Positions 1 through 64,000 of a stretch of 64,000 nt of DNA are shown piece by piece. The notes under the pieces were generated by a model. That model saw nothing but the letters and a program-made list of their open reading frames with translations, was not told the origin of the DNA and ran no database searches. The first letter of the stretch is position 1. Every line of letters starts with the position of its first letter. The position numbers and the translations under genes are program-made. Source of the DNA: Myxococcota bacterium. Lineage in GTDB: Bacteria > Myxococcota > XYA12-FULL-58-9 > JALHOP01. The stretch covers positions 248,001-312,000 of the forward strand of contig JALHOP010000006.1 in NCBI GenBank assembly GCA_022842935.1. The letters run 5' to 3'.

Positions 1-922
1 AATTGGCGCCGATGTATACTCCAGCGAAACCCGCGGTCGACTCCGGGATGACCGCTTTGGCGAGCATCGTCGTCGTGTATGGGATGCCTAGCTTTCTCAC
101 GAGCGCGATAGCCTGTTTCGTGAGTCCGTAGCGTTGGATTTCGATACCGAGAAGCAAGAGAGGCCGTTTGGCGCTGCCTATGCGCTCGATGACTCGCGTA
201 GCCACCGCGCCCTCGTGACCCGACGGCTGCGGAGCCACCGCAAGCGCTCCACCGCTCGAATTCACATCGGCGTCCCACATATCCTTCGGGATTTCGATGT
301 AGACTGGGCGTCGCTCGCGGAGCGCAGTGGCCAGGGCCTCGTCAACGACACGCGGCACCCTCTCTCGCGATTCCGCGCGCTCCGCGTATGCTGTGACCTC
401 GCGAAACATCGTGAGGTCCGAGCGCTCGCGTCCAGTCGAGTGCGAAAAGAGCGTCTGATGTTCGTTCTGTAGCTTCAAGTCGAGCCGCGTTGGCCCCCCA
501 TTTACGATGACGATGGGGCTGCGCTCCGCGTACGCTCCAGCGACCACGCCAATGAGACTCATCGTGCCGACCCCGTAGGTCACCGAAAGAGCGCTGAGCC
601 CGCGAATGCGCGCGAAGCCGTCAGCGGCGTATCCGGCTTCGAGGTCGCTGCTCGCAACGACCACCGACATGCCGTTCGTGCTTGCGGCGGCAGCGAACAG
701 AGGGTCGCACGTGGCGCCAGGGACACCAAACAAGATGTCGGCCCCGTGTTGAGTCAGCCGATTTGCGACATAGCGTGCGGCTGATGCCGTGCCCTTCGTG
801 GAGGCAGCTGTCTCGGCTAGGGCAACCCTCGTCTCGAGTGTCGCTTGAGCGGACAGGACAGCCGAGGCCGATGCTTGAAGGAACGCTCGGCGGGAGAAGA
901 ACGCGTTGTCGTGGAAGGGCAT
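1..922 (-). CDS. Tat-exported ThDP-dependent decarboxylase, 5' part
   Basis: This gene runs off the left edge; about 307 residues are visible. Residues 44 onward match the N-terminal PYR and start of the central domain of the pyruvate/indolepyruvate decarboxylase family: a G-V-P-G motif (67-70), the catalytic-type Glu95 in S-D-L-E-A-G-Y-A-A-D-G, then G-T-M-S-L-I-G and a Y-I-E-I-P-K-D motif. The ATG at 922 is chosen because it is followed at once by S-R-R-A-F-L (residues 10-15), a near-consensus twin-arginine signal, and an alanine-rich hydrophobic stretch. A periplasmic location for such an enzyme is unusual. It lies 28 nt downstream of the fatty-acid-hydroxylase gene in the same direction. 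Family assignment is firm; the substrate 2-keto acid cannot be told. Confidence 0.82.
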   Translation of the reverse strand, partial: MPFHDNAFFSRRAFLQASASAVLSAQATLETRVALAETAASTKGTASAARYVANRLTQHGADILFGVPGATCDPLFAAAASTNGMSVVVASSDLEAGYAADGFARIRGLSALSVTYGVGTMSLIGVVAGAYAERSPIVIVNGGPTRLDLKLQNEHQTLFSHSTGRERSDLTMFREVTAYAERAESRERVPRVVDEALATALRERRPVYIEIPKDMWDADVNSSGGALAVAPQPSGHEGAVATRVIERIGSAKRPLLLLGIEIQRYGLTKQAIALVRKLGIPYTTTMLAKAVIPESTAGFAGVYIGAN

Positions 923-950
923 GCGGATGCATGGTACTCGATTGTCGCGT

Positions 951-1787
951 CTAACGCCGAAATCGGGGCCGAGGGACCGAAGACGCGGACGATGGGACCC
1001 GCTTCGAGCGAAACAGATGGCTCTTGCGGCCAAAGGGCCAGAGCAGCAGGCCAACGTAGCTGGTGGCCGCTGGCTGATCGATGCCGAGCTCGCGCGGAGG
1101 CTCCGGTGGGCACGCGTGCGTACCGAACAACATGTCGGTCCATGGCGCGAGATTGCCGTAGTTCGGTGCTTTGCGATCCTTGGCGTGGTGCCAATGGTGA
1201 AGCTCCGGCGCGCCGAATAGGTGCTTTAGCGGACCCGTCGGCAGACGGGTGTTGCTGTGGATCAAGATTGCCCACATCCCGCGGAACGTGACGAGCCAGA
1301 ATATCGAGCTCATCCCGAACCCGAGCAACATGGCAGGCAGGTTGACCGCTAGCTGCGTGTAGATGCCGTCGAGCGGATGCTCGCGATGCGCGGCGAGCCA
1401 ATCGAGGTGCTCAGAGGTGTGATGAACGGCGTGGAAGCGCCAGAGGACGTCGAAATGGTGCTGCGCGCGATGGGCCCAGTACGCGCAGAGATCCCCCAGG
1501 CCAATCACCAGCGCGACCTGCACGATGGCCGGAGAGCGTGCGAACCAATCGGGCGACGGGACGCCGATGAGCGAACGGACTTGCGCCAACACGTAGGCCG
1601 CGGCGAATCCGAAGACCCAGTACTGTCCGAAGAAGAAGGCGAGGTCGGTCGACCAGCGAGGTCGGAACGTACCTTGCTCTCGCAAGCGCCAGACGCGCTC
1701 GATGGGGATGTACGCGAAAGCGAAGAGCAATAGAACGATGAAGCTCTGGACGAAAGCGAACCACCACTGGCCTTCGAGGCCGAGCAT
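951..1787 (-). CDS. Fatty acid hydroxylase / sterol desaturase family membrane protein
   Basis: Di-iron integral membrane oxygenase of the sterol desaturase/fatty acid hydroxylase superfamily. The histidine clusters H-R-A-Q-H-H, H-A-V-H-H-T-S-E-H and H-H-W-H-H are all present and several hydrophobic segments surround them. The frame stays open upstream to 1943, but that would overlap the preceding gene by over 110 nt. The ATG at 1787, directly before a hydrophobic N-terminus (M-L-G-L-E-G-Q-W-W), is preferred; a TTG near 1820 is also possible. The substrate is unknown. Family members act on sterol C-4 or C-5, on fatty acids, or on carotenoids, and a sterol role is worth considering because this window also encodes an oxidosqualene cyclase about 42 kb away. 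Confidence 0.85.
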   Translation of the reverse strand: MLGLEGQWWFAFVQSFIVLLLFAFAYIPIERVWRLREQGTFRPRWSTDLAFFFGQYWVFGFAAAYVLAQVRSLIGVPSPDWFARSPAIVQVALVIGLGDLCAYWAHRAQHHFDVLWRFHAVHHTSEHLDWLAAHREHPLDGIYTQLAVNLPAMLLGFGMSSIFWLVTFRGMWAILIHSNTRLPTGPLKHLFGAPELHHWHHAKDRKAPNYGNLAPWTDMLFGTHACPPEPPRELGIDQPAATSYVGLLLWPFGRKSHLFRSKRVPSSASSVPRPRFRR

Positions 1788-1828
1788 CTCGGTCAGACGC
1801 AGCGTGCTGGCACCAAGCTCCAAGCGAC

Positions 1829-2491
1829 TCAGGCTTTCACGACAACGAACGACAGAACCACCCTGCCGTTGCTGCGAGCGGCCTTTTGCGTGGCGCTGGG
1901 CTTGGCCGGCGGCTTCCAGTCCGCGAGCCGACGCGTCAGACACTCGGTCAGCGCCGGTGGACCGTCAGTCTCGAGGTTCGACGCTCTCGACCCTGACACG
2001 TCGAAGCTCACGTTGTGCTCGCGCGCGAACGCCCATGTGTGATCAGCGCAGGCGACCGCCGTTACGTGAAAGAAGTCGAGGAGCGTCGACGGCACCTCGG
2101 GTGCCAGCGCGCGCGAGTACCACAGACGCGTGAAGCGCAGACGGTTCTTACGCGCGGTCATCTGGACATGGTCGTCGTAGCTGTTCGGTACGAACGCTAT
2201 ACCGGACTTCGTCGCGGGCATGTTGGCGCGTGTCTCTCGCTCGCGCTCGTAGTCGGCCTTCGACATGGGAGCGACGCGTGCGGGCAGGTCCGCCCAAGCG
2301 ATCATCGACGCCTCGGGGTTTCCATGGGTCGCTACAGGCACGTCCCAGGCGTCACGAATGACCGGGGCCGCTGGCTGTGGCGTTGGCGTTGGAGCGGACG
2401 AGCCGCCGGCAGGCAAAGCACCGACGATCCACGCGAAGACCGCAGTGGCAGGCAACAGAGCAAGAGGTTGGAGGAATCGAAGACGCGTCAT
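1829..2491 (-). CDS. Exported protein with AgmX/TonB-like C-terminus
   Basis: 220-aa protein with an N-terminal hydrophobic segment (about residues 8-27) followed by a Pro/Thr/Ala-rich linker, suggesting membrane anchoring or export. The C-terminal 60 residues have the pattern of the AgmX/PglI and TonB C-terminal units of myxobacteria: a conserved Cys, then W-K-P-P about ten residues later, then a short beta-type end G-R-V-V-L-S-F-V-V. This similarity is judged by eye and is only suggestive. It is the first gene of an apparent three-gene minus-strand unit with the hydroxylase and the ThDP enzyme. No specific function can be assigned. Confidence 0.6.
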   Translation of the reverse strand: MTRLRFLQPLALLPATAVFAWIVGALPAGGSSAPTPTPQPAAPVIRDAWDVPVATHGNPEASMIAWADLPARVAPMSKADYERERETRANMPATKSGIAFVPNSYDDHVQMTARKNRLRFTRLWYSRALAPEVPSTLLDFFHVTAVACADHTWAFAREHNVSFDVSGSRASNLETDGPPALTECLTRRLADWKPPAKPSATQKAARSNGRVVLSFVVVKA

Positions 2492-2597
2492 GATGCCTGT
2501 GGTGGCGACACCTACATTGTGTTTGGTCGGCCCTTACATGGCCCCAAAACAACCGACCGGTGTATGTGCCCATAAGCCCGACAGCTGGAGGCGCCGC

Positions 2598-3713
2598 ATG
2601 GCTGAGAACAACCGCATTGGAATCCAGACTACCAGACCACCACAATTCATGGTCGACCTCGCCAACAAAGGCATCAAGGCGACCCGGGAGCTCAACGCAA
2701 CAGCCAACCTCAGGGGAGTTCGCGACCCAAACGCTGCCGCTGGAATTCGCGATGCCAATACAGCACGCGGGATTCGCGACCCCAATGCCGCACAAGCCCC
2801 GCGCGATCCCAACGCTCCGGCGGGCGCCACTGGCGCGGCCCCCGTTCGGTTGCGTGAGGGTCCTACACCCAACGAGCAGCGTTTGGTTAACGAAGCTGCC
2901 TTCGGTCGCACGCGCGAAGAATATCAGCGCGACATGGATGCGAACCCCAGCCTCGTCGAAGCGCTCAAGGTTGCGAATTTCCATCCGACCGCCGAAGGTT
3001 TGGTGCGGGTCGAGCAAGCCATCAACAAGAACCCGTCGAGCTGGGGTGATGTCGTCGAGGCCGCCAATGCGGTTGTGGCCACCGGCGGCAAGAGCGCCGC
3101 GGCCAACAAAGCTCTCGGTACGGCGATGAGCAACTTTGCGAAGGCCGCCGGCTTGCGCAAGACCGACACTGCGGACCTCGCCTATTTGCTCGCGCGCATC
3201 ATGATGAAGAGCGACGAGACCGAGCGCGACGACGCGATGAAGCGTCTCACCGCGGCGCTACAGGCGGCCCAGGCCCGTCTCGATCGGTTGACCGAAGACC
3301 GCAACAAGCTCGGGCCTGCCGAGCAGCAGCAGGCGGTGCAGCCCCCCGCTCAATCCGACGGCGGCAAGAAAGACGACGGCGGCTCGCAACCGAACAACAC
3401 GGCGGCCGTCGCAGACGAGGTTGCCCGCAGAAACACCGAGCGCGCCCAGCTCGATGCGCAAATCAACAACACCAAAGGTCTCATCGAAGATCTGCAGCAG
3501 CAGATTCAGCAGGCCCAGGCCGGCGGCAATCAGACGGGCAGCAATCAAGACCTGGTCACAGAAGCGATCCTCGCAATGGTCGAACAAGCCCACGCCATGG
3601 CGAAGCTTTTCGACGCCGATCAGGTCGAGGGCACGGCAGCGCCGGTGAACGGCACCAATGGCCAGAACAACGGCGGCACCAGAAACCAAACAGGTAACGG
3701 CGCGACCACGTGA
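2598..3713 (+). CDS. Unknown protein with R-D-P-N-A repeats and coiled coil
   Basis: 371-aa protein with no recognised family. The ATG at 2598 is preferred over upstream in-frame starts because a GGAGG lies 6-8 nt before it. Residues about 38-75 hold four degenerate 9-10-residue repeats of the type G-[VI]-R-D-P-N-A-A. A helical region (about 90-190) and a heptad-like coiled coil (about 205-240 and 270-315) follow, and the tail is Gly/Asn/Gln-rich. There is no signal peptide or membrane segment. Its stop overlaps the GTG start of the next gene by four bases, so the two are probably co-translated. Confidence 0.6.
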   Translation: MAENNRIGIQTTRPPQFMVDLANKGIKATRELNATANLRGVRDPNAAAGIRDANTARGIRDPNAAQAPRDPNAPAGATGAAPVRLREGPTPNEQRLVNEAAFGRTREEYQRDMDANPSLVEALKVANFHPTAEGLVRVEQAINKNPSSWGDVVEAANAVVATGGKSAAANKALGTAMSNFAKAAGLRKTDTADLAYLLARIMMKSDETERDDAMKRLTAALQAAQARLDRLTEDRNKLGPAEQQQAVQPPAQSDGGKKDDGGSQPNNTAAVADEVARRNTERAQLDAQINNTKGLIEDLQQQIQQAQAGGNQTGSNQDLVTEAILAMVEQAHAMAKLFDADQVEGTAAPVNGTNGQNNGGTRNQTGNGATT

Positions 3714-4684
3714 GATCGGTATCCGAGGCGGAGGCTGCGACACTCACCTCGCAGCTTCGCCAGGATCCCGCCTCGCTGCCGGGGTTCACTTGGTCTCTGC
3801 CGGGTCTTGCCATCTGTACCGATGGCGAAGCTGTCTGCTTTCACCGTGGGCTCGCGTGCGCCGACGACTGGGTGCGCGAGCTCTGGATCGTCGCGCCCCC
3901 ACAGCAGTGGCTACGATGCGCGCGTCGCTTCTGCACACACTTGTTCGCGGCCGGAGCGCGGCAGCTGCGCTGGCGTGTTGCACTACCTATCGACCCACGG
4001 CATGAGGCCGTCTGGGCGCGATACGGGGCGCATCCGATCTCGCTCGCCCAAAATTCGCTGACGGTCGTTCTCGACGACCCCTCGCTGCCGTCCGCGGTGG
4101 CGGACCCGTGGACGCGAACTGTTCGTCTGGGCGCGGGTACAAGCTTTGGACCGGCGCGCTACAGTGAGCTGCAGCGTATCGCTTCGCTCCTCGCGGCGCC
4201 GCAGAATCACCAGGCTCTCGGCTATGCGCGAGGACCGACGGTAGACGAGCTCGTCGCGACGTTCATGCCGGAAGATCCTCGCTACCACGCACACTCGCCG
4301 AGGAACGTCTACACTGTGCGCCGTAGCGGCGTTCCCGTCGGCATCGTCATCGAGCACCCGCGAAACTACTCCGGCGATACAGTGCGTGAGATTGACATGG
4401 TGCTCGAGGAGGGCGCGCTGCCGCTCCGTACCTGGGCCGATCTCCTCGCAACGATCGCTGACCTTGCGTTCCGTCGCGGCGCGAGCCGCATGCTGGTGAA
4501 CGTGCGTGAGGACTTCGAGAACATGGCGCAGATCTTCGGCGCCGAGAAAGTCACGTCGTGGACGAACGACAAGAGTCCGCGACGCTCGCATTACACTGCG
4601 ACGGCCGCGCAGTTTTACGCCTCGGTCGCCGCGCGTTCGTATGCGTCGACGCGCCGACGCCGCTCTCGTCAGACCATGGTGTAG
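3710..4684 (+). CDS. Hypothetical protein, possible GNAT-like fold
   Basis: 324-aa protein starting with GTG that overlaps the stop of the upstream gene (GTGA), indicating translational coupling. The C-terminal half (about 190-290) alternates strands and helices in a way that recalls N-acetyltransferases: a V-G-I-V-I-E-H strand, a charged V-R-E-I-D-M-V-L strand, then a helix and a strand ending M-L-V-N-V. No clear acetyl-CoA loop is visible, so this is only a fold guess. The last 16 nt overlap the 3' end of the convergent aminopropyltransferase-like gene. Confidence 0.5.
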   Translation: MRSVSEAEAATLTSQLRQDPASLPGFTWSLPGLAICTDGEAVCFHRGLACADDWVRELWIVAPPQQWLRCARRFCTHLFAAGARQLRWRVALPIDPRHEAVWARYGAHPISLAQNSLTVVLDDPSLPSAVADPWTRTVRLGAGTSFGPARYSELQRIASLLAAPQNHQALGYARGPTVDELVATFMPEDPRYHAHSPRNVYTVRRSGVPVGIVIEHPRNYSGDTVREIDMVLEEGALPLRTWADLLATIADLAFRRGASRMLVNVREDFENMAQIFGAEKVTSWTNDKSPRRSHYTATAAQFYASVAARSYASTRRRRSRQTMV

Positions 4685-5952
4685 ACGCTCGAACCGCGCA
4701 CGCGCTGCGTTTCGACGACGGTGCCCGCGATGCCGATGACGCCCAGCAGCACGACGACGAGCGCCTCCTCGAGGACGCTGTCGGCTGGTGAAACGAAAAG
4801 CTCGCCCACTTTGTCGTTCGGCAGGAGCCGCACCAGCACCGCGCCCCCTTGCCCCGTGTGCATCAGATACGAGCGAACGCCGCCGTCTTCGAAGTAGCTA
4901 CGTTCGACGACATTCAGACGTCCTGTCCGCTCGAGCACACGAATCATCGTATCGAGATGAATGATCTGAGAGGTCCCGGGGTCGATGTTCTTGAAGACGT
5001 AGCGTGACGCGGGTGTGGTGGGAAAATGATCCTCGGTGGTGAGTCCACGGGGCAGGAACGGCTCGTCTGGGCGCGGGCGTAGTGTCGTGTCAGCGCGCGG
5101 ACGGATGATGGCGAGATCGCTTGTATGGAAGGCGAGGGTGTAGTCGGGCGCGTAGTAGTGATTGAAGTCTGTGTATTGCTCGCTGACCTCCACGGTCAGC
5201 TCGCGCGCGACAGCGGCGAAGCTTGCTGCGCCGGCTTCTGATACACAAACGAAGCCTCGACCGCCTGGTGCGAGAGCCGCCAGGCCCCGCGCGATGAATA
5301 GACGCAGGGCGCCTGGGCCGCTTACTGGGTCCGCGAAAAAAGCGTCGAATGCGCTGTTTAAGGCGGGCGGCAATGGCTCGCGAAGATCGTACGTCAGGAG
5401 CTCGAGCGAGGCGTCCGCTCGAGCGAGTCGACGGGTCAAGCTCACAATGGCTTCGTCGATCTCGAGCACGGTCACATGATGACCAAGCTCGAGGAGAGCG
5501 AGACTCGAAAGGTCATCGTCGCCAAGGACCAACACCCGTTTCGGTTCCGTACCGACGAGGGCGGCGCGGCGCGCGATGGTCTCTGGCAAAGCCGAACGCT
5601 GCGCGAAGCCACGATGGGTGTGTCGCCGCGCGGAGTGTCCGGCAAGAACGGCCTCATGCGCGGTTGGAGGCAACGCGCTGCGACACCAGGCGAAATGTCG
5701 CTCGAGCGCTTCGACCCGCTGCCGCACATGGGCGTCGACCGTGCTGGTGGCTTGCACGGCCCAGCCGCGCTTGGCTGCGGCGTTGAGCTCGCGGTGCTTG
5801 TCGGCGTCGTGCTCCGGGAGGCCGGCAGCGAGAGCGCGCACGATGGACAGATCCTCGGGACGAAGGTCCCAGCGCTCGCCGGTGGCGAGGGAGCGCAGCT
5901 CACCCCAGCCCTTCTGAGTCGAGGCCACAAGGCCCGGTGCAAGTGTCCACAA
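4669..5952 (-). CDS. BpsA-like branched-chain polyamine (aminopropyl) transferase
   Basis: 427 aa. Residues about 135-290 resemble the Rossmann domain of N4-bis(aminopropyl)spermidine synthase (BpsA/DUF43): V-L-V-L-G-D-D-D-L-S-S at 141-150, an acidic strand end L-E-I-D-E at 163-167, D-L-R-E-P-L-P near 189, and F-F-A-D-P-V-S-G at 205-212. In known BpsA the last site reads D-P-P-E-T, so the gate motif is altered here. Residues about 300-427 are an extension not found in typical BpsA (about 350 aa). It carries a G-V-R-S-Y-L segment, P-N-D, F-V-S-P-A-D and a hydrophobic helix, weakly reminiscent of AdoMet decarboxylase but without its cleavage-site Glu-Ser-His. It starts with TTG after GGGGAG. 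Substrate and product are not predictable. Confidence 0.65.
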   Translation of the reverse strand: MWTLAPGLVASTQKGWGELRSLATGERWDLRPEDLSIVRALAAGLPEHDADKHRELNAAAKRGWAVQATSTVDAHVRQRVEALERHFAWCRSALPPTAHEAVLAGHSARRHTHRGFAQRSALPETIARRAALVGTEPKRVLVLGDDDLSSLALLELGHHVTVLEIDEAIVSLTRRLARADASLELLTYDLREPLPPALNSAFDAFFADPVSGPGALRLFIARGLAALAPGGRGFVCVSEAGAASFAAVARELTVEVSEQYTDFNHYYAPDYTLAFHTSDLAIIRPRADTTLRPRPDEPFLPRGLTTEDHFPTTPASRYVFKNIDPGTSQIIHLDTMIRVLERTGRLNVVERSYFEDGGVRSYLMHTGQGGAVLVRLLPNDKVGELFVSPADSVLEEALVVVLLGVIGIAGTVVETQRVRGSSVYTMV

Positions 5953-6042
5953 AGCTCCCCGAGGTTAGCGGATCGGTCGCGTCTGACGGAAGGCGTTACG
6001 TGGTCATTGCAGCGCCGCGAAGGCCACCTGTGGCAGAGAAAC

Positions 6043-6660
6043 CTAGATGATGACACTCACCATGGTGGCGATGGGCTGGGTCTCGCCTCCACGCCGCGAA
6101 TAGATCGAGGTCGGCTTTCGGCGGTCGTGTGGCGCACATGGACCCTGAGACGGCAGCGTAAAGGTGTCGCACGGGGACGTCCGGAAGACGTCTTGTATGA
6201 CGGCCTGGGTCATCCGTTCGCCGATAGGTGCCGCATGTGGCGCCGTCCGCTCGAGCTGTCCTTGATAGGGGACTATCGCGGCGCTGTGAGTCTGGTTCGA
6301 ACGGGCCACGTAGGCAATCGCCCATCGCGCGATGCGAACCGCGTCCCCGAGGCGCGCGTAGTAGTTGCGCAGGTTGGGGTCGAGATGTCCCTTCTTTTGG
6401 GCGTCGTAGGCGGCACGTATCAACGAAACCGCGATGTCGACGAGCCGGGAGTCGTCCGCGTCGAGCGTCCCCAAGACGTCGGCGTGAAGCTTTCGCAGGG
6501 CGACCTTGTAGTCGAACGCGAGCAGCAGGGCCCCCGGCGACGGACGCCCAGTAGCGAGACGAATGATGCTCAGCGCGTAGTCACGCGCCGTCATGAGCTC
6601 GCGCTCGCTACGACCTCGATTCGAAAGCGAATCGTTCACCATACACAATGAGCATCGCAC
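6043..6660 (-). CDS. Hypothetical protein
   Basis: 205-aa frame, same direction as and 90 nt upstream of the aminopropyltransferase-like gene. Residues 23-125 look like a compact helical domain (M-T-A-R-D-Y-A-L then several amphipathic helices). The last 70 residues are polar and Pro-rich. The start is uncertain: ATG at 6660 gives an N-terminus with two Cys, while ATG at 6594 removes 22 residues and starts at M-T-A-R-D. No family recognised. Coding on this strand is favoured because the opposite long frame lies over the clearly coding neighbour. Confidence 0.45.
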   Translation of the reverse strand: MRCSLCMVNDSLSNRGRSERELMTARDYALSIIRLATGRPSPGALLLAFDYKVALRKLHADVLGTLDADDSRLVDIAVSLIRAAYDAQKKGHLDPNLRNYYARLGDAVRIARWAIAYVARSNQTHSAAIVPYQGQLERTAPHAAPIGERMTQAVIQDVFRTSPCDTFTLPSQGPCAPHDRRKPTSIYSRRGGETQPIATMVSVII

Positions 6661-6684
6661 CGAACGTGCCAGACGTTTCCTGTC

Positions 6685-6757
6685 AACGAAGGGCTATTTC
6701 GCCTTCGTTCCGCTGCTGGGTGTTCCATGGTGGTACAGAATGGAACACTTGAAGTGT
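6685..6757. repeat. Cluster of three inverted repeats between two minus-strand genes
   Basis: The 143-nt gap between the serine hydrolase stop and the next gene contains a perfect 8-bp repeat (AACGAAGG 6685-6692 / CCTTCGTT 6702-6709), a perfect 9-bp repeat (GTGTTCCAT 6720-6728 / ATGGAACAC 6740-6748) and a 13-bp palindrome (ACACTT-G-AAGTGT 6745-6757). The last two share bases 6745-6748, so only one can form at a time. No U-tract follows on either strand. They could be operators or a transcript 3' end. Confidence 0.6.
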
Positions 6758-6803
6758 GTCATTCGGGGACATCCAGCCGTTGTTCCGCTGCCGCCATGCG
6801 ACC

Positions 6804-7901
6804 TCAATCCGCGGCGGTCAGAAGGTCCATCGCTTCTTTGATCGCCGCCTTGGCTTCATCGTCTCCGCGATTGGCGGCAGCCAGCACGACGATGTTCTCG
6901 GATGGTATCGCCATGACCGAGGCGTAGAACATGGTGTTCGAGCCGTCGTGGGCTAACGCTCGCGCTGTAGGCCAGCGCGGATGTGCAGTGACACCCCAGC
7001 CCAAAGCGTAGCTCCCCGTGGGGCCAATGGCCGCGTGCAGCTTCTCGAACGCCGCTCGCGACAGACCGAGACGCGTTGTGGCACCTCGCTCACCGCGCGC
7101 GTGCGCATCCACGAAGGCGTGCCAATCCTTGAGCGCGCAGTGGACCGTACCGGCTGGCCCCATCGCGGGAGGATTGTCCGACCCACGACCAGGCGGAACC
7201 GGCTCGAGTTTGCCATCGCGGACGCGATGCGCCCATGGAGCGTCAACCTTCTCTGGCGAAGCAGGGGGGCCAAAGCCACACGAACGCATGCCGAGCGGCT
7301 CGAACAGGCGCTCGCGCATCAGCGACTCCCAGGTGTCGCCGCCAACCTTCTCGAGCATGACACCCGCCACCATATAGCCCGCGTTCGAGTACGAGAACTC
7401 ACCGACTTTGCCGTCGGGGGGACGTCGCAGAAGGGCGTGAATCAAGTTGGATCGCTGACCGCCGGGATCTTTCGGCTTCCACATCAATTTTCGCAGGTCG
7501 TCGGGGAGGTTGGCGGCCAAGCCGGCCCGATGGGAGAGCAACATTTCGAGCGTGATGGTCGCGAAGGCCGGGTCGAGATCTTGCCATTCCGCCAAAGCGG
7601 TGCCGACTGTCGTATTCCACGCTAGCTTGCCTTCCTCGACCAGAAGCGCCGCCAAGGTCGCCGTCATCGCCTTCGTGTCCGAACCCAGGTGCCACCGATC
7701 GGCGATCTCTACAGGGGTGGCATCCCCCTGCTTGCGCACGCCCCACGCCGCCTCGCGAACCGCGTTCCCATGCGACGCGTAGACTGCGAGCGCTGGAACG
7801 CCGTGACGCGTGGCGATACCACCCAACTCGTTGGTGAGACGGTCGAGACCAGGCTGACCGGAGTCCGAAGCGCTCAAGATTACCAACATGGCGATCAACA
7901 T
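6804..7901 (-). CDS. Exported serine hydrolase, class C beta-lactamase family
   Basis: 365 aa. Penicillin-binding-protein/class C beta-lactamase fold: the nucleophile motif S-D-T-K is at residues 74-77, Y-S-N at about 171-173 and H-D-G near residue 320, in place of the K-T-G triad. The ATG at 7901 is chosen over an upstream TTG (7952) because AGGG lies 5 nt before it and a short hydrophobic signal (M-L-I-A-M-L-V-I-L-S-A) follows. Members include esterases, D-aminopeptidases and DD-peptidases, so a true beta-lactam target should not be assumed. It is monocistronic by spacing. Confidence 0.88.
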   Translation of the reverse strand: MLIAMLVILSASDSGQPGLDRLTNELGGIATRHGVPALAVYASHGNAVREAAWGVRKQGDATPVEIADRWHLGSDTKAMTATLAALLVEEGKLAWNTTVGTALAEWQDLDPAFATITLEMLLSHRAGLAANLPDDLRKLMWKPKDPGGQRSNLIHALLRRPPDGKVGEFSYSNAGYMVAGVMLEKVGGDTWESLMRERLFEPLGMRSCGFGPPASPEKVDAPWAHRVRDGKLEPVPPGRGSDNPPAMGPAGTVHCALKDWHAFVDAHARGERGATTRLGLSRAAFEKLHAAIGPTGSYALGWGVTAHPRWPTARALAHDGSNTMFYASVMAIPSENIVVLAAANRGDDEAKAAIKEAMDLLTAAD

Positions 7902-8092
7902 GACCCTGGTGGCGTAGCAGAGCCTCACGTCGCGGTCTATCTGAGCGCTCAACGCAACGGCGGTGCCTTGGGCAAGGGCGCCTATGACGGGTCTGCCCAG
8001 CCTCGTCCGCGTTCGAGGACAGATGCGCTCTCTTGCTGGTCCGCGTTAGCGAACAAGGTGATCTCTTTCCTGTACGTCACGGGCGATATGTC

Positions 8093-8121
8093 TTGCCAGT
8101 TGAGTCCGCGAAGGCTATTCT
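8093..8121 (+). promoter_or_regulatory. Sigma-70 type promoter of the cold-shock gene
   Basis: TTGCCA (8093-8098) and TATTCT (8116-8121) are separated by exactly 17 bp. They match the -35 and -10 consensus at 5/6 and 4/6 positions. Transcription would start near 8128, giving a leader of about 135 nt before the cold-shock ATG. That is similar in size to the regulatory leaders of cspA-type mRNAs. The rest of the 7902-8263 gap holds no open frame I can support. Confidence 0.65.
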
Positions 8122-8263
8122 TGGCCGGTCTCTGGGCTTCATCCGTTTGTCGATCCGAGCTTCTGTTCGTTTCTCCTCTCAGATTCACCCTCAGGCGTTT
8201 TTTCAACTGCTGGCACGTGTGGCTAGCGTAACGCCGCCGCGTGCGGTGAATCAGGATAGAGAA

Positions 8264-8470
8264 ATGCAGACCGGTAAAGTGAAGTGGTTCAACGAGTCCA
8301 AGGGCTTTGGCTTCATCACCCCAGACGATGGCGGAGCCGATTTGTTCGTCCATCACTCGGGCATCAGTGGCGAAGGCTTCAAGACGCTGCAAGAAGGCCA
8401 GCCTGTCCGCTTTAACGGCGTTCGTGGCAACAAGGGCATGCAGGCTCAAGACGTTCAGGCCGCGAACTAG
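8264..8470 (+). CDS. CspA-family cold-shock protein
   Basis: 68-aa single OB-fold cold-shock domain covering the whole protein: K-W-F-N near the start, RNP1 K-G-F-G-F-I-T and RNP2 D-L-F-V-H-H for single-stranded nucleic acid binding, then a basic end. The start at 8264 follows AGGATAG, and all upstream in-frame extension is the leader. It is preceded by a good promoter and a long leader and followed by an intrinsic terminator, so it is an independent unit. Expected role: RNA chaperone. Whether it is cold-induced or constitutive cannot be told. Confidence 0.97.
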
Positions 8471-8483
8471 CGCATGACGTTTC

Positions 8484-8520
8484 GGCGCGGAGTGGCCTCT
8501 GGTCGCATCCGCGCCTTTTT
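8484..8520 (+). terminator. Intrinsic terminator of the cold-shock gene
   Basis: A perfect 8-bp GC-rich stem, GGCGCGGA (8484-8491) with TCCGCGCC (8508-8515), and a 16-nt loop is followed directly by TTTTT (8516-8520), 13 nt after the cold-shock stop codon. Confidence 0.85.
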
Positions 8521-8535
8521 CTCGGGGAGGCGTTC

Positions 8536-8715
8536 TTGCAAAGCACCAGCTTCTTGAAGCGCCAGAAAGAGCTGCGTCGATTGGAGAAGCAGCAACAGAA
8601 GCAGGCCAAGCGTGCTGCGCGCGCCACAGAGAAGCGCGAGCGAGCCGCTACTGAGGCGTCACCGACGCCCGATACAATCGCAATCGCAATCCCAGCTCAC
8701 GCCATCGAGGAGTGA
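8536..8715 (+). CDS. Small basic protein (59 aa), TTG start
   Basis: A 60-codon frame begins with TTG at 8536 after a strong GGGGAGG (spacing 5-6). The product begins M-Q-S-T-S-F-L-K-R-Q-K-E and has a Lys/Arg/Gln/Glu-rich helix (about residues 6-42), then an Ala/Ile-rich tail ending in E-E. From memory, short proteins with an N-terminal F-L-K-R-Q-K-E motif recur in delta-proteobacterial genomes without assigned function. Its stop sits 2 nt before the next ATG, so it is probably co-translated with the following gene. It lies just past the cold-shock terminator and may depend on read-through or its own promoter. Confidence 0.7.
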   Translation: MQSTSFLKRQKELRRLEKQQQKQAKRAARATEKRERAATEASPTPDTIAIAIPAHAIEE

Positions 8716-8717
8716 TC

Positions 8718-9071
8718 ATGCGTGCACCGGACAATGAAAGTGGAGCCGAGGTTCCCGCGACCCTGTGGGACGCGTTGCTCTACGACGCGGTAGATTCTCT
8801 GCAAACACTGCAGGTCCACAGTCCCGCCGATGGTGTGATGGCGACCTTCCGCGGTAAGACGGCCAAAGACGACGTCGCCGAGTTTCGCCGAGAGCTCGTC
8901 AAGCAGCTCAAGGCCAAAGCGAAAGACAAGCGCGTTTTTCGTGGCACCTCGAACGCCTTCCTCATCTTCGCCTCGGCCAACACGCCGTCGACCTGGTCGA
9001 TGCGCTTTCGCGACGCCGACATCGACATCGATGTTCGCACAGTTCGCGTCACGGTGAGCCCCGAGAGCTGA
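8718..9071 (+). CDS. Hypothetical protein
   Basis: 117-aa acidic/basic mixed cytoplasmic protein with no signal peptide and no family I recognise. The ATG at 8718 follows GAGGAG at a 5-nt spacing; a GTG at 8712 is also in frame. Predicted pattern: helix (W-D-A-L-L-Y-D-A-V-D-S-L), strand, a strongly basic helix (E-L-V-K-Q-L-K-A-K-A-K-D-K), then two or three strands ending in D-I-D-I-D-V-R-T-V-R-V-T-V. It is tightly linked to the upstream 59-aa basic protein, suggesting a shared function. Confidence 0.65.
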   Translation: MRAPDNESGAEVPATLWDALLYDAVDSLQTLQVHSPADGVMATFRGKTAKDDVAEFRRELVKQLKAKAKDKRVFRGTSNAFLIFASANTPSTWSMRFRDADIDIDVRTVRVTVSPES

Positions 9072-9145
9072 CGGCGCTGCCGCTGAACCCTCGCCATGAT
9101 GACGGCGTCGCTGCGCGCTGCTATCTGGCAGAGTAGCAATCGTCC

Positions 9146-9808
9146 ATGAAGCTCGACGCCGACGCCATACGCGAGCGTATACAGCGCAACACCGCCCCTG
9201 CGGTGCTCGAGTTCCTGCCCGAGCTCCGGCTCCACCTGGTGACCCAGGAGACCCCGTTGTGGCGAGCGACCGACGCCGACCTGGAACGTGCAGGCCTGCA
9301 ATCGCCCTATTGGGCCTTTGCGTGGGCCGGCGGTCAAAGCCTCGCACGCTACGTGCTCGATAATCCCAAGCTCGTGGCGGGCAAGCGGGTCTTGGACTTC
9401 GCGGCGGGATCCGGGCTTGTCGCTATCGCGGCCATGAAGTCGGGTGCTTCATGTGCTCGCGCCACCGATATCGACGCTTTCGCGATCGAGGCGACCAACC
9501 TAAACGCGTCACTGAATCAGGTTGTGGTGGAGGTCGTGCTTGGCGACATCATCGGTGACCCCTGCGCGGACATCGATGTGGTCTTGGCGGGTGACGTCTT
9601 CTTCGAACGCGAGCTCGCACAGCGTTGCATGCCGTGGTTCCGTGGTCTCGCTGCGCGTGGCGCCCTCGTGTTGTTCGGTGACCCCGGGCGCTACCACCTG
9701 CCAAAGGGGGGCGCTACGCGACGTGCTCGCTACGTCTTGCCCGACAGCCCGAAGATCGACGGCGAGGGCGTGCGCCATTGCGATGTGTATGCCGTCGATA
9801 CGCCCTAG
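9146..9808 (+). CDS. Methyltransferase of the ETF-beta lysine methyltransferase (METTL20) type
   Basis: 220 aa. Class I SAM methyltransferase resembling the ETFB lysine methyltransferase group. It has the N-terminal P-Y-W-A-F-A-W-A-G-G-Q-S-L-A-R-Y block, motif I V-L-D-F-A-A-G-S-G-L-V-A, an A-x-D-I-D acidic strand end, the post-motif A-G-D-V-F-F-E and the late G-D-P-G-R block. All of these have direct counterparts in mammalian METTL20 (L-G-D-M-F-Y-D, G-D-P-G-R). The likely target is a lysine on electron-transfer flavoprotein beta; no etf genes are in the window. An alternative is a related PrmA-like protein methyltransferase. Confidence 0.8.
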   Translation: MKLDADAIRERIQRNTAPAVLEFLPELRLHLVTQETPLWRATDADLERAGLQSPYWAFAWAGGQSLARYVLDNPKLVAGKRVLDFAAGSGLVAIAAMKSGASCARATDIDAFAIEATNLNASLNQVVVEVVLGDIIGDPCADIDVVLAGDVFFERELAQRCMPWFRGLAARGALVLFGDPGRYHLPKGGATRRARYVLPDSPKIDGEGVRHCDVYAVDTP

Positions 9809-9945
9809 GACGTCGCGTCCCGTCGTATCGATGTGCCGACGCTTCGGTCTCACCGCACCACGGAGCTGACAAGCGCGAAAATGCCGCGCGGGTTGCGCCG
9901 GGCGGCGCACTTTTCACGCGTTTTACGAGCGCAAAGCAGTGATTT

Positions 9946-9977
9946 CCGTGCCCTCAGGCAGTGGCACGGGGTGTGCT
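9946..9977 (+). promoter_or_regulatory. Candidate sigma-54 (-24/-12) promoter with overlapping hairpin
   Basis: TGGCACG (9962-9968), four bases, then GTGCT (9973-9977) matches the sigma-54 consensus TGGCACG-N4-TTGCW except for one base. The invariant GG (9963-9964) and GC (9975-9976) are exactly 12 bp apart. A start near 9988 would give a leader of about 19 nt carrying AAGGAGA just before the CBS-protein ATG. A 7-bp inverted repeat (CCGTGCC 9946-9952 / GGCACGG 9963-9969) overlaps the -24 box. It could allow repression or be coincidental. Confidence 0.5.
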
Positions 9978-10006
9978 GCAAAACGAGAGTAAAAAGGAGA
10001 CCGCCA

Positions 10007-10447
10007 ATGCGGACGCGAGCAGCGGAAATCATGACCCGAGAAGTCGTTTGCGTAACACCCGATACACACGCGAAGGAGGCGCTGGCGTTGATGCGCAAGG
10101 AAGGCATTCGTCACCTGCCGGTTGTCAGCTCCGCTCGCTTAATCGGTGTCCTCTCGGACCGCGATCTTCTCGCGGTCGACGACGATACGACGCGTGTCGA
10201 TGCCGTCATGACGCGCGACCCAGTGACCTGTTCTCCAAAGACCCATGTCGGCCGGCTTGCCGAGCTCATGCTGCAGCATGGGTTCGACTCTCTGCCCATC
10301 GTCTCGGGCGAGGAGCTCAAGGGCATCATCACCTCGGTCGACTTGCTGCAGCTTCTCGTGCAACGCACCGAGGGGCTCGCCCAGGTCCTGCCCTTCGACT
10401 TCAGTATTCGCGAGTATCGAGGAATGAGCCTCGCGGTTCCCTGCTGA
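10007..10447 (+). CDS. Tandem CBS-domain protein
   Basis: 146 aa made of two CBS motifs (residues about 5-60 and 66-125), a Bateman module that usually binds adenine nucleotides or SAM and senses energy status. Typical strand-turn signatures are visible: I-R-H-L-P-V-V then L-I-G-V-L-S-D-R-D-L, and S-L-P-I-V then L-K-G-I-I-T-S-V-D-L-L. No catalytic domain is attached. The ATG is chosen for the AAGGAGA spaced 6 nt before it; longer in-frame starts lack this. It is transcribed alone, possibly from a sigma-54 promoter. Confidence 0.9.
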   Translation: MRTRAAEIMTREVVCVTPDTHAKEALALMRKEGIRHLPVVSSARLIGVLSDRDLLAVDDDTTRVDAVMTRDPVTCSPKTHVGRLAELMLQHGFDSLPIVSGEELKGIITSVDLLQLLVQRTEGLAQVLPFDFSIREYRGMSLAVPC

Positions 10448-10534
10448 ACCGTCGTCGCCCGCATCATAGTCGTCCGACGCGCGAGCAACGCTCCGCGTCA
10501 TAGGGAACGCGCTCGCGCTAGGCTCTGACGAACG

Positions 10535-10556
10535 CTGAGCCGAGGCTCAGTTTATT
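10535..10556 (+). terminator. Short palindrome with U-rich tail after the CBS gene
   Basis: CTGAGCC-GA-GGCTCAG (10535-10550) is followed by TTTATT. The stem is only 6-7 bp with a tiny loop, and it lies 88 nt past the CBS stop, so it could be a weak terminator or an operator for the downstream kinase gene. Confidence 0.35.
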
Positions 10557-10621
10557 GCCGCTGTAACGGAGCGCCCGCGCGAGTCAACACGCGTGCGACC
10601 GATGGTTTTTTTGAGGTCGCT

Positions 10622-12721
10622 ATGAGACCATCCGCAGCGGCAACACCTCGAATGGCGACGTCAACCTTATTCGCGCAACGAGAACGTGCTGTTCTCGAAA
10701 AGATTGCCAAGGGTGGTCCGCTAAAAGAGAGTCTCGAGGCAATCGTCGAGCTCATCGAGCAGCAAGCCCCGGGGATGATCTGTACCATCCTGTTGCTCGA
10801 CGAAGACGGCCATACCGTGCGCAACGGCGCGGGTCCGAGTATGCCGGCCGTCGTAACCCAGGCGCTCGACGGTCTGCAGATTGGCCCGGCAGCTGGCTCA
10901 TGCGGGACAGCTGCTTATCGGCGTGAGCGCGTCATCGTCGAGGACATTGCAACGCATCCATATTGGGAAGCCTATAAGTCGCTGGCGCTCGACCATGGGC
11001 TACGCGCCTGTTGGTCCTCACCGATCTTGAGCGCGGAGCGTGATGTGCTGGGCACATTCGCCATCTACTATCGCGAGGTCCGTGGACCGTCCGCCGAGGA
11101 GCTCGCGTGGGTCGATGCTGCGACGCATCTCGCATCCATCGCTATCGCGAGGGAGCGGGCCGACCTGCGCTTGCGGCGCAGCGAGGCGCTGCTTTCCCTG
11201 GTCTACGACAACGTCGACGACGTCATTTTTTACATGGGCGTCGAAGGCGAAGACCGCTATCGCGTTCTGTACGCGAACTCGGCTTTCGAACGCATCACTG
11301 GTGTGCCGTGCGCGTCGATCATCGGTCGCCTGATGACTGATCTCATGCCGGCGAAGGCGCTCAAAACGGCGCTCGCGAAGTACCGCGAGGCGGTCACCAC
11401 TGGCGAAAACGTCACGTGGGAGTACGAGGACAATTTTCCCAAGGGAGTGAAGATCGGCGAGGTCACCCTATGCCCCGTACGCGATGCGCGCGGCGTCTGT
11501 ACGAACGTGGTCTCGACCGTGCACGATGTGACATCGAGAAAGTCTGCGGAGCGTGAGCGGGAAGAACTGCACGCCAAGGTGTCGCTCGCACACCGCATGC
11601 AAGCACTCGGGACTTTAGCAGGTGGCATCGCGCACGACTTCAACAACGTCTTGTCGGTCATCTTGAGCTATGCCGAGATTTTGAGTCACGAGTTCGCTTC
11701 GGGTGAGCCGCTCGCAGAAGACGTCGGCGAGATTCGCAAGGCGGCGTTGCGTGCGACCGAGATGACGCGACAGCTTCTTGCATTCAGTCACAAGCAGGTG
11801 CTCGAGCCGCGGGTCGTCGACCCCACTCAGGCACTTTCCAGCATGACGAAGATGCTTACGCGTTTGCTCGGTGCCGACATCGAGTTGACGGTCATCGCTC
11901 CTTCTAGCGTTGCGAACATCCGAGTTGACCCGACTCAGCTCGAGCAGGTCCTCATGAACCTTGCCGTTAATGCGCGCGACGCGATGCCTCAAGGCGGCAA
12001 GCTCACCATCGAGATCGCTAACGTGAGCCTCGACGCTGACTATGTTCGGCTCCACCCGGGCGCGATCGTCGGGCCTCATGTGGTGCTCGCCGTATCGGAC
12101 ACCGGTATCGGGATGGATCGAGCGACCCAGGCTCGCATCTTCGAGCCCTTCTTCACGACGAAGGAGAAGGGCAAGGGCACTGGCCTAGGCCTCGCCACTG
12201 TTTTCGGCATCGTCAAGCAGAGCGGTGGAAGCATCTGGCTGTACAGCGAGCCGGGGCAAGGAACGACGTTCAAGATCTATCTGCCAGCGATCGACGCGGT
12301 TGCCGATGCTCCTACCGACCGAAGCGTCTCCGACGTCGTGGTCACAGGCTCAGAGACCATTCTTCTCGTGGAAGACGACGAGCAAGTGCGCCAGGTCGCT
12401 CGCGAGACGTTGCGTCGAGGTGGGTATCGCGTCCTCGACGCCTCGAACGGCGGCGAGGCCCTGCTCATCTGCGAGCAGCACGGTGCGAAGATCGATCTCT
12501 TGCTCACCGACGTCGTGATGCCGCGCATGGGCGGACGCCAGCTCGCCGAGCGGTTGCTCGCCATGCGGCCTCAGATGCGGGTGCTCTACATGTCCGGGTA
12601 CACCGACGACGCGATCTTTCACCACGGCGTTCTCGATTCTGGGGCCCACTACCTCCAGAAGCCCATCACGCCCAGCACGCTTCTGCACAAGATTCGTTCG
12701 GTCATCGACGCGCGCATCTAA
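10622..12721 (+). CDS. Hybrid sensor histidine kinase (GAF-PAS-HisKA-HATPase-REC)
   Basis: 699 aa, soluble. An N-terminal GAF domain (about 20-180, including G-S-C-G-T-A-A-Y-R) and a PAS domain (about 185-310) feed a kinase core. The phospho-acceptor is His338 in G-G-I-A-H-D-F-N-N, the N-box is around N-L-A-V-N-A-R-D-A-M, and the ATP lid has the D-T-G-I-G-M and G-T-G-L-G-L-A blocks. A C-terminal receiver domain (from about 580) has its acidic pair in L-V-E-D-D and the phospho-acceptor Asp630. There is no membrane segment, so it senses an internal signal. The SD GAGG (10613-10616) lies inside a 6-bp inverted repeat GCGACC/GGTCGC (10595-10600/10615-10620). No response regulator gene is adjacent. 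Confidence 0.95.
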   Translation: MRPSAAATPRMATSTLFAQRERAVLEKIAKGGPLKESLEAIVELIEQQAPGMICTILLLDEDGHTVRNGAGPSMPAVVTQALDGLQIGPAAGSCGTAAYRRERVIVEDIATHPYWEAYKSLALDHGLRACWSSPILSAERDVLGTFAIYYREVRGPSAEELAWVDAATHLASIAIARERADLRLRRSEALLSLVYDNVDDVIFYMGVEGEDRYRVLYANSAFERITGVPCASIIGRLMTDLMPAKALKTALAKYREAVTTGENVTWEYEDNFPKGVKIGEVTLCPVRDARGVCTNVVSTVHDVTSRKSAEREREELHAKVSLAHRMQALGTLAGGIAHDFNNVLSVILSYAEILSHEFASGEPLAEDVGEIRKAALRATEMTRQLLAFSHKQVLEPRVVDPTQALSSMTKMLTRLLGADIELTVIAPSSVANIRVDPTQLEQVLMNLAVNARDAMPQGGKLTIEIANVSLDADYVRLHPGAIVGPHVVLAVSDTGIGMDRATQARIFEPFFTTKEKGKGTGLGLATVFGIVKQSGGSIWLYSEPGQGTTFKIYLPAIDAVADAPTDRSVSDVVVTGSETILLVEDDEQVRQVARETLRRGGYRVLDASNGGEALLICEQHGAKIDLLLTDVVMPRMGGRQLAERLLAMRPQMRVLYMSGYTDDAIFHHGVLDSGAHYLQKPITPSTLLHKIRSVIDARI

Positions 12722-12786
12722 GCCGAGCCAATCCCGACGACCGACGTCAATCGCGCCAATGTCGAGCACGCTGGCGTGCGCTCCGC

Positions 12787-14121
12787 TCAGAAGCTCACGC
12801 CCGTGCTCAGTTGCATGGACACCTCGGCGACGTCGATGTCGGTGGTAGTCTGCGCGACGTCCGCACCGGTCACGGCAATGACCGATGACTTACCTTGGCC
12901 CGCGGCGAGACGAACGCTGAGAGCGGTGAAGAAGAGAATCGACGACTCATCGCCACCGTCGGCGTTGCGCCAGCTGCTCACCAGACGACCAAGGTAACGG
13001 GTTTCGCCACGTACCCCCAGGGTGACACCGGAATAGTCGACAGTCGTGCTGCCTGTGTCCGCTGCATCGGGTCTGAATGGACTGCGGTCCGTGAAGACGC
13101 CACCGCCTAGCCAGAGGCCCTCGGAGATCTTGGCTTGCCCACCGGCGCGGACATTCCAAACATCGCGGGCGCCGGCTTCGTTAACCGCGCCTTGAAAGCT
13201 CCCTTCGACGGACAGGCGCACACTTGGCCGTTTGAGGGCGGCGCCTACGAAGAAGCGGCCTGTGTTGGTCTGAGCAAGTGAGAAGCGAGAGCGTATGAAC
13301 ACATTGTCACCTCCGCTTGCGGAGTCGAAGGTGCTGGTGCTTATGGCATCCCGGTCGTAGAGCCTGACCGAGGGCGCAAACCAGGCGAGCCCAATACTGA
13401 CGTCACTGCGGGGCTGCCATTGCAGACCGATGATCGGGCGGACCCCGAAAGCGACACCCTCGGCGTTGGTGCTGACGATGACCCCTTGCCCGCTGCCCGC
13501 CGTATCCCCGGCGAAGCCCGAGAAGTCGAAGTGCAGCGTTCGCACCAGGTAGGTCGCGAAAACGGATGCCCCAACACGAAGCTGGTCGGTGACGGCGTAG
13601 CCGATTCCGCCGCCAACGTGGAATTCGCTTGCCACGAGCCTTAGCTCGAGAGCGACCCGCTGACGCGCGTCACCCGAGCTCGCGGTCGCGGACGCACGCT
13701 GCCATTCATTCGTGGACGAGGGCGTGAAGAAACCTCCTCCGACACCAACACGTGGGCTCAAAGGTGCAAAGAACGCCACCGCCGCCGGGACGTTGTTGAA
13801 TTGCAAAGAGGTCAAATTGTCGTCGCGCTGGCTGGGTGCGTCGGTGACAACCGCTGGAGTCGAGCGGGAGCTCACACCATACGACGAGGTCGACAGCGAA
13901 ATGCTCGCGTGTGAGGTGTCTCCGGCAAGGCCCGCAGGGTTGTAGTAGACTGCGGTCGTGTCAGTTGCGATAGCGGTCACGGCCCCGGCCATCATGGCGG
14001 CTTGTTCCGACACGAAGACCCCGTCGAGGTTTCCAGCGCGCGCCAATTTCAGCGGAGCTGTAGCGAGTCCCACGAGCAACAGCAGGGTCGCAACCCGATG
14101 GACGCGGTGACGCTGCAACAT
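12787..14121 (-). CDS. FadL/OmpP1-like outer membrane porin
   Basis: 444 aa. The ATG at 14121 is chosen because AGGGGTG lies upstream and a clear signal peptide follows (hydrophobic L-L-L-L-V-G-L-A, cleavage after A-R-A near residue 29). The mature N-terminus has the OmpP1/FadL/TodX signature: G-A-V-T-A-I-A-T-D-T-T-A-V-Y-Y-N-P-A-G-L-A. The rest alternates short amphipathic strands typical of a beta barrel and ends S-T-G-V-S-F. Such proteins take up long-chain fatty acids or other hydrophobic compounds. It is divergent from the methyltransferase-like gene at 14183 with only 61 nt between the starts. Confidence 0.85.
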   Translation of the reverse strand: MLQRHRVHRVATLLLLVGLATAPLKLARAGNLDGVFVSEQAAMMAGAVTAIATDTTAVYYNPAGLAGDTSHASISLSTSSYGVSSRSTPAVVTDAPSQRDDNLTSLQFNNVPAAVAFFAPLSPRVGVGGGFFTPSSTNEWQRASATASSGDARQRVALELRLVASEFHVGGGIGYAVTDQLRVGASVFATYLVRTLHFDFSGFAGDTAGSGQGVIVSTNAEGVAFGVRPIIGLQWQPRSDVSIGLAWFAPSVRLYDRDAISTSTFDSASGGDNVFIRSRFSLAQTNTGRFFVGAALKRPSVRLSVEGSFQGAVNEAGARDVWNVRAGGQAKISEGLWLGGGVFTDRSPFRPDAADTGSTTVDYSGVTLGVRGETRYLGRLVSSWRNADGGDESSILFFTALSVRLAAGQGKSSVIAVTGADVAQTTTDIDVAEVSMQLSTGVSF

Positions 14122-14182
14122 GGCGTGATCACCCCTTAAGCACGACGGCGACGACCCAAGCAATCGCCGAGAAGACGACGTC

Positions 14183-15028
14183 ATGCTGAGTTTGCCGTTC
14201 GAACGCCAACTAGCACTTGATCGGCGAACGTCGTCGGTGAACAACAGCCCGGTGAGCTCGTGGCCGCGAGGGCGTCCTCGTATTCCTTCGCCCAGCGGAC
14301 GGTTCACCGCACGACGCGCCGCCGCGATTGGGGAGCTCGCCCGGGCGCTATGGGATGCGCGTGGAGAGCGGCGACTCCCTCGGCATGCGGAGCTCCAGCG
14401 CGCGGTCGACGCGTGTACACGTGGCGACGTGTGGTGGACCTGCGAAATGAACGAGGCCGGACCCATCTACCTCCTGCCTACGCGCGAGTGGGTCTCGGCG
14501 CTGGCCACCTATGTCGACGGTTTGGGTGTACGGACGGTGCTCGAAGTCGCCGCTGGGGACGGATTCCTCTCGCGGTGTCTCGCTGCGAAGTGTCCGCAAT
14601 TGCGAATTGTCGCGACCGACGATGGCTCATGGGAGAAGGCGAAAGCCCGCATGACCACTCGTGAACGTCGCGACTACGCTGGTGTCGATGTGCGCGGTCT
14701 TGCGCTCGGCAACAACGTGAAGAAGGTCTCGGCACAGCGCGCGGTGCAGCGCTACCGTCCCGACCTGGTGATCGTCAGCTGGGCCCCCCCCGGACAGCTC
14801 GTGCGCCGCGTCATGCGTGGTCCCTGCAAATACGTGCTCGACGTCGGCACCGAGGGTGACGAATGCGGTGGCGGACCTGCGTTGTGGCGGAGCGCCCAGG
14901 ACTTCGTCGAGGGACCGGTCGAGCAACTCGCGTGGTGTCGCCTCGACGAGAGAAGCGCCGAGCAACGCCGAACACGTGTCACCCTCTATCATGGCGCGCG
15001 GCACCCGGAAGTGCGCAAGCGGCCATAG
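14183..15028 (+). CDS. Class I SAM methyltransferase-like protein
   Basis: 281 aa. The SAM-binding motif I is recognisable in the middle (T-V-L-E-V-A-A-G-D-G-F-L-S-R, near residue 120), followed by an acidic motif II region (I-V-A-T-D-D) and a post-motif D-L-V-I-V-S-W-A-P-P-G. The first 60 residues are Arg/Pro/Ser-rich and may not all be translated; there is no strong ribosome site at 14183. Residues 85-115 (W-W-T-C-E-M-N-E) may shape substrate binding. The substrate is unknown. Confidence 0.6.
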   Translation: MLSLPFERQLALDRRTSSVNNSPVSSWPRGRPRIPSPSGRFTARRAAAIGELARALWDARGERRLPRHAELQRAVDACTRGDVWWTCEMNEAGPIYLLPTREWVSALATYVDGLGVRTVLEVAAGDGFLSRCLAAKCPQLRIVATDDGSWEKAKARMTTRERRDYAGVDVRGLALGNNVKKVSAQRAVQRYRPDLVIVSWAPPGQLVRRVMRGPCKYVLDVGTEGDECGGGPALWRSAQDFVEGPVEQLAWCRLDERSAEQRRTRVTLYHGARHPEVRKRP

Positions 15029-15094
15029 CGTGTCTTCGGTTCCTCGGAGAAACCCGCGTGCGCCCAGGGGCGAGTGGGACTAGATTGGCTGGCC

Positions 15095-15718
15095 ATGACA
15101 CCCCCCAATGCCTTCCGACCGCACCCGTGGCACGGCGTGATGCAGCACGAGAGCTTCCCCGAGCTCGTCACCGCCTACATCGAGATCGTTCCCACCGACG
15201 GCGTGAAGTATGAGATCGACAAGGTCTCGGGCTATCTGCGCATTGATCGACCGCAGCGCTTCTCGAGCTTTTGTCCGACGCTCTACGGATTTCTGCCGCG
15301 GACGTATTGCGGTGCGACGGTCGCGAGCGTGGAGCTGCCAGGCGCTCCCCTGGTGACGCGTGGAGACGGCGATCCTCTCGATGTCTGCGTGCTCACGGAC
15401 CGCCCGGTACCCCGTGGTGATATCCTACTCACGGCACGGCCGATTGGTGGTCTGCGTATGGTGGAGTCCGCGGAAGCGGACGACAAAATCATCGGCGTGC
15501 TCGTCGGCGACCCCGTGTACGGGGCTCTACGCGACCTATCCGAACTGCCCCGCACCGTTGTCGACAGGCTTCGCCACTACTTCCTCACCTACAAGCAGAT
15601 CCCGGGCGAAGCCGGGCCCACGATTACCGTCGACCCGTTCTACGGCGTCGCGACGGCTCACACGGTGATCGCGGCCGCCGTGCGTGACTACGACGCCGAG
15701 TTCCCAACGGGTGTTTGA
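15095..15718 (+). CDS. Inorganic pyrophosphatase, family I
   Basis: 207 aa. Soluble Mg-dependent pyrophosphatase hydrolysing PPi to phosphate. Key motifs: K-Y-E-I-D-K near the N-terminus, Y-G-F-L-P, the metal-binding signature G-D-G-D-P-L-D-V-C-V-L, and later D-D-K-I-I-G-V and the Y-K-x-I-P-G-E block. Length fits the family. The ATG at 15095 is preferred to a GTG at 15074, since family members start close to this point. It stands alone between divergent and convergent neighbours. Confidence 0.93.
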   Translation: MTPPNAFRPHPWHGVMQHESFPELVTAYIEIVPTDGVKYEIDKVSGYLRIDRPQRFSSFCPTLYGFLPRTYCGATVASVELPGAPLVTRGDGDPLDVCVLTDRPVPRGDILLTARPIGGLRMVESAEADDKIIGVLVGDPVYGALRDLSELPRTVVDRLRHYFLTYKQIPGEAGPTITVDPFYGVATAHTVIAAAVRDYDAEFPTGV

Positions 15719-15741
15719 GCCCGACCGCTCAAGCGTTGCGG

Positions 15742-17028
15742 CTACAACTGGGCGTGACGCTCGCCGCGCACCCGATGAAGCCGACGCCCGCGCATCTCGA
15801 CCACGGTGAGGCGATAGCCTCCAGCGTCGATGAAGGCGCCCTTGCTCACGACAGGGAGACGCGAGGCTAGGTAGTCGCCGACCGTCTCGACTGCCCTAGG
15901 CACGTCATCGAGTCGCAATCCTAGCTCGCGGTGGGCTACGTCGAGAGTGAGACGGCTGTCGATCTCGAAGCCCTGACCCCCACGCACGATGGGTGCGACT
16001 TCGGCGGCGTCTTGTTCGTCGCGAATTTCCCCCACGAACTCTTCGAGAAGGTCCTCGAGAGTCACGACCCCGAGAAAAGCCTCGTCGGTGCCGCGAATGA
16101 CCGCTAGATGCACGGCGCGGTCCTCGAACTCGCGGCGTAGACCTTCGAGACCGTCATCCTCTGAAGCGTACACGGGCTGTCGGATGACCTCGCGCATCGT
16201 GACGTCCGACTTGCCAGCGACCAGCGCAGCCGTCATGTCCTTGATGTGGACATAGCCGCAGACGTGATCGCTCGCGTCGACCACTGGGTAGCGCGTGAAC
16301 TGATGAGCGACCGCTTTCTTGAGGTTGTCCGAGAACGAGTCGTCGACCTTGAGTACTACGACGTCGCGTCGCATCGTCATCACCTGACGCGCCTTGCGCT
16401 GGGTGTAGTCGAAGATGCGATCGATGAGGCCGCGTGCGCGCGGGTCGAGGTTGACCTGCGCAAGCACGAGCCGCAACTCTTCTGGTGAGCGACCACGCTC
16501 GTCGTCGGTCGCGCCGCGCAGGCGCAAGGCGCGTACGAGCAGCTGCGCGACGGCGTTTAGCGACCACGTGAGTGGCAGCGTCGCGACGTAGAAGACATGG
16601 AGCGGGACGGCGGTGAGCAAGGCCACCGACTCCGCGCGTGCCAGCGCAAGCGACTTTGGTACGAGCTCACCGATAACGACGTGAACGATAGTGATGAGCG
16701 CCAATGCAAGCGCCGCGGCGAGGCCGTGCGTGGTCACACCCGCCCAGGCGCCGAGCCCCGCGAGGTGCGGCGCTAGCAAGCTCGCGAACGCAGGTTCGCC
16801 AAGCCAGCCGAGACCCAGAGAGGCCAGAGTGATGCCCAGTTGGTTGGCCGACAGGTACACGTCGAGACGCTGCGCGATGTGCAACGCGATTCGCGCTCGC
16901 CGGCTTCCCTGGGCCACGAGCGCGGTAAGCCGTGTCCGCCGCACCTTCACGAGCGCGAACTCGGAGGCGACGAAGAAAAAATTCGCCAGCACGAGGGCGA
17001 TGCTCGCGCAAAGCGAAAGCGTCAACAT
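15742..17028 (-). CDS. CorC/HlyC (CNNM-type) membrane transporter
   Basis: 428 aa. An N-terminal DUF21/CNNM membrane domain (residues 1 to about 190, with four hydrophobic segments and N-F-F-F-V-A-S-E-F-A-L-V-K-V-R-R at the first) is followed by a CBS pair (about 205-320) and a C-terminal CorC_HlyC domain (about 340-420, G-F-E-I-D-S-R-L-T-L). The family exports Mg2+ (or Na+/Co2+) and the old haemolysin label is historical. The start ATG fits the hydrophobic N-terminus. It is convergent with the pyrophosphatase gene. Confidence 0.92.
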   Translation of the reverse strand: MLTLSLCASIALVLANFFFVASEFALVKVRRTRLTALVAQGSRRARIALHIAQRLDVYLSANQLGITLASLGLGWLGEPAFASLLAPHLAGLGAWAGVTTHGLAAALALALITIVHVVIGELVPKSLALARAESVALLTAVPLHVFYVATLPLTWSLNAVAQLLVRALRLRGATDDERGRSPEELRLVLAQVNLDPRARGLIDRIFDYTQRKARQVMTMRRDVVVLKVDDSFSDNLKKAVAHQFTRYPVVDASDHVCGYVHIKDMTAALVAGKSDVTMREVIRQPVYASEDDGLEGLRREFEDRAVHLAVIRGTDEAFLGVVTLEDLLEEFVGEIRDEQDAAEVAPIVRGGQGFEIDSRLTLDVAHRELGLRLDDVPRAVETVGDYLASRLPVVSKGAFIDAGGYRLTVVEMRGRRLHRVRGERHAQL

Positions 17029-17136
17029 GGTTTACATGACAGTACAGAGCGCTGGGGTATCTGGCAATCAGGGGGGCGCGCAGTTGCCGTCACGCGCCTA
17101 TGTCCGCGCACCCCGTTCCCCTGTAAAACGGTGGTC

Positions 17137-19335
17137 ATGGTCCGTGCCGTCGCCGTCTGTCGGTTCGCGCTAATGATGGGGCTCACGGCCTGCACCGCGA
17201 ATCTGATACTCCCGGAGGAGACGCAGATCGTTTGTGTCGATGATGGCGATTGCCCAAGTCCCCGCACCTGCGAGGTTGCCATCAAGCGGTGCGTCGATGT
17301 TGGCCTCGTCGACGAAGAGCCCCCGACGCTCATCGCCGCCACCGCGAGCGACAGCACACATGTCGTGCTCGAGCTCAGCGAGGTCATCGATCCGCGGACC
17401 AGTGACATCACGCGTTATGCGCTGACGCCAACGTTGACCGTCGAGGACGCCGAGGTCGCTACCAGCTATCGCCAGGTGCGGCTCACCGTCGACCCCCAAG
17501 AGCCCGGGCGCGACTACGTCGTACGCGTGAGCGGAATTGCCGACGTGGCGGGAAACGCCATCGCGGATGGGGCGCAGATCTCGTTCATCGGCTTTGGAGC
17601 AGCGCCCGATCGCAACCCGCCAGAGATCATCGCGCCCCTTGACGCGGAAGTGCGGCGCGAAGCGTCCGTCACCCTCGTGTGGACACGGCGTGCCTACGCT
17701 GAACAGTACGAGGTCGAGGTCGCTTACGACGCCGCCTTCACGCAGCCTGTCGCAGGCTTTCCGCTGAGCGTTGTCGACCCACAGACAAGTCTGACGTACG
17801 ACTTCCCTGCCGAGGTCCGCTACTATTGGCGCGTGCGCGCCACCTCGACGCGCCAGGGCGAATACGGCATCGGCATGTTCGACCGCCTGGGCGCGGTCAT
17901 GCATGTGTATTGCCCAGCGGGTGACTCTTGTAGCGACGATGGTGCCGCAGGCAACGTGAGCGCTCCCTTTCGTACGCTCGTGGGCGCGGTCGCGCGCGCT
18001 CGTGCTTCAGGGATCCATACGTTTCGCGTCGCTGCGCGGGGCGGTGGCGCCGCGTACGCCGAGCATGTGACGATTGGTTTTGGCGTCGAGCTGCGTGGCG
18101 GCTACACCCCGACCTTCGACGAAGCGAGCCGGGACCCGGCGGTCAACGTCACCAACATTGCGGCCTCCGCTGGTCCCGCTCTCTTGGTCTTCGGCGTCAG
18201 CGAGCCGATCGTGATCGACGGATTTTTTCTTCGTAGCGTCGCCGACGATGCGCTTCGTGTGAACGGTGGCAGCGACGTCACCATCAGCAACAACGATGTA
18301 GCGGGCGCCGAGAGCGCAATCGCCGTCGAGAATTCCGTGCTCGACACCGATCAGAACCTCATCGTCGGCAACGTCATCCACTCGCTTACGCCGCAGAGTG
18401 GGCACGGCATCGTGGTGCGCTCCGCTGGTGCGACCATTCGTGACAATGTCATCGATATCAGCGCGTGCACGAGCGCGTGCAAGGATGCCGCGGGCATTGC
18501 CACCAACGCGGCGGATGTTCTCGTCACCGGCAACGTCATCACCCATGGCGGGCAGTTGGGCCTTACGAATGGCATCGAGCTCATCGAGTCCCACTTCGAC
18601 ATCCGCGCCAATCGCGTCACGATGGGCAACGGCGCGACCAACGCCGTCAAGACGACGGCCGTGTTCAGCATTCAGCCCCCCTCGGTGATTGCCAACAACA
18701 TCTTGCTGGGTGGAACCACGTCGATTGCTGGGTCGCACTTTTCGACCGCTCTCGATGTGCAGAGCTTCTTTACGGTACTGGTCAGCAATAACGTTCTCTA
18801 TGGCGGCTCTGGTGCGGGGATGGCGCGCACGATCCTCGACGCGAGCGGCCAGGTCACTGAAACGAGCTACACAAACAACATCATCTTCAACGGCGACGCG
18901 ACGCCAAGTTACTGCTTCTACGAGACCGATACTGCCCGTCCGACGTTCTTCCGCGCGAACCTGCTCTTCGGCTGCGCCGACGCCCTCTACCGCAACTACA
19001 ACAGCACGACCGGCGAGACTCTGCTCACGAGCATTGCTCTGGTGAACCAAGCGGCGAACACCACCCAAGGCGCCGCGTCGACCGCGGGCGGGAATCTGAC
19101 GCTTGCAAGTCTCGCTGACGTAGGTTTCGTCGCATTTCCCTCCGACTTGCATCTCACCGCCGCGACACCGGTGGCTGTACGTCGTAGCGGAGTAAACACC
19201 GCGCAGAACCTCTGCGGCACGTCGAGCAACCTGGGGTGCGGCGATGTGGTCGACGACTACGACGGCGCTGGTCGCACCTGCCCGACCCCGGGCAGCGTTT
19301 GCTACTCGCTCGGCGCCTACGAGCGTGACCAATGA
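17137..19335 (+). CDS. Lipoprotein with Ig-like and parallel beta-helix domains (copy 1)
   Basis: 732 aa. The ATG at 17137 starts a lipoprotein signal ending L-T-A-C (Cys19). A small disulfide motif C-V-D-D-G-D-C-P-x5-C follows, then an SbsA-type Ig-like domain (about 50-140), a second fibronectin-like strand domain, and a long right-handed parallel beta-helix (about 260-640) built of N-x-I/V and G-N-x-I repeats, as in DUF1565/pectate-lyase-like proteins. The C-terminal block D-Y-D-G-A-G-R-T-C ends with S-L-G-A-Y-E. It is probably displayed on the cell surface. Its stop overlaps the start of a paralogue by ATGA. Enzymatic activity is possible but no catalytic residues can be assigned. Confidence 0.85.
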   Translation: MVRAVAVCRFALMMGLTACTANLILPEETQIVCVDDGDCPSPRTCEVAIKRCVDVGLVDEEPPTLIAATASDSTHVVLELSEVIDPRTSDITRYALTPTLTVEDAEVATSYRQVRLTVDPQEPGRDYVVRVSGIADVAGNAIADGAQISFIGFGAAPDRNPPEIIAPLDAEVRREASVTLVWTRRAYAEQYEVEVAYDAAFTQPVAGFPLSVVDPQTSLTYDFPAEVRYYWRVRATSTRQGEYGIGMFDRLGAVMHVYCPAGDSCSDDGAAGNVSAPFRTLVGAVARARASGIHTFRVAARGGGAAYAEHVTIGFGVELRGGYTPTFDEASRDPAVNVTNIAASAGPALLVFGVSEPIVIDGFFLRSVADDALRVNGGSDVTISNNDVAGAESAIAVENSVLDTDQNLIVGNVIHSLTPQSGHGIVVRSAGATIRDNVIDISACTSACKDAAGIATNAADVLVTGNVITHGGQLGLTNGIELIESHFDIRANRVTMGNGATNAVKTTAVFSIQPPSVIANNILLGGTTSIAGSHFSTALDVQSFFTVLVSNNVLYGGSGAGMARTILDASGQVTETSYTNNIIFNGDATPSYCFYETDTARPTFFRANLLFGCADALYRNYNSTTGETLLTSIALVNQAANTTQGAASTAGGNLTLASLADVGFVAFPSDLHLTAATPVAVRRSGVNTAQNLCGTSSNLGCGDVVDDYDGAGRTCPTPGSVCYSLGAYERDQ

Positions 19336-21584
19336 GCCTGCGGCTGACGTGTATGGTTATCGTCGCGCTGAGCGCCGCGTGTGGAGTTGACCTCGCTGTT
19401 CCCCCCGAGGCTCGCGTCCTCTGTTCGGTCGATGGCGATTGTCCGGACGCCATGGTTTGCAACCTAGGCTCCCGCGAGTGTGTGACGCGCGAGGCGCTCG
19501 ACCGTTCGCCACCGCGGCTTGTCTCTGCCGCCGCCGCGAGCCCCATCGCCATCGTCCTCACGTTCGACGAGCGCGTCAGTAACGTCACCGCCGAACAAGT
19601 CTCGAGCTACAGAACCGAGCCTGCGCTGGCTTTCACGAGTGCAGTTCTCGGAAGCGAAGGGCAGAGCGTACTCCTCGGAGTCGAGCGACAGGACGCCATC
19701 GACTACACGGTCATCGTCGCCGAGGTCATTGACGCATCCGGAAACCTCATCCAGACGCCGAACGACCGCGCGATCTTTCGAGGAGTGCCAACCCAACCCG
19801 ATACGCAAGCTCCCGAGCTGTTGGTGCCGAACGCAGGGGAGCGTTTCGTGGGGCGCGACGCGGTAGACCTGCGCTGGACGCAGCGCGACGGTGCGGCATC
19901 GTACACAGTCGACGTCGCGTACGATGACGCCATGCTCGAGCCCATTCCCGGGAGCCCGTTTCAAGTCGCGCCGCTGCGGCCGGGAGGGGCGCCCGAGCCG
20001 AGCCTGCGTGTGCCGCTACCAGGTGCAGTGACCTTCTATTGGAGCGTGCGGGCCGACGTGACCGTTGGGCCTGCCGCGCGCTCGTTTTTCGAGCTGATCG
20101 GCGACGCGATACACGTCTATTGTCCGCAACAGCAGGCGTGTCTCGATGACGGGGCCGCCGGGAACGTCACGCATCCCTTCCGCACCATCGGGCGCGCCAT
20201 CGCAGTCGCGGCGGCCGACGGTCTGTCGCGGGTGCTCGTCGCCGACCGCGGCGCGGGAACGGCCTACATCGAATTGGTGACGTTGAGCGCGGGGGTAAGC
20301 CTCTACGGCGGCTACAGCCCTGACTTCACCGCCCGCGGCTTCACGACCCGGCTTCGCAACGAAGGCTCCGTGACGATCTACGGTGAAGACATCGACGTGC
20401 CGACGGTTGTCGACGGTTTCACCATCGAAGGCGGCACCAGCTCCGTCGTCCACACCGTCGAGCTCTTGCGTGGCCACAACGTGACCTTGAGCAATGACGT
20501 CATCACGGGCGGCACAACGATCCTCGAGTCTATCGCAGTCAACCTCACGGACTCAGGGACGCGCAGCGGCCCACAGCCGGTCATCGACGCTTGCGCCATC
20601 ACCGCATCGGAAGCCGGTCAAACGAGCGTCGGTGTGGCTGGCGTCGACTCGAATGTCGTCGTCCGTGATTCCTCGGTGACATCAGGCTCCGCTATAGCCC
20701 CGTTCACCAGTGACTCGATCGCGCTGCGCTTGCGCGGGGGCGCGGTGCTCACTGGGAACGTCATTCACAGCGGCCAGGCGGGACGTTTTTCGTCGGGCGT
20801 TCGCTTGGCAATCAATGAGCTCGGCGTTGCGTCGCGCATCGCAGGCAACACGGTAACGACATCCAGCTGCGATCAGGCTGCTGGCATCGTCGTCGGCAGC
20901 CAACTTGACGCGCCCGCGGCGCAGCTGATCTCGCCCGTCATCGTCAACAACGTGGTCGACATCACGACTGGAACCTCACCGTTCGGACCTGCAGCTACCG
21001 GCATCGGCGCGCACCGCGGGGCGGTCGTCAACAACACACTTCGGATCAGACCATGTCCGCTCGGCAGCTGCATTCGCTACGGCGTGTTCACGAACGTGCA
21101 GGACGGCGAGCTGGTCCTCGCCAACAACTTCGTGGTGATGGGAAGCAACAGCGAGACCGTTGGGGCATGCCTGGGCATGGACACGTCGCCGTCGCAGGGC
21201 TCGCGTCCGCCCGCGCGCATTGAGAACAACCTGTTGGTTGAATGCGCGGCCTCCACCTTCGTGCGCCTCGTCGACATCTTCGGTCCAGCCAGTGCCATCG
21301 ACACCATTGGCGGCGTCAACACACCTTCGCTGTACACCGCGCTCGTCCCGAACGCGCCCGTGAGTGCCACTGGAAACTTCGTGGAGAACGCAGCGGCGTA
21401 CTTCGTGAACGCCGCGAGCGGCAACTACCGTCTAGGGTCGTCAACATCCGCGGCCGTGCGTGGGGGAGGCCTCGACGCATCGGGCCCCCTCTATGGCTTG
21501 GTCACCACTGACTTCGATGGAGCGTCGCGAACATGCGGCGGTGCTGGTGTTTGCTATAGCGTAGGTGCTTACGAGCTCGACTAG
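19332..21584 (+). CDS. Lipoprotein with Ig-like and parallel beta-helix domains (copy 2)
   Basis: 750 aa, paralogue of the preceding gene and translationally coupled to it. Same order of parts: lipobox ending S-A-A-C (Cys17), C-S-V-D-G-D-C-P motif, Ig-like domain, strand domain, the shared H-V-Y-C-P-x-x-x-x-C-x-D-D-G-A-A-G-N-V block, beta-helix repeats, and the end block D-F-D-G-A-S-R-T-C with S-V-G-A-Y-E-L-D. The sequences have diverged strongly in the helix while the framing blocks are kept, suggesting different ligands on a shared scaffold. Confidence 0.85.
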   Translation: MSLRLTCMVIVALSAACGVDLAVPPEARVLCSVDGDCPDAMVCNLGSRECVTREALDRSPPRLVSAAAASPIAIVLTFDERVSNVTAEQVSSYRTEPALAFTSAVLGSEGQSVLLGVERQDAIDYTVIVAEVIDASGNLIQTPNDRAIFRGVPTQPDTQAPELLVPNAGERFVGRDAVDLRWTQRDGAASYTVDVAYDDAMLEPIPGSPFQVAPLRPGGAPEPSLRVPLPGAVTFYWSVRADVTVGPAARSFFELIGDAIHVYCPQQQACLDDGAAGNVTHPFRTIGRAIAVAAADGLSRVLVADRGAGTAYIELVTLSAGVSLYGGYSPDFTARGFTTRLRNEGSVTIYGEDIDVPTVVDGFTIEGGTSSVVHTVELLRGHNVTLSNDVITGGTTILESIAVNLTDSGTRSGPQPVIDACAITASEAGQTSVGVAGVDSNVVVRDSSVTSGSAIAPFTSDSIALRLRGGAVLTGNVIHSGQAGRFSSGVRLAINELGVASRIAGNTVTTSSCDQAAGIVVGSQLDAPAAQLISPVIVNNVVDITTGTSPFGPAATGIGAHRGAVVNNTLRIRPCPLGSCIRYGVFTNVQDGELVLANNFVVMGSNSETVGACLGMDTSPSQGSRPPARIENNLLVECAASTFVRLVDIFGPASAIDTIGGVNTPSLYTALVPNAPVSATGNFVENAAAYFVNAASGNYRLGSSTSAAVRGGGLDASGPLYGLVTTDFDGASRTCGGAGVCYSVGAYELD

Positions 21585-21613
21585 CCCCGGATGTCGACGT
21601 AGATTGGGCTCGG

Positions 21614-22654
21614 CTACGCGCTGGATTGGGCAGCCATCGCGCCAACACGCGCTGCGGAACCGTAGACCACCAGGACTTCACCCGCCGCAACCGGGGTGCC
21701 CGCGGTCTGCGCGGTGTCGCGAATGTCCGGATGGCGTCCGCGTGCAAGCACGCGGATACCGTGGCGCTCCTCGAGCTCGGCCAGCTGTCGTCCGGCCAGC
21801 TTACCGTCGGCTGTGACCTCGGCGGTGACGTGCGGGACGCCAGCGACTCCGAACGACGCGAGCACCCGCGCACCCAGGGTCATCGCCGCGACGATCGGAG
21901 CGGCGAGAGCTGACGACGAGAACGCCACGTCGACCGCGAGGGGTTGCGAAATTTTGGCGGCGATCTGCTGATCGAACAGGCGCATGAGAATGCGGATGCG
22001 GGGATTCATGCGCCGCGCATCCAATGCGACCTCGAGGTTCGCCATGTCATCGTTCGTTGCCACGACGATGGCGCGCGCGTGTTCGACGCCTGCTTCACGT
22101 AGCGCGTCGTCGTCTTTCATGTCGCGCACGAGCACCGGGATGCCCATGACCTTCGCTTGTGCGAGGAAGCGTGCCTCGGGGTCCTTCTCGATAGCGACCA
22201 CTGAAACAGAGCCTGCAACGAGCTCTTGCACCACGCGGAACCCGAGATGACCAACGCCACAAAGCACGACATGGTCGCGATAGGTCGATGCCTTCACTTT
22301 GGTCCACTCCCTTTCGGAATGCTGCTTCGAGGAGACGAGCAGCGCCAAGCGTACGATGCCTTCGCCAATGACGACGAAGCCGACCAGGGGATAGGACCCG
22401 AAGAGCAACACGAGCGTCCAAGGGTCCGTCGGCGAGATCACGTTTTCGCCGAGGATCGCCATCCATGCATCGTAATAAGAGGTCAGGATGGACGATGGGC
22501 GTGGATCGCCCAGCAAGACGTGCAGGGTTCCTCCGATAAGCACCGCGGTCGCGAGGAGCAGGAGCGTCGTACGGAACTGGCGTAGCACCGCGCGCGTGTA
22601 GAGCAACATCGTCAGAAGGTCGCGCCGTCTCTTGCTTCTGAGCGCGGTCTTCAA
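21614..22654 (-). CDS. TrkA/RCK-type potassium channel protein
   Basis: 346 aa. An N-terminal membrane part with two main hydrophobic segments and a short pore-like loop (A-W-M-A-I-L-G-E-N) is followed by a TrkA-N/RCK Rossmann domain (V-V-L-C-G-V-G-H-L-G, then V-V-A-I-E-K-D) and a TrkA-C domain. The pore loop lacks the canonical T-V-G-Y-G selectivity filter, so ion specificity is unclear. The TTG at 22654 is chosen because GGAGGAG lies 7 nt upstream; an ATG at 22609 is also possible. Residues 22655-22814 upstream hold no feature I can support. Confidence 0.8.
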   Translation of the reverse strand: MKTALRSKRRRDLLTMLLYTRAVLRQFRTTLLLLATAVLIGGTLHVLLGDPRPSSILTSYYDAWMAILGENVISPTDPWTLVLLFGSYPLVGFVVIGEGIVRLALLVSSKQHSEREWTKVKASTYRDHVVLCGVGHLGFRVVQELVAGSVSVVAIEKDPEARFLAQAKVMGIPVLVRDMKDDDALREAGVEHARAIVVATNDDMANLEVALDARRMNPRIRILMRLFDQQIAAKISQPLAVDVAFSSSALAAPIVAAMTLGARVLASFGVAGVPHVTAEVTADGKLAGRQLAELEERHGIRVLARGRHPDIRDTAQTAGTPVAAGEVLVVYGSAARVGAMAAQSSA

Positions 22655-22814
22655 GGCTCGCTCCTCCGCGCACGCACGCCCCACCTCATCACGATGGCCA
22701 TACCGCAGGCTGGCCCGGCGTTGAAGGACCAACCTCGCGCGATGCCGGGTCGGAGGTGAACAACGCGGGTTGTCCCGTGGCGATCGTCCGGCTCGTCAGA
22801 GCAAGGGACGCTGC

Positions 22815-23195
22815 TCAGCGCCGCTTGCGAGCTCGCACGCCGACCGCAGCAGGCCGCTCTATGGGGGGCGCCTTCTGCTTGTTCTGCGCACGCACACGTC
22901 GGCCTGTGCGCTCGGCACGGGCTCCCTGCGAGACTGCGAGCAACACCCGCTCGAGCAACCCACGCTCGAGCTGCGTCGCGGCCGCCGCTCCACCACGCTG
23001 TTGGCGTAGCGCCTCGATGACCACGACGACCGGTTTGACCATTGCGTAGAGCTCGGCGGCGGTCCGCTGCGTAACCAGCTCTTGCACGAACCGCTCGAGA
23101 CCCTTCGGATCGATGCTGAGGTCACTGCCGCCGCGCCGCATTAGCGGTCGCAAGGCACCTGAGAGCTGTTCGGCGTTCACGACAGCAGGTCGCAC
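22815..23195 (-). CDS. Hypothetical protein with basic tail
   Basis: 126 aa, GTG start after GGAG. The N-terminal 85 residues look helical (S-D-L-S-I-D-P-K-G-L-E-R-F-V-Q-E-L near 24-40) and the last 35 are strongly basic, possibly nucleic-acid- or membrane-contacting. Its start overlaps the end of the 65-aa gene at 23177-23374, so the two are likely an operon. No family recognised. Confidence 0.55.
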   Translation of the reverse strand: MRPAVVNAEQLSGALRPLMRRGGSDLSIDPKGLERFVQELVTQRTAAELYAMVKPVVVVIEALRQQRGGAAAATQLERGLLERVLLAVSQGARAERTGRRVRAQNKQKAPPIERPAAVGVRARKRR

Positions 23196-23374
23196 GTCTC
23201 CGGCCGGTCGATCGCCGGGCGCTCGGTGCCGTGATGCTGAAGGAACTGCTCGTAGGAATCGGCGTATTCACCCGATGAGATGCCGCGATAACAGCCGCCA
23301 TCGTAAGCGTCCTGGGAGCCTTGTTCGAGGACCCGGTTTACTGATGGGCCGTGCGTGACACCTAGAAGCGCCAT
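23177..23374 (-). CDS. Small hypothetical protein (65 aa)
   Basis: The ATG at 23374 opens a 66-codon frame with a balanced composition (M-A-L-L-G-V-T-H-G-P-S-V-N, then Y-D-G-G-C-Y-R-G-I and several Tyr/Glu/Asp). It ends inside the start of the downstream 126-aa gene with a 19-nt overlap. The frame stays open further upstream but there loses protein-like composition. No signal peptide and no known family. Confidence 0.4.
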   Translation of the reverse strand: MALLGVTHGPSVNRVLEQGSQDAYDGGCYRGISSGEYADSYEQFLQHHGTERPAIDRPETCDLLS

Positions 23375-23402
23375 TGCGAGCTCACTGATTGGTCGAAGGA
23401 TT

Positions 23403-23597
23403 CTAGTACCACTTCGTTCCGATGTTTTCGACAGGTCGTCGCGGCGCGCTGCCGTGAGCCAGACGCGCAGCGTCCCTGCCGGAGAAGGGGGGCCGCTCCT
23501 GCTTCGGCGCCGCGCCCGGCGTCGAATAGCCACCCCAACGACCAATTGAGCTCGCCGTGTTTTGCGGGGGCGCGCCGTTAGCAACAAGCACCGCGTG
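23403..23597 (-). CDS. Possible small protein ending just before the 65-aa gene
   Basis: An open minus-strand frame ends with G-T-K-W-Y and a TAG at 23403-23405, 28 nt before the ATG of the 65-aa gene. Its last 50 residues (S-S-I-G-R-W-G-G-Y through R-P-V-E-N-I-G-T-K-W-Y) look protein-like. A GTG near 23597 could start it, but no ribosome site supports that. Otherwise the 23375-23668 gap holds nothing I can support. Confidence 0.25.
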   Translation of the reverse strand, partial: HAVLVANGAPPQNTASSIGRWGGYSTPGAAPKQERPPFSGRDAARLAHGSAPRRPVENIGTKWY

Positions 23598-23668
23598 AAC
23601 CCTGGCGGTGATGCGCGGTCGTTCATTTTGTCGTTGCGAGGCCTTTGCTCTGCTAGGCTTCCTCGACT

Positions 23669-25363
23669 GTGGGTCGATGTGTTGCGGTGACACAGATCGC
23701 GTTGTTGACGACCCTCGTGACGGCGCGGGTCGCCTCGGCGTCTGGCTTCGACCTGCAGACACTGCGGCTTACGCCTGACGCGAGCGGCCTCATCACGTTG
23801 CCCGTTGGCGAGGTGCTGCCACACGGCACGCTGGGGGTCGCACTCGGGTTCGACGTGGCGTACAAGCCGCTGTCGCTCTCGCTGCCGAGCCTGTCGGTGC
23901 CACGCGGCACCATCGTGAAGGAGCGCGTGTCGCTCCAGGCGGCGTTTGCCTGGGGCCTTTGGGGCTGGCTCGAGATCGACGGCTGGCTGGGCATGGTGGC
24001 CCACCAGGGCGGTATCGACACGTCGTTTACACGCGCGACGCTTGGTTTCGACAACCTGGGTGAGCCACGCCTCGAAGACGTCAACATTGGCGCGCGGGTC
24101 TGGGCGACCAAACAACGGCGCGCAGTGCCGGCAATCTCCGTGGGTGGGCGCGTCGGCGTACCGGTTGGGGCGGAGGGCTCCTTCGCAGGCGAGCCTGGCC
24201 TCACGGTGACGCCGGAGGTCGTCGCGAGCTACAGCGGCGGTCGCACGACGTGGTCGTCCCGCTTTGGCTATGAGTTTCGGCCCAACCGCGTCGAGCTCGG
24301 CGATGCGACGCTTGGTGACCGCTTACGTGTCGGCCTCGGCGGCGCCATTGGTCTCGACCCGAGCACGTACGTGCAACGAAGGTCGGTCATCGGCGAGGTC
24401 CATGTTTCGGCCTGGGCTCTGGGGTCGAGCGTCCCCGAACGCGCGATCGGACTCGAGGCGCTGGTCGCGTATCGTCATCGTTTCGCGAACGGCTTTCCTT
24501 ACGCGGTCGCGTTCGGCGCCTCAGGAGGGATCTCGCCCGCCTACGGTGTGCCGCTCGCGCGCGTCTTCTTGACCATCGAGTCGGTGACGCGGGACCCGTA
24601 TCGCGACTCGGATGAGGATTCGGTCCCAAACCGGCGTGACGTGTGTCCGGGCTCCGAGGAGGACCTCGACGGCTTCGACGACTCTGATGGCTGCAACGAC
24701 AGCGACAACGACGGTGACGATATCGTCGACGGAGATGACGAATGCCCGCTCGCGGCCGAGGACCAGCCGGGCCCTGACGCCGATGGGTGTCCCCTCGTCA
24801 TTCCCGACGACAACGACCGCGACACGGTCCCTGACGACGAAGACCGTTGCCCCGATCAGAACGAAGATCTCGATCTGTACCAAGACTGGGACGGCTGTCC
24901 GGATCCTGACAACGATGGCGACGGACTCCCGGACATCGCTGACCAGTGTCCGCTTGCACCGGAGGACAAGAATCGCGTTCAAGACGATGACGGCTGCCCC
25001 GATGACGGGCGCGGGCCCCAGCTCGTCTCACTCAAGAACCGGCGTCTGCGCGTCCATCGCGCCATCGGCTTCGAGGCCGGGAAGCCACAGCTCAACAAAG
25101 ACAGCGGCCGTGTGTTGCTCCAGCTCGCGCAACTGGTTCGCGATCACGGCGAGATCGAGAAGCTCACCATCGCGGTGTATCCGGAAAAGGGCGGGCGGCG
25201 CGCGCGCAAGCTTGCCCAGGACCGCGCGAACGCGATCATCAACGAGCTCGGCGTACTCGGGTTGCAAAGAGACCAGGTCAGCGGCGGCGGCGCGCGCTGG
25301 GATCGCAAGCTCGCGGGCACGGTCGCTATCAACGCGGTGATTGCGCCCGGCAAGGGCCGTTAG
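23669..25363 (+). CDS. OmpA-family protein with thrombospondin type 3 repeats
   Basis: 564 aa. A signal peptide (GTG start, cleavage near A-S-A-S-G) leads into a beta-barrel-like region (about 30-305). Residues about 309-449 are Asp-rich calcium-binding TSP3 repeats of the D-x-D-x-D-G-x-x-D type with regularly spaced Cys-Pro pairs. The C-terminus (about 460-560) is a diverged OmpA peptidoglycan-binding domain with A-x-D-R-A-N-A-I-I-N-E-L in place of the usual S-x-x-R-A-x-x-V. The expected role is linking the outer membrane to peptidoglycan. Convergent with the small lipoprotein gene, 16 nt apart. Confidence 0.9.
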   Translation: MGRCVAVTQIALLTTLVTARVASASGFDLQTLRLTPDASGLITLPVGEVLPHGTLGVALGFDVAYKPLSLSLPSLSVPRGTIVKERVSLQAAFAWGLWGWLEIDGWLGMVAHQGGIDTSFTRATLGFDNLGEPRLEDVNIGARVWATKQRRAVPAISVGGRVGVPVGAEGSFAGEPGLTVTPEVVASYSGGRTTWSSRFGYEFRPNRVELGDATLGDRLRVGLGGAIGLDPSTYVQRRSVIGEVHVSAWALGSSVPERAIGLEALVAYRHRFANGFPYAVAFGASGGISPAYGVPLARVFLTIESVTRDPYRDSDEDSVPNRRDVCPGSEEDLDGFDDSDGCNDSDNDGDDIVDGDDECPLAAEDQPGPDADGCPLVIPDDNDRDTVPDDEDRCPDQNEDLDLYQDWDGCPDPDNDGDGLPDIADQCPLAPEDKNRVQDDDGCPDDGRGPQLVSLKNRRLRVHRAIGFEAGKPQLNKDSGRVLLQLAQLVRDHGEIEKLTIAVYPEKGGRRARKLAQDRANAIINELGVLGLQRDQVSGGGARWDRKLAGTVAINAVIAPGKGR

Positions 25364-25379
25364 GGCGCCCTAGCGGCGT

Positions 25380-25826
25380 CTACTCGCTGACCACGTTCGG
25401 ATCGCGCGCTTCGCAGAGCCGTACGGTCTCGGTGAGACCAAGCTCGGGCACGACGGTGCACGCGTTGATCCACGCGTTACCGCAATCGGTATCTTGTTGG
25501 CACTGCTTCCACGTGCAGAATTTTCGATCTTTGAACGGTCCGTACGTCATCACGACGCGGCACTCGAACGCCTCGGGACAGCTGGCGTCGCTGCGGCACT
25601 CGCTGGTGCAGTAGGCGCCCCGGCCGAGCGAGGCCACGCACACGATGTCCTGGCAGGGGAACTCGGTGTTGTATTCGACGACCTCGGAGCCTTCCGTGCG
25701 CCGGAGGTCACCCTCGGTCGTCGCCTCTCCCTGAAACGGGACGACCATGTTCGGACACGCCGAGCCGATGTCTTCACTTTGCCCAGCGCAAGCAAGCAGC
25801 GGGAGCAACAAGACGAGGTGTCTCAT
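25380..25826 (-). CDS. Small Cys-rich lipoprotein
   Basis: 148 aa. The lipoprotein signal ends L-L-A-C (Cys13). The mature part carries about ten Cys in a spaced pattern (C-V-A-S, Y-C-T-S-E-C, D-A-S-C-P, C-R-V-V, F-C-T-W-K-Q-C, D-T-D-C-G), suggesting a disulfide-bonded surface domain. Its ATG overlaps the stop of the von Willebrand A lipoprotein (ATGA), so the two are co-translated and may work together. No known family. Confidence 0.75.
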   Translation of the reverse strand: MRHLVLLLPLLACAGQSEDIGSACPNMVVPFQGEATTEGDLRRTEGSEVVEYNTEFPCQDIVCVASLGRGAYCTSECRSDASCPEAFECRVVMTYGPFKDRKFCTWKQCQQDTDCGNAWINACTVVPELGLTETVRLCEARDPNVVSE

Positions 25827-27238
25827 TCACCCACTCCTTCGAGCTCGTTGAGCACGGTGAGCACGAACTCTTGGCCCACCTCTTTCTTCAGGCCGCATTC
25901 GAGGCAAAACGTTCGCTCGTCCACGTAACGCCAAGCGCCTTGCTCACAGGCGCCGCCGCACGTTTGGCAGTCGGCACTGTTGTCGCTACCGTCGTAGCGC
26001 GGAATGATGCGCACTTGCGAGGCTCCTCCTCCGTCGGTCGCGCGGATAGCGAGCTGGACGGCGTCGGGGCCGAGCGCCGGCTCTTGCAGCACGAAGCAGC
26101 TCGAGAGCACCACGGTGCTTGCGATCTTGAGCAGCGTCTCGTCGTATTCGTCGCGGCAGATGGAGTCGGCGAACGTGCCGCCCGGGAAGCTTACCGCGAC
26201 ACGGCGTCGGCGTAGCTCGTTCAAGAAATCATAGTAGCGCGAGCTTGGCAGGGCGTCGCAGCGTTCCACATTGCAACCGGCGACGGTCGCACACGGGTGA
26301 CCAAAGTCGTTGAGGTATTCGCAGAACGCGGCATCGTTCGATTCGTTCCAGCAGCCACACTCGACCGATGGATCGCCCGCCGCGGTGAGGCGGCAACCGC
26401 TTGGGCTAAAGCTCGACCCATCAGGTCCTTCGGGCGCACCGCCGGCGATGAGAGCGGCGCGGATCTTTCGCACTCCCGCGGCCGGGTCCTTCGTGCTCAC
26501 CAAGAAGTCAATGAAGTTGTTGATGGGCGTCGCGGTGGCGATGCTCTCGTAGCACCATCGCTGGTCGGAGGCGTCCTGCGGATACGTCGCATGACTGCAA
26601 TCCTCTTCGTCGGTGAGGAAGACCAAGGCGAAGTCGGCCTCGGGTCGGATGAAGCCGTCGTTGATGTCCGCTGCCTCGGATGAAGGGTCCACCGCCTTAC
26701 GCATGGCAAGCAAGCCGGCCTCGCGGCCCGACCCATCGACACCGATGCTACCAACGGTTGCGACCATGTCTTCCACGAGACGGCAGCGCTCGGCGTCGAC
26801 CCGTGGGCTGTCGAGCGCGGGACGCTCGAGATAGCGCCGGCCGCTCATGTCTGGGCCGATACCACAGCCCGCGTTGTTCAGCTGCGTCTGGGTCGCCCGC
26901 CGCATGCGCAATCGACCACCGTCTTGTCCAGCGTCTTCTTCGTCGAGTGCGTCCGTCGTGATGATGCCGATGCGGTAGGCGTTCTCCGACAGACTCACCG
27001 CCTCGATGAACGCGCGCGTGTTACGTCGCAGGTTGTCTTGCTCGTCTTGCATGCTGCCCGAGCTGTCGATGACGAAGAGGATATCTGTGTCTGAGTTGCG
27101 CACGACAACTTCACGCACCGAGGTGACGGCGACGCGCTGCTTCGGCCGAAAGGAGAATGGGTACTCCTGACAGCCCGCAAGCACGATGGTCAGCATGGCG
27201 ACGGAACGCCAAGCCACTACATGCGAAGACAACGCCAT
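25823..27238 (-). CDS. Von Willebrand factor A domain lipoprotein
   Basis: 471 aa. The start at 27238 gives a signal ending V-L-A-G-C (Cys23); the frame is open upstream but there has no signal. The vWA domain begins at about residue 50 with the metal-ion-dependent adhesion site D-x-S-G-S (F-V-I-D-S-S-G-S-M) and continues to about residue 260, including the F-L-T-D-E-E-D-C-S strand. A C-terminal Cys cluster (D-C-Q-T-C-G-G-A-C and F-C-L-E-C-G) could bind metal or form disulfides. It is likely surface exposed and involved in binding. Paired by ATGA with the Cys-rich lipoprotein. Confidence 0.85.
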   Translation of the reverse strand: MALSSHVVAWRSVAMLTIVLAGCQEYPFSFRPKQRVAVTSVREVVVRNSDTDILFVIDSSGSMQDEQDNLRRNTRAFIEAVSLSENAYRIGIITTDALDEEDAGQDGGRLRMRRATQTQLNNAGCGIGPDMSGRRYLERPALDSPRVDAERCRLVEDMVATVGSIGVDGSGREAGLLAMRKAVDPSSEAADINDGFIRPEADFALVFLTDEEDCSHATYPQDASDQRWCYESIATATPINNFIDFLVSTKDPAAGVRKIRAALIAGGAPEGPDGSSFSPSGCRLTAAGDPSVECGCWNESNDAAFCEYLNDFGHPCATVAGCNVERCDALPSSRYYDFLNELRRRRVAVSFPGGTFADSICRDEYDETLLKIASTVVLSSCFVLQEPALGPDAVQLAIRATDGGGASQVRIIPRYDGSDNSADCQTCGGACEQGAWRYVDERTFCLECGLKKEVGQEFVLTVLNELEGVGE

Positions 27239-27444
27239 ACAGAAAGGTATCAGCCGTGGAGCAACTTGCCAGCGGGAGGCGCAGGCCCGTGACATCTTAT
27301 TTGTCGCTCTCCGACGCTTGTGTCGGCGCCGACCGTGGTGGCCTGCGGCACGTCGCGTTCTGAGGCGGCGCGTGTCGCCGTGCGACGCGCCCGTGGCCCG
27401 ACGGACGCGAATTCGGGCGAGTAGAGCCGGCATCGTTCCTGCTC

Positions 27445-28383
27445 TTGCCCGTGCACATGTTGATCGCAGCGCGCACCTCATCCAACGCGGCCAGCCATCC
27501 GCCACGCCCACGCGAAGGTCGGCTCCAGGGTCACAATCGCGGTCGAGCGCAGACGAACGACATCCGCGAAGCGCCGCGCCCGCCGTTGGGTCACGCCAAG
27601 CCGATCCGGACGTGTCCCGCGCTCGCCCTCTGCGAGCCGAGCGCCGCCTGTGAGGCTCGGGAGCAGCAGGCCCTGGCGGTGTTCGTTCGCGCCGCGGGCC
27701 TCGAGCACGGCGAGGTTGCCCGTGTCATGGCCAAGGCGCCTGGCAACAAGCTCGAGACCGCCAAGCTATACGTCGTTCTAGCCGACGCGGTGAACGGCAA
27801 GGTTACAACACCGCGCGCCGAGCGATTTCGCGTCGTCATGGGAGCCCTCCGCGATGGGCGCATCCATGTACAGACGGCAGAGCTGCGCGGCTCGCGCGCC
27901 GAGTACAACCACACCACGAATACGGTGCGGGTCCCAGCGGACGGCATAGCGCTCACCTGCGAAGCCGACCGAGTCGCCCTCGTTCACGAAGCCGAGCACG
28001 TGGCGCAGGACATTCACAAGGCGTCGCAGTCTCGCTATGCGTCCGAGGGCGAAGGCCACGAGGCGGCCGCTGACTACCTTCTGCACCTCGCCGGTGCGCT
28101 GACCGAAGACGGGGTGATCACGCGCATCGATGTGAACCGCGCGAGCGAGGCGATCGGAGCCCTGCAGGCGCGTGGCTACGAAGGCGTCGACGTCGTCGCG
28201 GCAACCCATCTGTGCTTTCGTTTGGCGCGATTGGCAGCAGCGCGGGGAGAAGATGTCGACGAATCCGAGGTCCAGCAGATCTTCTCGGCCGAATCGTTCG
28301 CTAAAGCGTATTTAAGTGCGCAGGAAGCGATGGGGCGCGGGGGCCTCGCCCTCGAGGCAGTGATGACCAAGAGTGGTCTCTAG
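27445..28383 (+). CDS. Possible zinc metalloprotease-like (H-E-A-E-H) protein
   Basis: Up to 312 aa. The central part has H-E-A-E-H-V-A-Q-D, an H-E-x-x-H zinc motif, and 20-25 residues later E-G-H-E-A-A-A-D-Y, which could give the third ligand as in gluzincins. C-terminal helices follow. The N-terminal 60 residues are Arg/Pro-rich and may be untranslated; starts further in, including ATG at 27727, are possible. There is no signal peptide. The family is not recognised and catalysis is unproven. Confidence 0.5.
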   Translation: MPVHMLIAARTSSNAASHPPRPREGRLQGHNRGRAQTNDIREAPRPPLGHAKPIRTCPALALCEPSAACEAREQQALAVFVRAAGLEHGEVARVMAKAPGNKLETAKLYVVLADAVNGKVTTPRAERFRVVMGALRDGRIHVQTAELRGSRAEYNHTTNTVRVPADGIALTCEADRVALVHEAEHVAQDIHKASQSRYASEGEGHEAAADYLLHLAGALTEDGVITRIDVNRASEAIGALQARGYEGVDVVAATHLCFRLARLAAARGEDVDESEVQQIFSAESFAKAYLSAQEAMGRGGLALEAVMTKSGL

Positions 28384-28438
28384 ACCGAACGTGTTCGCAT
28401 ACCGCCCCGGGTGCCGCCCGCGCCGTGGCGACGTCGAA

Positions 28439-29263
28439 CTACCGCTTCCGGCGTCGCTGGTTGCGCTTGCGTGCTGCCGTGACCTCCAAGCGGGCTGCGA
28501 TGACCGGGCCAGGGCCACCCGAAAAGGTCGTGCGACACGCGTCGGCGGTCAGAGCCTTCGCCGCGCTCAGGTAGCTGACCTGCTCTTGGACGTCGGTGAC
28601 ATCACCTGGGAAGCTCGCCGCTAAGGCGACTAGACCATCGACCGCAGCGGCGCGCGATAGGCCCTGGCTCTGCAAGCGGGTAAGAGCGTCGCGAAGGATG
28701 GTCATTGATGGGCTCGCGAGCAGCTCTTCCACCATGCAGTGGAGTCGGGCGCGCTCGCGCAACTGCACGCCTGGCTGCCTGGGCTCGCGCCGCGCTAGTG
28801 CCTGCATCACCGCTGCTTCGAAAGCGGACACGCGGTCGCTGTCACCCCATGCCTGGAAATGCGGCTCTCGGTCCGGATTGTATGTCACCGTAAAGAACGC
28901 CCCCCGCAGGCGCTCGTTCAAGGGCGTAATGTCCGCATCGGCCGCGAGCACCGCGAAGTCGTCGTTCGAACGCTCTTCTGTCCGCTCCAGCGTCTCGGCG
29001 ATGACGGTGAGCTCGAACTGGTCGTCATAGCGGTAGCCGACCGAGACGTCAGGAGCGCTGAATATGTTTTCGACCTTGGCTGCGCTGCTGTACGCCGCAC
29101 GCGCGGCACCGAGCTTCCAGCGGTGGGGACGACTGTCATCCCAGCCCATCACCGCTTGGATGACGACATGTAGGTCGTCGAGACTGATATCGGCCGGCAC
29201 TCGCACCCGGCGCCAGGGCCCCCCGGGACTGCTATCCGCGATTTTCAAGATGAGAAGCTTCAT
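28439..29263 (-). CDS. Plasmid pRiA4b ORF-3 family protein
   Basis: 274 aa. The N-terminal 150 residues match the pRiA4b ORF-3/TnpR-like domain: L-K-I-A near the start, W-R-R-V-R-V-P, then D-L-H-V-V-I-Q-A-V-M-G-W-D-D and H-R-W, then Y-x-Y-D at about 76. The C-terminal 120 residues are a helical tail with a very basic end. Such proteins occur on plasmids, as passengers of IS1096-like elements and as ordinary chromosomal genes. No transposase or terminal repeats are visible here, so mobility is not supported. Confidence 0.8.
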   Translation of the reverse strand: MKLLILKIADSSPGGPWRRVRVPADISLDDLHVVIQAVMGWDDSRPHRWKLGAARAAYSSAAKVENIFSAPDVSVGYRYDDQFELTVIAETLERTEERSNDDFAVLAADADITPLNERLRGAFFTVTYNPDREPHFQAWGDSDRVSAFEAAVMQALARREPRQPGVQLRERARLHCMVEELLASPSMTILRDALTRLQSQGLSRAAAVDGLVALAASFPGDVTDVQEQVSYLSAAKALTADACRTTFSGGPGPVIAARLEVTAARKRNQRRRKR

Positions 29264-29323
29264 CTAGCGACCGGACACATAGCAGCAGTGGCCGAATCCA
29301 CGCGAGGCCATCGCGGTCGCGCG

Positions 29324-30346
29324 CTACTTGGCCTCGAGTCGAACATCAACGGCGCGGTTATCGCCGAACCACTTACCGGTCAGCGTTGCTCCGACGAGCG
29401 TCAGCGCGAAGCGCGCGTTGGCCGACTCGATGAGCTCGATGGCACCGTTGCGCTCCAAGTGACCGCGCAACGGGATCGCGGCACGCCGCTTGTCGTACGC
29501 GTACTGGCCGTTGAACGTTCCGTCACGGTTTGGTCGCTCGAGAATCGCTGTGACGGCGGCGGGGCCGATCGTGCCGCGCAACGCCTGGCCGAAGGGAGAG
29601 GTGGGTGGCGCCACGTCGCCATGGCCGAGGAGGAGCGACTTGCCGTAACCGGTCATGGGCACCTTCGCGTCGCCGTAGGCGAACGTGACGCTCACTTCAC
29701 CCACCTCGTCGTAGGCACGCGTCGCTTGCGACCCGCAGCGCTCTGCGGTGACGGTAACGCTCCTCGCGGCAAAGGCGGCAGCTAGAGATTCGATTGGTGT
29801 GTCGTGTTTGGTCTCGGTCTTCAGGCAGGCCTCGTTGAACGTCAGCTTATTGCCTAGCTCGCTAAAACGGTCATCCTTGAAACGAGCGAGTCGCCGCACT
29901 TGGTCGTGATAGCGGCGTACGCGTTCGGCCCTCATGCTTGCGGCGATGGCCTTCTGGCCCGCCGGCGCGAAGACATCGAGCAGGTCGATCGACCGCCCTG
30001 TGCGGACGTCGAACGTGAGGGTGCGGCGGACAGGCTCGCAGGTCGTGCCGCAAGTCTCGCTGGCGATATCGAGCTCGAGCACCCGGTCATCGTTGCGAGT
30101 GACCTTGAACCCGAGCGTCTTGTACCACTTCGCATCCCCGTCCTCTGTGAGTGTTGCCTCACCGACGGGCGGCGCGGTGGACAGGAGGGTCATGTAGATC
30201 ACGATGTTGATGCGCTCGGTTGCCGCACCTGCGCCGACGACGAACGGTAGCTTCAACGGCTCGCGCCCAGCCGCCCTGGTCACGGTTCGCGTCTGCACCT
30301 CGAGGGGAGCCGCGAGGGCGAGCATCAAAAGGCATAGCTGAGCCAT
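29324..30346 (-). CDS. Exported hypothetical protein
   Basis: 340 aa. The ATG at 30346 follows the tRNA and gives a signal peptide (M-A-Q-L-C-L-L-M-L-A-L-A-A-P); the frame upstream runs back through the tRNA and is not coding. The mature protein is mainly beta, with a few Cys (C-G-T-T-C near residue 120) and a C-terminal part (about 265-340) repeating short strands around G-T-I-G-P, G-T-F-N-G and G-K-W-F-G. No family recognised. Confidence 0.6.
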   Translation of the reverse strand: MAQLCLLMLALAAPLEVQTRTVTRAAGREPLKLPFVVGAGAATERINIVIYMTLLSTAPPVGEATLTEDGDAKWYKTLGFKVTRNDDRVLELDIASETCGTTCEPVRRTLTFDVRTGRSIDLLDVFAPAGQKAIAASMRAERVRRYHDQVRRLARFKDDRFSELGNKLTFNEACLKTETKHDTPIESLAAAFAARSVTVTAERCGSQATRAYDEVGEVSVTFAYGDAKVPMTGYGKSLLLGHGDVAPPTSPFGQALRGTIGPAAVTAILERPNRDGTFNGQYAYDKRRAAIPLRGHLERNGAIELIESANARFALTLVGATLTGKWFGDNRAVDVRLEAK

Positions 30347-30419
30347 TCGACGCGCATCATAAGTGCACTTCGGGGAAGGACCCACCACGAAGTGAGAAGA
30401 ACCACCGGGAGTGGCTAAA

Positions 30420-30496
30420 TGGCGCGCCCGGAAGGATTTGAACCTTCGACCCTCGGATTCGTAGTCCGATACTCTATCCAGCTGAGCTACGGGCGC
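30420..30496 (-). tRNA. tRNA-Arg (anticodon ACG)
   Basis: Cloverleaf on the minus strand: the acceptor stem GCGCCCG pairs with CGGGCGC, the D-arm contains AGCTCAGCTGGATAGAG, and the anticodon stem TCGGA/TCCGA encloses the loop CTACGAA (anticodon ACG). The T-arm is GAAGG-TTCAAAT-CCTTC. The terminal CCA is encoded (30420-30422). ACG reads CGU/CGC and is normally modified to ICG. Confidence 0.97.
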
Positions 30497-30620
30497 GTTC
30501 GCGTGCCAGGAGGCACGTGCCGTTAAGGAATCGCGCGTGTAGCAAGGGAGCCCCGCGCTTGTCCAGACCTTTGTTAGGGGGAGCGGCGTGCTTACTCTCT
30601 GGGGTTGGGGGAGCAATAAA

Positions 30621-32744
30621 ATGGTCGACGTGTGGCCGGGTAAGCCCTATCCGCAAGGGGCTAGTTCTGATGGGGCAGGGGTCAACTTCGCGGTCTATTC
30701 GCAGGGCGCCGAGAAGGTCGAAGTGTGCTTGTTCGACCCGCAAGACCCAGCCAAGGAGACCGCGCGATTCGCGCTGCCAGAGACGACTGACTTCGTCTGG
30801 CACGGCTACGTTCCGCATCTGAAGCCCGGCACGCTCTATGGCTTGCGCGTGCATGGGCCGTACGAGCCGGCGCGAGGACTGCGCTTCAACCCCGCGAAGC
30901 TCCTCGTCGATCCGTATGCCACCGCTCTGCATGGTGAAGTCGATTGGGCGCAGCCGGTCTTCGGCTACAAGGTCGGTGGCGAGCAGGACGACCTCGAGCG
31001 GGACGAGCAGGACAGCGCCGCTGGTGTGCCCAAAGGTGTCGTCATGGCGCGAGATCTCGACTGGAGCGGCGACGAGCGGCTCGAGACGCCCTGGCGCAAG
31101 ACGGTCATCTACGAGGCGCACGTCAAAGGCTTCACGAAGCTCCATCCCGATGTCCCTGAAGAGCACCGCGGCACCTACCTGGGATTGTGCGCTCCAGCGG
31201 TCATCAAGCACCTCACCGAGTTGGGTGTCACCGCAATCGAGCTCTTGCCTGTACACGCTGCCGTCGACGACTCGTTTCTCACGGAGAAGGGGCTCAGCAA
31301 CTTCTGGCGCTACAACACGCTCAACTTCTTCGCGCCCGAGCAGAAGCTCGCAGCGGCCGACCGCCGCTTGGGCGGACAGGTCGATCAATTCCGGACGATG
31401 GTGAAGACCTTTCACCAGGCGGGCATCGAGGTCATCCTCGACGTCGTCTACAACCACACCTGCGAAGGCAACCACCTCGGGCCGACGCTCTCGTTCAAGG
31501 GCATCGACAACAGCACGTACTACTGGCTGATGCCTGAGCAGCGCTTCAATCTCGACTTCACCGGTACTGGCAACAGTGTGCGCGCCGCGCATCCGCAGGT
31601 GGCACGGATGATTGTCGACAGTTTGCGGTATTGGGTCGATACCATGCATGTCGACGGGTTTCGCTTCGACCTTGCGACGACTCTCGGCCGCATTGGCGAA
31701 GGAGGCTTCAGCGCCCACGCCCCGATCCTCCAGATTATCGCGCAAGACCCGGTCCTCTCGCGCGTGAAGCTCATCGCCGAGCCCTGGGACATTGGCCTCG
31801 GCGGCTATCAGGTCGGCGGCTTTCGTTCGCCCTGGCGTGAGTGGAACGGGAAGTACCGCGATGCCGTCCGCCGGTTCTGGAAAGGCGATGAGAACCTTGC
31901 GGGCGAGATGGGCTATCGGCTCGCCGGATCCGCCGACCTCTATCAGCAGCAAGGGCGTCGGCCGCAGGCGTCCATCAACTTCGTCACCGCGCACGACGGC
32001 TTCACGCTGCACGACCTCGTGACCTACAGCCACAAGCACAACGAGGCGAACGGCGAGCTGAACCGCGACGGAGCCGATGACAACCAGGCGTGGAACCATG
32101 GCGCCGAGGGCGAGACCAACGACCCCGAGGTCATCACGCTTCGCGAGCGGCAGAAGCGCAACCTCCTCGCGACCATGTTCCTTTCCCAAGGTGTGCCGAT
32201 GCTGGTGGCGGGCGACGAGATGGGTCGCACCCAAGGTGGCAACAACAACGCATATTGCCAGGACAGCGCCATCTCATGGATCGACTGGAAGCTCGACGAC
32301 CGCCGCCAGGCCCTTCTCGATTTCACGAAGCGCGTGATCGCTTTCCGCCATAGCGAGCCGGTCTTGCAGCGCCGCCGCTACTTTAGCGGCGACTTCATCT
32401 GGGACTCGCAGCAGAAAGACCTGCAATGGTTTCGTCACGACGGCAGCGAGATGAGCCAGGAGGACTGGGAACAGCCGTTCACGCGCTCGTTCGGCTGGCT
32501 CCTCGGGGGAGACGCGACCGGACTGCGTGACGAGCGGGGCAGGGACGTTACCGGCGACGCCGTGCTCGTGCTCATGAACGCGCACTACGAGGCCGTGCGG
32601 TTTACCTTGCCCGATGCTCCCAGCGGGCTTCGCTGGAAGGTCGTCTTCGATACCAGCGATGACGCGCGAAGTGGGCAAGTCGACGACGCCAATTGCGAAG
32701 TCGCGGGCCGCTCGATGGTCGTGCTTGCGCACCCGATGCGTTAG
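30621..32744 (+). CDS. glgX: Glycogen debranching enzyme GlgX
   Basis: 707 aa, GH13 alpha-1,6-glucosidase that removes short branches during glycogen breakdown. An N-terminal CBM48-like domain (about 8-95) precedes the TIM barrel. Catalytic residues are visible: nucleophile Asp350 in D-G-F-R-F-D-L, acid/base Glu387 in I-A-E-P-W-D, and Asp459 in T-A-H-D-G-F. The ATG at 30621 follows GGGGGAG. Length fits GlgX. No other glycogen gene is in the window. The very long antisense frame over it is a shadow. Confidence 0.95.
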   Translation: MVDVWPGKPYPQGASSDGAGVNFAVYSQGAEKVEVCLFDPQDPAKETARFALPETTDFVWHGYVPHLKPGTLYGLRVHGPYEPARGLRFNPAKLLVDPYATALHGEVDWAQPVFGYKVGGEQDDLERDEQDSAAGVPKGVVMARDLDWSGDERLETPWRKTVIYEAHVKGFTKLHPDVPEEHRGTYLGLCAPAVIKHLTELGVTAIELLPVHAAVDDSFLTEKGLSNFWRYNTLNFFAPEQKLAAADRRLGGQVDQFRTMVKTFHQAGIEVILDVVYNHTCEGNHLGPTLSFKGIDNSTYYWLMPEQRFNLDFTGTGNSVRAAHPQVARMIVDSLRYWVDTMHVDGFRFDLATTLGRIGEGGFSAHAPILQIIAQDPVLSRVKLIAEPWDIGLGGYQVGGFRSPWREWNGKYRDAVRRFWKGDENLAGEMGYRLAGSADLYQQQGRRPQASINFVTAHDGFTLHDLVTYSHKHNEANGELNRDGADDNQAWNHGAEGETNDPEVITLRERQKRNLLATMFLSQGVPMLVAGDEMGRTQGGNNNAYCQDSAISWIDWKLDDRRQALLDFTKRVIAFRHSEPVLQRRRYFSGDFIWDSQQKDLQWFRHDGSEMSQEDWEQPFTRSFGWLLGGDATGLRDERGRDVTGDAVLVLMNAHYEAVRFTLPDAPSGLRWKVVFDTSDDARSGQVDDANCEVAGRSMVVLAHPMR

Positions 32745-33109
32745 CGCCGATTCTTATGGTCGCCGCGGAAGGGTGCCGCGCCGTAGCGTGTGAACTTGTT
32801 GCGCATGCGTCGTCGACGTCGTCGCTCGAAGAACTCGAAGCCGAAGAAGCCCTTCTGCTTGAAAAATTTCACGATGCGTTCGGTGAGGCTCTGTGCCGAA
32901 ACCTCGTAGGGCTCACCGAAGGGCTCGCCCCCACCGCGCATGATCGACTCATAGATGAGCTCGCTGCTCTTGCGCAGGTGGCCGGCTGGCCCGACGAGAC
33001 TGTCGGCTTCAGGGCGATGCGGATCGACCAATGGCGAGCTGGCGCTCGTCGAGCTCGTCTTCTCGATCTTGCGCGGCGTGCTACCGCTCTTGCTGTCTTC
33101 CTTGGCCAT
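32741..33109 (-). CDS. Small basic hypothetical protein
   Basis: 122 aa. The first 40 residues are Ser/Lys/Thr-rich and probably disordered. A helical segment (L-R-K-S-S-E-L-I-Y-E-S-I) and then S-L-T-E-R-I-V-K-F-F-K-Q-K-G-F-F-G-F-E-F-F lead to an Arg-rich stretch. It has no signal or family. The stop overlaps the end of glgX by 4 nt, convergent. The opposite strand is also open here (32693-33139), but that frame has no start signal or protein-like features. Confidence 0.5.
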   Translation of the reverse strand: MAKEDSKSGSTPRKIEKTSSTSASSPLVDPHRPEADSLVGPAGHLRKSSELIYESIMRGGGEPFGEPYEVSAQSLTERIVKFFKQKGFFGFEFFERRRRRRMRNKFTRYGAAPFRGDHKNRR

Positions 33110-33148
33110 TTCCGAAAAGACGCTCCAGCGCTAGACTAGCCTGCCGTG

Positions 33149-34555
33149 ATGAACGTGACCAGAGTCGCAGCGCTCCTCGCCGTCCTCGTGTCGGCCTGCA
33201 AGGCGCGTAAGGCCGAGGACCTCGCCGAGGCCTCGAGTATCCTCGTGGTCAGCGCCCTGCGCGGAACGACCGAGCCCTGCGGATGCACGTCGCATCCCTT
33301 GGGTGGACTCGATCGCTTGGCGGCCAAGGTTGGGATGCACCGCGCCGCCGGTGCCGGGGCCTTGTTGATGGTCGGTGACACGTATTTCGAACACGCTACA
33401 TCGGCAGATCACGCGCGTGCTCAAGACGAGGCGCGTGCTTCCGTGATCAGTGACGTGATCGAGCGTCTCGGACCCGCCGCGCTCGTACTTGGGCCCGCCG
33501 ACATCGCGCGCGGTCGTCGCCAAGAACAGGTCCCCCGTACCATCGAGCTCGGAGGTCTCACGGTCGCCTTGTTCCAGCGCGCCGAGCTCGACTCCAAGTC
33601 GTGCGGTGCCTTGCGGGCGGAGATCGCGCGCGCCCAAGCTGATGCCCGGGTGTTGCTTCTCGGTAACGAGACACCCTCTGCTCGTGTCTGCGAAAGCGGA
33701 GCCGATATCGTTCTTGTTCCGGGTGGCGAAGAAGCGCGCGTTCCCACGGTAGCCGCCGGTGCCCTGTGGATCGATGCAGCTGATCGCGGACGTTACCTCG
33801 GTCAGGTAGTCTTCCACATGGGACCGCCGGGCCCGTGGACTTTTTACGACGAGGGCAAGAGCGCCCGCGTGACCCACGATGCCAAACGCGAGCGTCTCCG
33901 TCGCGAGATCGAAGCCTTGGACGACGGACCAGCCAAGGAGGCGCGGCGTGCCAAGCTCGCGGTTCTCGAGGCCGCGTCCAGTACCAGCGAAAAGCCGAGT
34001 GGGCGCTACGTCACGTGGAAGCTCGAGGCCATCGATCGCGACGTCGAGCCCGCTGGCTGGGCGACGGATGCTCTACAGGGCTTCAACCAGTCACTCTGCG
34101 ACATCACCCGCGCGGCCACCCGCGAGCGAACGTGTGAGCGCGCTTCCAGCGTAGCCGACCATTTCATTGGCACCGGCGTCTGCCAGGGCTGCCACGTCGA
34201 GGAGATGGAGGTCTATCGCAAGAGCGCGCACGCGCACGCGTGGGCCACGCTCGAGAGAGCGTCGAAGAGCTGCGACCTGACGTGTGTGGGTTGTCACAGC
34301 GTTGGGTGGGAGAGGCCCGGCGGCTATTGCCGTCTCGATGACGTCGAGCGCTTCGCCAACGTTGGTTGCGAGAGCTGCCACGGCCCAGGACGCGGCCACG
34401 CCATGAATCCCACTGACCGGACCGGCTGGAGCGCGTCGTTCGTCCGCGATCCCGCAGTCACGACCTGCGTGACGTGTCACAACCCGCAGCACTCCGACAC
34501 GTTCGACTTTGCCACCTACCGTCCGCGCATCCTGGGGCCCGGCCACGGCGGCTGA
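33149..34555 (+). CDS. Tetraheme cytochrome c lipoprotein with UshA-like N-terminal region
   Basis: 468 aa. The lipoprotein signal ends V-S-A-C (Cys17). Residues about 30-230 begin with P-C-G-C-x-x-x-x-x-G-G-L-D-R-L-A and continue with strands such as A-L-L-M-V-G-D-T, which recalls the 5'-nucleotidase/UshA-type domain fused to cytochromes in related bacteria, though the metal-binding residues are not obvious. The C-terminal part holds four heme motifs C-x-x-C-H starting at Cys345, Cys379, Cys407 and Cys440, as in cytochrome c554-type proteins. Periplasmic or outer-membrane electron transfer is likely; partners are not in the window. Confidence 0.85.
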   Translation: MNVTRVAALLAVLVSACKARKAEDLAEASSILVVSALRGTTEPCGCTSHPLGGLDRLAAKVGMHRAAGAGALLMVGDTYFEHATSADHARAQDEARASVISDVIERLGPAALVLGPADIARGRRQEQVPRTIELGGLTVALFQRAELDSKSCGALRAEIARAQADARVLLLGNETPSARVCESGADIVLVPGGEEARVPTVAAGALWIDAADRGRYLGQVVFHMGPPGPWTFYDEGKSARVTHDAKRERLRREIEALDDGPAKEARRAKLAVLEAASSTSEKPSGRYVTWKLEAIDRDVEPAGWATDALQGFNQSLCDITRAATRERTCERASSVADHFIGTGVCQGCHVEEMEVYRKSAHAHAWATLERASKSCDLTCVGCHSVGWERPGGYCRLDDVERFANVGCESCHGPGRGHAMNPTDRTGWSASFVRDPAVTTCVTCHNPQHSDTFDFATYRPRILGPGHGG

Positions 34556-34561
34556 GCGCGG

Positions 34562-35635
34562 CTACTCGCGACGCGTGCGCTCCGCAACCCGGGTCTCACG
34601 CATGGCCTGCAAGACGTCTTCGTGGGGTGAGAACTTCGCTCGCTGCTTGTCGGTGAAGTGCGGGCTCGCCGCGAGCAGCCAGGCGAGGGTCTGCGTGAGG
34701 GTGAGACGCATCGAGCGGGGGTTGAAGCCGAGGCGTGCGACTTTTGCGTTGCTGTACCAAAAGTAGCGACCCGTTTGGCGGGCGAGCTCGACGGTCGCCA
34801 AAGGCTCTTTCTTGGTCACCTTGGCGCCGAGCTCCATCAGCGAAGCGGCGATGACTGCAGGGCCGCGTGTCACGGTGAGACGCGGCCTTGCGACGCCCGC
34901 GAGCTCCGCGAGTGTCTCGTGCATGTCACGCCATGTGACGTTTTCAGCGGCAAGGATGTAGCGCTCACCAGACGCGCCCTTTTCGGCAAGCAGCAGATGT
35001 CCGCGCGCGACGTCGGCGGCGTGGAGCACGTTCGCCCCACCCGGGTAGGTGAGCTTCATCGGGTCGGTGAGATAGCCAGTCACGGTGTTGAGGGAGGCGC
35101 TCGGCCGGTGGTCGTGGGGGCCTATGAAGACGCTGGGGTTCGCGAAGACGATGTCGACGCCGATCTCGGCCGCATGCTGGCGGGCCGCGTTCTCTTGCTC
35201 GGCCTTGCTCACGAAGTAGTCGGGTACCCCCTCGCTAACTGTAGGGGCACGTTCGTCGAGAACTTTCGGACCGTCACTGCCACCAAACACCGCCGTGCTC
35301 GAGGTCATGACGACACGACGCGCACCGACTGCCTTGGCGGCGTCGAGGACGTTGAGCGAGCCTTTCTTGGCCGTCTCCATCATCACGTCGCGGGTGTAGC
35401 CCCAATAGGCGAAAACCGCCGCGCAGTGAAAAATGACCTCGCAGTCCTTGGCGGCTTCGAGCACTTCGTCAGCGTTACGAACGTCTCCGTAGACGAGGGC
35501 GCACGGCAGTCCTTCGAGGCCCTGAAGCTTGCTCGAGCGGCGCACCATGGCGCGAACGTCGTGCCCGGACGCGAGCAGCTCGCGGACGAGGTTGCAACCG
35601 AGTAGGCCGTTGGCGCCGGTGACCAGGGCTCGCAT
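34562..35635 (-). CDS. Extended SDR (NAD(P)-dependent epimerase/3-beta-HSD-like)
   Basis: 357 aa. An N-terminal Rossmann motif G-A-N-G-L-L-G at residues 7-13 and the active-site Y-x-x-x-K as Y-F-V-S-K place it in the extended short-chain dehydrogenase family, with S-S-T for the catalytic Ser. It resembles dihydroflavonol reductase, hopanoid-associated HpnA and 3-beta-hydroxysteroid dehydrogenase types. A sterol or hopanoid sugar role is conceivable given the cyclase 8 kb away, but a linkage is not shown by the sequence. Its start faces the YceI gene across 157 nt. Confidence 0.85.
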   Translation of the reverse strand: MRALVTGANGLLGCNLVRELLASGHDVRAMVRRSSKLQGLEGLPCALVYGDVRNADEVLEAAKDCEVIFHCAAVFAYWGYTRDVMMETAKKGSLNVLDAAKAVGARRVVMTSSTAVFGGSDGPKVLDERAPTVSEGVPDYFVSKAEQENAARQHAAEIGVDIVFANPSVFIGPHDHRPSASLNTVTGYLTDPMKLTYPGGANVLHAADVARGHLLLAEKGASGERYILAAENVTWRDMHETLAELAGVARPRLTVTRGPAVIAASLMELGAKVTKKEPLATVELARQTGRYFWYSNAKVARLGFNPRSMRLTLTQTLAWLLAASPHFTDKQRAKFSPHEDVLQAMRETRVAERTRRE

Positions 35636-35706
35636 GGTCCCCGCATAGCGCGGCGGGTCCTCGCAAGCAATTCAGGGGACCGATTCGAGTCATTCGGCGT
35701 ACCGAT

Positions 35707-35728
35707 GGTCGTTCGGCTTCAAACGACC
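35707..35728. promoter_or_regulatory. Inverted repeat between divergent SDR and YceI genes
   Basis: GGTCGTT (35707-35713) and AACGACC (35722-35728) are perfect 7-bp arms around 8 nt in the divergent intergenic region, 64 nt upstream of the YceI start. Possible repressor or activator operator shared by the two genes; no regulator is identified. Confidence 0.35.
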
Positions 35729-35792
35729 TATCGTCTCATGGTCTATGACCTCGCGCGACGGCAAATGCGCTGTCGCTTGAATGGAGAAATCA

Positions 35793-36359
35793 ATGTCCCG
35801 CTTTGCTCTCACGGCCCTGCTGGCCTTCGCTCTGCCGGTCGCAGCGCGCGCCGCTGATACCTATAACATCGACCAGTCGCACTCGGCGCTCATCTTCAAA
35901 GCCCACCACCTCGGGGCTGGCCATGTTTACGGTATGTTCACCGAGATGTCGGGCAGCATCGTTCACGATGCCGCGAACCCAGCTGCCAGCTCGATCGACT
36001 TGACCGTCAAAACGGACAGTCTGACGACCCATGCGGGCCAGCGTGACACGCACCTGAAGAGCCCCGACTTCTTCAACTCCAAGCAGTTTCCGAAGATCAC
36101 CTTCAAGAGCAAGTCGGTGACCAAGGTCGATGACAAGAGCATGAACGTCACCGGCGACCTCACCATTCACGGCGTCACCAAGCCCGTGACGGCGAAGGTC
36201 ACGCACACGGGGACCGGCAAAGACCCGACGGGTGCGACGATCATCGGTTTCGAGACTGCCTTCACCATCAAGCGCAGCGACTACGGCATCACCTACTGGA
36301 TCCCGCAGATCGACGACGAGATTCCGCTGATCATCAGCATCGAAGGCAACAAGAAGTAG
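35793..36359 (+). CDS. YceI-family periplasmic protein
   Basis: 188 aa. A signal peptide (F-A-L-T-A-L-L-A-F-A-L-P-V-A-A-R-A) leads to a YceI lipocalin-like barrel: Y-N-I-D-Q-S-H-S, G-x-F-T-E-M-S-G, I-D-L-T-V-K-T-D-S, then K-S-P-D-F-F-N and G-D-L-T-I-H-G-V-T-K-P-V. The family binds polyisoprenoids such as octaprenyl compounds in the known TT1927b structure. The start at 35793 is preferred to ATG 35781 because GGAG is spaced correctly before it. Confidence 0.93.
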   Translation: MSRFALTALLAFALPVAARAADTYNIDQSHSALIFKAHHLGAGHVYGMFTEMSGSIVHDAANPAASSIDLTVKTDSLTTHAGQRDTHLKSPDFFNSKQFPKITFKSKSVTKVDDKSMNVTGDLTIHGVTKPVTAKVTHTGTGKDPTGATIIGFETAFTIKRSDYGITYWIPQIDDEIPLIISIEGNKK

Positions 36360-36418
36360 AGGTCTGAAGCGCGCGGGGGGCGGGGTCGTCCCGTCCCCTC
36401 GCCGTCGGGGAGCTTCGC

Positions 36419-37267
36419 ATGGTGGTCGCCGGCCTCATCATCGCACTTTTGCCGGCCGTCATCTGCGCGCTTGCGCTCGTCGCGCTCCGCGCCTGGCGAC
36501 CTGACTCCGATGCGTCGCTCCGCTGGGGCGCACCTCTCGCCGTCACGGCCGGCTTCGTCGCTGCGCAGACCATGATCGACGGCGCCCCACGCATACCGCC
36601 GATCGAGGCCTCGGGGTGGTTCTCGATCATTGCCGTCACTTTGGCGCTGTTCGTCCTGGTGCTGAGGTCGCGCGTTCCGGCCAAACTTTGGGCGGTCGCT
36701 TCGTTCGTGATTGCCCTGGCGATCGTGTTCGTCATCGTTCACCCCCTCATCGGCGAGAGCTGGCCCTTGCCTGTCGCCATCGCCTGGATCGCGGGGATGA
36801 CCGCCGTAGCGGGCAGCGTCGCTTGGATCGTCGATCGGCGTGCCGCCGCCGGCCCTGGCGCGCCCGCTGTTCTGCTCGTCGCGGCGACTGGCATTGCCGC
36901 AGGACTCACTCTTTGTGGCAGCGCGCGCTACGGCCAGCTCGCCGGTGCGATCGCAAGCGTCATGGGACCGCTTTCGCTCCTAGGGTTCGTCCGCCGCGAC
37001 GCGCGCGTAGTGGAGGGTGCTGCTTGGGTCGCGTCATTGATCCTCGCAATGCTCGTGATCGCTGGCGTAACCTACGTCGATGTGCCTGTATTCGTTGGCC
37101 TTCTCTTGGCGTTGGCTCCCCTTGCGGTGCTCACCGGGGAGCTCCCGATGTTGGCCTCGGGGTCGCTCTGGAAGCGCGACGGCGCGCGTGTGGTCGCTGC
37201 GATAGCGATCGTGGCACTTGCCCTGGGAGTCGCAGCGGCCACCGTCACGCGTTCGGCCGCTTATTGA
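36419..37267 (+). CDS. Polytopic membrane protein
   Basis: 282 aa, almost entirely hydrophobic, with about eight transmembrane segments beginning at residue 1 and few charged residues between them. No domain or motif is recognisable. It is 60 nt upstream of the ChrR-like gene in the same direction and may share its transcript. Confidence 0.6.
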   Translation: MVVAGLIIALLPAVICALALVALRAWRPDSDASLRWGAPLAVTAGFVAAQTMIDGAPRIPPIEASGWFSIIAVTLALFVLVLRSRVPAKLWAVASFVIALAIVFVIVHPLIGESWPLPVAIAWIAGMTAVAGSVAWIVDRRAAAGPGAPAVLLVAATGIAAGLTLCGSARYGQLAGAIASVMGPLSLLGFVRRDARVVEGAAWVASLILAMLVIAGVTYVDVPVFVGLLLALAPLAVLTGELPMLASGSLWKRDGARVVAAIAIVALALGVAAATVTRSAAY

Positions 37268-37327
37268 CGAGTCTACGAATCCGTTGGATGTCGTCGTGCG
37301 TAGTCATCACAAAGGGTCGATTTGCCC

Positions 37328-37987
37328 ATGACTCCGACGCACCACCTCCCGGAAGACCTGCTCGCGGTTTATGCAGCCGGGACATGTGGTGAGCCTGAGG
37401 CGCTCTTCGTCGCGACCCACCTGACGCTGTGCAAGCAGTGCCGCGAATCTGTCGCCGTGCTCGAGTCGATTGGGGGGCACACCATCGAGACCATGACCCC
37501 GATGAACGTTGGGGTCGATGTCGACGCACTGCTGGCCCGCGCCGATTCTTCCTCTAGCAAGGACGCGCCGAAGGTCGACGAAAGGCTCGTCGCGGCTCAA
37601 AGCCAGCTGGCTGAAGCAGGCATGCCGACGATCCTCGCGCGCTACTTGCCGGATGGTCTGAAGTGGCGCTTCCTTGCGCCAGGCGTTAAGCAAGTCGAGC
37701 TCGACGTGCGTTGGAACGGTTACCCCGCACGTCTCGTGAAGTTCCCTGCGGGCTACGTTGTGCCCATGCACACCCATCCCGGCTCCGAATACACGATCGT
37801 TCTCGCCGGCGCCTTCGAGGACGGGGACGACACCATGCGGCGCGGCGATGTCGAAGTCCGCGATGAGGCACACCGCCACGAGCTACGCATCACCAAAGAC
37901 GCGAGCTGCGTCTGCCTCTTCGTTGCCGACGCGGCGCCCATCCCGCTGACGTGGTTGGGGCGGCTGCTCCGCCCTTTTCTCGGCTAG
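37328..37987 (+). CDS. ChrR-type zinc anti-sigma factor with cupin domain
   Basis: 219 aa. With the ATG at 37328 the N-terminal zinc ligands fall at His6, His31, Cys35 and Cys38, the same numbers as in Rhodobacter sphaeroides ChrR, which supports this start over TTG 37322. The C-terminal cupin has H-T-H-P-G-S-E and a later D-E-A-H-R-H-E, the second metal site of ChrR. ChrR holds its ECF sigma factor until singlet oxygen or peroxides act. A cognate-type ECF gene lies 2.4 kb away on the other strand instead of next to it. Confidence 0.88.
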   Translation: MTPTHHLPEDLLAVYAAGTCGEPEALFVATHLTLCKQCRESVAVLESIGGHTIETMTPMNVGVDVDALLARADSSSSKDAPKVDERLVAAQSQLAEAGMPTILARYLPDGLKWRFLAPGVKQVELDVRWNGYPARLVKFPAGYVVPMHTHPGSEYTIVLAGAFEDGDDTMRRGDVEVRDEAHRHELRITKDASCVCLFVADAAPIPLTWLGRLLRPFLG

Positions 37988-38042
37988 GTCCCAGCTCGGG
38001 CGTCAGTCACTGGCGGCCCAGAGCGACTGCGCAGAGGTCGCG

Positions 38043-40382
38043 CTAGTGGGCGCGGACGTCGTGAAACGTGACCATGGCTTGCGCCCCAGCATCGTTCGAG
38101 CCGACCGCCGCGAAAAGCCCGATTCGGGTGGGCGCCTCGGGGCCGAACAGGTGCGCGAAGAACTCCGGTCCGACAAGCTCCGCGATCGGAACGTCATGGC
38201 GCACGCGTATGCCGGGGGTCGCCGGTATGCCGATGACCCTGCACTGACGTTTGCCAATCGTCCGCTCCGCGATGTGGGGTTGGGCCTGACTCGTGAAAAT
38301 GCCTCGTACGCAGTAGCCCGGCCCAAGTAGCTCGAAACCGCTGGTTGACTGCGGCGTTTCGAGATCGGTCGCGACTTGCTCCGGCTCCGCCACCAAGGAG
38401 ACGCTTCGGACCTGGCGGTCGATCGTTTGTTCAAGCGAGCTTAGCAACAGGCGCGACGCACCCGTCACCCCATGGGAGCCATTGACTCCAATCTTCGCTC
38501 CATCGTCGAAACTCATGGTTGTGTGACCGTGAGGCAGGGCTAGCGATGGACGAGCAGTCCACAATAGCGGTTGCCGTAGGCCGTTGTCGGCGTTGAGCAC
38601 CCATTGCTGAAACGTCGGGTTACGAAGGGCAGGGATGCTCTTCGCGTCCATACGCTGCGTAACGATCGAAATGCGTCGCTCGCTGCCGCTGTCGTAGACG
38701 CGGAGGTGCATCGCCGCGTCGTAGGGAATCGAGGCAATGCCAATCGGTGCACTTATCTTATAGGCGCCGGTACTGTTCGCTCCAAGCTCACTCGGTCCCG
38801 CATCGATGCGCCAATGCACGGGTGACTGGTGCCCAGTGTGAACGATGCCGAAAGAGGGCCTGATAGGCGTCGCGCCTTCGTTCGTGACTTGGATGTCGAG
38901 CTCCGAGATGCGGCCTAGCTCGCCCGGATCCCGCTTGTCAGTAATGACTGCCTGCGCCTTGAGCGCGACTCGTGGCGAAAGCCGAGCGTAGGCGGCAAAA
39001 ATCACCAGGCACGCGGATACGAAACAGGCTCCGAATAGGATGCCAGGTCGCCGCCAACGTTGTGGCAATGGGGCGTCGTGGCTTGCGTATTTGAGTAGTA
39101 CGCCCATGAGTGCGACCGGAAGGAAGTAAACATAGTAGTTGTGAAGCGAACGGTAGTTGAACCACAGGATGACCATTGGCGCGCAGAACGCGAACCACTT
39201 CAATCGCTCGAACCAGAAAACGTACGCGATAGCGACCAAGGCCAATACGGTCACCATCATCAGGGAATAAAAAGCCTTGGGTGCGTGCCAGAGCCCGGCG
39301 ATATTGAACATGACGGGGCCAGCGCCAAGCTCGACGAGAGGGGCGCCGCCCGCGACCGGCACGAGTACGCCGCGAAGCCAGGCGTCGAAATCTGCGACCA
39401 TGAACGGCCCGTTGACGATCAAGAACGCGGCCACAGCGACGCCGCCAAAGCGGAGCGTGTTTCCGATGCGGGTGCGGTAGTCGCCACGCTCCAGCATCAG
39501 CCAAAGAACGATGAACGGTGCGATGAACCACGGCGTTTGCTTGACGCTGCAGGCGACGCCGAAGAGGAATCCGGCGAGGTAGAGTCGTCGCTTTGCGAAC
39601 GCGGCCATGGTGGCAATGACGGGCAGCGTCCACAAAATGTCGAATACGCCGCCGGCGGTGAAGCTCACGAGTCCCCACTCGGTCCAAAGCATGCCAGGCG
39701 TCGCCCATTTCGTGGCGAGTGGAGAGCGCACGACGAGCCAGACGCAGACAACCATCAGCGCTACCAACGACGTAAGGTCGAAACACGGCAGGCCAATGAG
39801 CTTCTGCGGCACGAACGCCAAGACGGACATCGCAGGGTACGAGAGCTCCGCGACCAGACTGCCATCGATGCGGTAGGTGCCGAAGGATTCGTCAGAGGCG
39901 TAGCGCAGAAAGGCAGCCTCCATCGACATGGCATAGGGGTTGCGGCCCTCGAAGAGGCTATCGACGGCGTATTGAGCGAACAAGAGACCGTCGGTGCCGA
40001 AGTAGTCGACACCAAAGCGCGTCCACACGCGTCGACCAACGAAGTAGATCACAGCAAAGGCTGGGCCCGCGGTGTTGAAGAGTTTGAGCCCGCCTCGCAC
40101 CGCAGGCGGTAAGCGCTGCAACGACGCATTCACCGTAGCGACCTTGAGAGCGAGGTGCTCGACGAGTCGCGAGGGCGGACCCGCCAGAGCCGAGACGATG
40201 CTGGCAAACGCCACGGCATACAGCGCCAAGAAGCCAAAAAGGGCGTGGAGCTCGAACGATTCGAGTCCACCCCACGCCTTGAAGCCCATACGTAGGCACC
40301 GCGCGCCGATCACGACGAGCAGCGATGAAACAGCGCAAGCAACTGTCTTGCGCAACTCTGGATTAGGGTGATTTTCCATCAT
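38043..40382 (-). CDS. GT-C-like polytopic membrane glycosyltransferase
   Basis: 779 aa. The first 480 residues hold about eleven transmembrane segments. An early loop has F-G-T-D-G-L-L-F-A-Q-Y-A, the acidic first-loop site of GT-C/GT87-type transferases, which use polyprenyl-phosphate sugars. The last 300 residues form a soluble, strand-rich domain facing outward. The ATG pair at 40382/40379 overlaps the last 20 nt of the ECF sigma gene, so the two are co-transcribed. The glycan is unknown. It may belong to the sigma factor's own regulon. Confidence 0.6.
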   Translation of the reverse strand: MMENHPNPELRKTVACAVSSLLVVIGARCLRMGFKAWGGLESFELHALFGFLALYAVAFASIVSALAGPPSRLVEHLALKVATVNASLQRLPPAVRGGLKLFNTAGPAFAVIYFVGRRVWTRFGVDYFGTDGLLFAQYAVDSLFEGRNPYAMSMEAAFLRYASDESFGTYRIDGSLVAELSYPAMSVLAFVPQKLIGLPCFDLTSLVALMVVCVWLVVRSPLATKWATPGMLWTEWGLVSFTAGGVFDILWTLPVIATMAAFAKRRLYLAGFLFGVACSVKQTPWFIAPFIVLWLMLERGDYRTRIGNTLRFGGVAVAAFLIVNGPFMVADFDAWLRGVLVPVAGGAPLVELGAGPVMFNIAGLWHAPKAFYSLMMVTVLALVAIAYVFWFERLKWFAFCAPMVILWFNYRSLHNYYVYFLPVALMGVLLKYASHDAPLPQRWRRPGILFGACFVSACLVIFAAYARLSPRVALKAQAVITDKRDPGELGRISELDIQVTNEGATPIRPSFGIVHTGHQSPVHWRIDAGPSELGANSTGAYKISAPIGIASIPYDAAMHLRVYDSGSERRISIVTQRMDAKSIPALRNPTFQQWVLNADNGLRQPLLWTARPSLALPHGHTTMSFDDGAKIGVNGSHGVTGASRLLLSSLEQTIDRQVRSVSLVAEPEQVATDLETPQSTSGFELLGPGYCVRGIFTSQAQPHIAERTIGKRQCRVIGIPATPGIRVRHDVPIAELVGPEFFAHLFGPEAPTRIGLFAAVGSNDAGAQAMVTFHDVRAH

Positions 40383-40920
40383 CGAACCGCAGGTGGGTAC
40401 GTAAACGCGCGAGCGCAAGGCGCATGCGGGTCTTCACGGTGCCGAGTGGCGTGCTGCTCGCGTTGGCGACGTCGTTGAGTGACTTTCCCTCGCCGTAGAC
40501 CTGGGCGACGACTTGCGCCTGCTCTTCCGGGAGCTCCGCGAGCGCGGTCTTTAGCACGGCGGCGAAGCGGGTGCGCTCCACGGTCACGTCTGGGGTGGCG
40601 GGCTCATCGACGAGGGCTGGGTCGAGCGGGTCGTATTCGGGACGGCGTTCGCGGCGGATGCGATCGATGAGAGTGTTGCGTGCGATGGTAAACAACCAGG
40701 TGCTAACCCCTCCGCGTGCTGGGTCGAAGTAGCGGGCTTTGACCCAGACGGTGAGCATCACATCCTGTACCAACTCGTCCGCTGCAGCGTTCGCGACCCC
40801 GCGCTTGACGAAGTAGCTCTTCACGCGCGGCGCGAAATGCGCGAAAAGCGCCGCGAAGGCCGCGCGGTCTTGCGAGCGGGCAACTGCCAGTACTGCCTCT
40901 TGTGCTGCGGCTGCGTCCAC
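40363..40920 (-). CDS. ECF RNA polymerase sigma factor (RpoE/ECF11-like)
   Basis: 185 aa. Sigma region 2 (about 20-90: F-A-A-L-F-A-H-F-A-P-R-V, then D-E-L-V-Q-D-V-M-L-T-V-W, T-W-L-F-T-I-A-R-N) and region 4 (about 125-178: L-P-E-E-Q-A-Q-V-V, then G-T-V-K-T-R-M-R-L-A-L-A-R-L). The overall look matches the RpoE partner of ChrR. No anti-sigma gene overlaps its end; a membrane glycosyltransferase does. The ChrR homologue 2.4 kb away is the obvious partner candidate. Confidence 0.93.
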   Translation of the reverse strand: MDAAAAQEAVLAVARSQDRAAFAALFAHFAPRVKSYFVKRGVANAAADELVQDVMLTVWVKARYFDPARGGVSTWLFTIARNTLIDRIRRERRPEYDPLDPALVDEPATPDVTVERTRFAAVLKTALAELPEEQAQVVAQVYGEGKSLNDVANASSTPLGTVKTRMRLALARLRTHLRFDDGKSP

Positions 40921-40970
40921 TCGAAAGCGGACCCTAGCTTGCCTCCGCCTCTCGTGCGAGAGGGTAGGCG

Positions 40971-42263
40971 ATGATAGATGCCACGCACGATCCAGAAGCG
41001 TCGAGCTGGGTAGCGAGCGCTAACGGTCACCCGGATTTCCCCATCCAGAACCTGCCGCTCGGCGTCCTCTCTTACGGCACCGATTCGCCGCGGGTTGTCG
41101 TCGCCATTGGCGACATGGCTCTCGATGTTGGCCGCCTGTTGAGCGCCGGCTTGCTCGAGGGTGAGGCTGCGCTTGCGGCGCAAATGGCGAGCGGTCAGTG
41201 GTTGAACGCGCTCTTCGCGATGGGCGCAGGCCCCCGGCGAGCTTTGCGCACACGGCTCTTCGCGCTGCTGTCGAGCAAGGGCCGCGACCGCGCGCCAGAA
41301 GACGCTCTCAAGCCGATTGCTGATGGTATCGTCCATCTCCCCGCGTTTATCGGCGACTACACGGACTTCTACGCCGGCATTCACCACGCGATGAACGTGG
41401 GCAAGCTGTTTCGTCCCGACAATCCGCTGCTGCCCAACTACAAACACGTGCCTATCGGCTATCACGGACGTTCCTCGTCGGTGCGACCGTCCGGCGCGCC
41501 CGTGGTGCGGCCGACGGGCCAACGCAAGTCGCCCGATGGCGACGTCCCGGTCTTTGGGCCTTCGCAGCGGCTCGACTACGAGCTCGAGCTTGGCGTTTGG
41601 ATTGGTCCGGGAAATCAGCTCGGCTCACGTATTCCGATCGCGTCCGCTGCGGCGCACATCGCTGGCCTCTCGCTCTTGAACGATTGGTCTGCGCGCGACC
41701 TGCAAGCCTGGGAATACCAGCCTCTCGGCCCCTTTCTTGCGAAAAGCTTCATCACGACGGTCTCCCCGTGGGTGGTCACGAGCGAAGCGCTCGCTGCGTA
41801 TCGTTTGCCGCAGCCTCCTCGGCCCGATGGCGACCCTGCCCCCTTGCCTTACCTCGCTGGCGGCGAGGCGTACGCGATCGAGCTCGACGTGCTACTCGAG
41901 ACGCCAGCGATGCGAGAGAGAAAGCTCGCGCCGCATCGTCTGAGCCGCACCGAAGCAACGAACCTGTACTGGACCGTGGAACAGCTCGTCGCACACCATA
42001 CGGTCAATGGCTGTAACCTGCAGGCCGGCGACCTTCTCGGTACCGGCACCATCTCGGCTCCCCGCGCCGACGGCTACGGCAGCTTGCTGGAGCTGACTGG
42101 AGGCGGGAAGACCGCGCTCGAGCTCCCCAGCGGCGAAACGCGAACCTTCCTGCAAGATGGGGATACCGTCATCATGCGCGGGCGTGCTCATGCCCCAGGG
42201 CGTGTGAGCATCGGCTTCGGCGAATGCCGCGGTACGGTTGCGCCGTCCCCGCCGGTCTCGTAG
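40971..42263 (+). CDS. fahA: Fumarylacetoacetase
   Basis: 430 aa, last enzyme of tyrosine/homogentisate breakdown, splitting fumarylacetoacetate to fumarate and acetoacetate. The N-terminal SH3-like domain (about 25-120) and the C-terminal FAH fold are present. Catalytic and metal motifs D-Y-T-D-F-Y-A-G-I-H-H-A-M-N-V-G (with the active-site His and the Ca2+ Asp) and L-G-V-W-I-G, N-D-W-S-A-R-D are clear. 14 nt ahead of purU and co-directional. No other tyrosine catabolic gene is in the window. Confidence 0.95.
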   Translation: MIDATHDPEASSWVASANGHPDFPIQNLPLGVLSYGTDSPRVVVAIGDMALDVGRLLSAGLLEGEAALAAQMASGQWLNALFAMGAGPRRALRTRLFALLSSKGRDRAPEDALKPIADGIVHLPAFIGDYTDFYAGIHHAMNVGKLFRPDNPLLPNYKHVPIGYHGRSSSVRPSGAPVVRPTGQRKSPDGDVPVFGPSQRLDYELELGVWIGPGNQLGSRIPIASAAAHIAGLSLLNDWSARDLQAWEYQPLGPFLAKSFITTVSPWVVTSEALAAYRLPQPPRPDGDPAPLPYLAGGEAYAIELDVLLETPAMRERKLAPHRLSRTEATNLYWTVEQLVAHHTVNGCNLQAGDLLGTGTISAPRADGYGSLLELTGGGKTALELPSGETRTFLQDGDTVIMRGRAHAPGRVSIGFGECRGTVAPSPPVS

Positions 42264-42276
42264 GGTTTCGCGGGCG

Positions 42277-43128
42277 ATGTCCGACTACGTTCTGACTCTC
42301 GATTGCCCTGACGCCATCGGCATCGTGCACACCGTCACCGGTCTGCTTGCCGAGCGACGTTGCAACATCACCGATAGCGCGCAGTATGGCGACCCCGAGA
42401 CTGGGCACTTCTTCATGCGCGTCTCGTTTGCCGGCTCCACCGCCGAAGCCGAGAAGTTGGCGCTAGACGAGGGCTTCGGGGCGCTCGCGGCCAAGAACGG
42501 CATGACCTGGACGTTGCACGACGCCAGGCGCAAGCAACGTGTCTTGATTCTGGTGTCGCGCGCCGGCCACTGCCTCAACGACTTGCTCTATCGCTACCGC
42601 GCCGGAATCTTGCAGATGGACATCCCGGCGATCGTCTCGAATCATCGCGACTTCTATCAGCTCGCGGCCTGGCACAACGTGCCCTTTCACTGCTGGCCGG
42701 TTAGCGCAGCGACCAAGGAGCGCGCCGAAGCACAACTCCTTCAGCTCATCGACGAAGAGAAAATCGATCTCGTTGTTCTTGCGCGTTACATGCAGATCTT
42801 GTCGCCCTCTGTCTGTGACCGTTTGCGCGGACGCATTATCAACATCCACCACTCGTTCTTGCCGAGCTTCAAGGGGGCGAAGCCCTATCACCAGGCGCAT
42901 GCTCGTGGTGTGAAGCTGATCGGCGCGACCGCGCACTACGTGACCAGCGATCTCGACGAAGGACCGATCATCGACCAAGAGGTCGAACGTGTCGATCACG
43001 CGATGTCGGCCGACGACTTGGCCGAAGTGGGTCACGATTGCGAAAACGTCTGCCTTGCGCGGGCGGTTCGCTTGCACATCGAACACCGCGTCATGATCAA
43101 CGGTAACCGAACGGTCGTCTTCAAGTAG
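42277..43128 (+). CDS. purU: Formyltetrahydrofolate deformylase PurU
   Basis: 283 aa. Hydrolyses 10-formyl-THF to THF and formate. An ACT-type regulatory domain (1-85, D-C-P-D-A-I-G-I-V-H) precedes the formyl transferase-like catalytic domain (about 90-283). The catalytic set is visible: the Asn and His of I-N-I-H-H-S-F-L-P-S-F, then G-A-T-A-H-Y-V, D-L-D-E-G-P-I-I-D-Q with the Asp. Length and start fit the family. Confidence 0.95.
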   Translation: MSDYVLTLDCPDAIGIVHTVTGLLAERRCNITDSAQYGDPETGHFFMRVSFAGSTAEAEKLALDEGFGALAAKNGMTWTLHDARRKQRVLILVSRAGHCLNDLLYRYRAGILQMDIPAIVSNHRDFYQLAAWHNVPFHCWPVSAATKERAEAQLLQLIDEEKIDLVVLARYMQILSPSVCDRLRGRIINIHHSFLPSFKGAKPYHQAHARGVKLIGATAHYVTSDLDEGPIIDQEVERVDHAMSADDLAEVGHDCENVCLARAVRLHIEHRVMINGNRTVVFK

Positions 43129-43140
43129 CCCGTTCGCGCT

Positions 43141-43581
43141 CTACGACTTTCCCGTTGCCTCGAGTGCGTAGATGGCGCCGCGAAACGCCTCGCCGATCGG
43201 TACCTTCGTCCCGAGCTTGTAGTCGAACCAGACACCCGTCGACTCCCCCTCGCAGACCAACTCGCCGCTGCCATTTATCATGCGGTAGGCGTTTACGATC
43301 GAGGTGTTACCGAGCCTTCGCGTGGTCACCGCGATGGAGATCGTATCGGGATAAAGAACGGGTTTGCGATAGTGGACCGTTTGGCTGACCAGAATCGGCC
43401 CCTCCTCGACGCCGTCGAGAGGCAGCCCGGCCCGTTCGAGGTAGGCGATGCGCGCCGATTCCATGTAGCGTACGTAGATCACGTTGTTCAGGTGCTTGAA
43501 GGCGTCCATTTCGCCCCAAGCCACGCGCACATCGATGGTTACCGGCCAGCGGCCGAGGCGTGGGTCTTCAACATCGCTCAT
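43141..43581 (-). CDS. Acyl-CoA thioesterase (4HBT hotdog family)
   Basis: 146 aa. Hotdog-fold thioesterase with the 4HBT motif W-G-E-M-D-A-F-K-H-L-N-N-V-I-Y-V-R-Y, Asp being catalytic. The ATG at 43581 is chosen because AAGGAG lies 7 nt before it; an in-frame ATG at 43605 is possible. Single gene, convergent with purU (12 nt between stops). The substrate is unknown; FadM/YbgC-like. Confidence 0.88.
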   Translation of the reverse strand: MSDVEDPRLGRWPVTIDVRVAWGEMDAFKHLNNVIYVRYMESARIAYLERAGLPLDGVEEGPILVSQTVHYRKPVLYPDTISIAVTTRRLGNTSIVNAYRMINGSGELVCEGESTGVWFDYKLGTKVPIGEAFRGAIYALEATGKS

Positions 43582-43665
43582 GACGAGCTCCTTAAGTTGG
43601 GCCAAAGTTGAGCGGACCAGCCTCCTCGACCAAGCGGTCGGTGAGTCGCGTATCGAGCCAACGAT

Positions 43666-45762
43666 TCACGCGAAGTCTCGTCGTGCGGCGCGGCCTGCCG
43701 CGAGCGCCCAGACCGGGAAGATGCTCCAATAAGAGACGTAGTCGATGGCGCAGTTGCGGTTCGTGACGCCCGCGACATGCTCTTTGTCCCAGCCACCGTC
43801 CGCGCGTTGCTTACGGCAGAGGTTCCGCATGGCGCGCCGAACAGCGGTCGTGTCGCCTTCGCCAGCGGCGACGAGGCCGAGGATCCCCCACGCTGTCTGC
43901 ACTGTTTGGCTGGTCTCTGCCTCGACGTAGTTGCGCTTACGGGAGCTCTCGATGGACTCACTCCAACCACCGTCGTCACGCTGCTTCGAGCGCAAGAAGC
44001 GGGCGGCGCGACGGATGGCGGGGTGTTTCGTGGACAGGCCGGCCGCACGCAGACCCTCGAGTGCGAACCAGGTGCCATACGTGAAACAGACGCCCCAGAA
44101 CCCCTCCCAGGAACCGTCCTCGCGCTGGACGCGCAGCAGATAGCGTACCGCTTGCTCCATGGAGCGATCGACTTGCGCACGGCGTTTGCGCGAGAGGCCC
44201 GGCTGTCTGCGATAGCGATCGAGGGCCTGCATGCACGACGAAGTGCACTCGATATAGCTGTAGTCGATCATGATCTCGGCGAAGAAGTCCGAGGGATTGA
44301 AGAGCTCGAGCCAGCGGGGCCCGCGCGTGCGCTCGTAGGTGGGAAAACCTCCTTCGGGGTTCTGCATGGCGAGGATCCAGTCGATGCCTGCCTCGATGCG
44401 GTCGTCGGGAACCTGCGGCGCGCTGAGCTTTAGCGGTCGCATGATGTCCAGCGCTTTCAGGGCTTCAGCGGTGCAATCGGTCACTGGCCAGCCCTGCTTG
44501 CGGTGACCGAAGCCCCAGCCTCCACGCTGCGGGTTGCGAAAATATTTGGCGCCGTTGGGCACGTCTTCGATGACCTGCTCAGCCTCGAGGAAACGCTGAG
44601 CTCCGGTGAGTTGGTCGCGATAGTCGTCGAGGGCGCCGGCCGCGTCGATGGCCTGGACCGCGAAAGCGGTGTCCCATACCTCGGACGAGTAGTAGCTCTT
44701 CACCTTGACGCCGTCTTGGCCGAACCAGAGGTACTCGGGCATGCGTGCGATGTGGCGCCTTACGCGTTCGCTCTGCGATCCGTCTTCGACGTGCCAGACG
44801 ATAGCATTGAGGACCTTGTTCAGCGGGCCGACGCAGGAGTAGTCGCTCGATTCGTCTTCGACGCGGATGTGCTCGAGGACCATCTCGACCGCCTTGGCGC
44901 GGAGCTTCGGGGAGTGGAATGGCTCGAGAGCGCCGAGCAGCTTGAATGACCAGACGAGCGTTCGGCTGTATTGAGCGTAAGCGTCGGACGTAGCGACGGC
45001 GCCGCGAGCTGCCTTCCAGTCGACGTCGGCGTAGGGGGTCGGATAGATTTCCTCGCGAAGCTCCTCTAAAACGGACGTCAGCGGCGTGACGAAGCGCTTG
45101 GCGTAGAGATAGCTCATTGGCAGGTAGACGATGCGACAATGCACCCAGAAGTTCGAAGGATGCAGTGGCAACTTCGGTGGCAAGAGCCACATCTCGGGCA
45201 CCAAGGGGTTCAGGCCGTCGTAGTCGTAGACGCCAAGAATGGCGAGCAAGAACTTGCCCCACGATGATGCCTTGAGGGCGCCGCCGCGCGGGAGAAACCA
45301 TTCGCGGCAGCGGACCATACGTGGATCGTCCGCCGGCACTCCCATGAGTCGCAGACCCACGTAGTTCGTGACCGACGAGACGACGTAGCTCGGCGACTCG
45401 ATGTCGAGACCGAAGCCGCCGTCGTCGTGTTGCTGACTCCAAAGGTAACGGATGAACCCGTCGCGAATAGGCGCCGGGAGGGGCTCGCCGAGAATGTGGT
45501 AGGTGCCAATGTAGTACGGGATGAGAAAGAGCGTGCCTGCGTATTCGCCGCGGAACGATCCCGATGGCGTCGTGAGGGCCATCATCGCATCGAGGCCGCG
45601 GGCGATGGCTGCGTCGACATCGTGGCTCTGAACTGGTCCTGCGGAGTGCTCGCCGCCGGTCGGTGGGGCGGGGCGTGCCTCAGTCGAGTGCAGGAGACAC
45701 CTCGCGCGCGAGGCCCATCGTTGCGCCCTTGAAGGTGAGGCGCAGGGCGCGATCGAATCCAA
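43666..45762 (-). CDS. Oxidosqualene cyclase (sterol-type)
   Basis: Up to 698 aa. The active-site motif is V-T-D-C-T-A-E (427-433, acid Asp429), the form found in lanosterol/cycloartenol synthases, not the D-x-D-D-T-A of squalene-hopene cyclases. A second Cys that activates this Asp is in Y-I-E-C-T-S-S. Further sterol-cyclase blocks: V-W-D-T-A-F-A-V-Q-A, G-S-W-E-G-F-W-G-V-C-F-T-Y-G-T-W-F and N-C-A-I-D-Y near the end. Several Q-W repeats are present. The start is uncertain: TTG at 45762 overlaps the upstream squalene synthase end by 83 nt and a CTG at 45693 follows GAGGTG; ATGs further in would remove conserved N-terminal sequence. The reaction is cyclisation of 2,3-oxidosqualene. Membrane-associated, monotopic. 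Confidence 0.93.
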   Translation of the reverse strand: MDSIAPCASPSRAQRWASRARCLLHSTEARPAPPTGGEHSAGPVQSHDVDAAIARGLDAMMALTTPSGSFRGEYAGTLFLIPYYIGTYHILGEPLPAPIRDGFIRYLWSQQHDDGGFGLDIESPSYVVSSVTNYVGLRLMGVPADDPRMVRCREWFLPRGGALKASSWGKFLLAILGVYDYDGLNPLVPEMWLLPPKLPLHPSNFWVHCRIVYLPMSYLYAKRFVTPLTSVLEELREEIYPTPYADVDWKAARGAVATSDAYAQYSRTLVWSFKLLGALEPFHSPKLRAKAVEMVLEHIRVEDESSDYSCVGPLNKVLNAIVWHVEDGSQSERVRRHIARMPEYLWFGQDGVKVKSYYSSEVWDTAFAVQAIDAAGALDDYRDQLTGAQRFLEAEQVIEDVPNGAKYFRNPQRGGWGFGHRKQGWPVTDCTAEALKALDIMRPLKLSAPQVPDDRIEAGIDWILAMQNPEGGFPTYERTRGPRWLELFNPSDFFAEIMIDYSYIECTSSCMQALDRYRRQPGLSRKRRAQVDRSMEQAVRYLLRVQREDGSWEGFWGVCFTYGTWFALEGLRAAGLSTKHPAIRRAARFLRSKQRDDGGWSESIESSRKRNYVEAETSQTVQTAWGILGLVAAGEGDTTAVRRAMRNLCRKQRADGGWDKEHVAGVTNRNCAIDYVSYWSIFPVWALAAGRAARRDFA

Positions 45763-46762
45763 CGAGCGCCGAGGTGACGGACATGACGAGTTTCACCATG
45801 CTGCGCTGAATCTTCACCCGCTTGGGACCAAAAGCCTCGCGGTTACCTTGCAGGGCGCGCAGGGTGAGCACCGCGTTGAAGAGCGGCCAGAGACAGAATG
45901 TGCGGATGCCGGTCTCGGACTTTGGGATGCGCAGAGTGTACTCGAAGGCTGCTTGCGCCTCGCGGTGCGCGACCGCAATCAGATCGTCGAGTAGCGCTAA
46001 GGCCTGCTCGCGGTAGGCGGGGTCGACGAGCTGCTTGGGCGTCAGCCCATGACGCGACAGTGCTGTCCGCGGTAGCCAACAGCTTCCGCGCTCCATGTCG
46101 GCGTGGACGTCCTGCAAGATATTGGTGAGTTGCAGAGCACGGCCAAACGAACCCGCGTTCGCGGCGAGAAAGTCGCTGTGTTCGCGGCACGCGGGCGAGT
46201 AGCCGATGAAAAGCGCTGTGAGCATCTCACCAACGGTGCCGGCAACGTAGTGGCAATAGAGCAGGGTCTCGTCGAGGTTCGCCAAGCCCTGAGGCACGCC
46301 GTTGCTGGCGGTCAGCTCCGCCATACCGGTCGTCATGGCGCGGATGCACTTTACGACGTGACCATGCGACCAGCTGGGCTGGGCCGCGTAGCAGACGAGG
46401 ACGTGCGGCAAGCCCAAGCACAAGTCACGCTCGGCATCGGGTGCTTCGCGACGCAGACTGCCAGCGATACGTGCAGCAAGGGCGCGCGCAGCCGGCTGCC
46501 AGCTCGAGCCGAGCTCTGCGACGCGCGTCAGCTCGGCCAGTTGTGCGGCGCGTTCGTCGTCGGGCGCGGCGCTCTCGTCTTCGATGGTGTCTGCGATGCG
46601 ACACAACAGGTAGGCGACAGTGACGACGATATCGAGAGGCGCCGGCAGCACCGGGATGTTCAGCGCGAAGGTCCGGGACACACGGGGCAGCATCCGCCTG
46701 CAAAACGCAGTGGCGGCGGAAGCCTGAAGGTCGGGGGCGTTCTCTGGGCGGCTCGATTCCAT
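45680..46762 (-). CDS. Squalene synthase
   Basis: 360 aa. Joins two farnesyl diphosphates to squalene. The first Asp-rich motif is D-T-I-E-D-E at 58-63 (eukaryotic squalene-synthase style), the second is N-I-L-Q-D-V-H-A-D at 214-222, and Y-C-H-Y-V-A-G-T-V-G at 169-178 is the conserved squalene-synthase block. Phytoene synthase is less likely on these motifs. The start ATG at 46762 is followed immediately by a plausible N-terminus; the longer open frame upstream runs into the divergent gene. Its stop overlaps the cyclase frame, so the two form an operon. Confidence 0.9.
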   Translation of the reverse strand: MESSRPENAPDLQASAATAFCRRMLPRVSRTFALNIPVLPAPLDIVVTVAYLLCRIADTIEDESAAPDDERAAQLAELTRVAELGSSWQPAARALAARIAGSLRREAPDAERDLCLGLPHVLVCYAAQPSWSHGHVVKCIRAMTTGMAELTASNGVPQGLANLDETLLYCHYVAGTVGEMLTALFIGYSPACREHSDFLAANAGSFGRALQLTNILQDVHADMERGSCWLPRTALSRHGLTPKQLVDPAYREQALALLDDLIAVAHREAQAAFEYTLRIPKSETGIRTFCLWPLFNAVLTLRALQGNREAFGPKRVKIQRSMVKLVMSVTSALVGFDRALRLTFKGATMGLAREVSPALD

Positions 46763-46803
46763 CGTAGACTTTCGTCGGGCGTTTACTATACGACGAGGGC
46801 GCC
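46763..46803. promoter_or_regulatory. 41-nt divergent control region of the squalene/sterol genes
   Basis: Only 41 nt separate the starts of squalene synthase (minus) and the epoxidase-like gene (plus). TACTAT (46784-46789) is a possible -10 for the plus-strand gene, followed by GAGGG as its ribosome site. A 5-bp inverted pair TCGTC/GACGA brackets it. No clear -35 is seen, so promoters probably overlap or lie inside the neighbouring coding region. Confidence 0.4.
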
Positions 46804-48282
46804 ATGGAAGAGCTGCCAGACTGCGTCTTTGATGCAGTAATCGTCGGCGCAGGCCCGGCCGGTTGCGCCGTTGCCGCCGCGCTCTCGGGTCTTGGCAAGA
46901 AGACCCTCCTCGTCGACTCGGGAGTCGACCGCAAGAAGCTGTTTTCAGGCGAGCTTCTCCATCCCGTCGGAGTTTCCGGTCTCGCCCAACTCGGCTTCTT
47001 GACCGCACTCGAGCGTTGCGGAGCCCTGCCCGTCAAAGGGTTCGCAGTGCTCGAGCCGGGTGAACCGGCGATGCTTCTGTCGTACGACACCCTAGGCGCT
47101 GGGGTGACCATCGAGCACGCTCGCCTGGTTGATGCGCTCCAAGAAGACGTGCTGCGCCGACCGCACGTCACGTTCTGGTCGAACGCGCGTGTCGAGGGCC
47201 TGGTGAGCCAGAGCGACGAAGAGGTCTCGGTCCGCATCCATCGGGAGGGTCAGCGCCTCATCGCGCGCGGCAGCATGCTGGTCATCGCGACAGGTCGCGC
47301 TGGCGCACTCCGCGAAGAGCTCGGCATCCGCGAGCGTCACCAGAAGATCTCGACCATGCTTGGCCTGACGGTGAGCGCCGACGATCTGCCGTTCGCGGAG
47401 CACGGTCATGTCTTCGTCGACGGCCAGGCACCGATTCTGGGCTACGCGATCGGCGACGGCCTCGCGCGCATCCTCGTCGACGTCCCGGAACACGTCGATT
47501 GGAAGACCCTAGCGGACGATCCGAGTTGGCCACGCGCCGTTCCCGAACCGTTACACTCCGCCATGCGCAGTGCGGTAAAGCGCGGCAAGCCTCTCTTTGC
47601 CTCCAACGACGTTCGCTTGCCAAACACCTCGGTGCGCGGCCGTGTTTGCCTCGTTGGCGACGCTGCTGGCTGCTGCCACCCGTTGTCGGTTTCTGGAATG
47701 ACCTCGGCAATTCGCGATGCCTTGGCCCTTCGCGAGGCCCTCGTTGCGTCGCCCAGAAGCGTCAGGTCGGCGTTGCGGAGTTATGCACGCGCCCGTCGCG
47801 CGCCGCAGCGGACGCGCATAGCGCTTTCGTCCGCGCTTTACCGCTGCTTTGCCGAATCGAGCGCAGAGATGGGCCTGCTACGCCGAGGCATGCGGCGGTA
47901 CTGGACGTCGTCGATTGAAAATCAGCAGGCGTCGCTCGCGCTGCTCGCGGGCCGCGATCTTCGCATGACGGCGATGGCCAAGGAGTACGGCTCGGTCGTC
48001 ACGCACGCCCTCGTCGACTGGAGCCGAAACGCCATCGCAGAGCGCAACCCGGTTGGCACCGTCGCCGAGCTGGGTCCTGTTGCGCGTCTCATCGGGACCC
48101 TCATGCCGCACGCACGGGACGCTCTCGTCGGTGCTCTCTCCGACACCGCAGGCCATCTGAAAGCGCAGGCGTCGCGCATGCCAACACGCCTCGCGCTCCC
48201 CGTCAGCCTGCCAGCCGCCCTTCGTTCGCAACGTCGGGCGCGGCACGCCGCCGGGCGAGGAACTTCGGCGCCCACCAATTGA
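46804..48282 (+). CDS. Squalene monooxygenase-like FAD enzyme
   Basis: 492 aa. Flavoprotein monooxygenase with the FAD dinucleotide motif G-A-G-P-A-G (15-20) and the second FAD site L-V-G-D-A-A-G-C-C-H-P-L-S-V-S-G-M (283-299). That site matches the G-D-A-x-x-x-x-H-P-L-x-x-x-G-M signature of squalene epoxidases. Taken with its position next to squalene synthase and oxidosqualene cyclase, the expected reaction is squalene to 2,3-oxidosqualene. A geranylgeranyl-reductase-like function is the alternative. It lacks the N-terminal membrane helix of eukaryotic forms. Its last 80 nt overlap the convergent transporter gene. Confidence 0.8.
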   Translation: MEELPDCVFDAVIVGAGPAGCAVAAALSGLGKKTLLVDSGVDRKKLFSGELLHPVGVSGLAQLGFLTALERCGALPVKGFAVLEPGEPAMLLSYDTLGAGVTIEHARLVDALQEDVLRRPHVTFWSNARVEGLVSQSDEEVSVRIHREGQRLIARGSMLVIATGRAGALREELGIRERHQKISTMLGLTVSADDLPFAEHGHVFVDGQAPILGYAIGDGLARILVDVPEHVDWKTLADDPSWPRAVPEPLHSAMRSAVKRGKPLFASNDVRLPNTSVRGRVCLVGDAAGCCHPLSVSGMTSAIRDALALREALVASPRSVRSALRSYARARRAPQRTRIALSSALYRCFAESSAEMGLLRRGMRRYWTSSIENQQASLALLAGRDLRMTAMAKEYGSVVTHALVDWSRNAIAERNPVGTVAELGPVARLIGTLMPHARDALVGALSDTAGHLKAQASRMPTRLALPVSLPAALRSQRRARHAAGRGTSAPTN

Positions 48283-50479
48283 GGTCGCCAAGCAGTGCCA
48301 TCGTCGACGGCACGATGAGGAGCCTGACGATGGTCGCATCCATGAGGATGGCCACCACGATACCGACGCCAGTGGCCTTCACCACCAGAATGCGAGCGAG
48401 CGAGAAGGCCGCGAAAACGGACACCATGATTGCGGCTGCGCTGGTGATGAGGCCGCTCGTGCGCTCGAGCCCGAACGCGACCGCCTGGGCGTTGTCGCCG
48501 GTGCGCTCGTATTCTTCTTGCATGCGGTGCAAGAGCAGCACCTCGTAGTCCATCGAGAGTCCGAAGACGATGCAGAAGAGCATCACCGGAAGGGTTGGGT
48601 CGATGAACCCCGGCTCGAACATCAAAATGTCGCGCCCGTGCCCCTCCTGAAATATCCAGACCAGAGCTCCGAACGAGGCGCCGATGGAGAGCAGATTCAT
48701 GAGGACTGCCTTGATTGGCAAGATCACCGACCGCAGCAGCGCGAAGAGAATGACGAGCGTCACCACGATGATGAATGCAACCGCCGACGGGCTGCGGTCA
48801 GCGACGAGGGCGAGGCTATCGAGGTCACGCGCTGTTTGACCACCAACCAGAATGGTTCCGTCCGCGACGCTACGGTCTGCGCGCAGAGCGCGCACCAGGT
48901 TGCGCGCTTCCGGGCTCGAAGGGCGCACGTCGCTGATGATGGTCATGAGCGTTGCCCGTTCGGCAACGAACGTGCGCATCGCGTAGCCGAGGTCCGGAGG
49001 CTGCATCGCGGCGGGAAGGGTGAGCATCATCGCATAGGTCGTGCCGTCTAGCCCTGGTGACAGGTCGACGATGCTCTCGACCGAGCGCACGTTCGGTAAG
49101 CCAGCCAGGCGGCGACTGGTCGCATGAAGCGCGTGAACACGCTCGCTGGTGAGGGCTGGTGCCGAAGGGAACTCGACGACCGCGTTGATTCGCGTCGCGG
49201 CGATTTCGGGAAATGCATCGCGTAGGACTCCAAAGCCCACGCGTGCCTCGGCTTGCGGCGGCAGCACGCTGACGTCGGTGGTTGCGACCTCGAGACGCGA
49301 GTACGGCCAGGCGGCAAAGCCCACGAAGGCCATCGCAGGCACGAGGACCAGCCATGGCCTGCGCGTCACAGCCAAGGCAAAGCCATGCCAACGTCCGCTC
49401 GAGCGGTCGACGCGACTCGGCCCGAACCGACCCCACTCAATGCGGTTGCCGAGTACGCCGAGGAGCGCTGGTAGCGTCGTCAGCGCCGCGACCACCGCGA
49501 AGGCAACTACGAGCGCCCCAGCGACGCCCAGCGCGGCGAGGAACGACCCGTGGAAAAAGAGGAGGGCGGTCAGCCCCGTTGCGACCGAAAGGCCTGAGAA
49601 GACCACCGAGCGCCCGGCTGTATGCAGCGCGATGACGAGTGCGTCTTCGACAGACCGACCCAGGGCTAGCTCGTCGCGATAGCGACTGACGATGAACAGC
49701 GAGTAGTCGATGGCGACACCGAGCCCGATGAGCGAGCAGATGTTGATCGCGTAGTTGGGCACGTCGGCGACCTGCGACAGCGCGAAGACAGCCGCGACGC
49801 CCGCCGCGACGGCTAGTCCCCCGACGACCACCGGCAAGAGGGCAGCGACGAAGCTGCGAAATACCAAGAGGAGAAGGAGCAACGAGATTGGGAGTGCGAT
49901 AGCCTCGGCTCGTAGGAGGTCGTCGCGCAGGCCAACCTCGATATCGTTCATGAGGACGAGCTTGCCAGTGAAGTTCGAGTCCAGAGGACCGCTCGGCACG
50001 AGCGCGCGAACGTCGGCGTAGTGCTTGGCCGCGGTCGGCAAGTCCCCACGCATGGTTACGGCAACAAGGGCACGTCTTGCGTCTTGGGAGTAGAAGCGTT
50101 GCGCCGCGGGGCCAGGCAGCCCCACCGGCGAGATCACGGAGATGACCTCGGGACTCGCCTTCAATGCGCTCACTGTCGCTGCGAGAGCACTCTGGAAATC
50201 GTCGTCGCCCACCGTCCACTGTTTGGAGGAGAGCACCACGAGAAACGACGAGTCGCCAGGTCGCGCGAGCGTCGCAATGAGCTCGTCAGCGCGCTTGGAC
50301 TCGGCGTTCTCGAAGTCGCCAATCGAGAGATGGCCTCCATGCGCCAGCACGATGCTCGCCAAGCCAAGCAAGACCGCGCTCGCAACCAGGATGCCCCGCC
50401 GGGCTCGGTAGACCCATCGACCCCAGGACCCGCTTCTTTGTTTCGACGGCTGCAAGCGCGCGGATGATGGGGCGGTCAA
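48203..50479 (-). CDS. MMPL/RND-family membrane transporter
   Basis: 758 aa in two repeats, each with one helix, a large periplasmic loop and five clustered helices (about 180-345 and 560-735), twelve membrane segments in total. Conserved MMPL/RND features include G-L-G-V-A-I-D-Y-S-L-F-I-V-S-R-Y-R-D-E and G-L-S-M-D-Y-E-V-L-L-L-H-R-M-Q-E-E-Y, the Asp-Tyr pairs of the proton relay. TTG start; alternatives exist. The family moves lipids and hydrophobic compounds (MmpL3, HpnN). Its 3' end overlaps the epoxidase-like gene, so a sterol-precursor or sterol transport role is plausible but unproven. Confidence 0.88.
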   Translation of the reverse strand: MTAPSSARLQPSKQRSGSWGRWVYRARRGILVASAVLLGLASIVLAHGGHLSIGDFENAESKRADELIATLARPGDSSFLVVLSSKQWTVGDDDFQSALAATVSALKASPEVISVISPVGLPGPAAQRFYSQDARRALVAVTMRGDLPTAAKHYADVRALVPSGPLDSNFTGKLVLMNDIEVGLRDDLLRAEAIALPISLLLLLLVFRSFVAALLPVVVGGLAVAAGVAAVFALSQVADVPNYAINICSLIGLGVAIDYSLFIVSRYRDELALGRSVEDALVIALHTAGRSVVFSGLSVATGLTALLFFHGSFLAALGVAGALVVAFAVVAALTTLPALLGVLGNRIEWGRFGPSRVDRSSGRWHGFALAVTRRPWLVLVPAMAFVGFAAWPYSRLEVATTDVSVLPPQAEARVGFGVLRDAFPEIAATRINAVVEFPSAPALTSERVHALHATSRRLAGLPNVRSVESIVDLSPGLDGTTYAMMLTLPAAMQPPDLGYAMRTFVAERATLMTIISDVRPSSPEARNLVRALRADRSVADGTILVGGQTARDLDSLALVADRSPSAVAFIIVVTLVILFALLRSVILPIKAVLMNLLSIGASFGALVWIFQEGHGRDILMFEPGFIDPTLPVMLFCIVFGLSMDYEVLLLHRMQEEYERTGDNAQAVAFGLERTSGLITSAAAIMVSVFAAFSLARILVVKATGVGIVVAILMDATIVRLLIVPSTMALLGDLNWWAPKFLARRRAAPDVANEGRLAG

Positions 50480-50606
50480 CTCCGACTTTCAAGGTGCTTC
50501 CGCCTCTTGGCACCGCCCCGCGATCCCGACTAGGAGATCGTCCGGGCATGGAGCCCGACGACACTCCCACGCCGCTTTGCGGCTTGGTGTATCGCTTCGT
50601 TAACTG

Positions 50607-50621
50607 GCGACCTGAGGTCGC
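50607..50621. promoter_or_regulatory. Palindrome upstream of the cyclophilin gene
   Basis: GCGACCT-G-AGGTCGC is a perfect 7-bp inverted repeat ending 16 nt before the cyclophilin GTG. It may be an operator or a leader hairpin. The GCGACC/GGTCGC arms recur at 10595-10620 before the hybrid kinase, probably by chance. Confidence 0.35.
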
Positions 50622-50636
50622 CCTAGGAATGCCGCC

Positions 50637-51155
50637 GTGGCCAATCCAACTGCAACGTTCGAGACCTCCCTCGGAACCTTCAAGGCTGAACTGTTCGTCG
50701 ACAAGATGCCCATCACCGCAGGGAACTTTCTGAAGCTCGCCAAGGAAGGCTTCTATGACGGACTGCACTTCCACCGGGTCATCGAAGGCTTCATGATTCA
50801 GTTCGGCTGTCCGCACAGTAAAGACCCGGCGAGCCCACGCGCTGGCACCGGCGACAGCCCCCACGGCCGACTCAAAGACGAGCATCCGGCGAACGCGAAA
50901 ATTTCGAATGAACCGGGCACGCTGTCGATGGCCAACACGGGCCAACCAGACAGCGGCGGTTGCCAGTTCTTCATCAACACGGCTCACAACGCCCGTCTGG
51001 ACTGGTTCAGCCCCGGCCCGTCGCGCCACCCCGTGTTCGGTAAGGTCATCGAGGGGATGGACGTCGTGCAGTCGATCGAGCGCACCAAGACCGACCGTGG
51101 TGACCGGCCGATGACGCCGGTGAAGATGATCAAGATCACGACGAGCGGCTACTAA
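50637..51155 (+). CDS. Cyclophilin-type peptidyl-prolyl cis-trans isomerase
   Basis: 172 aa, cytoplasmic (no signal). Cyclophilin core motifs: [11 protein letters not shown] with the catalytic Arg, G-T-L-S-M-A-N-T-G, and [13 protein letters not shown] start at 50637 after AGGA. Assists protein folding by proline isomerisation. Standalone gene. Confidence 0.95.
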
Positions 51156-51196
51156 AAGCGGCGCCAGGCAATCGACGCTGTCGCGTCCGCGTCGCG

Positions 51197-51685
51197 CTAG
51201 CGGCATGCGCGCTCCACGAGCTCGAGGGTGTCGGGTGGTGTCAGACGCGCCGCCCGCGCCCCAACCCGCAGTCGCGCGGCCGTTGTCGCTTCGAGTGGTC
51301 GCGCTCCGCGCAGCTCGCCCAGTACCGCTGCCTGTGCCGATGATCGTGGCGCAATACCCGTGAAGGGAAAGTCGCTCGGCGTTAGACCGACGGAGGCCGT
51401 GCAGATGCTGCGGCGGGTAAGCTCCGGGTCGATCGTGTAAAGGTCGCTGCCTGCGAGCTTGCCGTTCTCGAGCGCTCGAATGAGGACGTCGGCTTCGCGA
51501 AGGTCGCGCCGCGCCTGGGCCGCGTCTTCGGCTTGGGTCGTGGGATCGTTGACGCGGTGCTCGAGCAAGCGGTTGTGGGTGACGAGGCCCCGGCGGAGCG
51601 CCGCCGAGATCGGGCCTCGCAACGACGCGTCGACAATGCTGTTCTTGGCGGTCCTGTCCTGGGTCGAGATGCTGGAAGCGGGCAT
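51197..51685 (-). CDS. Hypothetical protein
   Basis: 162 aa. Start supported by AAGGAGC before the ATG. Helical with many Arg (R-G-P-I-S-A-A-L-R-R-G-L-V-T-H-N-R-L-L-E-H-R-V near 23-45, A-A-Q-A-R-R-D-L-R-E-A-D-V-L near 56-70) and one Cys before the C-terminal Ala/Arg-rich helix. No signal peptide, no family recognised. Confidence 0.55.
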   Translation of the reverse strand: MPASSISTQDRTAKNSIVDASLRGPISAALRRGLVTHNRLLEHRVNDPTTQAEDAAQARRDLREADVLIRALENGKLAGSDLYTIDPELTRRSICTASVGLTPSDFPFTGIAPRSSAQAAVLGELRGARPLEATTAARLRVGARAARLTPPDTLELVERACR

Positions 51686-51816
51686 GTGTAAGCTCCTTGC
51701 CCGAGCACCAAAGCAGCTTCCGTACCACCCTCACTTGGTCGCCGAACGATTCGTAGAGGCTCGAAACGCCGATTGTACGCGTTGGGTGTCGCATTTCGCG
51801 ACGCGAATTTGCGACA

Positions 51817-52770
51817 ATGCCGCGCATGCTTGACGTTCTCGTTGTGTTTGCCGTGCTCGCAGCCGACCCGCACAAGTCCTTCATCACCGCGGCGTCCGGT
51901 GTTCGGCTTCGGGCCACAGCAGCGGCCAATGGTGCCGAGGTCGCGCGTTTGCCAATCTGTACGGTGCTCAAAGAGCTCGAGCCTCCCGGTGCCAAGGTCA
52001 ACGTCGGCGGTCAGGAGGGTGTCTGGGAGCACCTCGAGGCGCCTGACGGCAAACAAGGCTGGATGTTCAGCCCCGGCCTACGACCGCTCGACGCTGCTAC
52101 AGCGGACGAAACCTATGTGGCGTTGGCTTCGGAACGCTCCGGCAAGAAGGACTTGAGCTTCGTCGAGCGCGCCGACCTCTACAACTGCCTCAAGCGCGCC
52201 TCGGGCGAAAGCAAGGACGCCGAGCACGGCGGTAAGCTCGCGCTCGCCCGATTCATGTTGCTACGCGATACGCTTGTCGGCATCGGGATAGAAGGCGACA
52301 AACAGCCTTACAAAGGGTTTCTGAGCCAACACAAAGACGATGTCGTCTATAGCGAACCAGCAGGTGAATGGTTCGCCAACGCGTCGACCATCTGGGGCGC
52401 CGAGCAGAAGTACCATGCGACCAGCAGTGGCGAGGCGCTGGCGTGGCTAGCGGCGTCCACGCAGCACCCCGGAGAATGCGAGGGATATCTGGGCTGCTCC
52501 CTCACGTATTCGGCGATGGAAGAAGGCGAATACTTGAAGCGTCACGTGGCTGGCGCGCACGTCAGCGATGCGCTCAAGCGCTACGCCGAGTATACGGTCG
52601 AGAGTGCCTTCATCGACGATCTCGACGGCTCCGACATTCCAGGGATCATCACGCAGGTCGACGCGCAGCTAGCGCTCATCCGCGCCTGTGCTGATTCGCC
52701 CGACCGCAAGAAGGCCGAGCGCGCGATGAATGCGTTGAAGGCTGCGCTCAAGAAGAAGCAGAAGGCTTAA
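51817..52770 (+). CDS. Exported protein with SH3-like domain
   Basis: 317 aa. A short signal-like start (M-L-D-V-L-V-V-F-A-V-L-A-A) is followed by a bacterial SH3 domain (residues about 22-90: G-V-R-L-R-A-T then V-N-V-G-G-Q-E-G-V-W-E-H-L then Q-G-W-M-F). Such domains often bind cell wall. The remainder (about 100-300) is helical with two Cys in E-C-E-G-Y-L-G-C and a Lys-rich end. Function unknown. Confidence 0.65.
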   Translation: MPRMLDVLVVFAVLAADPHKSFITAASGVRLRATAAANGAEVARLPICTVLKELEPPGAKVNVGGQEGVWEHLEAPDGKQGWMFSPGLRPLDAATADETYVALASERSGKKDLSFVERADLYNCLKRASGESKDAEHGGKLALARFMLLRDTLVGIGIEGDKQPYKGFLSQHKDDVVYSEPAGEWFANASTIWGAEQKYHATSSGEALAWLAASTQHPGECEGYLGCSLTYSAMEEGEYLKRHVAGAHVSDALKRYAEYTVESAFIDDLDGSDIPGIITQVDAQLALIRACADSPDRKKAERAMNALKAALKKKQKA

Positions 52771-52809
52771 CGCCGCGGTCAACACGGGCGAGACGGGGGT
52801 TACTAGAGC

Positions 52810-53532
52810 TCAGTTTGCCGGCCAACAGTCGATTGGACCGCTCTTCGGAGTGATGCCGAAGCTCGTCCGATCGACGCTCACTGGATACGCGATGACGGAC
52901 GGGCTGCTCTTGAAACTGTCGAGCTGCGCCCGGCGCTCTTTTTTACAGGTCGCGTCGCAAGGCGCATCGATTTTGGCGACACTTGCCTGAAACTGTGCCA
53001 GCCATTTCGCGTAACCCTTCTTGCACGTGCCTCCGAGATCTTGCTTCGAGCCAGCCAGCTTCATCCCCTTGGCGGCGCACTTCTTGTCCGCGGAAGCGTT
53101 GCACTCGAGGAGGACCACGCGCTTGTAGAGAAGGGCGTTGTCCTTCAGCACGATGTCGTCGAGGCGCGCGTCTTTGAACACCTGATTGCCGCTCGTTGTA
53201 TCGAAGATCGCAAAGCCCATGCCGCCATTCCAGCCATCGTCGCCGTTGAACACCACCAGGTCACCTACCGCGCCCGCGTAGTAGCCGCCCCAGTCGTCGA
53301 GGACCTTCTCTACCCCCACGGCGATGGTGCGGTCGCACACCGGCGCCGCGCCGCTGAAACGGACGAAGGAGAGACGTTCTGCGCCTTTGAGATCGGGGGC
53401 CGCGAGTTGCTTCACCATGAACGAGGGATAAAGCCAGCAGGTGAGCGCACGGCTTCCGTCGGTCCTGACCGTGTCGATCTTCGCGGGTTGGTCGAAGGCA
53501 GACAATAAAATGAGCGCTGCGTAGGCAAGCAT
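52810..53532 (-). CDS. Exported hypothetical protein
   Basis: 240 aa. A hydrophobic N-terminal signal (M-L-A-Y-A-A-L-I-L-L-S-A) precedes a strand-rich domain with six to eight Cys (C-W-L-Y-P, V-C-D-R, L-E-C-N, K-K-C-A-A, G-T-C-K-K, C-D-A-T-C) and a helix before the end P-I-D-C-W-P. It lies among other small exported proteins. No family recognised. Confidence 0.6.
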   Translation of the reverse strand: MLAYAALILLSAFDQPAKIDTVRTDGSRALTCWLYPSFMVKQLAAPDLKGAERLSFVRFSGAAPVCDRTIAVGVEKVLDDWGGYYAGAVGDLVVFNGDDGWNGGMGFAIFDTTSGNQVFKDARLDDIVLKDNALLYKRVVLLECNASADKKCAAKGMKLAGSKQDLGGTCKKGYAKWLAQFQASVAKIDAPCDATCKKERRAQLDSFKSSPSVIAYPVSVDRTSFGITPKSGPIDCWPAN

Positions 53533-53609
53533 GCAAGCGAAGCTTACGCCCGGCTCCCGCCCCCTTCAATGTTGTTGATGAGTGTGTCCCAGCGTAACGT
53601 CCCAGGACC

Positions 53610-54176
53610 ATGTTGACCTTGCTCGTCGCTGTCCTCGTGGCGCTACCCGCAAACCTCAAGATCGACGAGAAGCCCTCGAAGCTGCCGCCGGGTCTGTGGA
53701 CCGCCGGTAAGCTCATGGCCGTTGCGACCTATGACGACAACGAGGGTAGCCACGCCGTCTACATCGAGCAGGCCACCAAGCGAGGGGATCTCGAGTTGCG
53801 TGCATTCGGCTACGTCAAGGCCGCGGGCTGGTCCAAGCAATGGCAGGCCACCGACTTCGTCCGCGATTGCGAGCTCGACAAGGTTCTCGACTACCGGCCG
53901 GGTAGCCTTCGCGTCACTGACCTCGACGACGACGGCATCGCTGAAGTGACGTTCGCTTACGAGCTCACCTGCGCAGGAGACGTGAGCCCGCACACGCGCA
54001 AGCTCCTCATGTACGAAGGCACTGCGAAATACGCGTTGCGGGGAGAGACGTTGGTCGACATCGGCAACGGTGAGAAAGCCGGCGGCTCTTACGAGCTTGA
54101 CCCTGCGTTGAAGAACGGGCCAGCGGTATTCTCTGACCATCTCAAAGCGCGTTGGTTGGAGCTCAACGGAAAGTGA
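53610..54176 (+). CDS. M949_RS01915-like exported protein
   Basis: 188 aa with a signal peptide (M-L-T-L-L-V-A-V-L-V-A-L-P-A). The core resembles the family annotated in databases as M949_RS01915 surface polysaccharide biosynthesis protein: W-Q-A-T-D-F-V-R-D-C, then S-L-R-V-T-D-L-D-D-D-G-I-A-E-V-T-F-A-Y, then D-V-S-P and K-L-L-M-Y-E-G-T-A-K-Y-A-L-R-G. The acidic D-L-D-D-D-G loop may bind calcium. The family name is an annotation carry-over and no reaction is known. Confidence 0.7.
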   Translation: MLTLLVAVLVALPANLKIDEKPSKLPPGLWTAGKLMAVATYDDNEGSHAVYIEQATKRGDLELRAFGYVKAAGWSKQWQATDFVRDCELDKVLDYRPGSLRVTDLDDDGIAEVTFAYELTCAGDVSPHTRKLLMYEGTAKYALRGETLVDIGNGEKAGGSYELDPALKNGPAVFSDHLKARWLELNGK

Positions 54177-54227
54177 GCGTCGACGTTCATGCGCTAGCCC
54201 CCGGTAGGGGATGGGCTGGCGTGGCGG

Positions 54228-54863
54228 TTACGGCCCGAGCCGCTCCGTCCGCCACACAGGACCGTGAGGCAGGTACGCGATACGGTCGTGGAGTCGCGAC
54301 TGCCGCCCATGCCAGAACTCGAATCGGTTCGGCGCGACGCGGTAGCCGCCCCAGTGCGGCGGCCTCTCGATAGGCCCTTCGCCGTAGCGTGCCTTCGCGT
54401 CCGCGAGGCGCTTCTCGAGCTCGGCACGGTCGCGAACCGGGCTTGACTGCGGTGATGCCCAGGCGCCGAGCTGACTGGCGCGCGGGCGCGTCGCGAAGTA
54501 GCGCGCCGACTCGTCGTCGCTCACCTTGCTGGCCACACCCTCGATGCGAACCTGACGTTCGAGCTCTCCCCACCAGAAGCACAGAGCTACGCGGGGATTT
54601 GCGGCGATCGCTCGCCCTTTTCGCGAGTCGTAGTTCGTGAAGAAGACGAAGCCGCTTTGGTCAACGCCCTTGAGTAGCGCGATGCGCGCCGAGGGAGTCC
54701 CGTCTGGGTCGATGGTTGCCACGGTCATGGCAGTTGGCTCGCGGACCTGTGCTTTGATGGCCTCGTCGAGCCACTTGTTGAACTGGGTGAAGGGGTCGAG
54801 AGCGACGTCGCTCTCGTCGAGCGCGCCGCGCGCGTATTCGAGACGAAGGTCCTCGATGCTCAT
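54228..54863 (-). CDS. pdxH: Pyridoxamine 5'-phosphate oxidase
   Basis: 211 aa, FMN enzyme oxidising pyridoxine/pyridoxamine 5'-phosphate to pyridoxal 5'-phosphate. Family blocks: R-I-A-L-L-K-G-V-D (FMN phosphate), F-F-T-N-Y-D-S-R-K-G, the E-R-Q-V-R-I-E-G strand, S-R-Y-F-A-T-R-P-type A-R-Y-F-A-T-R-P-R-A-S-Q, and W-G-G-Y-R-V-x-P. Sits 16 nt downstream of menG on the same strand and may be the last gene of the menaquinone transcript. Confidence 0.96.
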   Translation of the reverse strand: MSIEDLRLEYARGALDESDVALDPFTQFNKWLDEAIKAQVREPTAMTVATIDPDGTPSARIALLKGVDQSGFVFFTNYDSRKGRAIAANPRVALCFWWGELERQVRIEGVASKVSDDESARYFATRPRASQLGAWASPQSSPVRDRAELEKRLADAKARYGEGPIERPPHWGGYRVAPNRFEFWHGRQSRLHDRIAYLPHGPVWRTERLGP

Positions 54864-54878
54864 GAACGAAACCCTACT

Positions 54879-55580
54879 TTACGCGACCCTTCCACAATAG
54901 ATGTGAGCAGCGCCAAAGGCGAGCCGGTCGATACCAACCTCGGAGAGGCCAGCTTTGCCCATCATCGCGGCGAACTCCTCCGGCGGGGGAAACGCGGCGA
55001 TCGAACGCTGCAGATAGCGATACTCTGGAGCACGCGACAGATACGCACCGAGCCGCGGTACGATGTGATGCACGTGCAAGCGCGCGAAGAACGCAAGCGG
55101 GCCGCCCTTCGGTTCGCCTAGCTCCAAAACGACGACCCGACCGCCCGGCTTCACGACACGACGCATCTCGGCGAGTCCCTTGGCGCGGTCGGGCACGTTA
55201 CGGATGCCGAAGCTGATACAGGCCCCGTCGAAGCTCGCATCGGGAAACGGCAGCGCCTGCGCGTCGCCGAGCACCAATTCGATACGGTCGCCGTAGGACG
55301 CAATCTTGCTCCGTCCGACATCGAGCATGTTGGCGCTGGGGTCGAGCCCGACCACCTTGGCGTCGGTGTGCGCGTCGGCGATGGCGATGGCCACGTCGGC
55401 GGTTCCGGTCGCGACGTCGAGCACGCGAGCAGATCGCGGCAGCTGCATGGCACGCACCAGGCGGTCGCGCCAACCGCGGTCCATGCCGAGGCTGATGATT
55501 CGGTTCAATCGGTCGTAGCGACCGGCGATACGGTCGAACATGGCGCCGCTACCGGCGGGAGCTCCTGCGACGTCTGTCAT
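54879..55580 (-). CDS. menG: Demethylmenaquinone methyltransferase MenG/UbiE
   Basis: 233 aa. C-methylates demethylmenaquinone using SAM. N-terminal F-D-R-I-A-G-R-Y-D-R-L-N signature, SAM motif L-D-V-A-T-G-T-A-D-V-A, and the UbiE block G-I-R-N-V-P-D-R. Its ATG overlaps the stop of the polyprenyl diphosphate synthase gene (ATGA). Confidence 0.95.
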   Translation of the reverse strand: MTDVAGAPAGSGAMFDRIAGRYDRLNRIISLGMDRGWRDRLVRAMQLPRSARVLDVATGTADVAIAIADAHTDAKVVGLDPSANMLDVGRSKIASYGDRIELVLGDAQALPFPDASFDGACISFGIRNVPDRAKGLAEMRRVVKPGGRVVVLELGEPKGGPLAFFARLHVHHIVPRLGAYLSRAPEYRYLQRSIAAFPPPEEFAAMMGKAGLSEVGIDRLAFGAAHIYCGRVA

Positions 55581-56800
55581 TTCGATCTCCTGATGGCATC
55601 CCGAACCACCATCGCGATGGCGTCGCGGGCGGGGCCGGGGGGCAAATGGCTGAGTGCTTCGGCGGCGCGCTCGCCTTGTTGCTCGGCGTACGCGCGCGTG
55701 ACTTGCAGGGCGCCCGTCGCGCGAATGCGCTCGACCAAGCTCTTGGCGAAGGCTAGGTCGTCGCTCGCGTTGCCGCGGACGTGGTGCTCGAGATCACGCG
55801 CCAGCGCGGGGTCGCGCTCGGCAGCGACGATGACCGGCCAGGTGAGCTTGCCCTCGCGGAGGTCCGCGAGTGGCGTCTTGCCGGTGACAGCGGTGGTACC
55901 CTCGAGGTCGATCACGTCGTCGATCAGCTGGAACGCCATGCCGAGCGCATCACCGACGCGCGCGAGGTGTCCAAGACTATCAGCCGACAGCTTGGCGACG
56001 AACCCTCCCGCCGTAAGACCCCAGCGAAAGAGGGCCGCTGTCTTGCCATGGATGACCTTGAGATACACGTCCCGTTCGGGACGGAAGCGGCCGCGCTGCT
56101 CGAGCTGAATCGCTTCGGCGTGAACCATTTCGGAGATCACGTTGAGCAGAGAGCGAAGCAGCGTCGGTTCGTTGGCGCCGTCGACGAGCTTCAAGGCTTC
56201 GACCAGCAAGTGGTCGCCTCCAAGAATACTCGCGCTGTTGCCGTAGATGAGACGCGCGGTTGCGGCGCCACGGCGCTCCTCACCCTGATCGAGGACATCG
56301 TCGTGCAGAAGCGTCGCGGCGTGAACGATTTCACACGCGACGGCGAGGTTGCGCACGACACTGTCGAGCTCGCGGCCACCCATACGGGCCGCGAGGAGCA
56401 CGCATAGCGGGCGAATGCGTTTGCCAGGGCGATCGAGGAGCTGCCGGGCGGCGCGGCGAGCCAAGAGCCCATCGACGCTCGGCGCACAGCCGTCGGCGTT
56501 CGCGGCTCGGGCATCGGCGTTGGGCAACTGGCCGTCGGCCGTGGGCGCTCCGCCATCGGTGTTCCGCTCGCGGACCTCGGCATCAATCCCCTGAATCGCC
56601 AGCTCGATCTGCATGAGATCATCGGCGAGGAGCGCCTTGAGCTCGTCGAGCCGCTCTGCCAAGGCGTCGACGCCGTTGGCTCGCGCCACATTCGCCAGTG
56701 GATCGAGGACGGGTTCACGTCGCGCTTCGCGCGGCCGTCGCGACAAGCTATCCTCGCGATTGACCAATACGAGCGCAGGCGCGTTGCTTGCGTCACTCAT
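55577..56800 (-). CDS. Polyprenyl diphosphate synthase (menaquinone side chain)
   Basis: 407 aa. Trans-prenyltransferase with G-K-R-I-R-P, the first Asp-rich motif L-L-H-D-D-V-L-D-x-x-x-x-R-R-G and the second Q-L-I-D-D-V-I-D. Its place in the men operon points to making the C35-C45 side chain for MenA. It is longer than usual (about 320-340) because of an Arg-rich N-terminus and a Gly/Asn/Asp/Ala-rich insert (about residues 79-112) of degenerate N-A-D-G-type repeats before the first helix pair. The ATG overlaps the menE stop (ATGA). Confidence 0.93.
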   Translation of the reverse strand: MSDASNAPALVLVNREDSLSRRPREARREPVLDPLANVARANGVDALAERLDELKALLADDLMQIELAIQGIDAEVRERNTDGGAPTADGQLPNADARAANADGCAPSVDGLLARRAARQLLDRPGKRIRPLCVLLAARMGGRELDSVVRNLAVACEIVHAATLLHDDVLDQGEERRGAATARLIYGNSASILGGDHLLVEALKLVDGANEPTLLRSLLNVISEMVHAEAIQLEQRGRFRPERDVYLKVIHGKTAALFRWGLTAGGFVAKLSADSLGHLARVGDALGMAFQLIDDVIDLEGTTAVTGKTPLADLREGKLTWPVIVAAERDPALARDLEHHVRGNASDDLAFAKSLVERIRATGALQVTRAYAEQQGERAAEALSHLPPGPARDAIAMVVRDAIRRSK

Positions 56801-58662
56801 ACGTCCTCCTCGTTCCGGGGGTTCTTACCTTGGCTTTCGAGCATGTCTTGACCGTCCGTTTTGGCGACGTCGACCGCGCCGGCATCGTGTTCTTTGCGCG
56901 GGTATTCGAGTATTGCCACGAGGCTTTCGAAGAGCTTCTTGCCGTGACGACGGGCGGCATCCAGGCTCTCTTCGAGGCCAAAGATTGGGGCGCGCCGCTG
57001 GTTCATGCCGACGCCGACTTCGTGAAGCCGATGCGTCTCGGGGAGCGCCTCCACATCAACGTTGCCATCGAGGCCGCGAGCCGCAAGACCATTACCATTG
57101 CGTATCGCCTTCTTGGAGAGGACGAAGTGCTGCGCGCCACCGCCCGCACCGTGCATGCGTTCGTCGACCTCGGAACTTTTCGAGGCGTGACCTTCCCGGC
57201 TGCTTTCGCGGACGCCTTGCGCCGCGTCGGCATCGACGGCCACGAAAAGATCGGGAGCGCGCAGGCGCAGTAGCTCGGCCAACGCGATGCGCGACCGTTT
57301 GTCCATGGCGCTAGTCGACAGGCTGTCGACCCACACGTAGCGGTCTGGCGTCTTGAAGCGCGACAACGACTTGCCGCACCATGCGTCGAGGTCGGTATCG
57401 AGCGGCCTTTGTGTGCCGCGCGCGACGACGAGAGCCACGGGTCTCTCACCCCATCGAGGGTTGGGGACCCCTAGCACGCAGACATCGCGGACCATGGGAT
57501 GCTCGCCGAGGACACGCTCGATCTCCAGGGGGTCCAGCTTCTCGCCGCCCGAGACGATAACGCCGTCGTCGCGGCCTTCGACCTGAACGCGGCCCTTCGC
57601 GTCGACAAAGCCGCGATCGCGGGTGGTCAAGACGCCGCCCACGGTCGGTCCAGCGATCTCGAGTAAGCCGTCGTTGGTGCGCACGCGTGCGAATGCCAGC
57701 GGCGCTCCCGCACCGGCGTCATCACTGGCGTCACCGATCGCCCGTGTCGCAACTTGCGAAGCGGCCTCGCTCATTCCCCATGTCAGCGCTACCGGCACTT
57801 CGAGAGCCCTGCAACGCGCGAGCAGATCGCTCGGCGTCTTGGCGCCGCCGATGAGCGCGACGCGCAGGCTTGCGGGGAACGGTTTGCCATCACGCACGTC
57901 GAGCACGCGCTCGAGCATGGTCGGCACCAGCGACACCATGGTCGCTTGGCCGAGGTCGAGGGCGCGAGCCACGCGTGTCGCAACGAATCGCGAATGTAAA
58001 ACCACGGTGGTGCCATAGAACGCGCAGCGGGTGATCACCGACAAGCCGCCGACGTGATGGAGTGGTAGGCAGGCGAGCCAGCGATCGGAAGCCCGGTGCT
58101 CCAAGCGGATCGCCGAGCCAAACGCCTGCAAAGCGATCTGCTGAGTGCTGAGCGACACCGGGCGCGGCGTCCCCGTGGTTCCCGAGGTGAGCAAGACGAG
58201 GCGCGTCTCGTTCCAAGGCCAGAATCGTTCGGCGGCGCGCTTAGCGTCCTGCGCGACGTCACCAAGCTCGAAGCGAATGGCCATCGCGTGGTCGGCGAGC
58301 ACGCTCGGAGCGCCTTGCGTCAGCACGACGGCGTCGGGGGTGAGCGTCGCGAGATCGCGCGCTAGCTCGTCGCCTGAGGCCTCATGGGCAAGCGGCGCGA
58401 CGGTCGCACCCAGCCAGCCGAGAGCATGAAAAGCAACCACCCAAGCGGAGCTCGCGACGCCGGACAACACGACCCGCATCCCAGGCTCGATACCCAGGGC
58501 AGACAGCCGTGCCGCCTCGATGGCGACGCGGTCACACAGGTCGCCGTAGCTCCATTCACCATCGTCGGCCACGAGCGCGCAATGCGAAGGACGCGCGATT
58601 GAAGCACTGCGGAGCGGATGGGGAATGGCGCCGCTGTCCGGGATGATCCAATCCTCGATCAT
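56797..58662 (-). CDS. menE: o-Succinylbenzoate-CoA ligase MenE with long C-terminal tail
   Basis: 621 aa. Adenylate-forming ligase converting o-succinylbenzoate to OSB-CoA. The P-loop L-T-S-G-T-T-G-T-P, the A5 region T-W-G-M-S-E-A, and the A7/A8 blocks (D-x-x-x-V-S-G-G-E-K-L, then P-x-x-x-E) are present. The family normally ends near residue 460; this frame continues about 155 further residues with no recognisable domain, antisense to the plus-strand thioesterase. The stop overlaps the next start (ATGA), as at other junctions of the operon. ATG 58662 follows GGAGG. Confidence 0.9.
   Translation of the reverse strand: MIEDWIIPDSGAIPHPLRSASIARPSHCALVADDGEWSYGDLCDRVAIEAARLSALGIEPGMRVVLSGVASSAWVVAFHALGWLGATVAPLAHEASGDELARDLATLTPDAVVLTQGAPSVLADHAMAIRFELGDVAQDAKRAAERFWPWNETRLVLLTSGTTGTPRPVSLSTQQIALQAFGSAIRLEHRASDRWLACLPLHHVGGLSVITRCAFYGTTVVLHSRFVATRVARALDLGQATMVSLVPTMLERVLDVRDGKPFPASLRVALIGGAKTPSDLLARCRALEVPVALTWGMSEAASQVATRAIGDASDDAGAGAPLAFARVRTNDGLLEIAGPTVGGVLTTRDRGFVDAKGRVQVEGRDDGVIVSGGEKLDPLEIERVLGEHPMVRDVCVLGVPNPRWGERPVALVVARGTQRPLDTDLDAWCGKSLSRFKTPDRYVWVDSLSTSAMDKRSRIALAELLRLRAPDLFVAVDADAAQGVRESSREGHASKSSEVDERMHGAGGGAQHFVLSKKAIRNGNGLAARGLDGNVDVEALPETHRLHEVGVGMNQRRAPIFGLEESLDAARRHGKKLFESLVAILEYPRKEHDAGAVDVAKTDGQDMLESQGKNPRNEEDV
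56830..57273 (+). CDS. menI: 1,4-Dihydroxy-2-naphthoyl-CoA thioesterase-like protein
   Basis: 147 aa from a TTG at 56830 (GGGGG upstream; TTG 56788 also possible). Hotdog thioesterase with V-R-F-G-D-V-D-R-A-G-I-V-F-F-A-R-V-F-E-Y, the 4HBT active-site helix seen in DHNA-CoA hydrolases, then a helix with C-H-E-A-F-E-E-L-L. DHNA-CoA hydrolysis is the step between MenB and MenA, and no other candidate is in the cluster. It lies on the opposite strand, entirely inside the 3' tail of menE. The symbol is inferred from context. Confidence 0.78.
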   Translation: MAFEHVLTVRFGDVDRAGIVFFARVFEYCHEAFEELLAVTTGGIQALFEAKDWGAPLVHADADFVKPMRLGERLHINVAIEAASRKTITIAYRLLGEDEVLRATARTVHAFVDLGTFRGVTFPAAFADALRRVGIDGHEKIGSAQAQ

Positions 58663-59645
58663 ACGACGCCTCCAGGAACGACGCCCAGACCAGGCCCGCG
58701 TGCGTGTGCGATACGACCGGAGATGACCGGGGAGAGGTTGGCGACGTCTTCGCTGAGCGGCTGGCCGAGACCGCAGATCGGATCGTCCGCCAAAGCGCAC
58801 GCTAGGTGTACTGCGTGAGCCCGTCCGACCGCAGATTCGAGCGCGTGTGTGACCACGACCGCGAGCCCGGCTCGGCGAACGGCGTCGGCGAGGTCGAAGG
58901 TCGCGCGGACACCGCCGAGGAACGCTGGCTTGAGCACGACGACGTCGGCCGCCTGGAGCGTGACGGCGCGTTCAAGACTCGCGATGCTGGTGATGTCTTC
59001 GTCAGCCGCAATGCGAATTCTAGTCGTCGCGCGGACGCGAGCCATGGCGTCGAGGCCGGTCACGGGCTGCTCGACGAAGTCGATGTCGAGGTCGTTCATT
59101 GCAGCCAGGGCGTCGCAGGCGGCGGCCACGGTCCATCCGCCGTTCGCGTCGAGCCGCAAGCGTATTTCACCCCCGACAGCCTCACGAATCTCGCGCACAC
59201 GGCGGCAGTCGACAGCGACTGGCTCGGCGGCCACTTTGACCTTGATCGCCACGTAACCCGAACGAGTGGCGGCCACGGCACTTTCGGCGTCGTTGACGAG
59301 CGCATGCGTGGCTGCGGCCGGGCGCGCCGCCGGCGAAAGCCACTGCGCGAGGGGCAGCCCCGCCTTCTGTGCCGCAAGGTCGCTCATGGCGCACGCGACG
59401 GCGCTTCGCACCTCTGGGAGCTCGGAGCTCTCGAGTGCTGTCAGCTCCGCCATGTGTGAGCGCACGCGCGACAACGTGCTACCGAAGCCGGGCCATGGCG
59501 AGCAGTCCCCATAGCCAGCGCGACCGTCGGCATCGCGCACGCGTACGATCCAACCCTCGCGATGTGAGAACGACCCGGCCGCCGTGAGCAGCGGCTTCAC
59601 GAAAGCGAGACGGTAAGGCTGCACCTGGATCGAGGTCATCGCCAT
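58659..59645 (-). CDS. menC: o-Succinylbenzoate synthase MenC
   Basis: 328 aa, enolase-superfamily dehydratase of SHCHC to OSB. The catalytic K-x-K motif (Y-V-A-I-K-V-K-V), metal ligands in R-L-D-A-N-G-G-W, F-V-E-Q-P-V and A-A-D-E-D-I, and the second Lys in V-V-L-K-P-A-F-L-G-G. The ATG at 59645 overlaps the end of menA by 10 nt, and its stop overlaps the menE ATG (ATGA). Confidence 0.95.
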   Translation of the reverse strand: MAMTSIQVQPYRLAFVKPLLTAAGSFSHREGWIVRVRDADGRAGYGDCSPWPGFGSTLSRVRSHMAELTALESSELPEVRSAVACAMSDLAAQKAGLPLAQWLSPAARPAAATHALVNDAESAVAATRSGYVAIKVKVAAEPVAVDCRRVREIREAVGGEIRLRLDANGGWTVAAACDALAAMNDLDIDFVEQPVTGLDAMARVRATTRIRIAADEDITSIASLERAVTLQAADVVVLKPAFLGGVRATFDLADAVRRAGLAVVVTHALESAVGRAHAVHLACALADDPICGLGQPLSEDVANLSPVISGRIAHARGPGLGVVPGGVV

Positions 59646-60583
59646 AACGTGACCCCCATCGTGAGAAGGACGCCGTAAAGGAGCATCAGCTGGGCAGTGC
59701 CGCCAAGGTGTCGGTTCAGTGCCGCGCCGTCGCTCGTGAGTACGCCGTGCGTGCGCATAACCGCCTGAGGCACGCTCAGTGCGACCGCGAGCCAACCGAC
59801 GGGCGTCACACTGGTGAAGTAACCGACAACGGGGATGATGTAGGCAGCTGCGACGAGTAGAACGTACTCAGTTCGCGCGAAGTGTGCGCCAAAGCGAACA
59901 GCCAGGGTGCGCTTGCCAACCTTGGCGTCACCGATGCGGTCGCGCAGATTGTTGACCACGAGGATCGCGGTGCATAGCGCCCCGAGAGCGGCACCCGCAT
60001 ACATGGTCGTTTGCGCAAGTTGGAGCGCTTGGACGTAATACGCACCGCCGACCGCCACGAGCCCGAAGAACACGAACACGAACAGATCGGCGATGCCAAG
60101 ATATGCAAGAGGGGCCGGACCTCCGGTGTAGAGGAAGCCGCAAGCCACGCTCGCGAGGCCGATGGCAACGATCGGCCAGCCCCCGCGTACAACCAGTGCG
60201 ACGCCTACGACGATGGCAAGCGCGAACGCCAGTATCGCCGCGATGAGCACCGCCCGCGGTGTGACCCACCCTCGCTGCGTGACGCGCGCCGGACCCAACC
60301 GCTCCGCGGTGTCCGCTCCCCGCTTGAAGTCGGCGTAGTCATTGAAGAGGTTCGTACCAATCTGGATCAGCATTGCACCGACGGCGGCAAGCAAGGCGTA
60401 AACCAGATGAAAGAGGCCGTCAGCGTATGCCAAAGCGGATGCGACGAGCACTGGGGCGATGGCCGCGGGTAGCGTTCGCGGACGCACAGCCAGAAACCAC
60501 GTGCGCACACGCCCGGGCCGTGCATCAGCCGCCGATGCTAGCTCGGTGTCCACTTTCGCGGGCATGTGCGTCGCGCTCGTCAT
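59636..60583 (-). CDS. menA: 1,4-Dihydroxy-2-naphthoate prenyltransferase MenA
   Basis: 315 aa, UbiA-family membrane enzyme attaching the polyprenyl chain to DHNA. The first Asp-rich motif N-L-F-N-D-Y-A-D-F-K-x-G-A-D binds diphosphate-Mg; the second is N-N-L-R-D-R-x-x-D. Eight or nine hydrophobic helices. Ten nt after menB. Confidence 0.95.
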   Translation of the reverse strand: MTSATHMPAKVDTELASAADARPGRVRTWFLAVRPRTLPAAIAPVLVASALAYADGLFHLVYALLAAVGAMLIQIGTNLFNDYADFKRGADTAERLGPARVTQRGWVTPRAVLIAAILAFALAIVVGVALVVRGGWPIVAIGLASVACGFLYTGGPAPLAYLGIADLFVFVFFGLVAVGGAYYVQALQLAQTTMYAGAALGALCTAILVVNNLRDRIGDAKVGKRTLAVRFGAHFARTEYVLLVAAAYIIPVVGYFTSVTPVGWLAVALSVPQAVMRTHGVLTSDGAALNRHLGGTAQLMLLYGVLLTMGVTLWR

Positions 60584-60593
60584 GATTTTCCCT

Positions 60594-61421
60594 TCAGGGA
60601 ACCCTCTTGAACTTCTTGAAGTCTGGCTTACGCTTCTCCACGTACGCGTTGCGTCCTTCCTGGCCCTCTTCGCTCATGTAGAAGAGCAGGGTCGCGTCGC
60701 CAGCGAGCTGCTGGACGCCGGTCATGCCGTCGACGTCGGCGTTGAACCCAGCCTTCAGCAAGCGCAGCGCCATGGGCGAGAGTGCCAACATCTCGCGACA
60801 CCACTTCACCGTCTCCTTTTCGAGCTCGGCGAGCGGTACCACGTGATTTACCAACCCCATGTCGAGAGCCTCTTGGGCGCCGTACTGGCGGCACAAGAAC
60901 CAGATTTCTCGCGCCTTCTTCTGACCGACCATCCGCGCCAGTAAGCCCGCGCCGAAACCGGCATCGAAGCTACCGACACGGGGACCCGTCTGTCCGAATC
61001 TCGCATTGTCGGCGGCGATGGTGAGGTCGCAGCACACATGCAAGACGTGACCGCCACCGATGGCGTAGCCCGCGACCATCGCGACGACCGGCTTCGGACA
61101 GGTTCGAATGAAGCGCTGTAGATCGAGGACGTTCAAGCGCGGCACGCCATCGGGCCCGACATAGCCCTTGTCGCCACGCACGCGTTGGTCGCCTCCCGAG
61201 CAGAACGCGAGATCGCCCTTGCCCGTCAGGACGATGACGCCGATCTCCGGATCTTCACGCGCGTCGTAGAAAGCCGACGAGAGCTCGAAGATGGTCTGCG
61301 GCCGGAATGCGTTGCGGCACTCGGGACGGTTGATGGTGATCTTCGCGATGCCTTCGGCCTTGTGATACTCGATGTCCTCGAAGGCTTTGACCTTCACCCA
61401 GTTTGGTAGCTCAGTTCCCAT
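60594..61421 (-). CDS. menB: 1,4-Dihydroxy-2-naphthoyl-CoA synthase MenB
   Basis: 275 aa, crotonase-fold ring-closing enzyme making DHNA-CoA from OSB-CoA. Clear MenB blocks: [24 protein letters not shown] and [10 protein letters not shown], close to the E. coli type that uses bicarbonate as base. Nine nt after menD. Confidence 0.97.
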
Positions 61422-61430
61422 AATCTCCCT

Positions 61431-63179
61431 CTACTTGCTGGATTCGAGCGCGTGTGCGACCGCTGTAGCGGACGCGCGGTGGCGCATGACGTTGCGACTG
61501 CGATCGACGACTGCGTGAATGACGCGGCAACCCTGACCCGGTGCCGCGAGGGCCTGCTCGAGCTCGGGCAATGACCCGACTTTCGTGGCGGTGAACCCGA
61601 AGGCCACGGCGACCGCGCCGACGTCCACATCTTGAGGTGTGCTGAAGTAGCGGTTGAAGGCGCGTTGGTCGTGGTCGGCGATCGGCAGGAAGTCGAAGAT
61701 GCCGCCGCCGTTGTTGTCGACGACTACGATGGTCAGGTTGGCGCTCAACGCGCGCGCGGTGGCCAGGGACCCGACGTCATGCAAGAAGGCAAGATCACCG
61801 AGAAGTGCGACGGTCGGGCCATCCCATGCGAGCGAGGCGCCACACGCGGTCGCGATGGTCCCGTCGATTCCGTTCGCGCCTCGGTTGGCGGTGACGAACG
61901 GTACTCGCGCTGCGAAGGCTTCGAGATCACGGACAGGCATACTGCTCGCGACATGCAACAACGCGTTCGCGGGCAAGCTGCGGCCAACCGCTGCGGCGAT
62001 CGCGCCCTCCCAGAAACCGTCGCTCACAGTCTCGTCAAGCGCTCGTCGAGCTGCGCGCTCGGCGCGCTTCCATTGAGCGAGCCACCCTCCGCCGGTGTGC
62101 TCGGCGGTCTTCGCAAGTTCGAGGCAGAGAGCGGTAGCGTCGCAGGCGATTAGCATGTCCGCGACACTCGCGGGGTCGTGAAGAGCGCCGCTCGGCTCCA
62201 CCAAAATCGTGCTGGTGCTGGCGTTGTTTAGCCATCCGGCGAGCGGCTTCGACGCTGGTAGCTGACCGAATCGCAACACGAGATCGGGTCGCATCGCGTC
62301 CGCGAAGGCGGACGAACGCAGCAGCGCGTCGTAGGTCGTGATGGTGCCATCACGGCGCGCACCCGAGACAGCGTCAGCTAGCACGGGCCAGCCGAGACGT
62401 TCGCCGAGCTTGGTAACCGCCGAGGCAAACCCGGGGTCCGCGGCGAGCGACGAGCCTGCGGCCCGCGGCCCGCAGACCACGACACCACGCTTGGCCTTGG
62501 CGAGCCGTTCGCGCACCCGTTCGCTGGGTGGGGCGGCTGCGTCGCCGCGCTGGATGCGCAAGGCTTCCTGCGAAGGCGGACCGTAGCCAACACCTGGAGC
62601 CCAGAGCGGCTCGCGGAAAGCAGCGTTCAGGTGAACGGGGCCCGGGCTCGGCCCGGTCGCGATGCCGATCGCCTGTGCACCCATATGGCCCCAGGTGCGT
62701 GGTGCGGCCCCGTCTCCAGGGGCGCCGAGGCTCGCGGACCATCGCACGTAATCGCCGTAGAGATTCTCTTGCTCGATGCTTTGGCCCGCTCCGTTGTGAT
62801 GGAGCTCGGGGGGGCGGTCAGCGGTCATGACGACGAGCGGCACACGGCTGTAGTGCGCCTCGATGATGGCCGGAAAGTAGTGTGCGGCGGCGGACCCCGA
62901 GGTGCAAAGCAAGGCGACGGGGTGTCCGCTCGCGCGTGCGAGACCCAACGCCACGAAACCGGCGCTGCGCTCGTCGAGCACCACGAGCGCTCGGTCGCCC
63001 AGGACCGCGTCCAGGGCGAGCACAAGCGGCGTGTTGCGCGAACCAGGCGAGATCACGGCGTGCCGCAAACCGTTGGCAACCAGCGCTGCGGCGAGGTGCG
63101 ACGCCCAGGTCGCGTTGCGCTGCGCATGAACGAGACCGATGGCATCCCCGTCGCGCGCGCCTTCGAGCCGCGGGGTCAT
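61431..63179 (-). CDS. menD: SEPHCHC synthase MenD
   Basis: 582 aa, ThDP enzyme joining isochorismate and 2-oxoglutarate. N-terminal I-S-P-G-S-R-N-T-P-L, D-E-R-S-A-G-F-V-A-L-G (catalytic-type Glu), C-T-S-G-S-A-A-A, and the C-terminal ThDP-binding G-D-L-A-F-L-H-D with N-N-G-G-G-I-F-D-F-L. The ATG overlaps the menF stop (ATGA). Length is normal. Confidence 0.97.
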   Translation of the reverse strand: MTPRLEGARDGDAIGLVHAQRNATWASHLAAALVANGLRHAVISPGSRNTPLVLALDAVLGDRALVVLDERSAGFVALGLARASGHPVALLCTSGSAAAHYFPAIIEAHYSRVPLVVMTADRPPELHHNGAGQSIEQENLYGDYVRWSASLGAPGDGAAPRTWGHMGAQAIGIATGPSPGPVHLNAAFREPLWAPGVGYGPPSQEALRIQRGDAAAPPSERVRERLAKAKRGVVVCGPRAAGSSLAADPGFASAVTKLGERLGWPVLADAVSGARRDGTITTYDALLRSSAFADAMRPDLVLRFGQLPASKPLAGWLNNASTSTILVEPSGALHDPASVADMLIACDATALCLELAKTAEHTGGGWLAQWKRAERAARRALDETVSDGFWEGAIAAAVGRSLPANALLHVASSMPVRDLEAFAARVPFVTANRGANGIDGTIATACGASLAWDGPTVALLGDLAFLHDVGSLATARALSANLTIVVVDNNGGGIFDFLPIADHDQRAFNRYFSTPQDVDVGAVAVAFGFTATKVGSLPELEQALAAPGQGCRVIHAVVDRSRNVMRHRASATAVAHALESSK

Positions 63180-64000
63180 GCGTTGCTCGCCTGACGACTA
63201 TCATGTTCGCCGGTTTCGAGCTCGAGGCTCACGGCGTCGGTGATGCCGGCGAGCTTGAGCTCGGTCTCTCGCCACTCGTCACGTGGGTTCGAGGTGGCGA
63301 CGATGCCACCGCCAGCGAATGCCCAAGCGCGGTCACCTCGAAGCATCATCGAGCGAATCGCGACGACCAAGGTGCCTTCGCCTGCCGCGTCGACGACGCC
63401 GACTGGTCCGCTGTACCAGCCACGCGCGAGGGGTTCGCTCTCGGCGAGATAGTGTGCGGCGCGTTCGCCCGGGAAGCCGCCCACCGCGGGAGTGGGGTGC
63501 AGCTCGGCAGCCAACGCCAAGATGTGGCAGTCGCCGGCGAGCTTGCCGCGCATCACGGTTTCCAAGTGCTGGACGTGCGTAAGCTTCACGAGTCGCGGTG
63601 TCTGCTCGTTGGCTGCTTCGATCACCGTGCAGTGCGCCGCGAGGCGGTCCCGCAGGGCGTGGGCAACAACGTCATGCTCTTCACGATTCTTGGCGCTCGC
63701 CACCAGCGCGGCCGCGAGATCGTCGTCTTCGCGTTGCGAGGCGCCCCGCGGCGCGGTCCCTGCCAACGCGTGCGTCTCGACCCAGCCCCCGGAGACCTTG
63801 AGCAATGTTTCGGGCGTGGCTCCCACGAAATAGCTGCCATCGTCGTTACCGACCGCAAAGCAGGTTGCTGCTGGGTGCCTCTCGATGAGGCTGATGAGCG
63901 TCCGCACAGGGTCGATGACGGCCCCGCGTGGGGTCTTCATGCGCGTCGCGCGGGCGAGGACGATCTTTTCCATGGAGCCCGCGCCGATGACCTCGCAGGC
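63176..64000 (-). CDS. menF: Isochorismate synthase MenF, 3' part
   Basis: 275 visible C-terminal residues of a chorismate-binding enzyme converting chorismate to isochorismate; the gene continues past the right edge. Key blocks: K-I-V-L-A-R near the visible start, E-T-L-L-K-V, A-L-A-G-T-A-P-R-G, L-H-P-T-P-A-V-G-G-F-P and W-Y-S-G-P-V-G. Salicylate synthase is less likely, since menD follows with an ATGA overlap. First visible gene of the menaquinone operon. Confidence 0.93.
   Translation of the reverse strand, partial: ACEVIGAGSMEKIVLARATRMKTPRGAVIDPVRTLISLIERHPAATCFAVGNDDGSYFVGATPETLLKVSGGWVETHALAGTAPRGASQREDDDLAAALVASAKNREEHDVVAHALRDRLAAHCTVIEAANEQTPRLVKLTHVQHLETVMRGKLAGDCHILALAAELHPTPAVGGFPGERAAHYLAESEPLARGWYSGPVGVVDAAGEGTLVVAIRSMMLRGDRAWAFAGGGIVATSNPRDEWRETELKLAGITDAVSLELETGEHDSRQASNA

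Follow-up and report, generated by a model that had tools for sequence, protein, structure and literature searches.

A myxobacterial sterol locus with an oxidosqualene cyclase that lacks a nearly invariant pocket phenylalanine

A 64,000-nucleotide stretch of the genome of an uncultured Myxococcota bacterium (the window) carries adjoining genes for a squalene synthase (SQS), a squalene-epoxidase-like flavoprotein (SQE) and an oxidosqualene cyclase (OSC), which raises the question of what product such a bacterial module is likely to make. The three open reading frames were found where an initial annotation had placed them, with intact frames, native composition and homology far beyond chance (Table 1). 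The host genome (6.28 Mb in 46 contigs, 97% complete) is the only one of the eight genomes of its class in our collection to encode an OSC. The possibility of a foreign or misassembled contig was rejected because the GC3 of the module equals that of the neighbouring genes, on a contig of 345 kb, so that nothing points to recent acquisition or faulty assembly. Two starts are candidates for the OSC gene, a TTG at 45762, giving an overlap of 83 bp with SQS, or an ATG at 45585. We are highly confident of the module and its enzyme classes, taken alone.

Table 1. Features of the sterol module and its surroundings, in window coordinates
Feature	Position	Strand	Evidence and remarks
Oxidosqualene cyclase (OSC)	43666..45762	-	TIGR01787 609 bits; 1w6k 592 bits; AF2 model TM 0.96 to 1w6k
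Squalene synthase (SQS, farnesyl-diphosphate farnesyltransferase type)	45680..46762	-	ATG start; PF00494 162 bits; TIGR01559 108 bits
Squalene-epoxidase-family FAD monooxygenase (SQE)	46804..48282	+	PF08491 78 bits
Intergenic region SQS/SQE, 41 bp, divergent	46763..46803	.	Putative promoter region for SQS-OSC and SQE
MMPL-family transporter	48203..50479	-	PF03176 271 bits; candidate lipid transporter, kept module neighbour
4HBT acyl-CoA thioesterase	43141..43605	-	PF13279 79 bits; 60 bp downstream of OSC, same strand
OSC catalytic acid motif VTDCTAE, residues 427-433	44464..44484	-	D429 = human D455, C430 = C456, V427 = V453
OSC Q423 codon	44494..44496	-	Human C449; Q lanosterol-type, H cycloartenol-type (alignment; PMC4919349)
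OSC T667 codon ACG	43762..43764	-	Human F696 / yeast F699, nearly invariant cation-stabilising Phe (105-row OSC alignment)
PF04116 hydroxylase	951..1943		OlsE-like

The best NCBIfam model for the SQS is the squalene synthase model TIGR01559 (108 bits, below the equivalog cut-off of 286.75), ahead of HpnD (80 bits) and HpnC (68 bits). Its best solved relatives are eukaryotic squalene synthases, and it carries YCHYVAGTVG and two Asp-rich motifs. The SQE exceeds the PF08491 cut-off (78.1 bits, cut-off 20.1), with human squalene monooxygenase as the best solved match (72.7 bits). Of the class A flavoprotein monooxygenase motifs GxGxxG, DG and GD, it keeps GAGPAG and GDAAGCCHPL, and the Asp of the DG motif, present in 45 of 51 aligned sequences, is a Thr in the window. 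Judging from this lost Asp, the SQE may be weak.

The initial annotation regarded bacterial sterol makers as few and listed a handful of producers, a list that is dated since the locus is known in myxobacteria (PMC4919349, PMC12004948). An OSC was detected in 56 of the 195 Myxococcota genomes searched, most of them in the family with Corallococcus and Myxococcus, and 121 OSC sequences have been counted in Myxococcota metagenome-assembled genomes (MAGs; PMC12004948). With over a hundred myxobacterial OSCs published, the Myxococcota setting is unsurprising. The window locus is the known myxobacterial sterol locus, and its three-gene set was already known from myxobacteria. The order MMPL, reversed SQE, SQS, OSC is the same in Corallococcus, Myxococcus and Citreicoccus (loci L040, L042, L044, L045, L056, L065 and L109), an arrangement that Myxococcaceae conserve, MMPL included; the thioesterase was not found beside the module in the other genomes compared for layout. 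The window MMPL gene is 50-55% identical to those at the same place in Myxococcaceae, and the SQE 43-47% identical to Myxococcaceae SQEs. The window joins Myxococcaceae at 88 in the SQS tree and at 100 in the SQE tree, where the group also takes in a single alphaproteobacterial MAG row on a long branch.

Members of this family include established cycloartenol makers, Stigmatella and Cystobacter (PMC4919349; PMC12004948). The Myxococcaceae cycloartenol-synthase module (Stigmatella, Cystobacter, Corallococcus; group 2c, Wei et al. 2016) resembles the window module in its four genes, their order and their orientation, as seen in Corallococcus and Myxococcus, and in sequence (about 43-55% identity), and downstream demethylation is expected in neither. 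The two differ in their hosts, which belong to different classes of Myxococcota, and in the cyclase, where F696, H449 and I453 (human numbering) of the Myxococcaceae enzyme are T696, Q449 and V453 in the window. Genes alone are no guarantee of sterol, as Corallococcus coralloides has SQE and OSC and made no sterol in culture (PMC4919349).

The cyclase itself is, by its sequence, an OSC and not a hopene cyclase, as the initial annotation had maintained. It scores 609.3 bits against the squalene/oxidosqualene cyclase family model TIGR01787, above the curated cut-off of 322.7; the nearest model is the bacterial 2,3-oxidosqualene cyclase subfamily of NCBIfam, TIGR03463 (724.8 bits, below the curated cut-off of 851). 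The best solved match is human lanosterol synthase (1w6k). The AlphaFold2 model (pLDDT 93.9, pTM 0.93) superposes on human OSC at 1.4 A, and the window enzyme shares with it the fold, the catalytic acid, Cys, His and Tyr, most aromatic pocket residues and V453; at about 42% identity, the human F696, C449 and T381 are T, Q and Y in the window. The motifs YIECTSS and NCAIDY are present besides VTDCTAE. In the alignment with 1w6k, Y98, W230, H232, Y237, W387, F444, D455, C456, Y503, C533 and W581 are kept, and with them the D455-C456 acid motif, C533 and H232/Y503 of the OSC catalytic signature. A hopanoid module built on a squalene-hopene cyclase, which would share with the window enzyme the fold (TM 0.87 to 2sqc) and distant homology only, is ruled out to a practically negligible chance by the TIGR01507 score (277 bits, cut-off 431.1), by DCTAE in place of the hopene-cyclase acid motif, and by a tree of 105 OSC rows and five hopene cyclases, in which the latter split off at 100. 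The cyclase phylogeny that the initial annotation had called for thus did not place the enzyme among hopene cyclases.

In this tree the window OSC groups at 100 with a single relative, L034 (G179:C511), from the Myxococcaceae MAG PMV_1_maxbin.012, to which it is 70% identical; the two share a long stem (0.77). The pair lies inside a 44-row set (97) with Myxococcaceae and Methyloceanibacter cyclases, which matches group 2c of PMC4919349. In a second tree, smaller and built with more care, the pair branches off basally to this set (91/88).

What the initial annotation overlooked is that the pocket of this cyclase lacks a Phe, a change that may give a different sterol skeleton. At position 696, 99 of the 103 OSC rows with a residue have Phe and two have Tyr (two further rows of the 105 have a gap); Thr is found in the window and L034 only. 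The window accordingly reads GVTNRNCAIDY where nearly all OSCs have GVFN or similar. Both members of the pair combine Q449 with V453, which are lanosterol-type and co-occur in most other rows having either, whereas the other rows of their group have the cycloartenol-type H449/I453; L034 shares the whole T696/Q449/V453/D703 set. Twelve window columns depart from the residue common to at least 95% of the other OSC rows. Besides 696 these include 94 and 101 (both beside Y98), 231 (between W230 and H232), 380 (adjoining 381) and 445 (adjoining F444), and L034 has all of these changes too. By alignment, several of the pocket changes thus adjoin catalytic positions, in a pair that sits on a long branch. 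Measured against published signatures (PMC4919349), the window has Y/Q/V where cycloartenol synthases have Y381/H449/I453 and lanosterol synthases T381, C/Q449 and V453; it follows the bacterial V453 rule and departs from T381, with F696 lost.

The product implied by the initial annotation, lanosterol, cycloartenol or parkeol, is therefore not secure, given the loss of Phe696 and the further pocket substitutions, and a product of interrupted rearrangement is a serious possibility. For a bacterial OSC, a product has been predicted from one residue before (L444, parkeol, Gemmata; PMC9236903). Plant protostahopenol synthase mutants F728A and F728S form (20R)-protosta-13(17),24-dien-3beta-ol (PMC11951148). 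The Phe of the plant OSC 8j5z (TwOSC1) aligns with window T667, and from the usual plant numbering we infer that F728 is the same position. The relevant substitution in the yeast enzyme is reportedly F699T. As cited in PMC6678101, a single yeast OSC substitution led to the protosta-13(17),24-dien-3beta-ol skeleton (Wu et al. 2008). In the fungal protostadienol synthase, Phe701, which we take to correspond to human Phe696, is described as stabilising the C-20 protosteryl cation (PMC3901436). Both this enzyme (A. fumigatus OSC3) and the plant F728A/S mutants stop rearrangement early after the protosteryl cation, as predicted for the window OSC. A. fumigatus OSC3 has retained Phe701, and its product is the 17(20)Z isomer; the likeness is one of mechanism and not of family.

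We propose the following scheme. SQS would join two farnesyl diphosphates into squalene, which SQE would convert with O2 to (3S)-2,3-oxidosqualene. The epoxide would be protonated by Asp429, activated by Cys430 and Cys506, and folded via the protosteryl cation into a tetracyclic 3-beta-hydroxy triterpenoid. The Thr667 pocket may then stop the series of 1,2-shifts early, with protosta-13(17),24-dien-3beta-ol as a major product or, otherwise, lanosterol or a mixture. The product would probably serve in the membrane without further change, and the neighbouring MMPL protein may transport it. Whether the module works and yields neither plain cycloartenol nor plain lanosterol seems to us an evenly balanced question. 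Protosta-13(17),24-dien-3beta-ol specifically is put forward tentatively; the residues predict a protostane as the most likely single product, with lanosterol close behind and cycloartenol lost. Against a protostane, the mutant data come from other backbones, and a natural enzyme had time in which it could have compensated for the missing Phe; Thr could also leave lanosterol as the product, as V453/Q449 alone would predict.

An ordinary lanosterol synthase, in which V453/Q449 stop the cascade at lanosterol and F696T is tolerated through compensating pocket changes, is conceivable, if on balance rather unlikely. Among the bacteria tested, V453 versus I453 tracked lanosterol versus cycloartenol in every case (PMC4919349), and the window enzyme joins to this residue its usual partner Q449 and the H232/Y503 deprotonation pair. 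Such a product fits poorly with a Thr where the OSCs compared otherwise have Phe or Tyr, with the plant mutants, which lose the normal product along with this Phe (PMC11951148), and with a Tyr381 that is not lanosterol-type. A cycloartenol synthase like the Myxococcaceae enzymes of the same gene order appears quite unlikely: the identical layout, Y381 and a position in or just outside the group of Myxococcaceae and Methyloceanibacter cycloartenol synthases all speak for it, but cycloartenol is no longer expected because the group's H449 and I453 are Q and V, T667 stands for Phe696 and several clade-specific changes lie beside catalytic residues. That SQE or OSC is inactive, with the residue changes as drift in a decaying module, is very improbable. 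The lost DG-motif Asp of the SQE and the long stem of the OSC pair (0.74-0.77 over the two trees) would agree with decay, but every frame is intact, the acid motif and most pocket residues are kept, and the same T/Q/V set recurs in a 70%-identical relative of another class. Between the two cyclases dN is 0.234 and dS 1.247 (dN/dS about 0.19), which indicates that the variant cyclase is maintained by selection.

Whichever skeleton is formed, its further fate depends on the rest of the genome, where we searched for cyclases, ERG4/ERG24, P450s and PF04116 hydroxylases. No hopene cyclase or second cyclase was detected in the whole genome beyond a weak 37-bit match, whereas a search of this kind gives 140-180 bits for the hopene cyclases of other genomes. 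ERG4/ERG24 were likewise missing genome-wide, in a search validated by matches in 30 of 193 Myxococcota genomes; 25 Myxococcota other than the host exceed the cut-off. The absence of CYP51, noted in the initial annotation for the visible sequence, extends to the whole genome: no recognisable CYP51 was found, and neither of the two P450s is CYP51-like, the first matching CYP120 best (145 bits vs. 94 for a CYP51), with no AGxxT motif by eye, and the second being a general CYP102/CYP97-like protein; either might still act on sterols. PF04116 hydroxylases are encoded at five loci, one of them in the window; none of the five was assigned as a sterol C-4 oxidation enzyme. Lacking hopene cyclase, ERG24 and a recognisable CYP51, the organism probably leaves the product largely undemethylated and uses it unchanged in the membrane, as a C30 alcohol with all methyl groups retained.

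The relative L034 bears on how the variant cyclase spread. It is a 3.5-kb contig on which two genes, read as those of a type-2 IPP isomerase (fni) and an HMG-CoA reductase, come after the OSC, whereas the window OSC lies beside SQS. Misbinning was rejected: the fni is 64-73% identical to Myxococcaceae-family genomes (71-73% to four) and is absent from the window genome, which indicates that the contig really is of the Myxococcaceae family. The MAG also holds a second fni fragment, and it may mix two Myxococcaceae. Its SQE and SQS genes form a divergent pair on another contig with no OSC behind; in trees these ordinary Myxococcaceae proteins group with Myxococcaceae and not with the window. A topology constrained to unite the L034 OSC with Myxococcaceae and to leave the window outside was rejected (AU p 4e-5, for a group chosen once the first tree had been seen). 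As the SQS and SQE do not follow those of the window, the variant cyclase seems to have travelled on its own. Most simply, it would have entered that Myxococcaceae line from the lineage of the window or one related to it, which is the presumed direction of transfer. Taken together, we see a possible but tentative case for a natural bacterial OSC that ends the cascade early to give a protostane (protosta-13(17),24-dien-3beta-ol or a close isomer), that arose through losing the pocket Phe, and that moved between Myxococcota classes as a single gene, displacing the cyclase already present in one Myxococcaceae lineage.

Molecules derived from sterols, when preserved in rocks, are interpreted as traces of eukaryotes, and the sterol cyclases of bacteria bear on the debate over how the eukaryotic pathway arose. 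Until now, one or two pocket residues have served to sort bacterial OSCs into makers of lanosterol, cycloartenol or parkeol. An OSC pair that has lost a nearly invariant cation-stabilising residue and is still under purifying selection could represent an additional natural outcome, and it puts to the test how the rearrangement ends. A protostane of bacterial origin, if true, would also be a source of lipids that has not yet been taken into account.

The squalene-epoxidase-family flavoprotein (SQE) of the window has Thr in place of the Asp of its DG motif (VIATGRAG), a substitution unique to this protein among 51 aligned sequences. In the alignment of oxidosqualene cyclases (OSCs), the only departure at Phe696 (human lanosterol synthase numbering) besides the Thr of the window OSC and L034 is Tyr, found together with C700G in two related Myxococcaceae-family cyclases, L027 (genome G115) and L029 (genome G102).

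The short-chain dehydrogenase (SDR) listed below scored 246 bits against hopanoid-associated HpnA and 152 bits against the sterol demethylase SdmB, under the respective cut-offs of 368 and 600, and could be without relation to the OSC. Five loci of the genome encode PF04116 hydroxylases, this one included. The gene run at 54228-63973, apparently a menaquinone operon, encodes pyridoxamine-oxidase-like, UbiE/MenG-like, polyprenyl synthase, AMP-ligase (MenE-like), MenC-like, UbiA (MenA-like), enoyl-CoA hydratase (MenB-like), TPP-enzyme (MenD-like) and chorismate-binding (MenF-like) proteins.

Further features of the window
Feature	Position	Strand	Remark
PF04116 hydroxylase	951-1943	-	weak affinity to OlsE (ornithine-lipid hydroxylase)
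SDR resembling HpnA/SdmB	34562-35635	-	from profile scores; ~8 kb from OSC
SQE	46804-48282	+	
Menaquinone-type gene run	54228-63973	-	~4 kb from MMPL-family transporter gene

The alignment also holds OSC-like enzymes from actinomycetes with strongly altered pockets, namely L110 from Nocardia sp. alder85J (Tyr232, Gly456, Gln533) and L112 from Nocardia anaemiae (Phe230, Gln232); both likely form other products.
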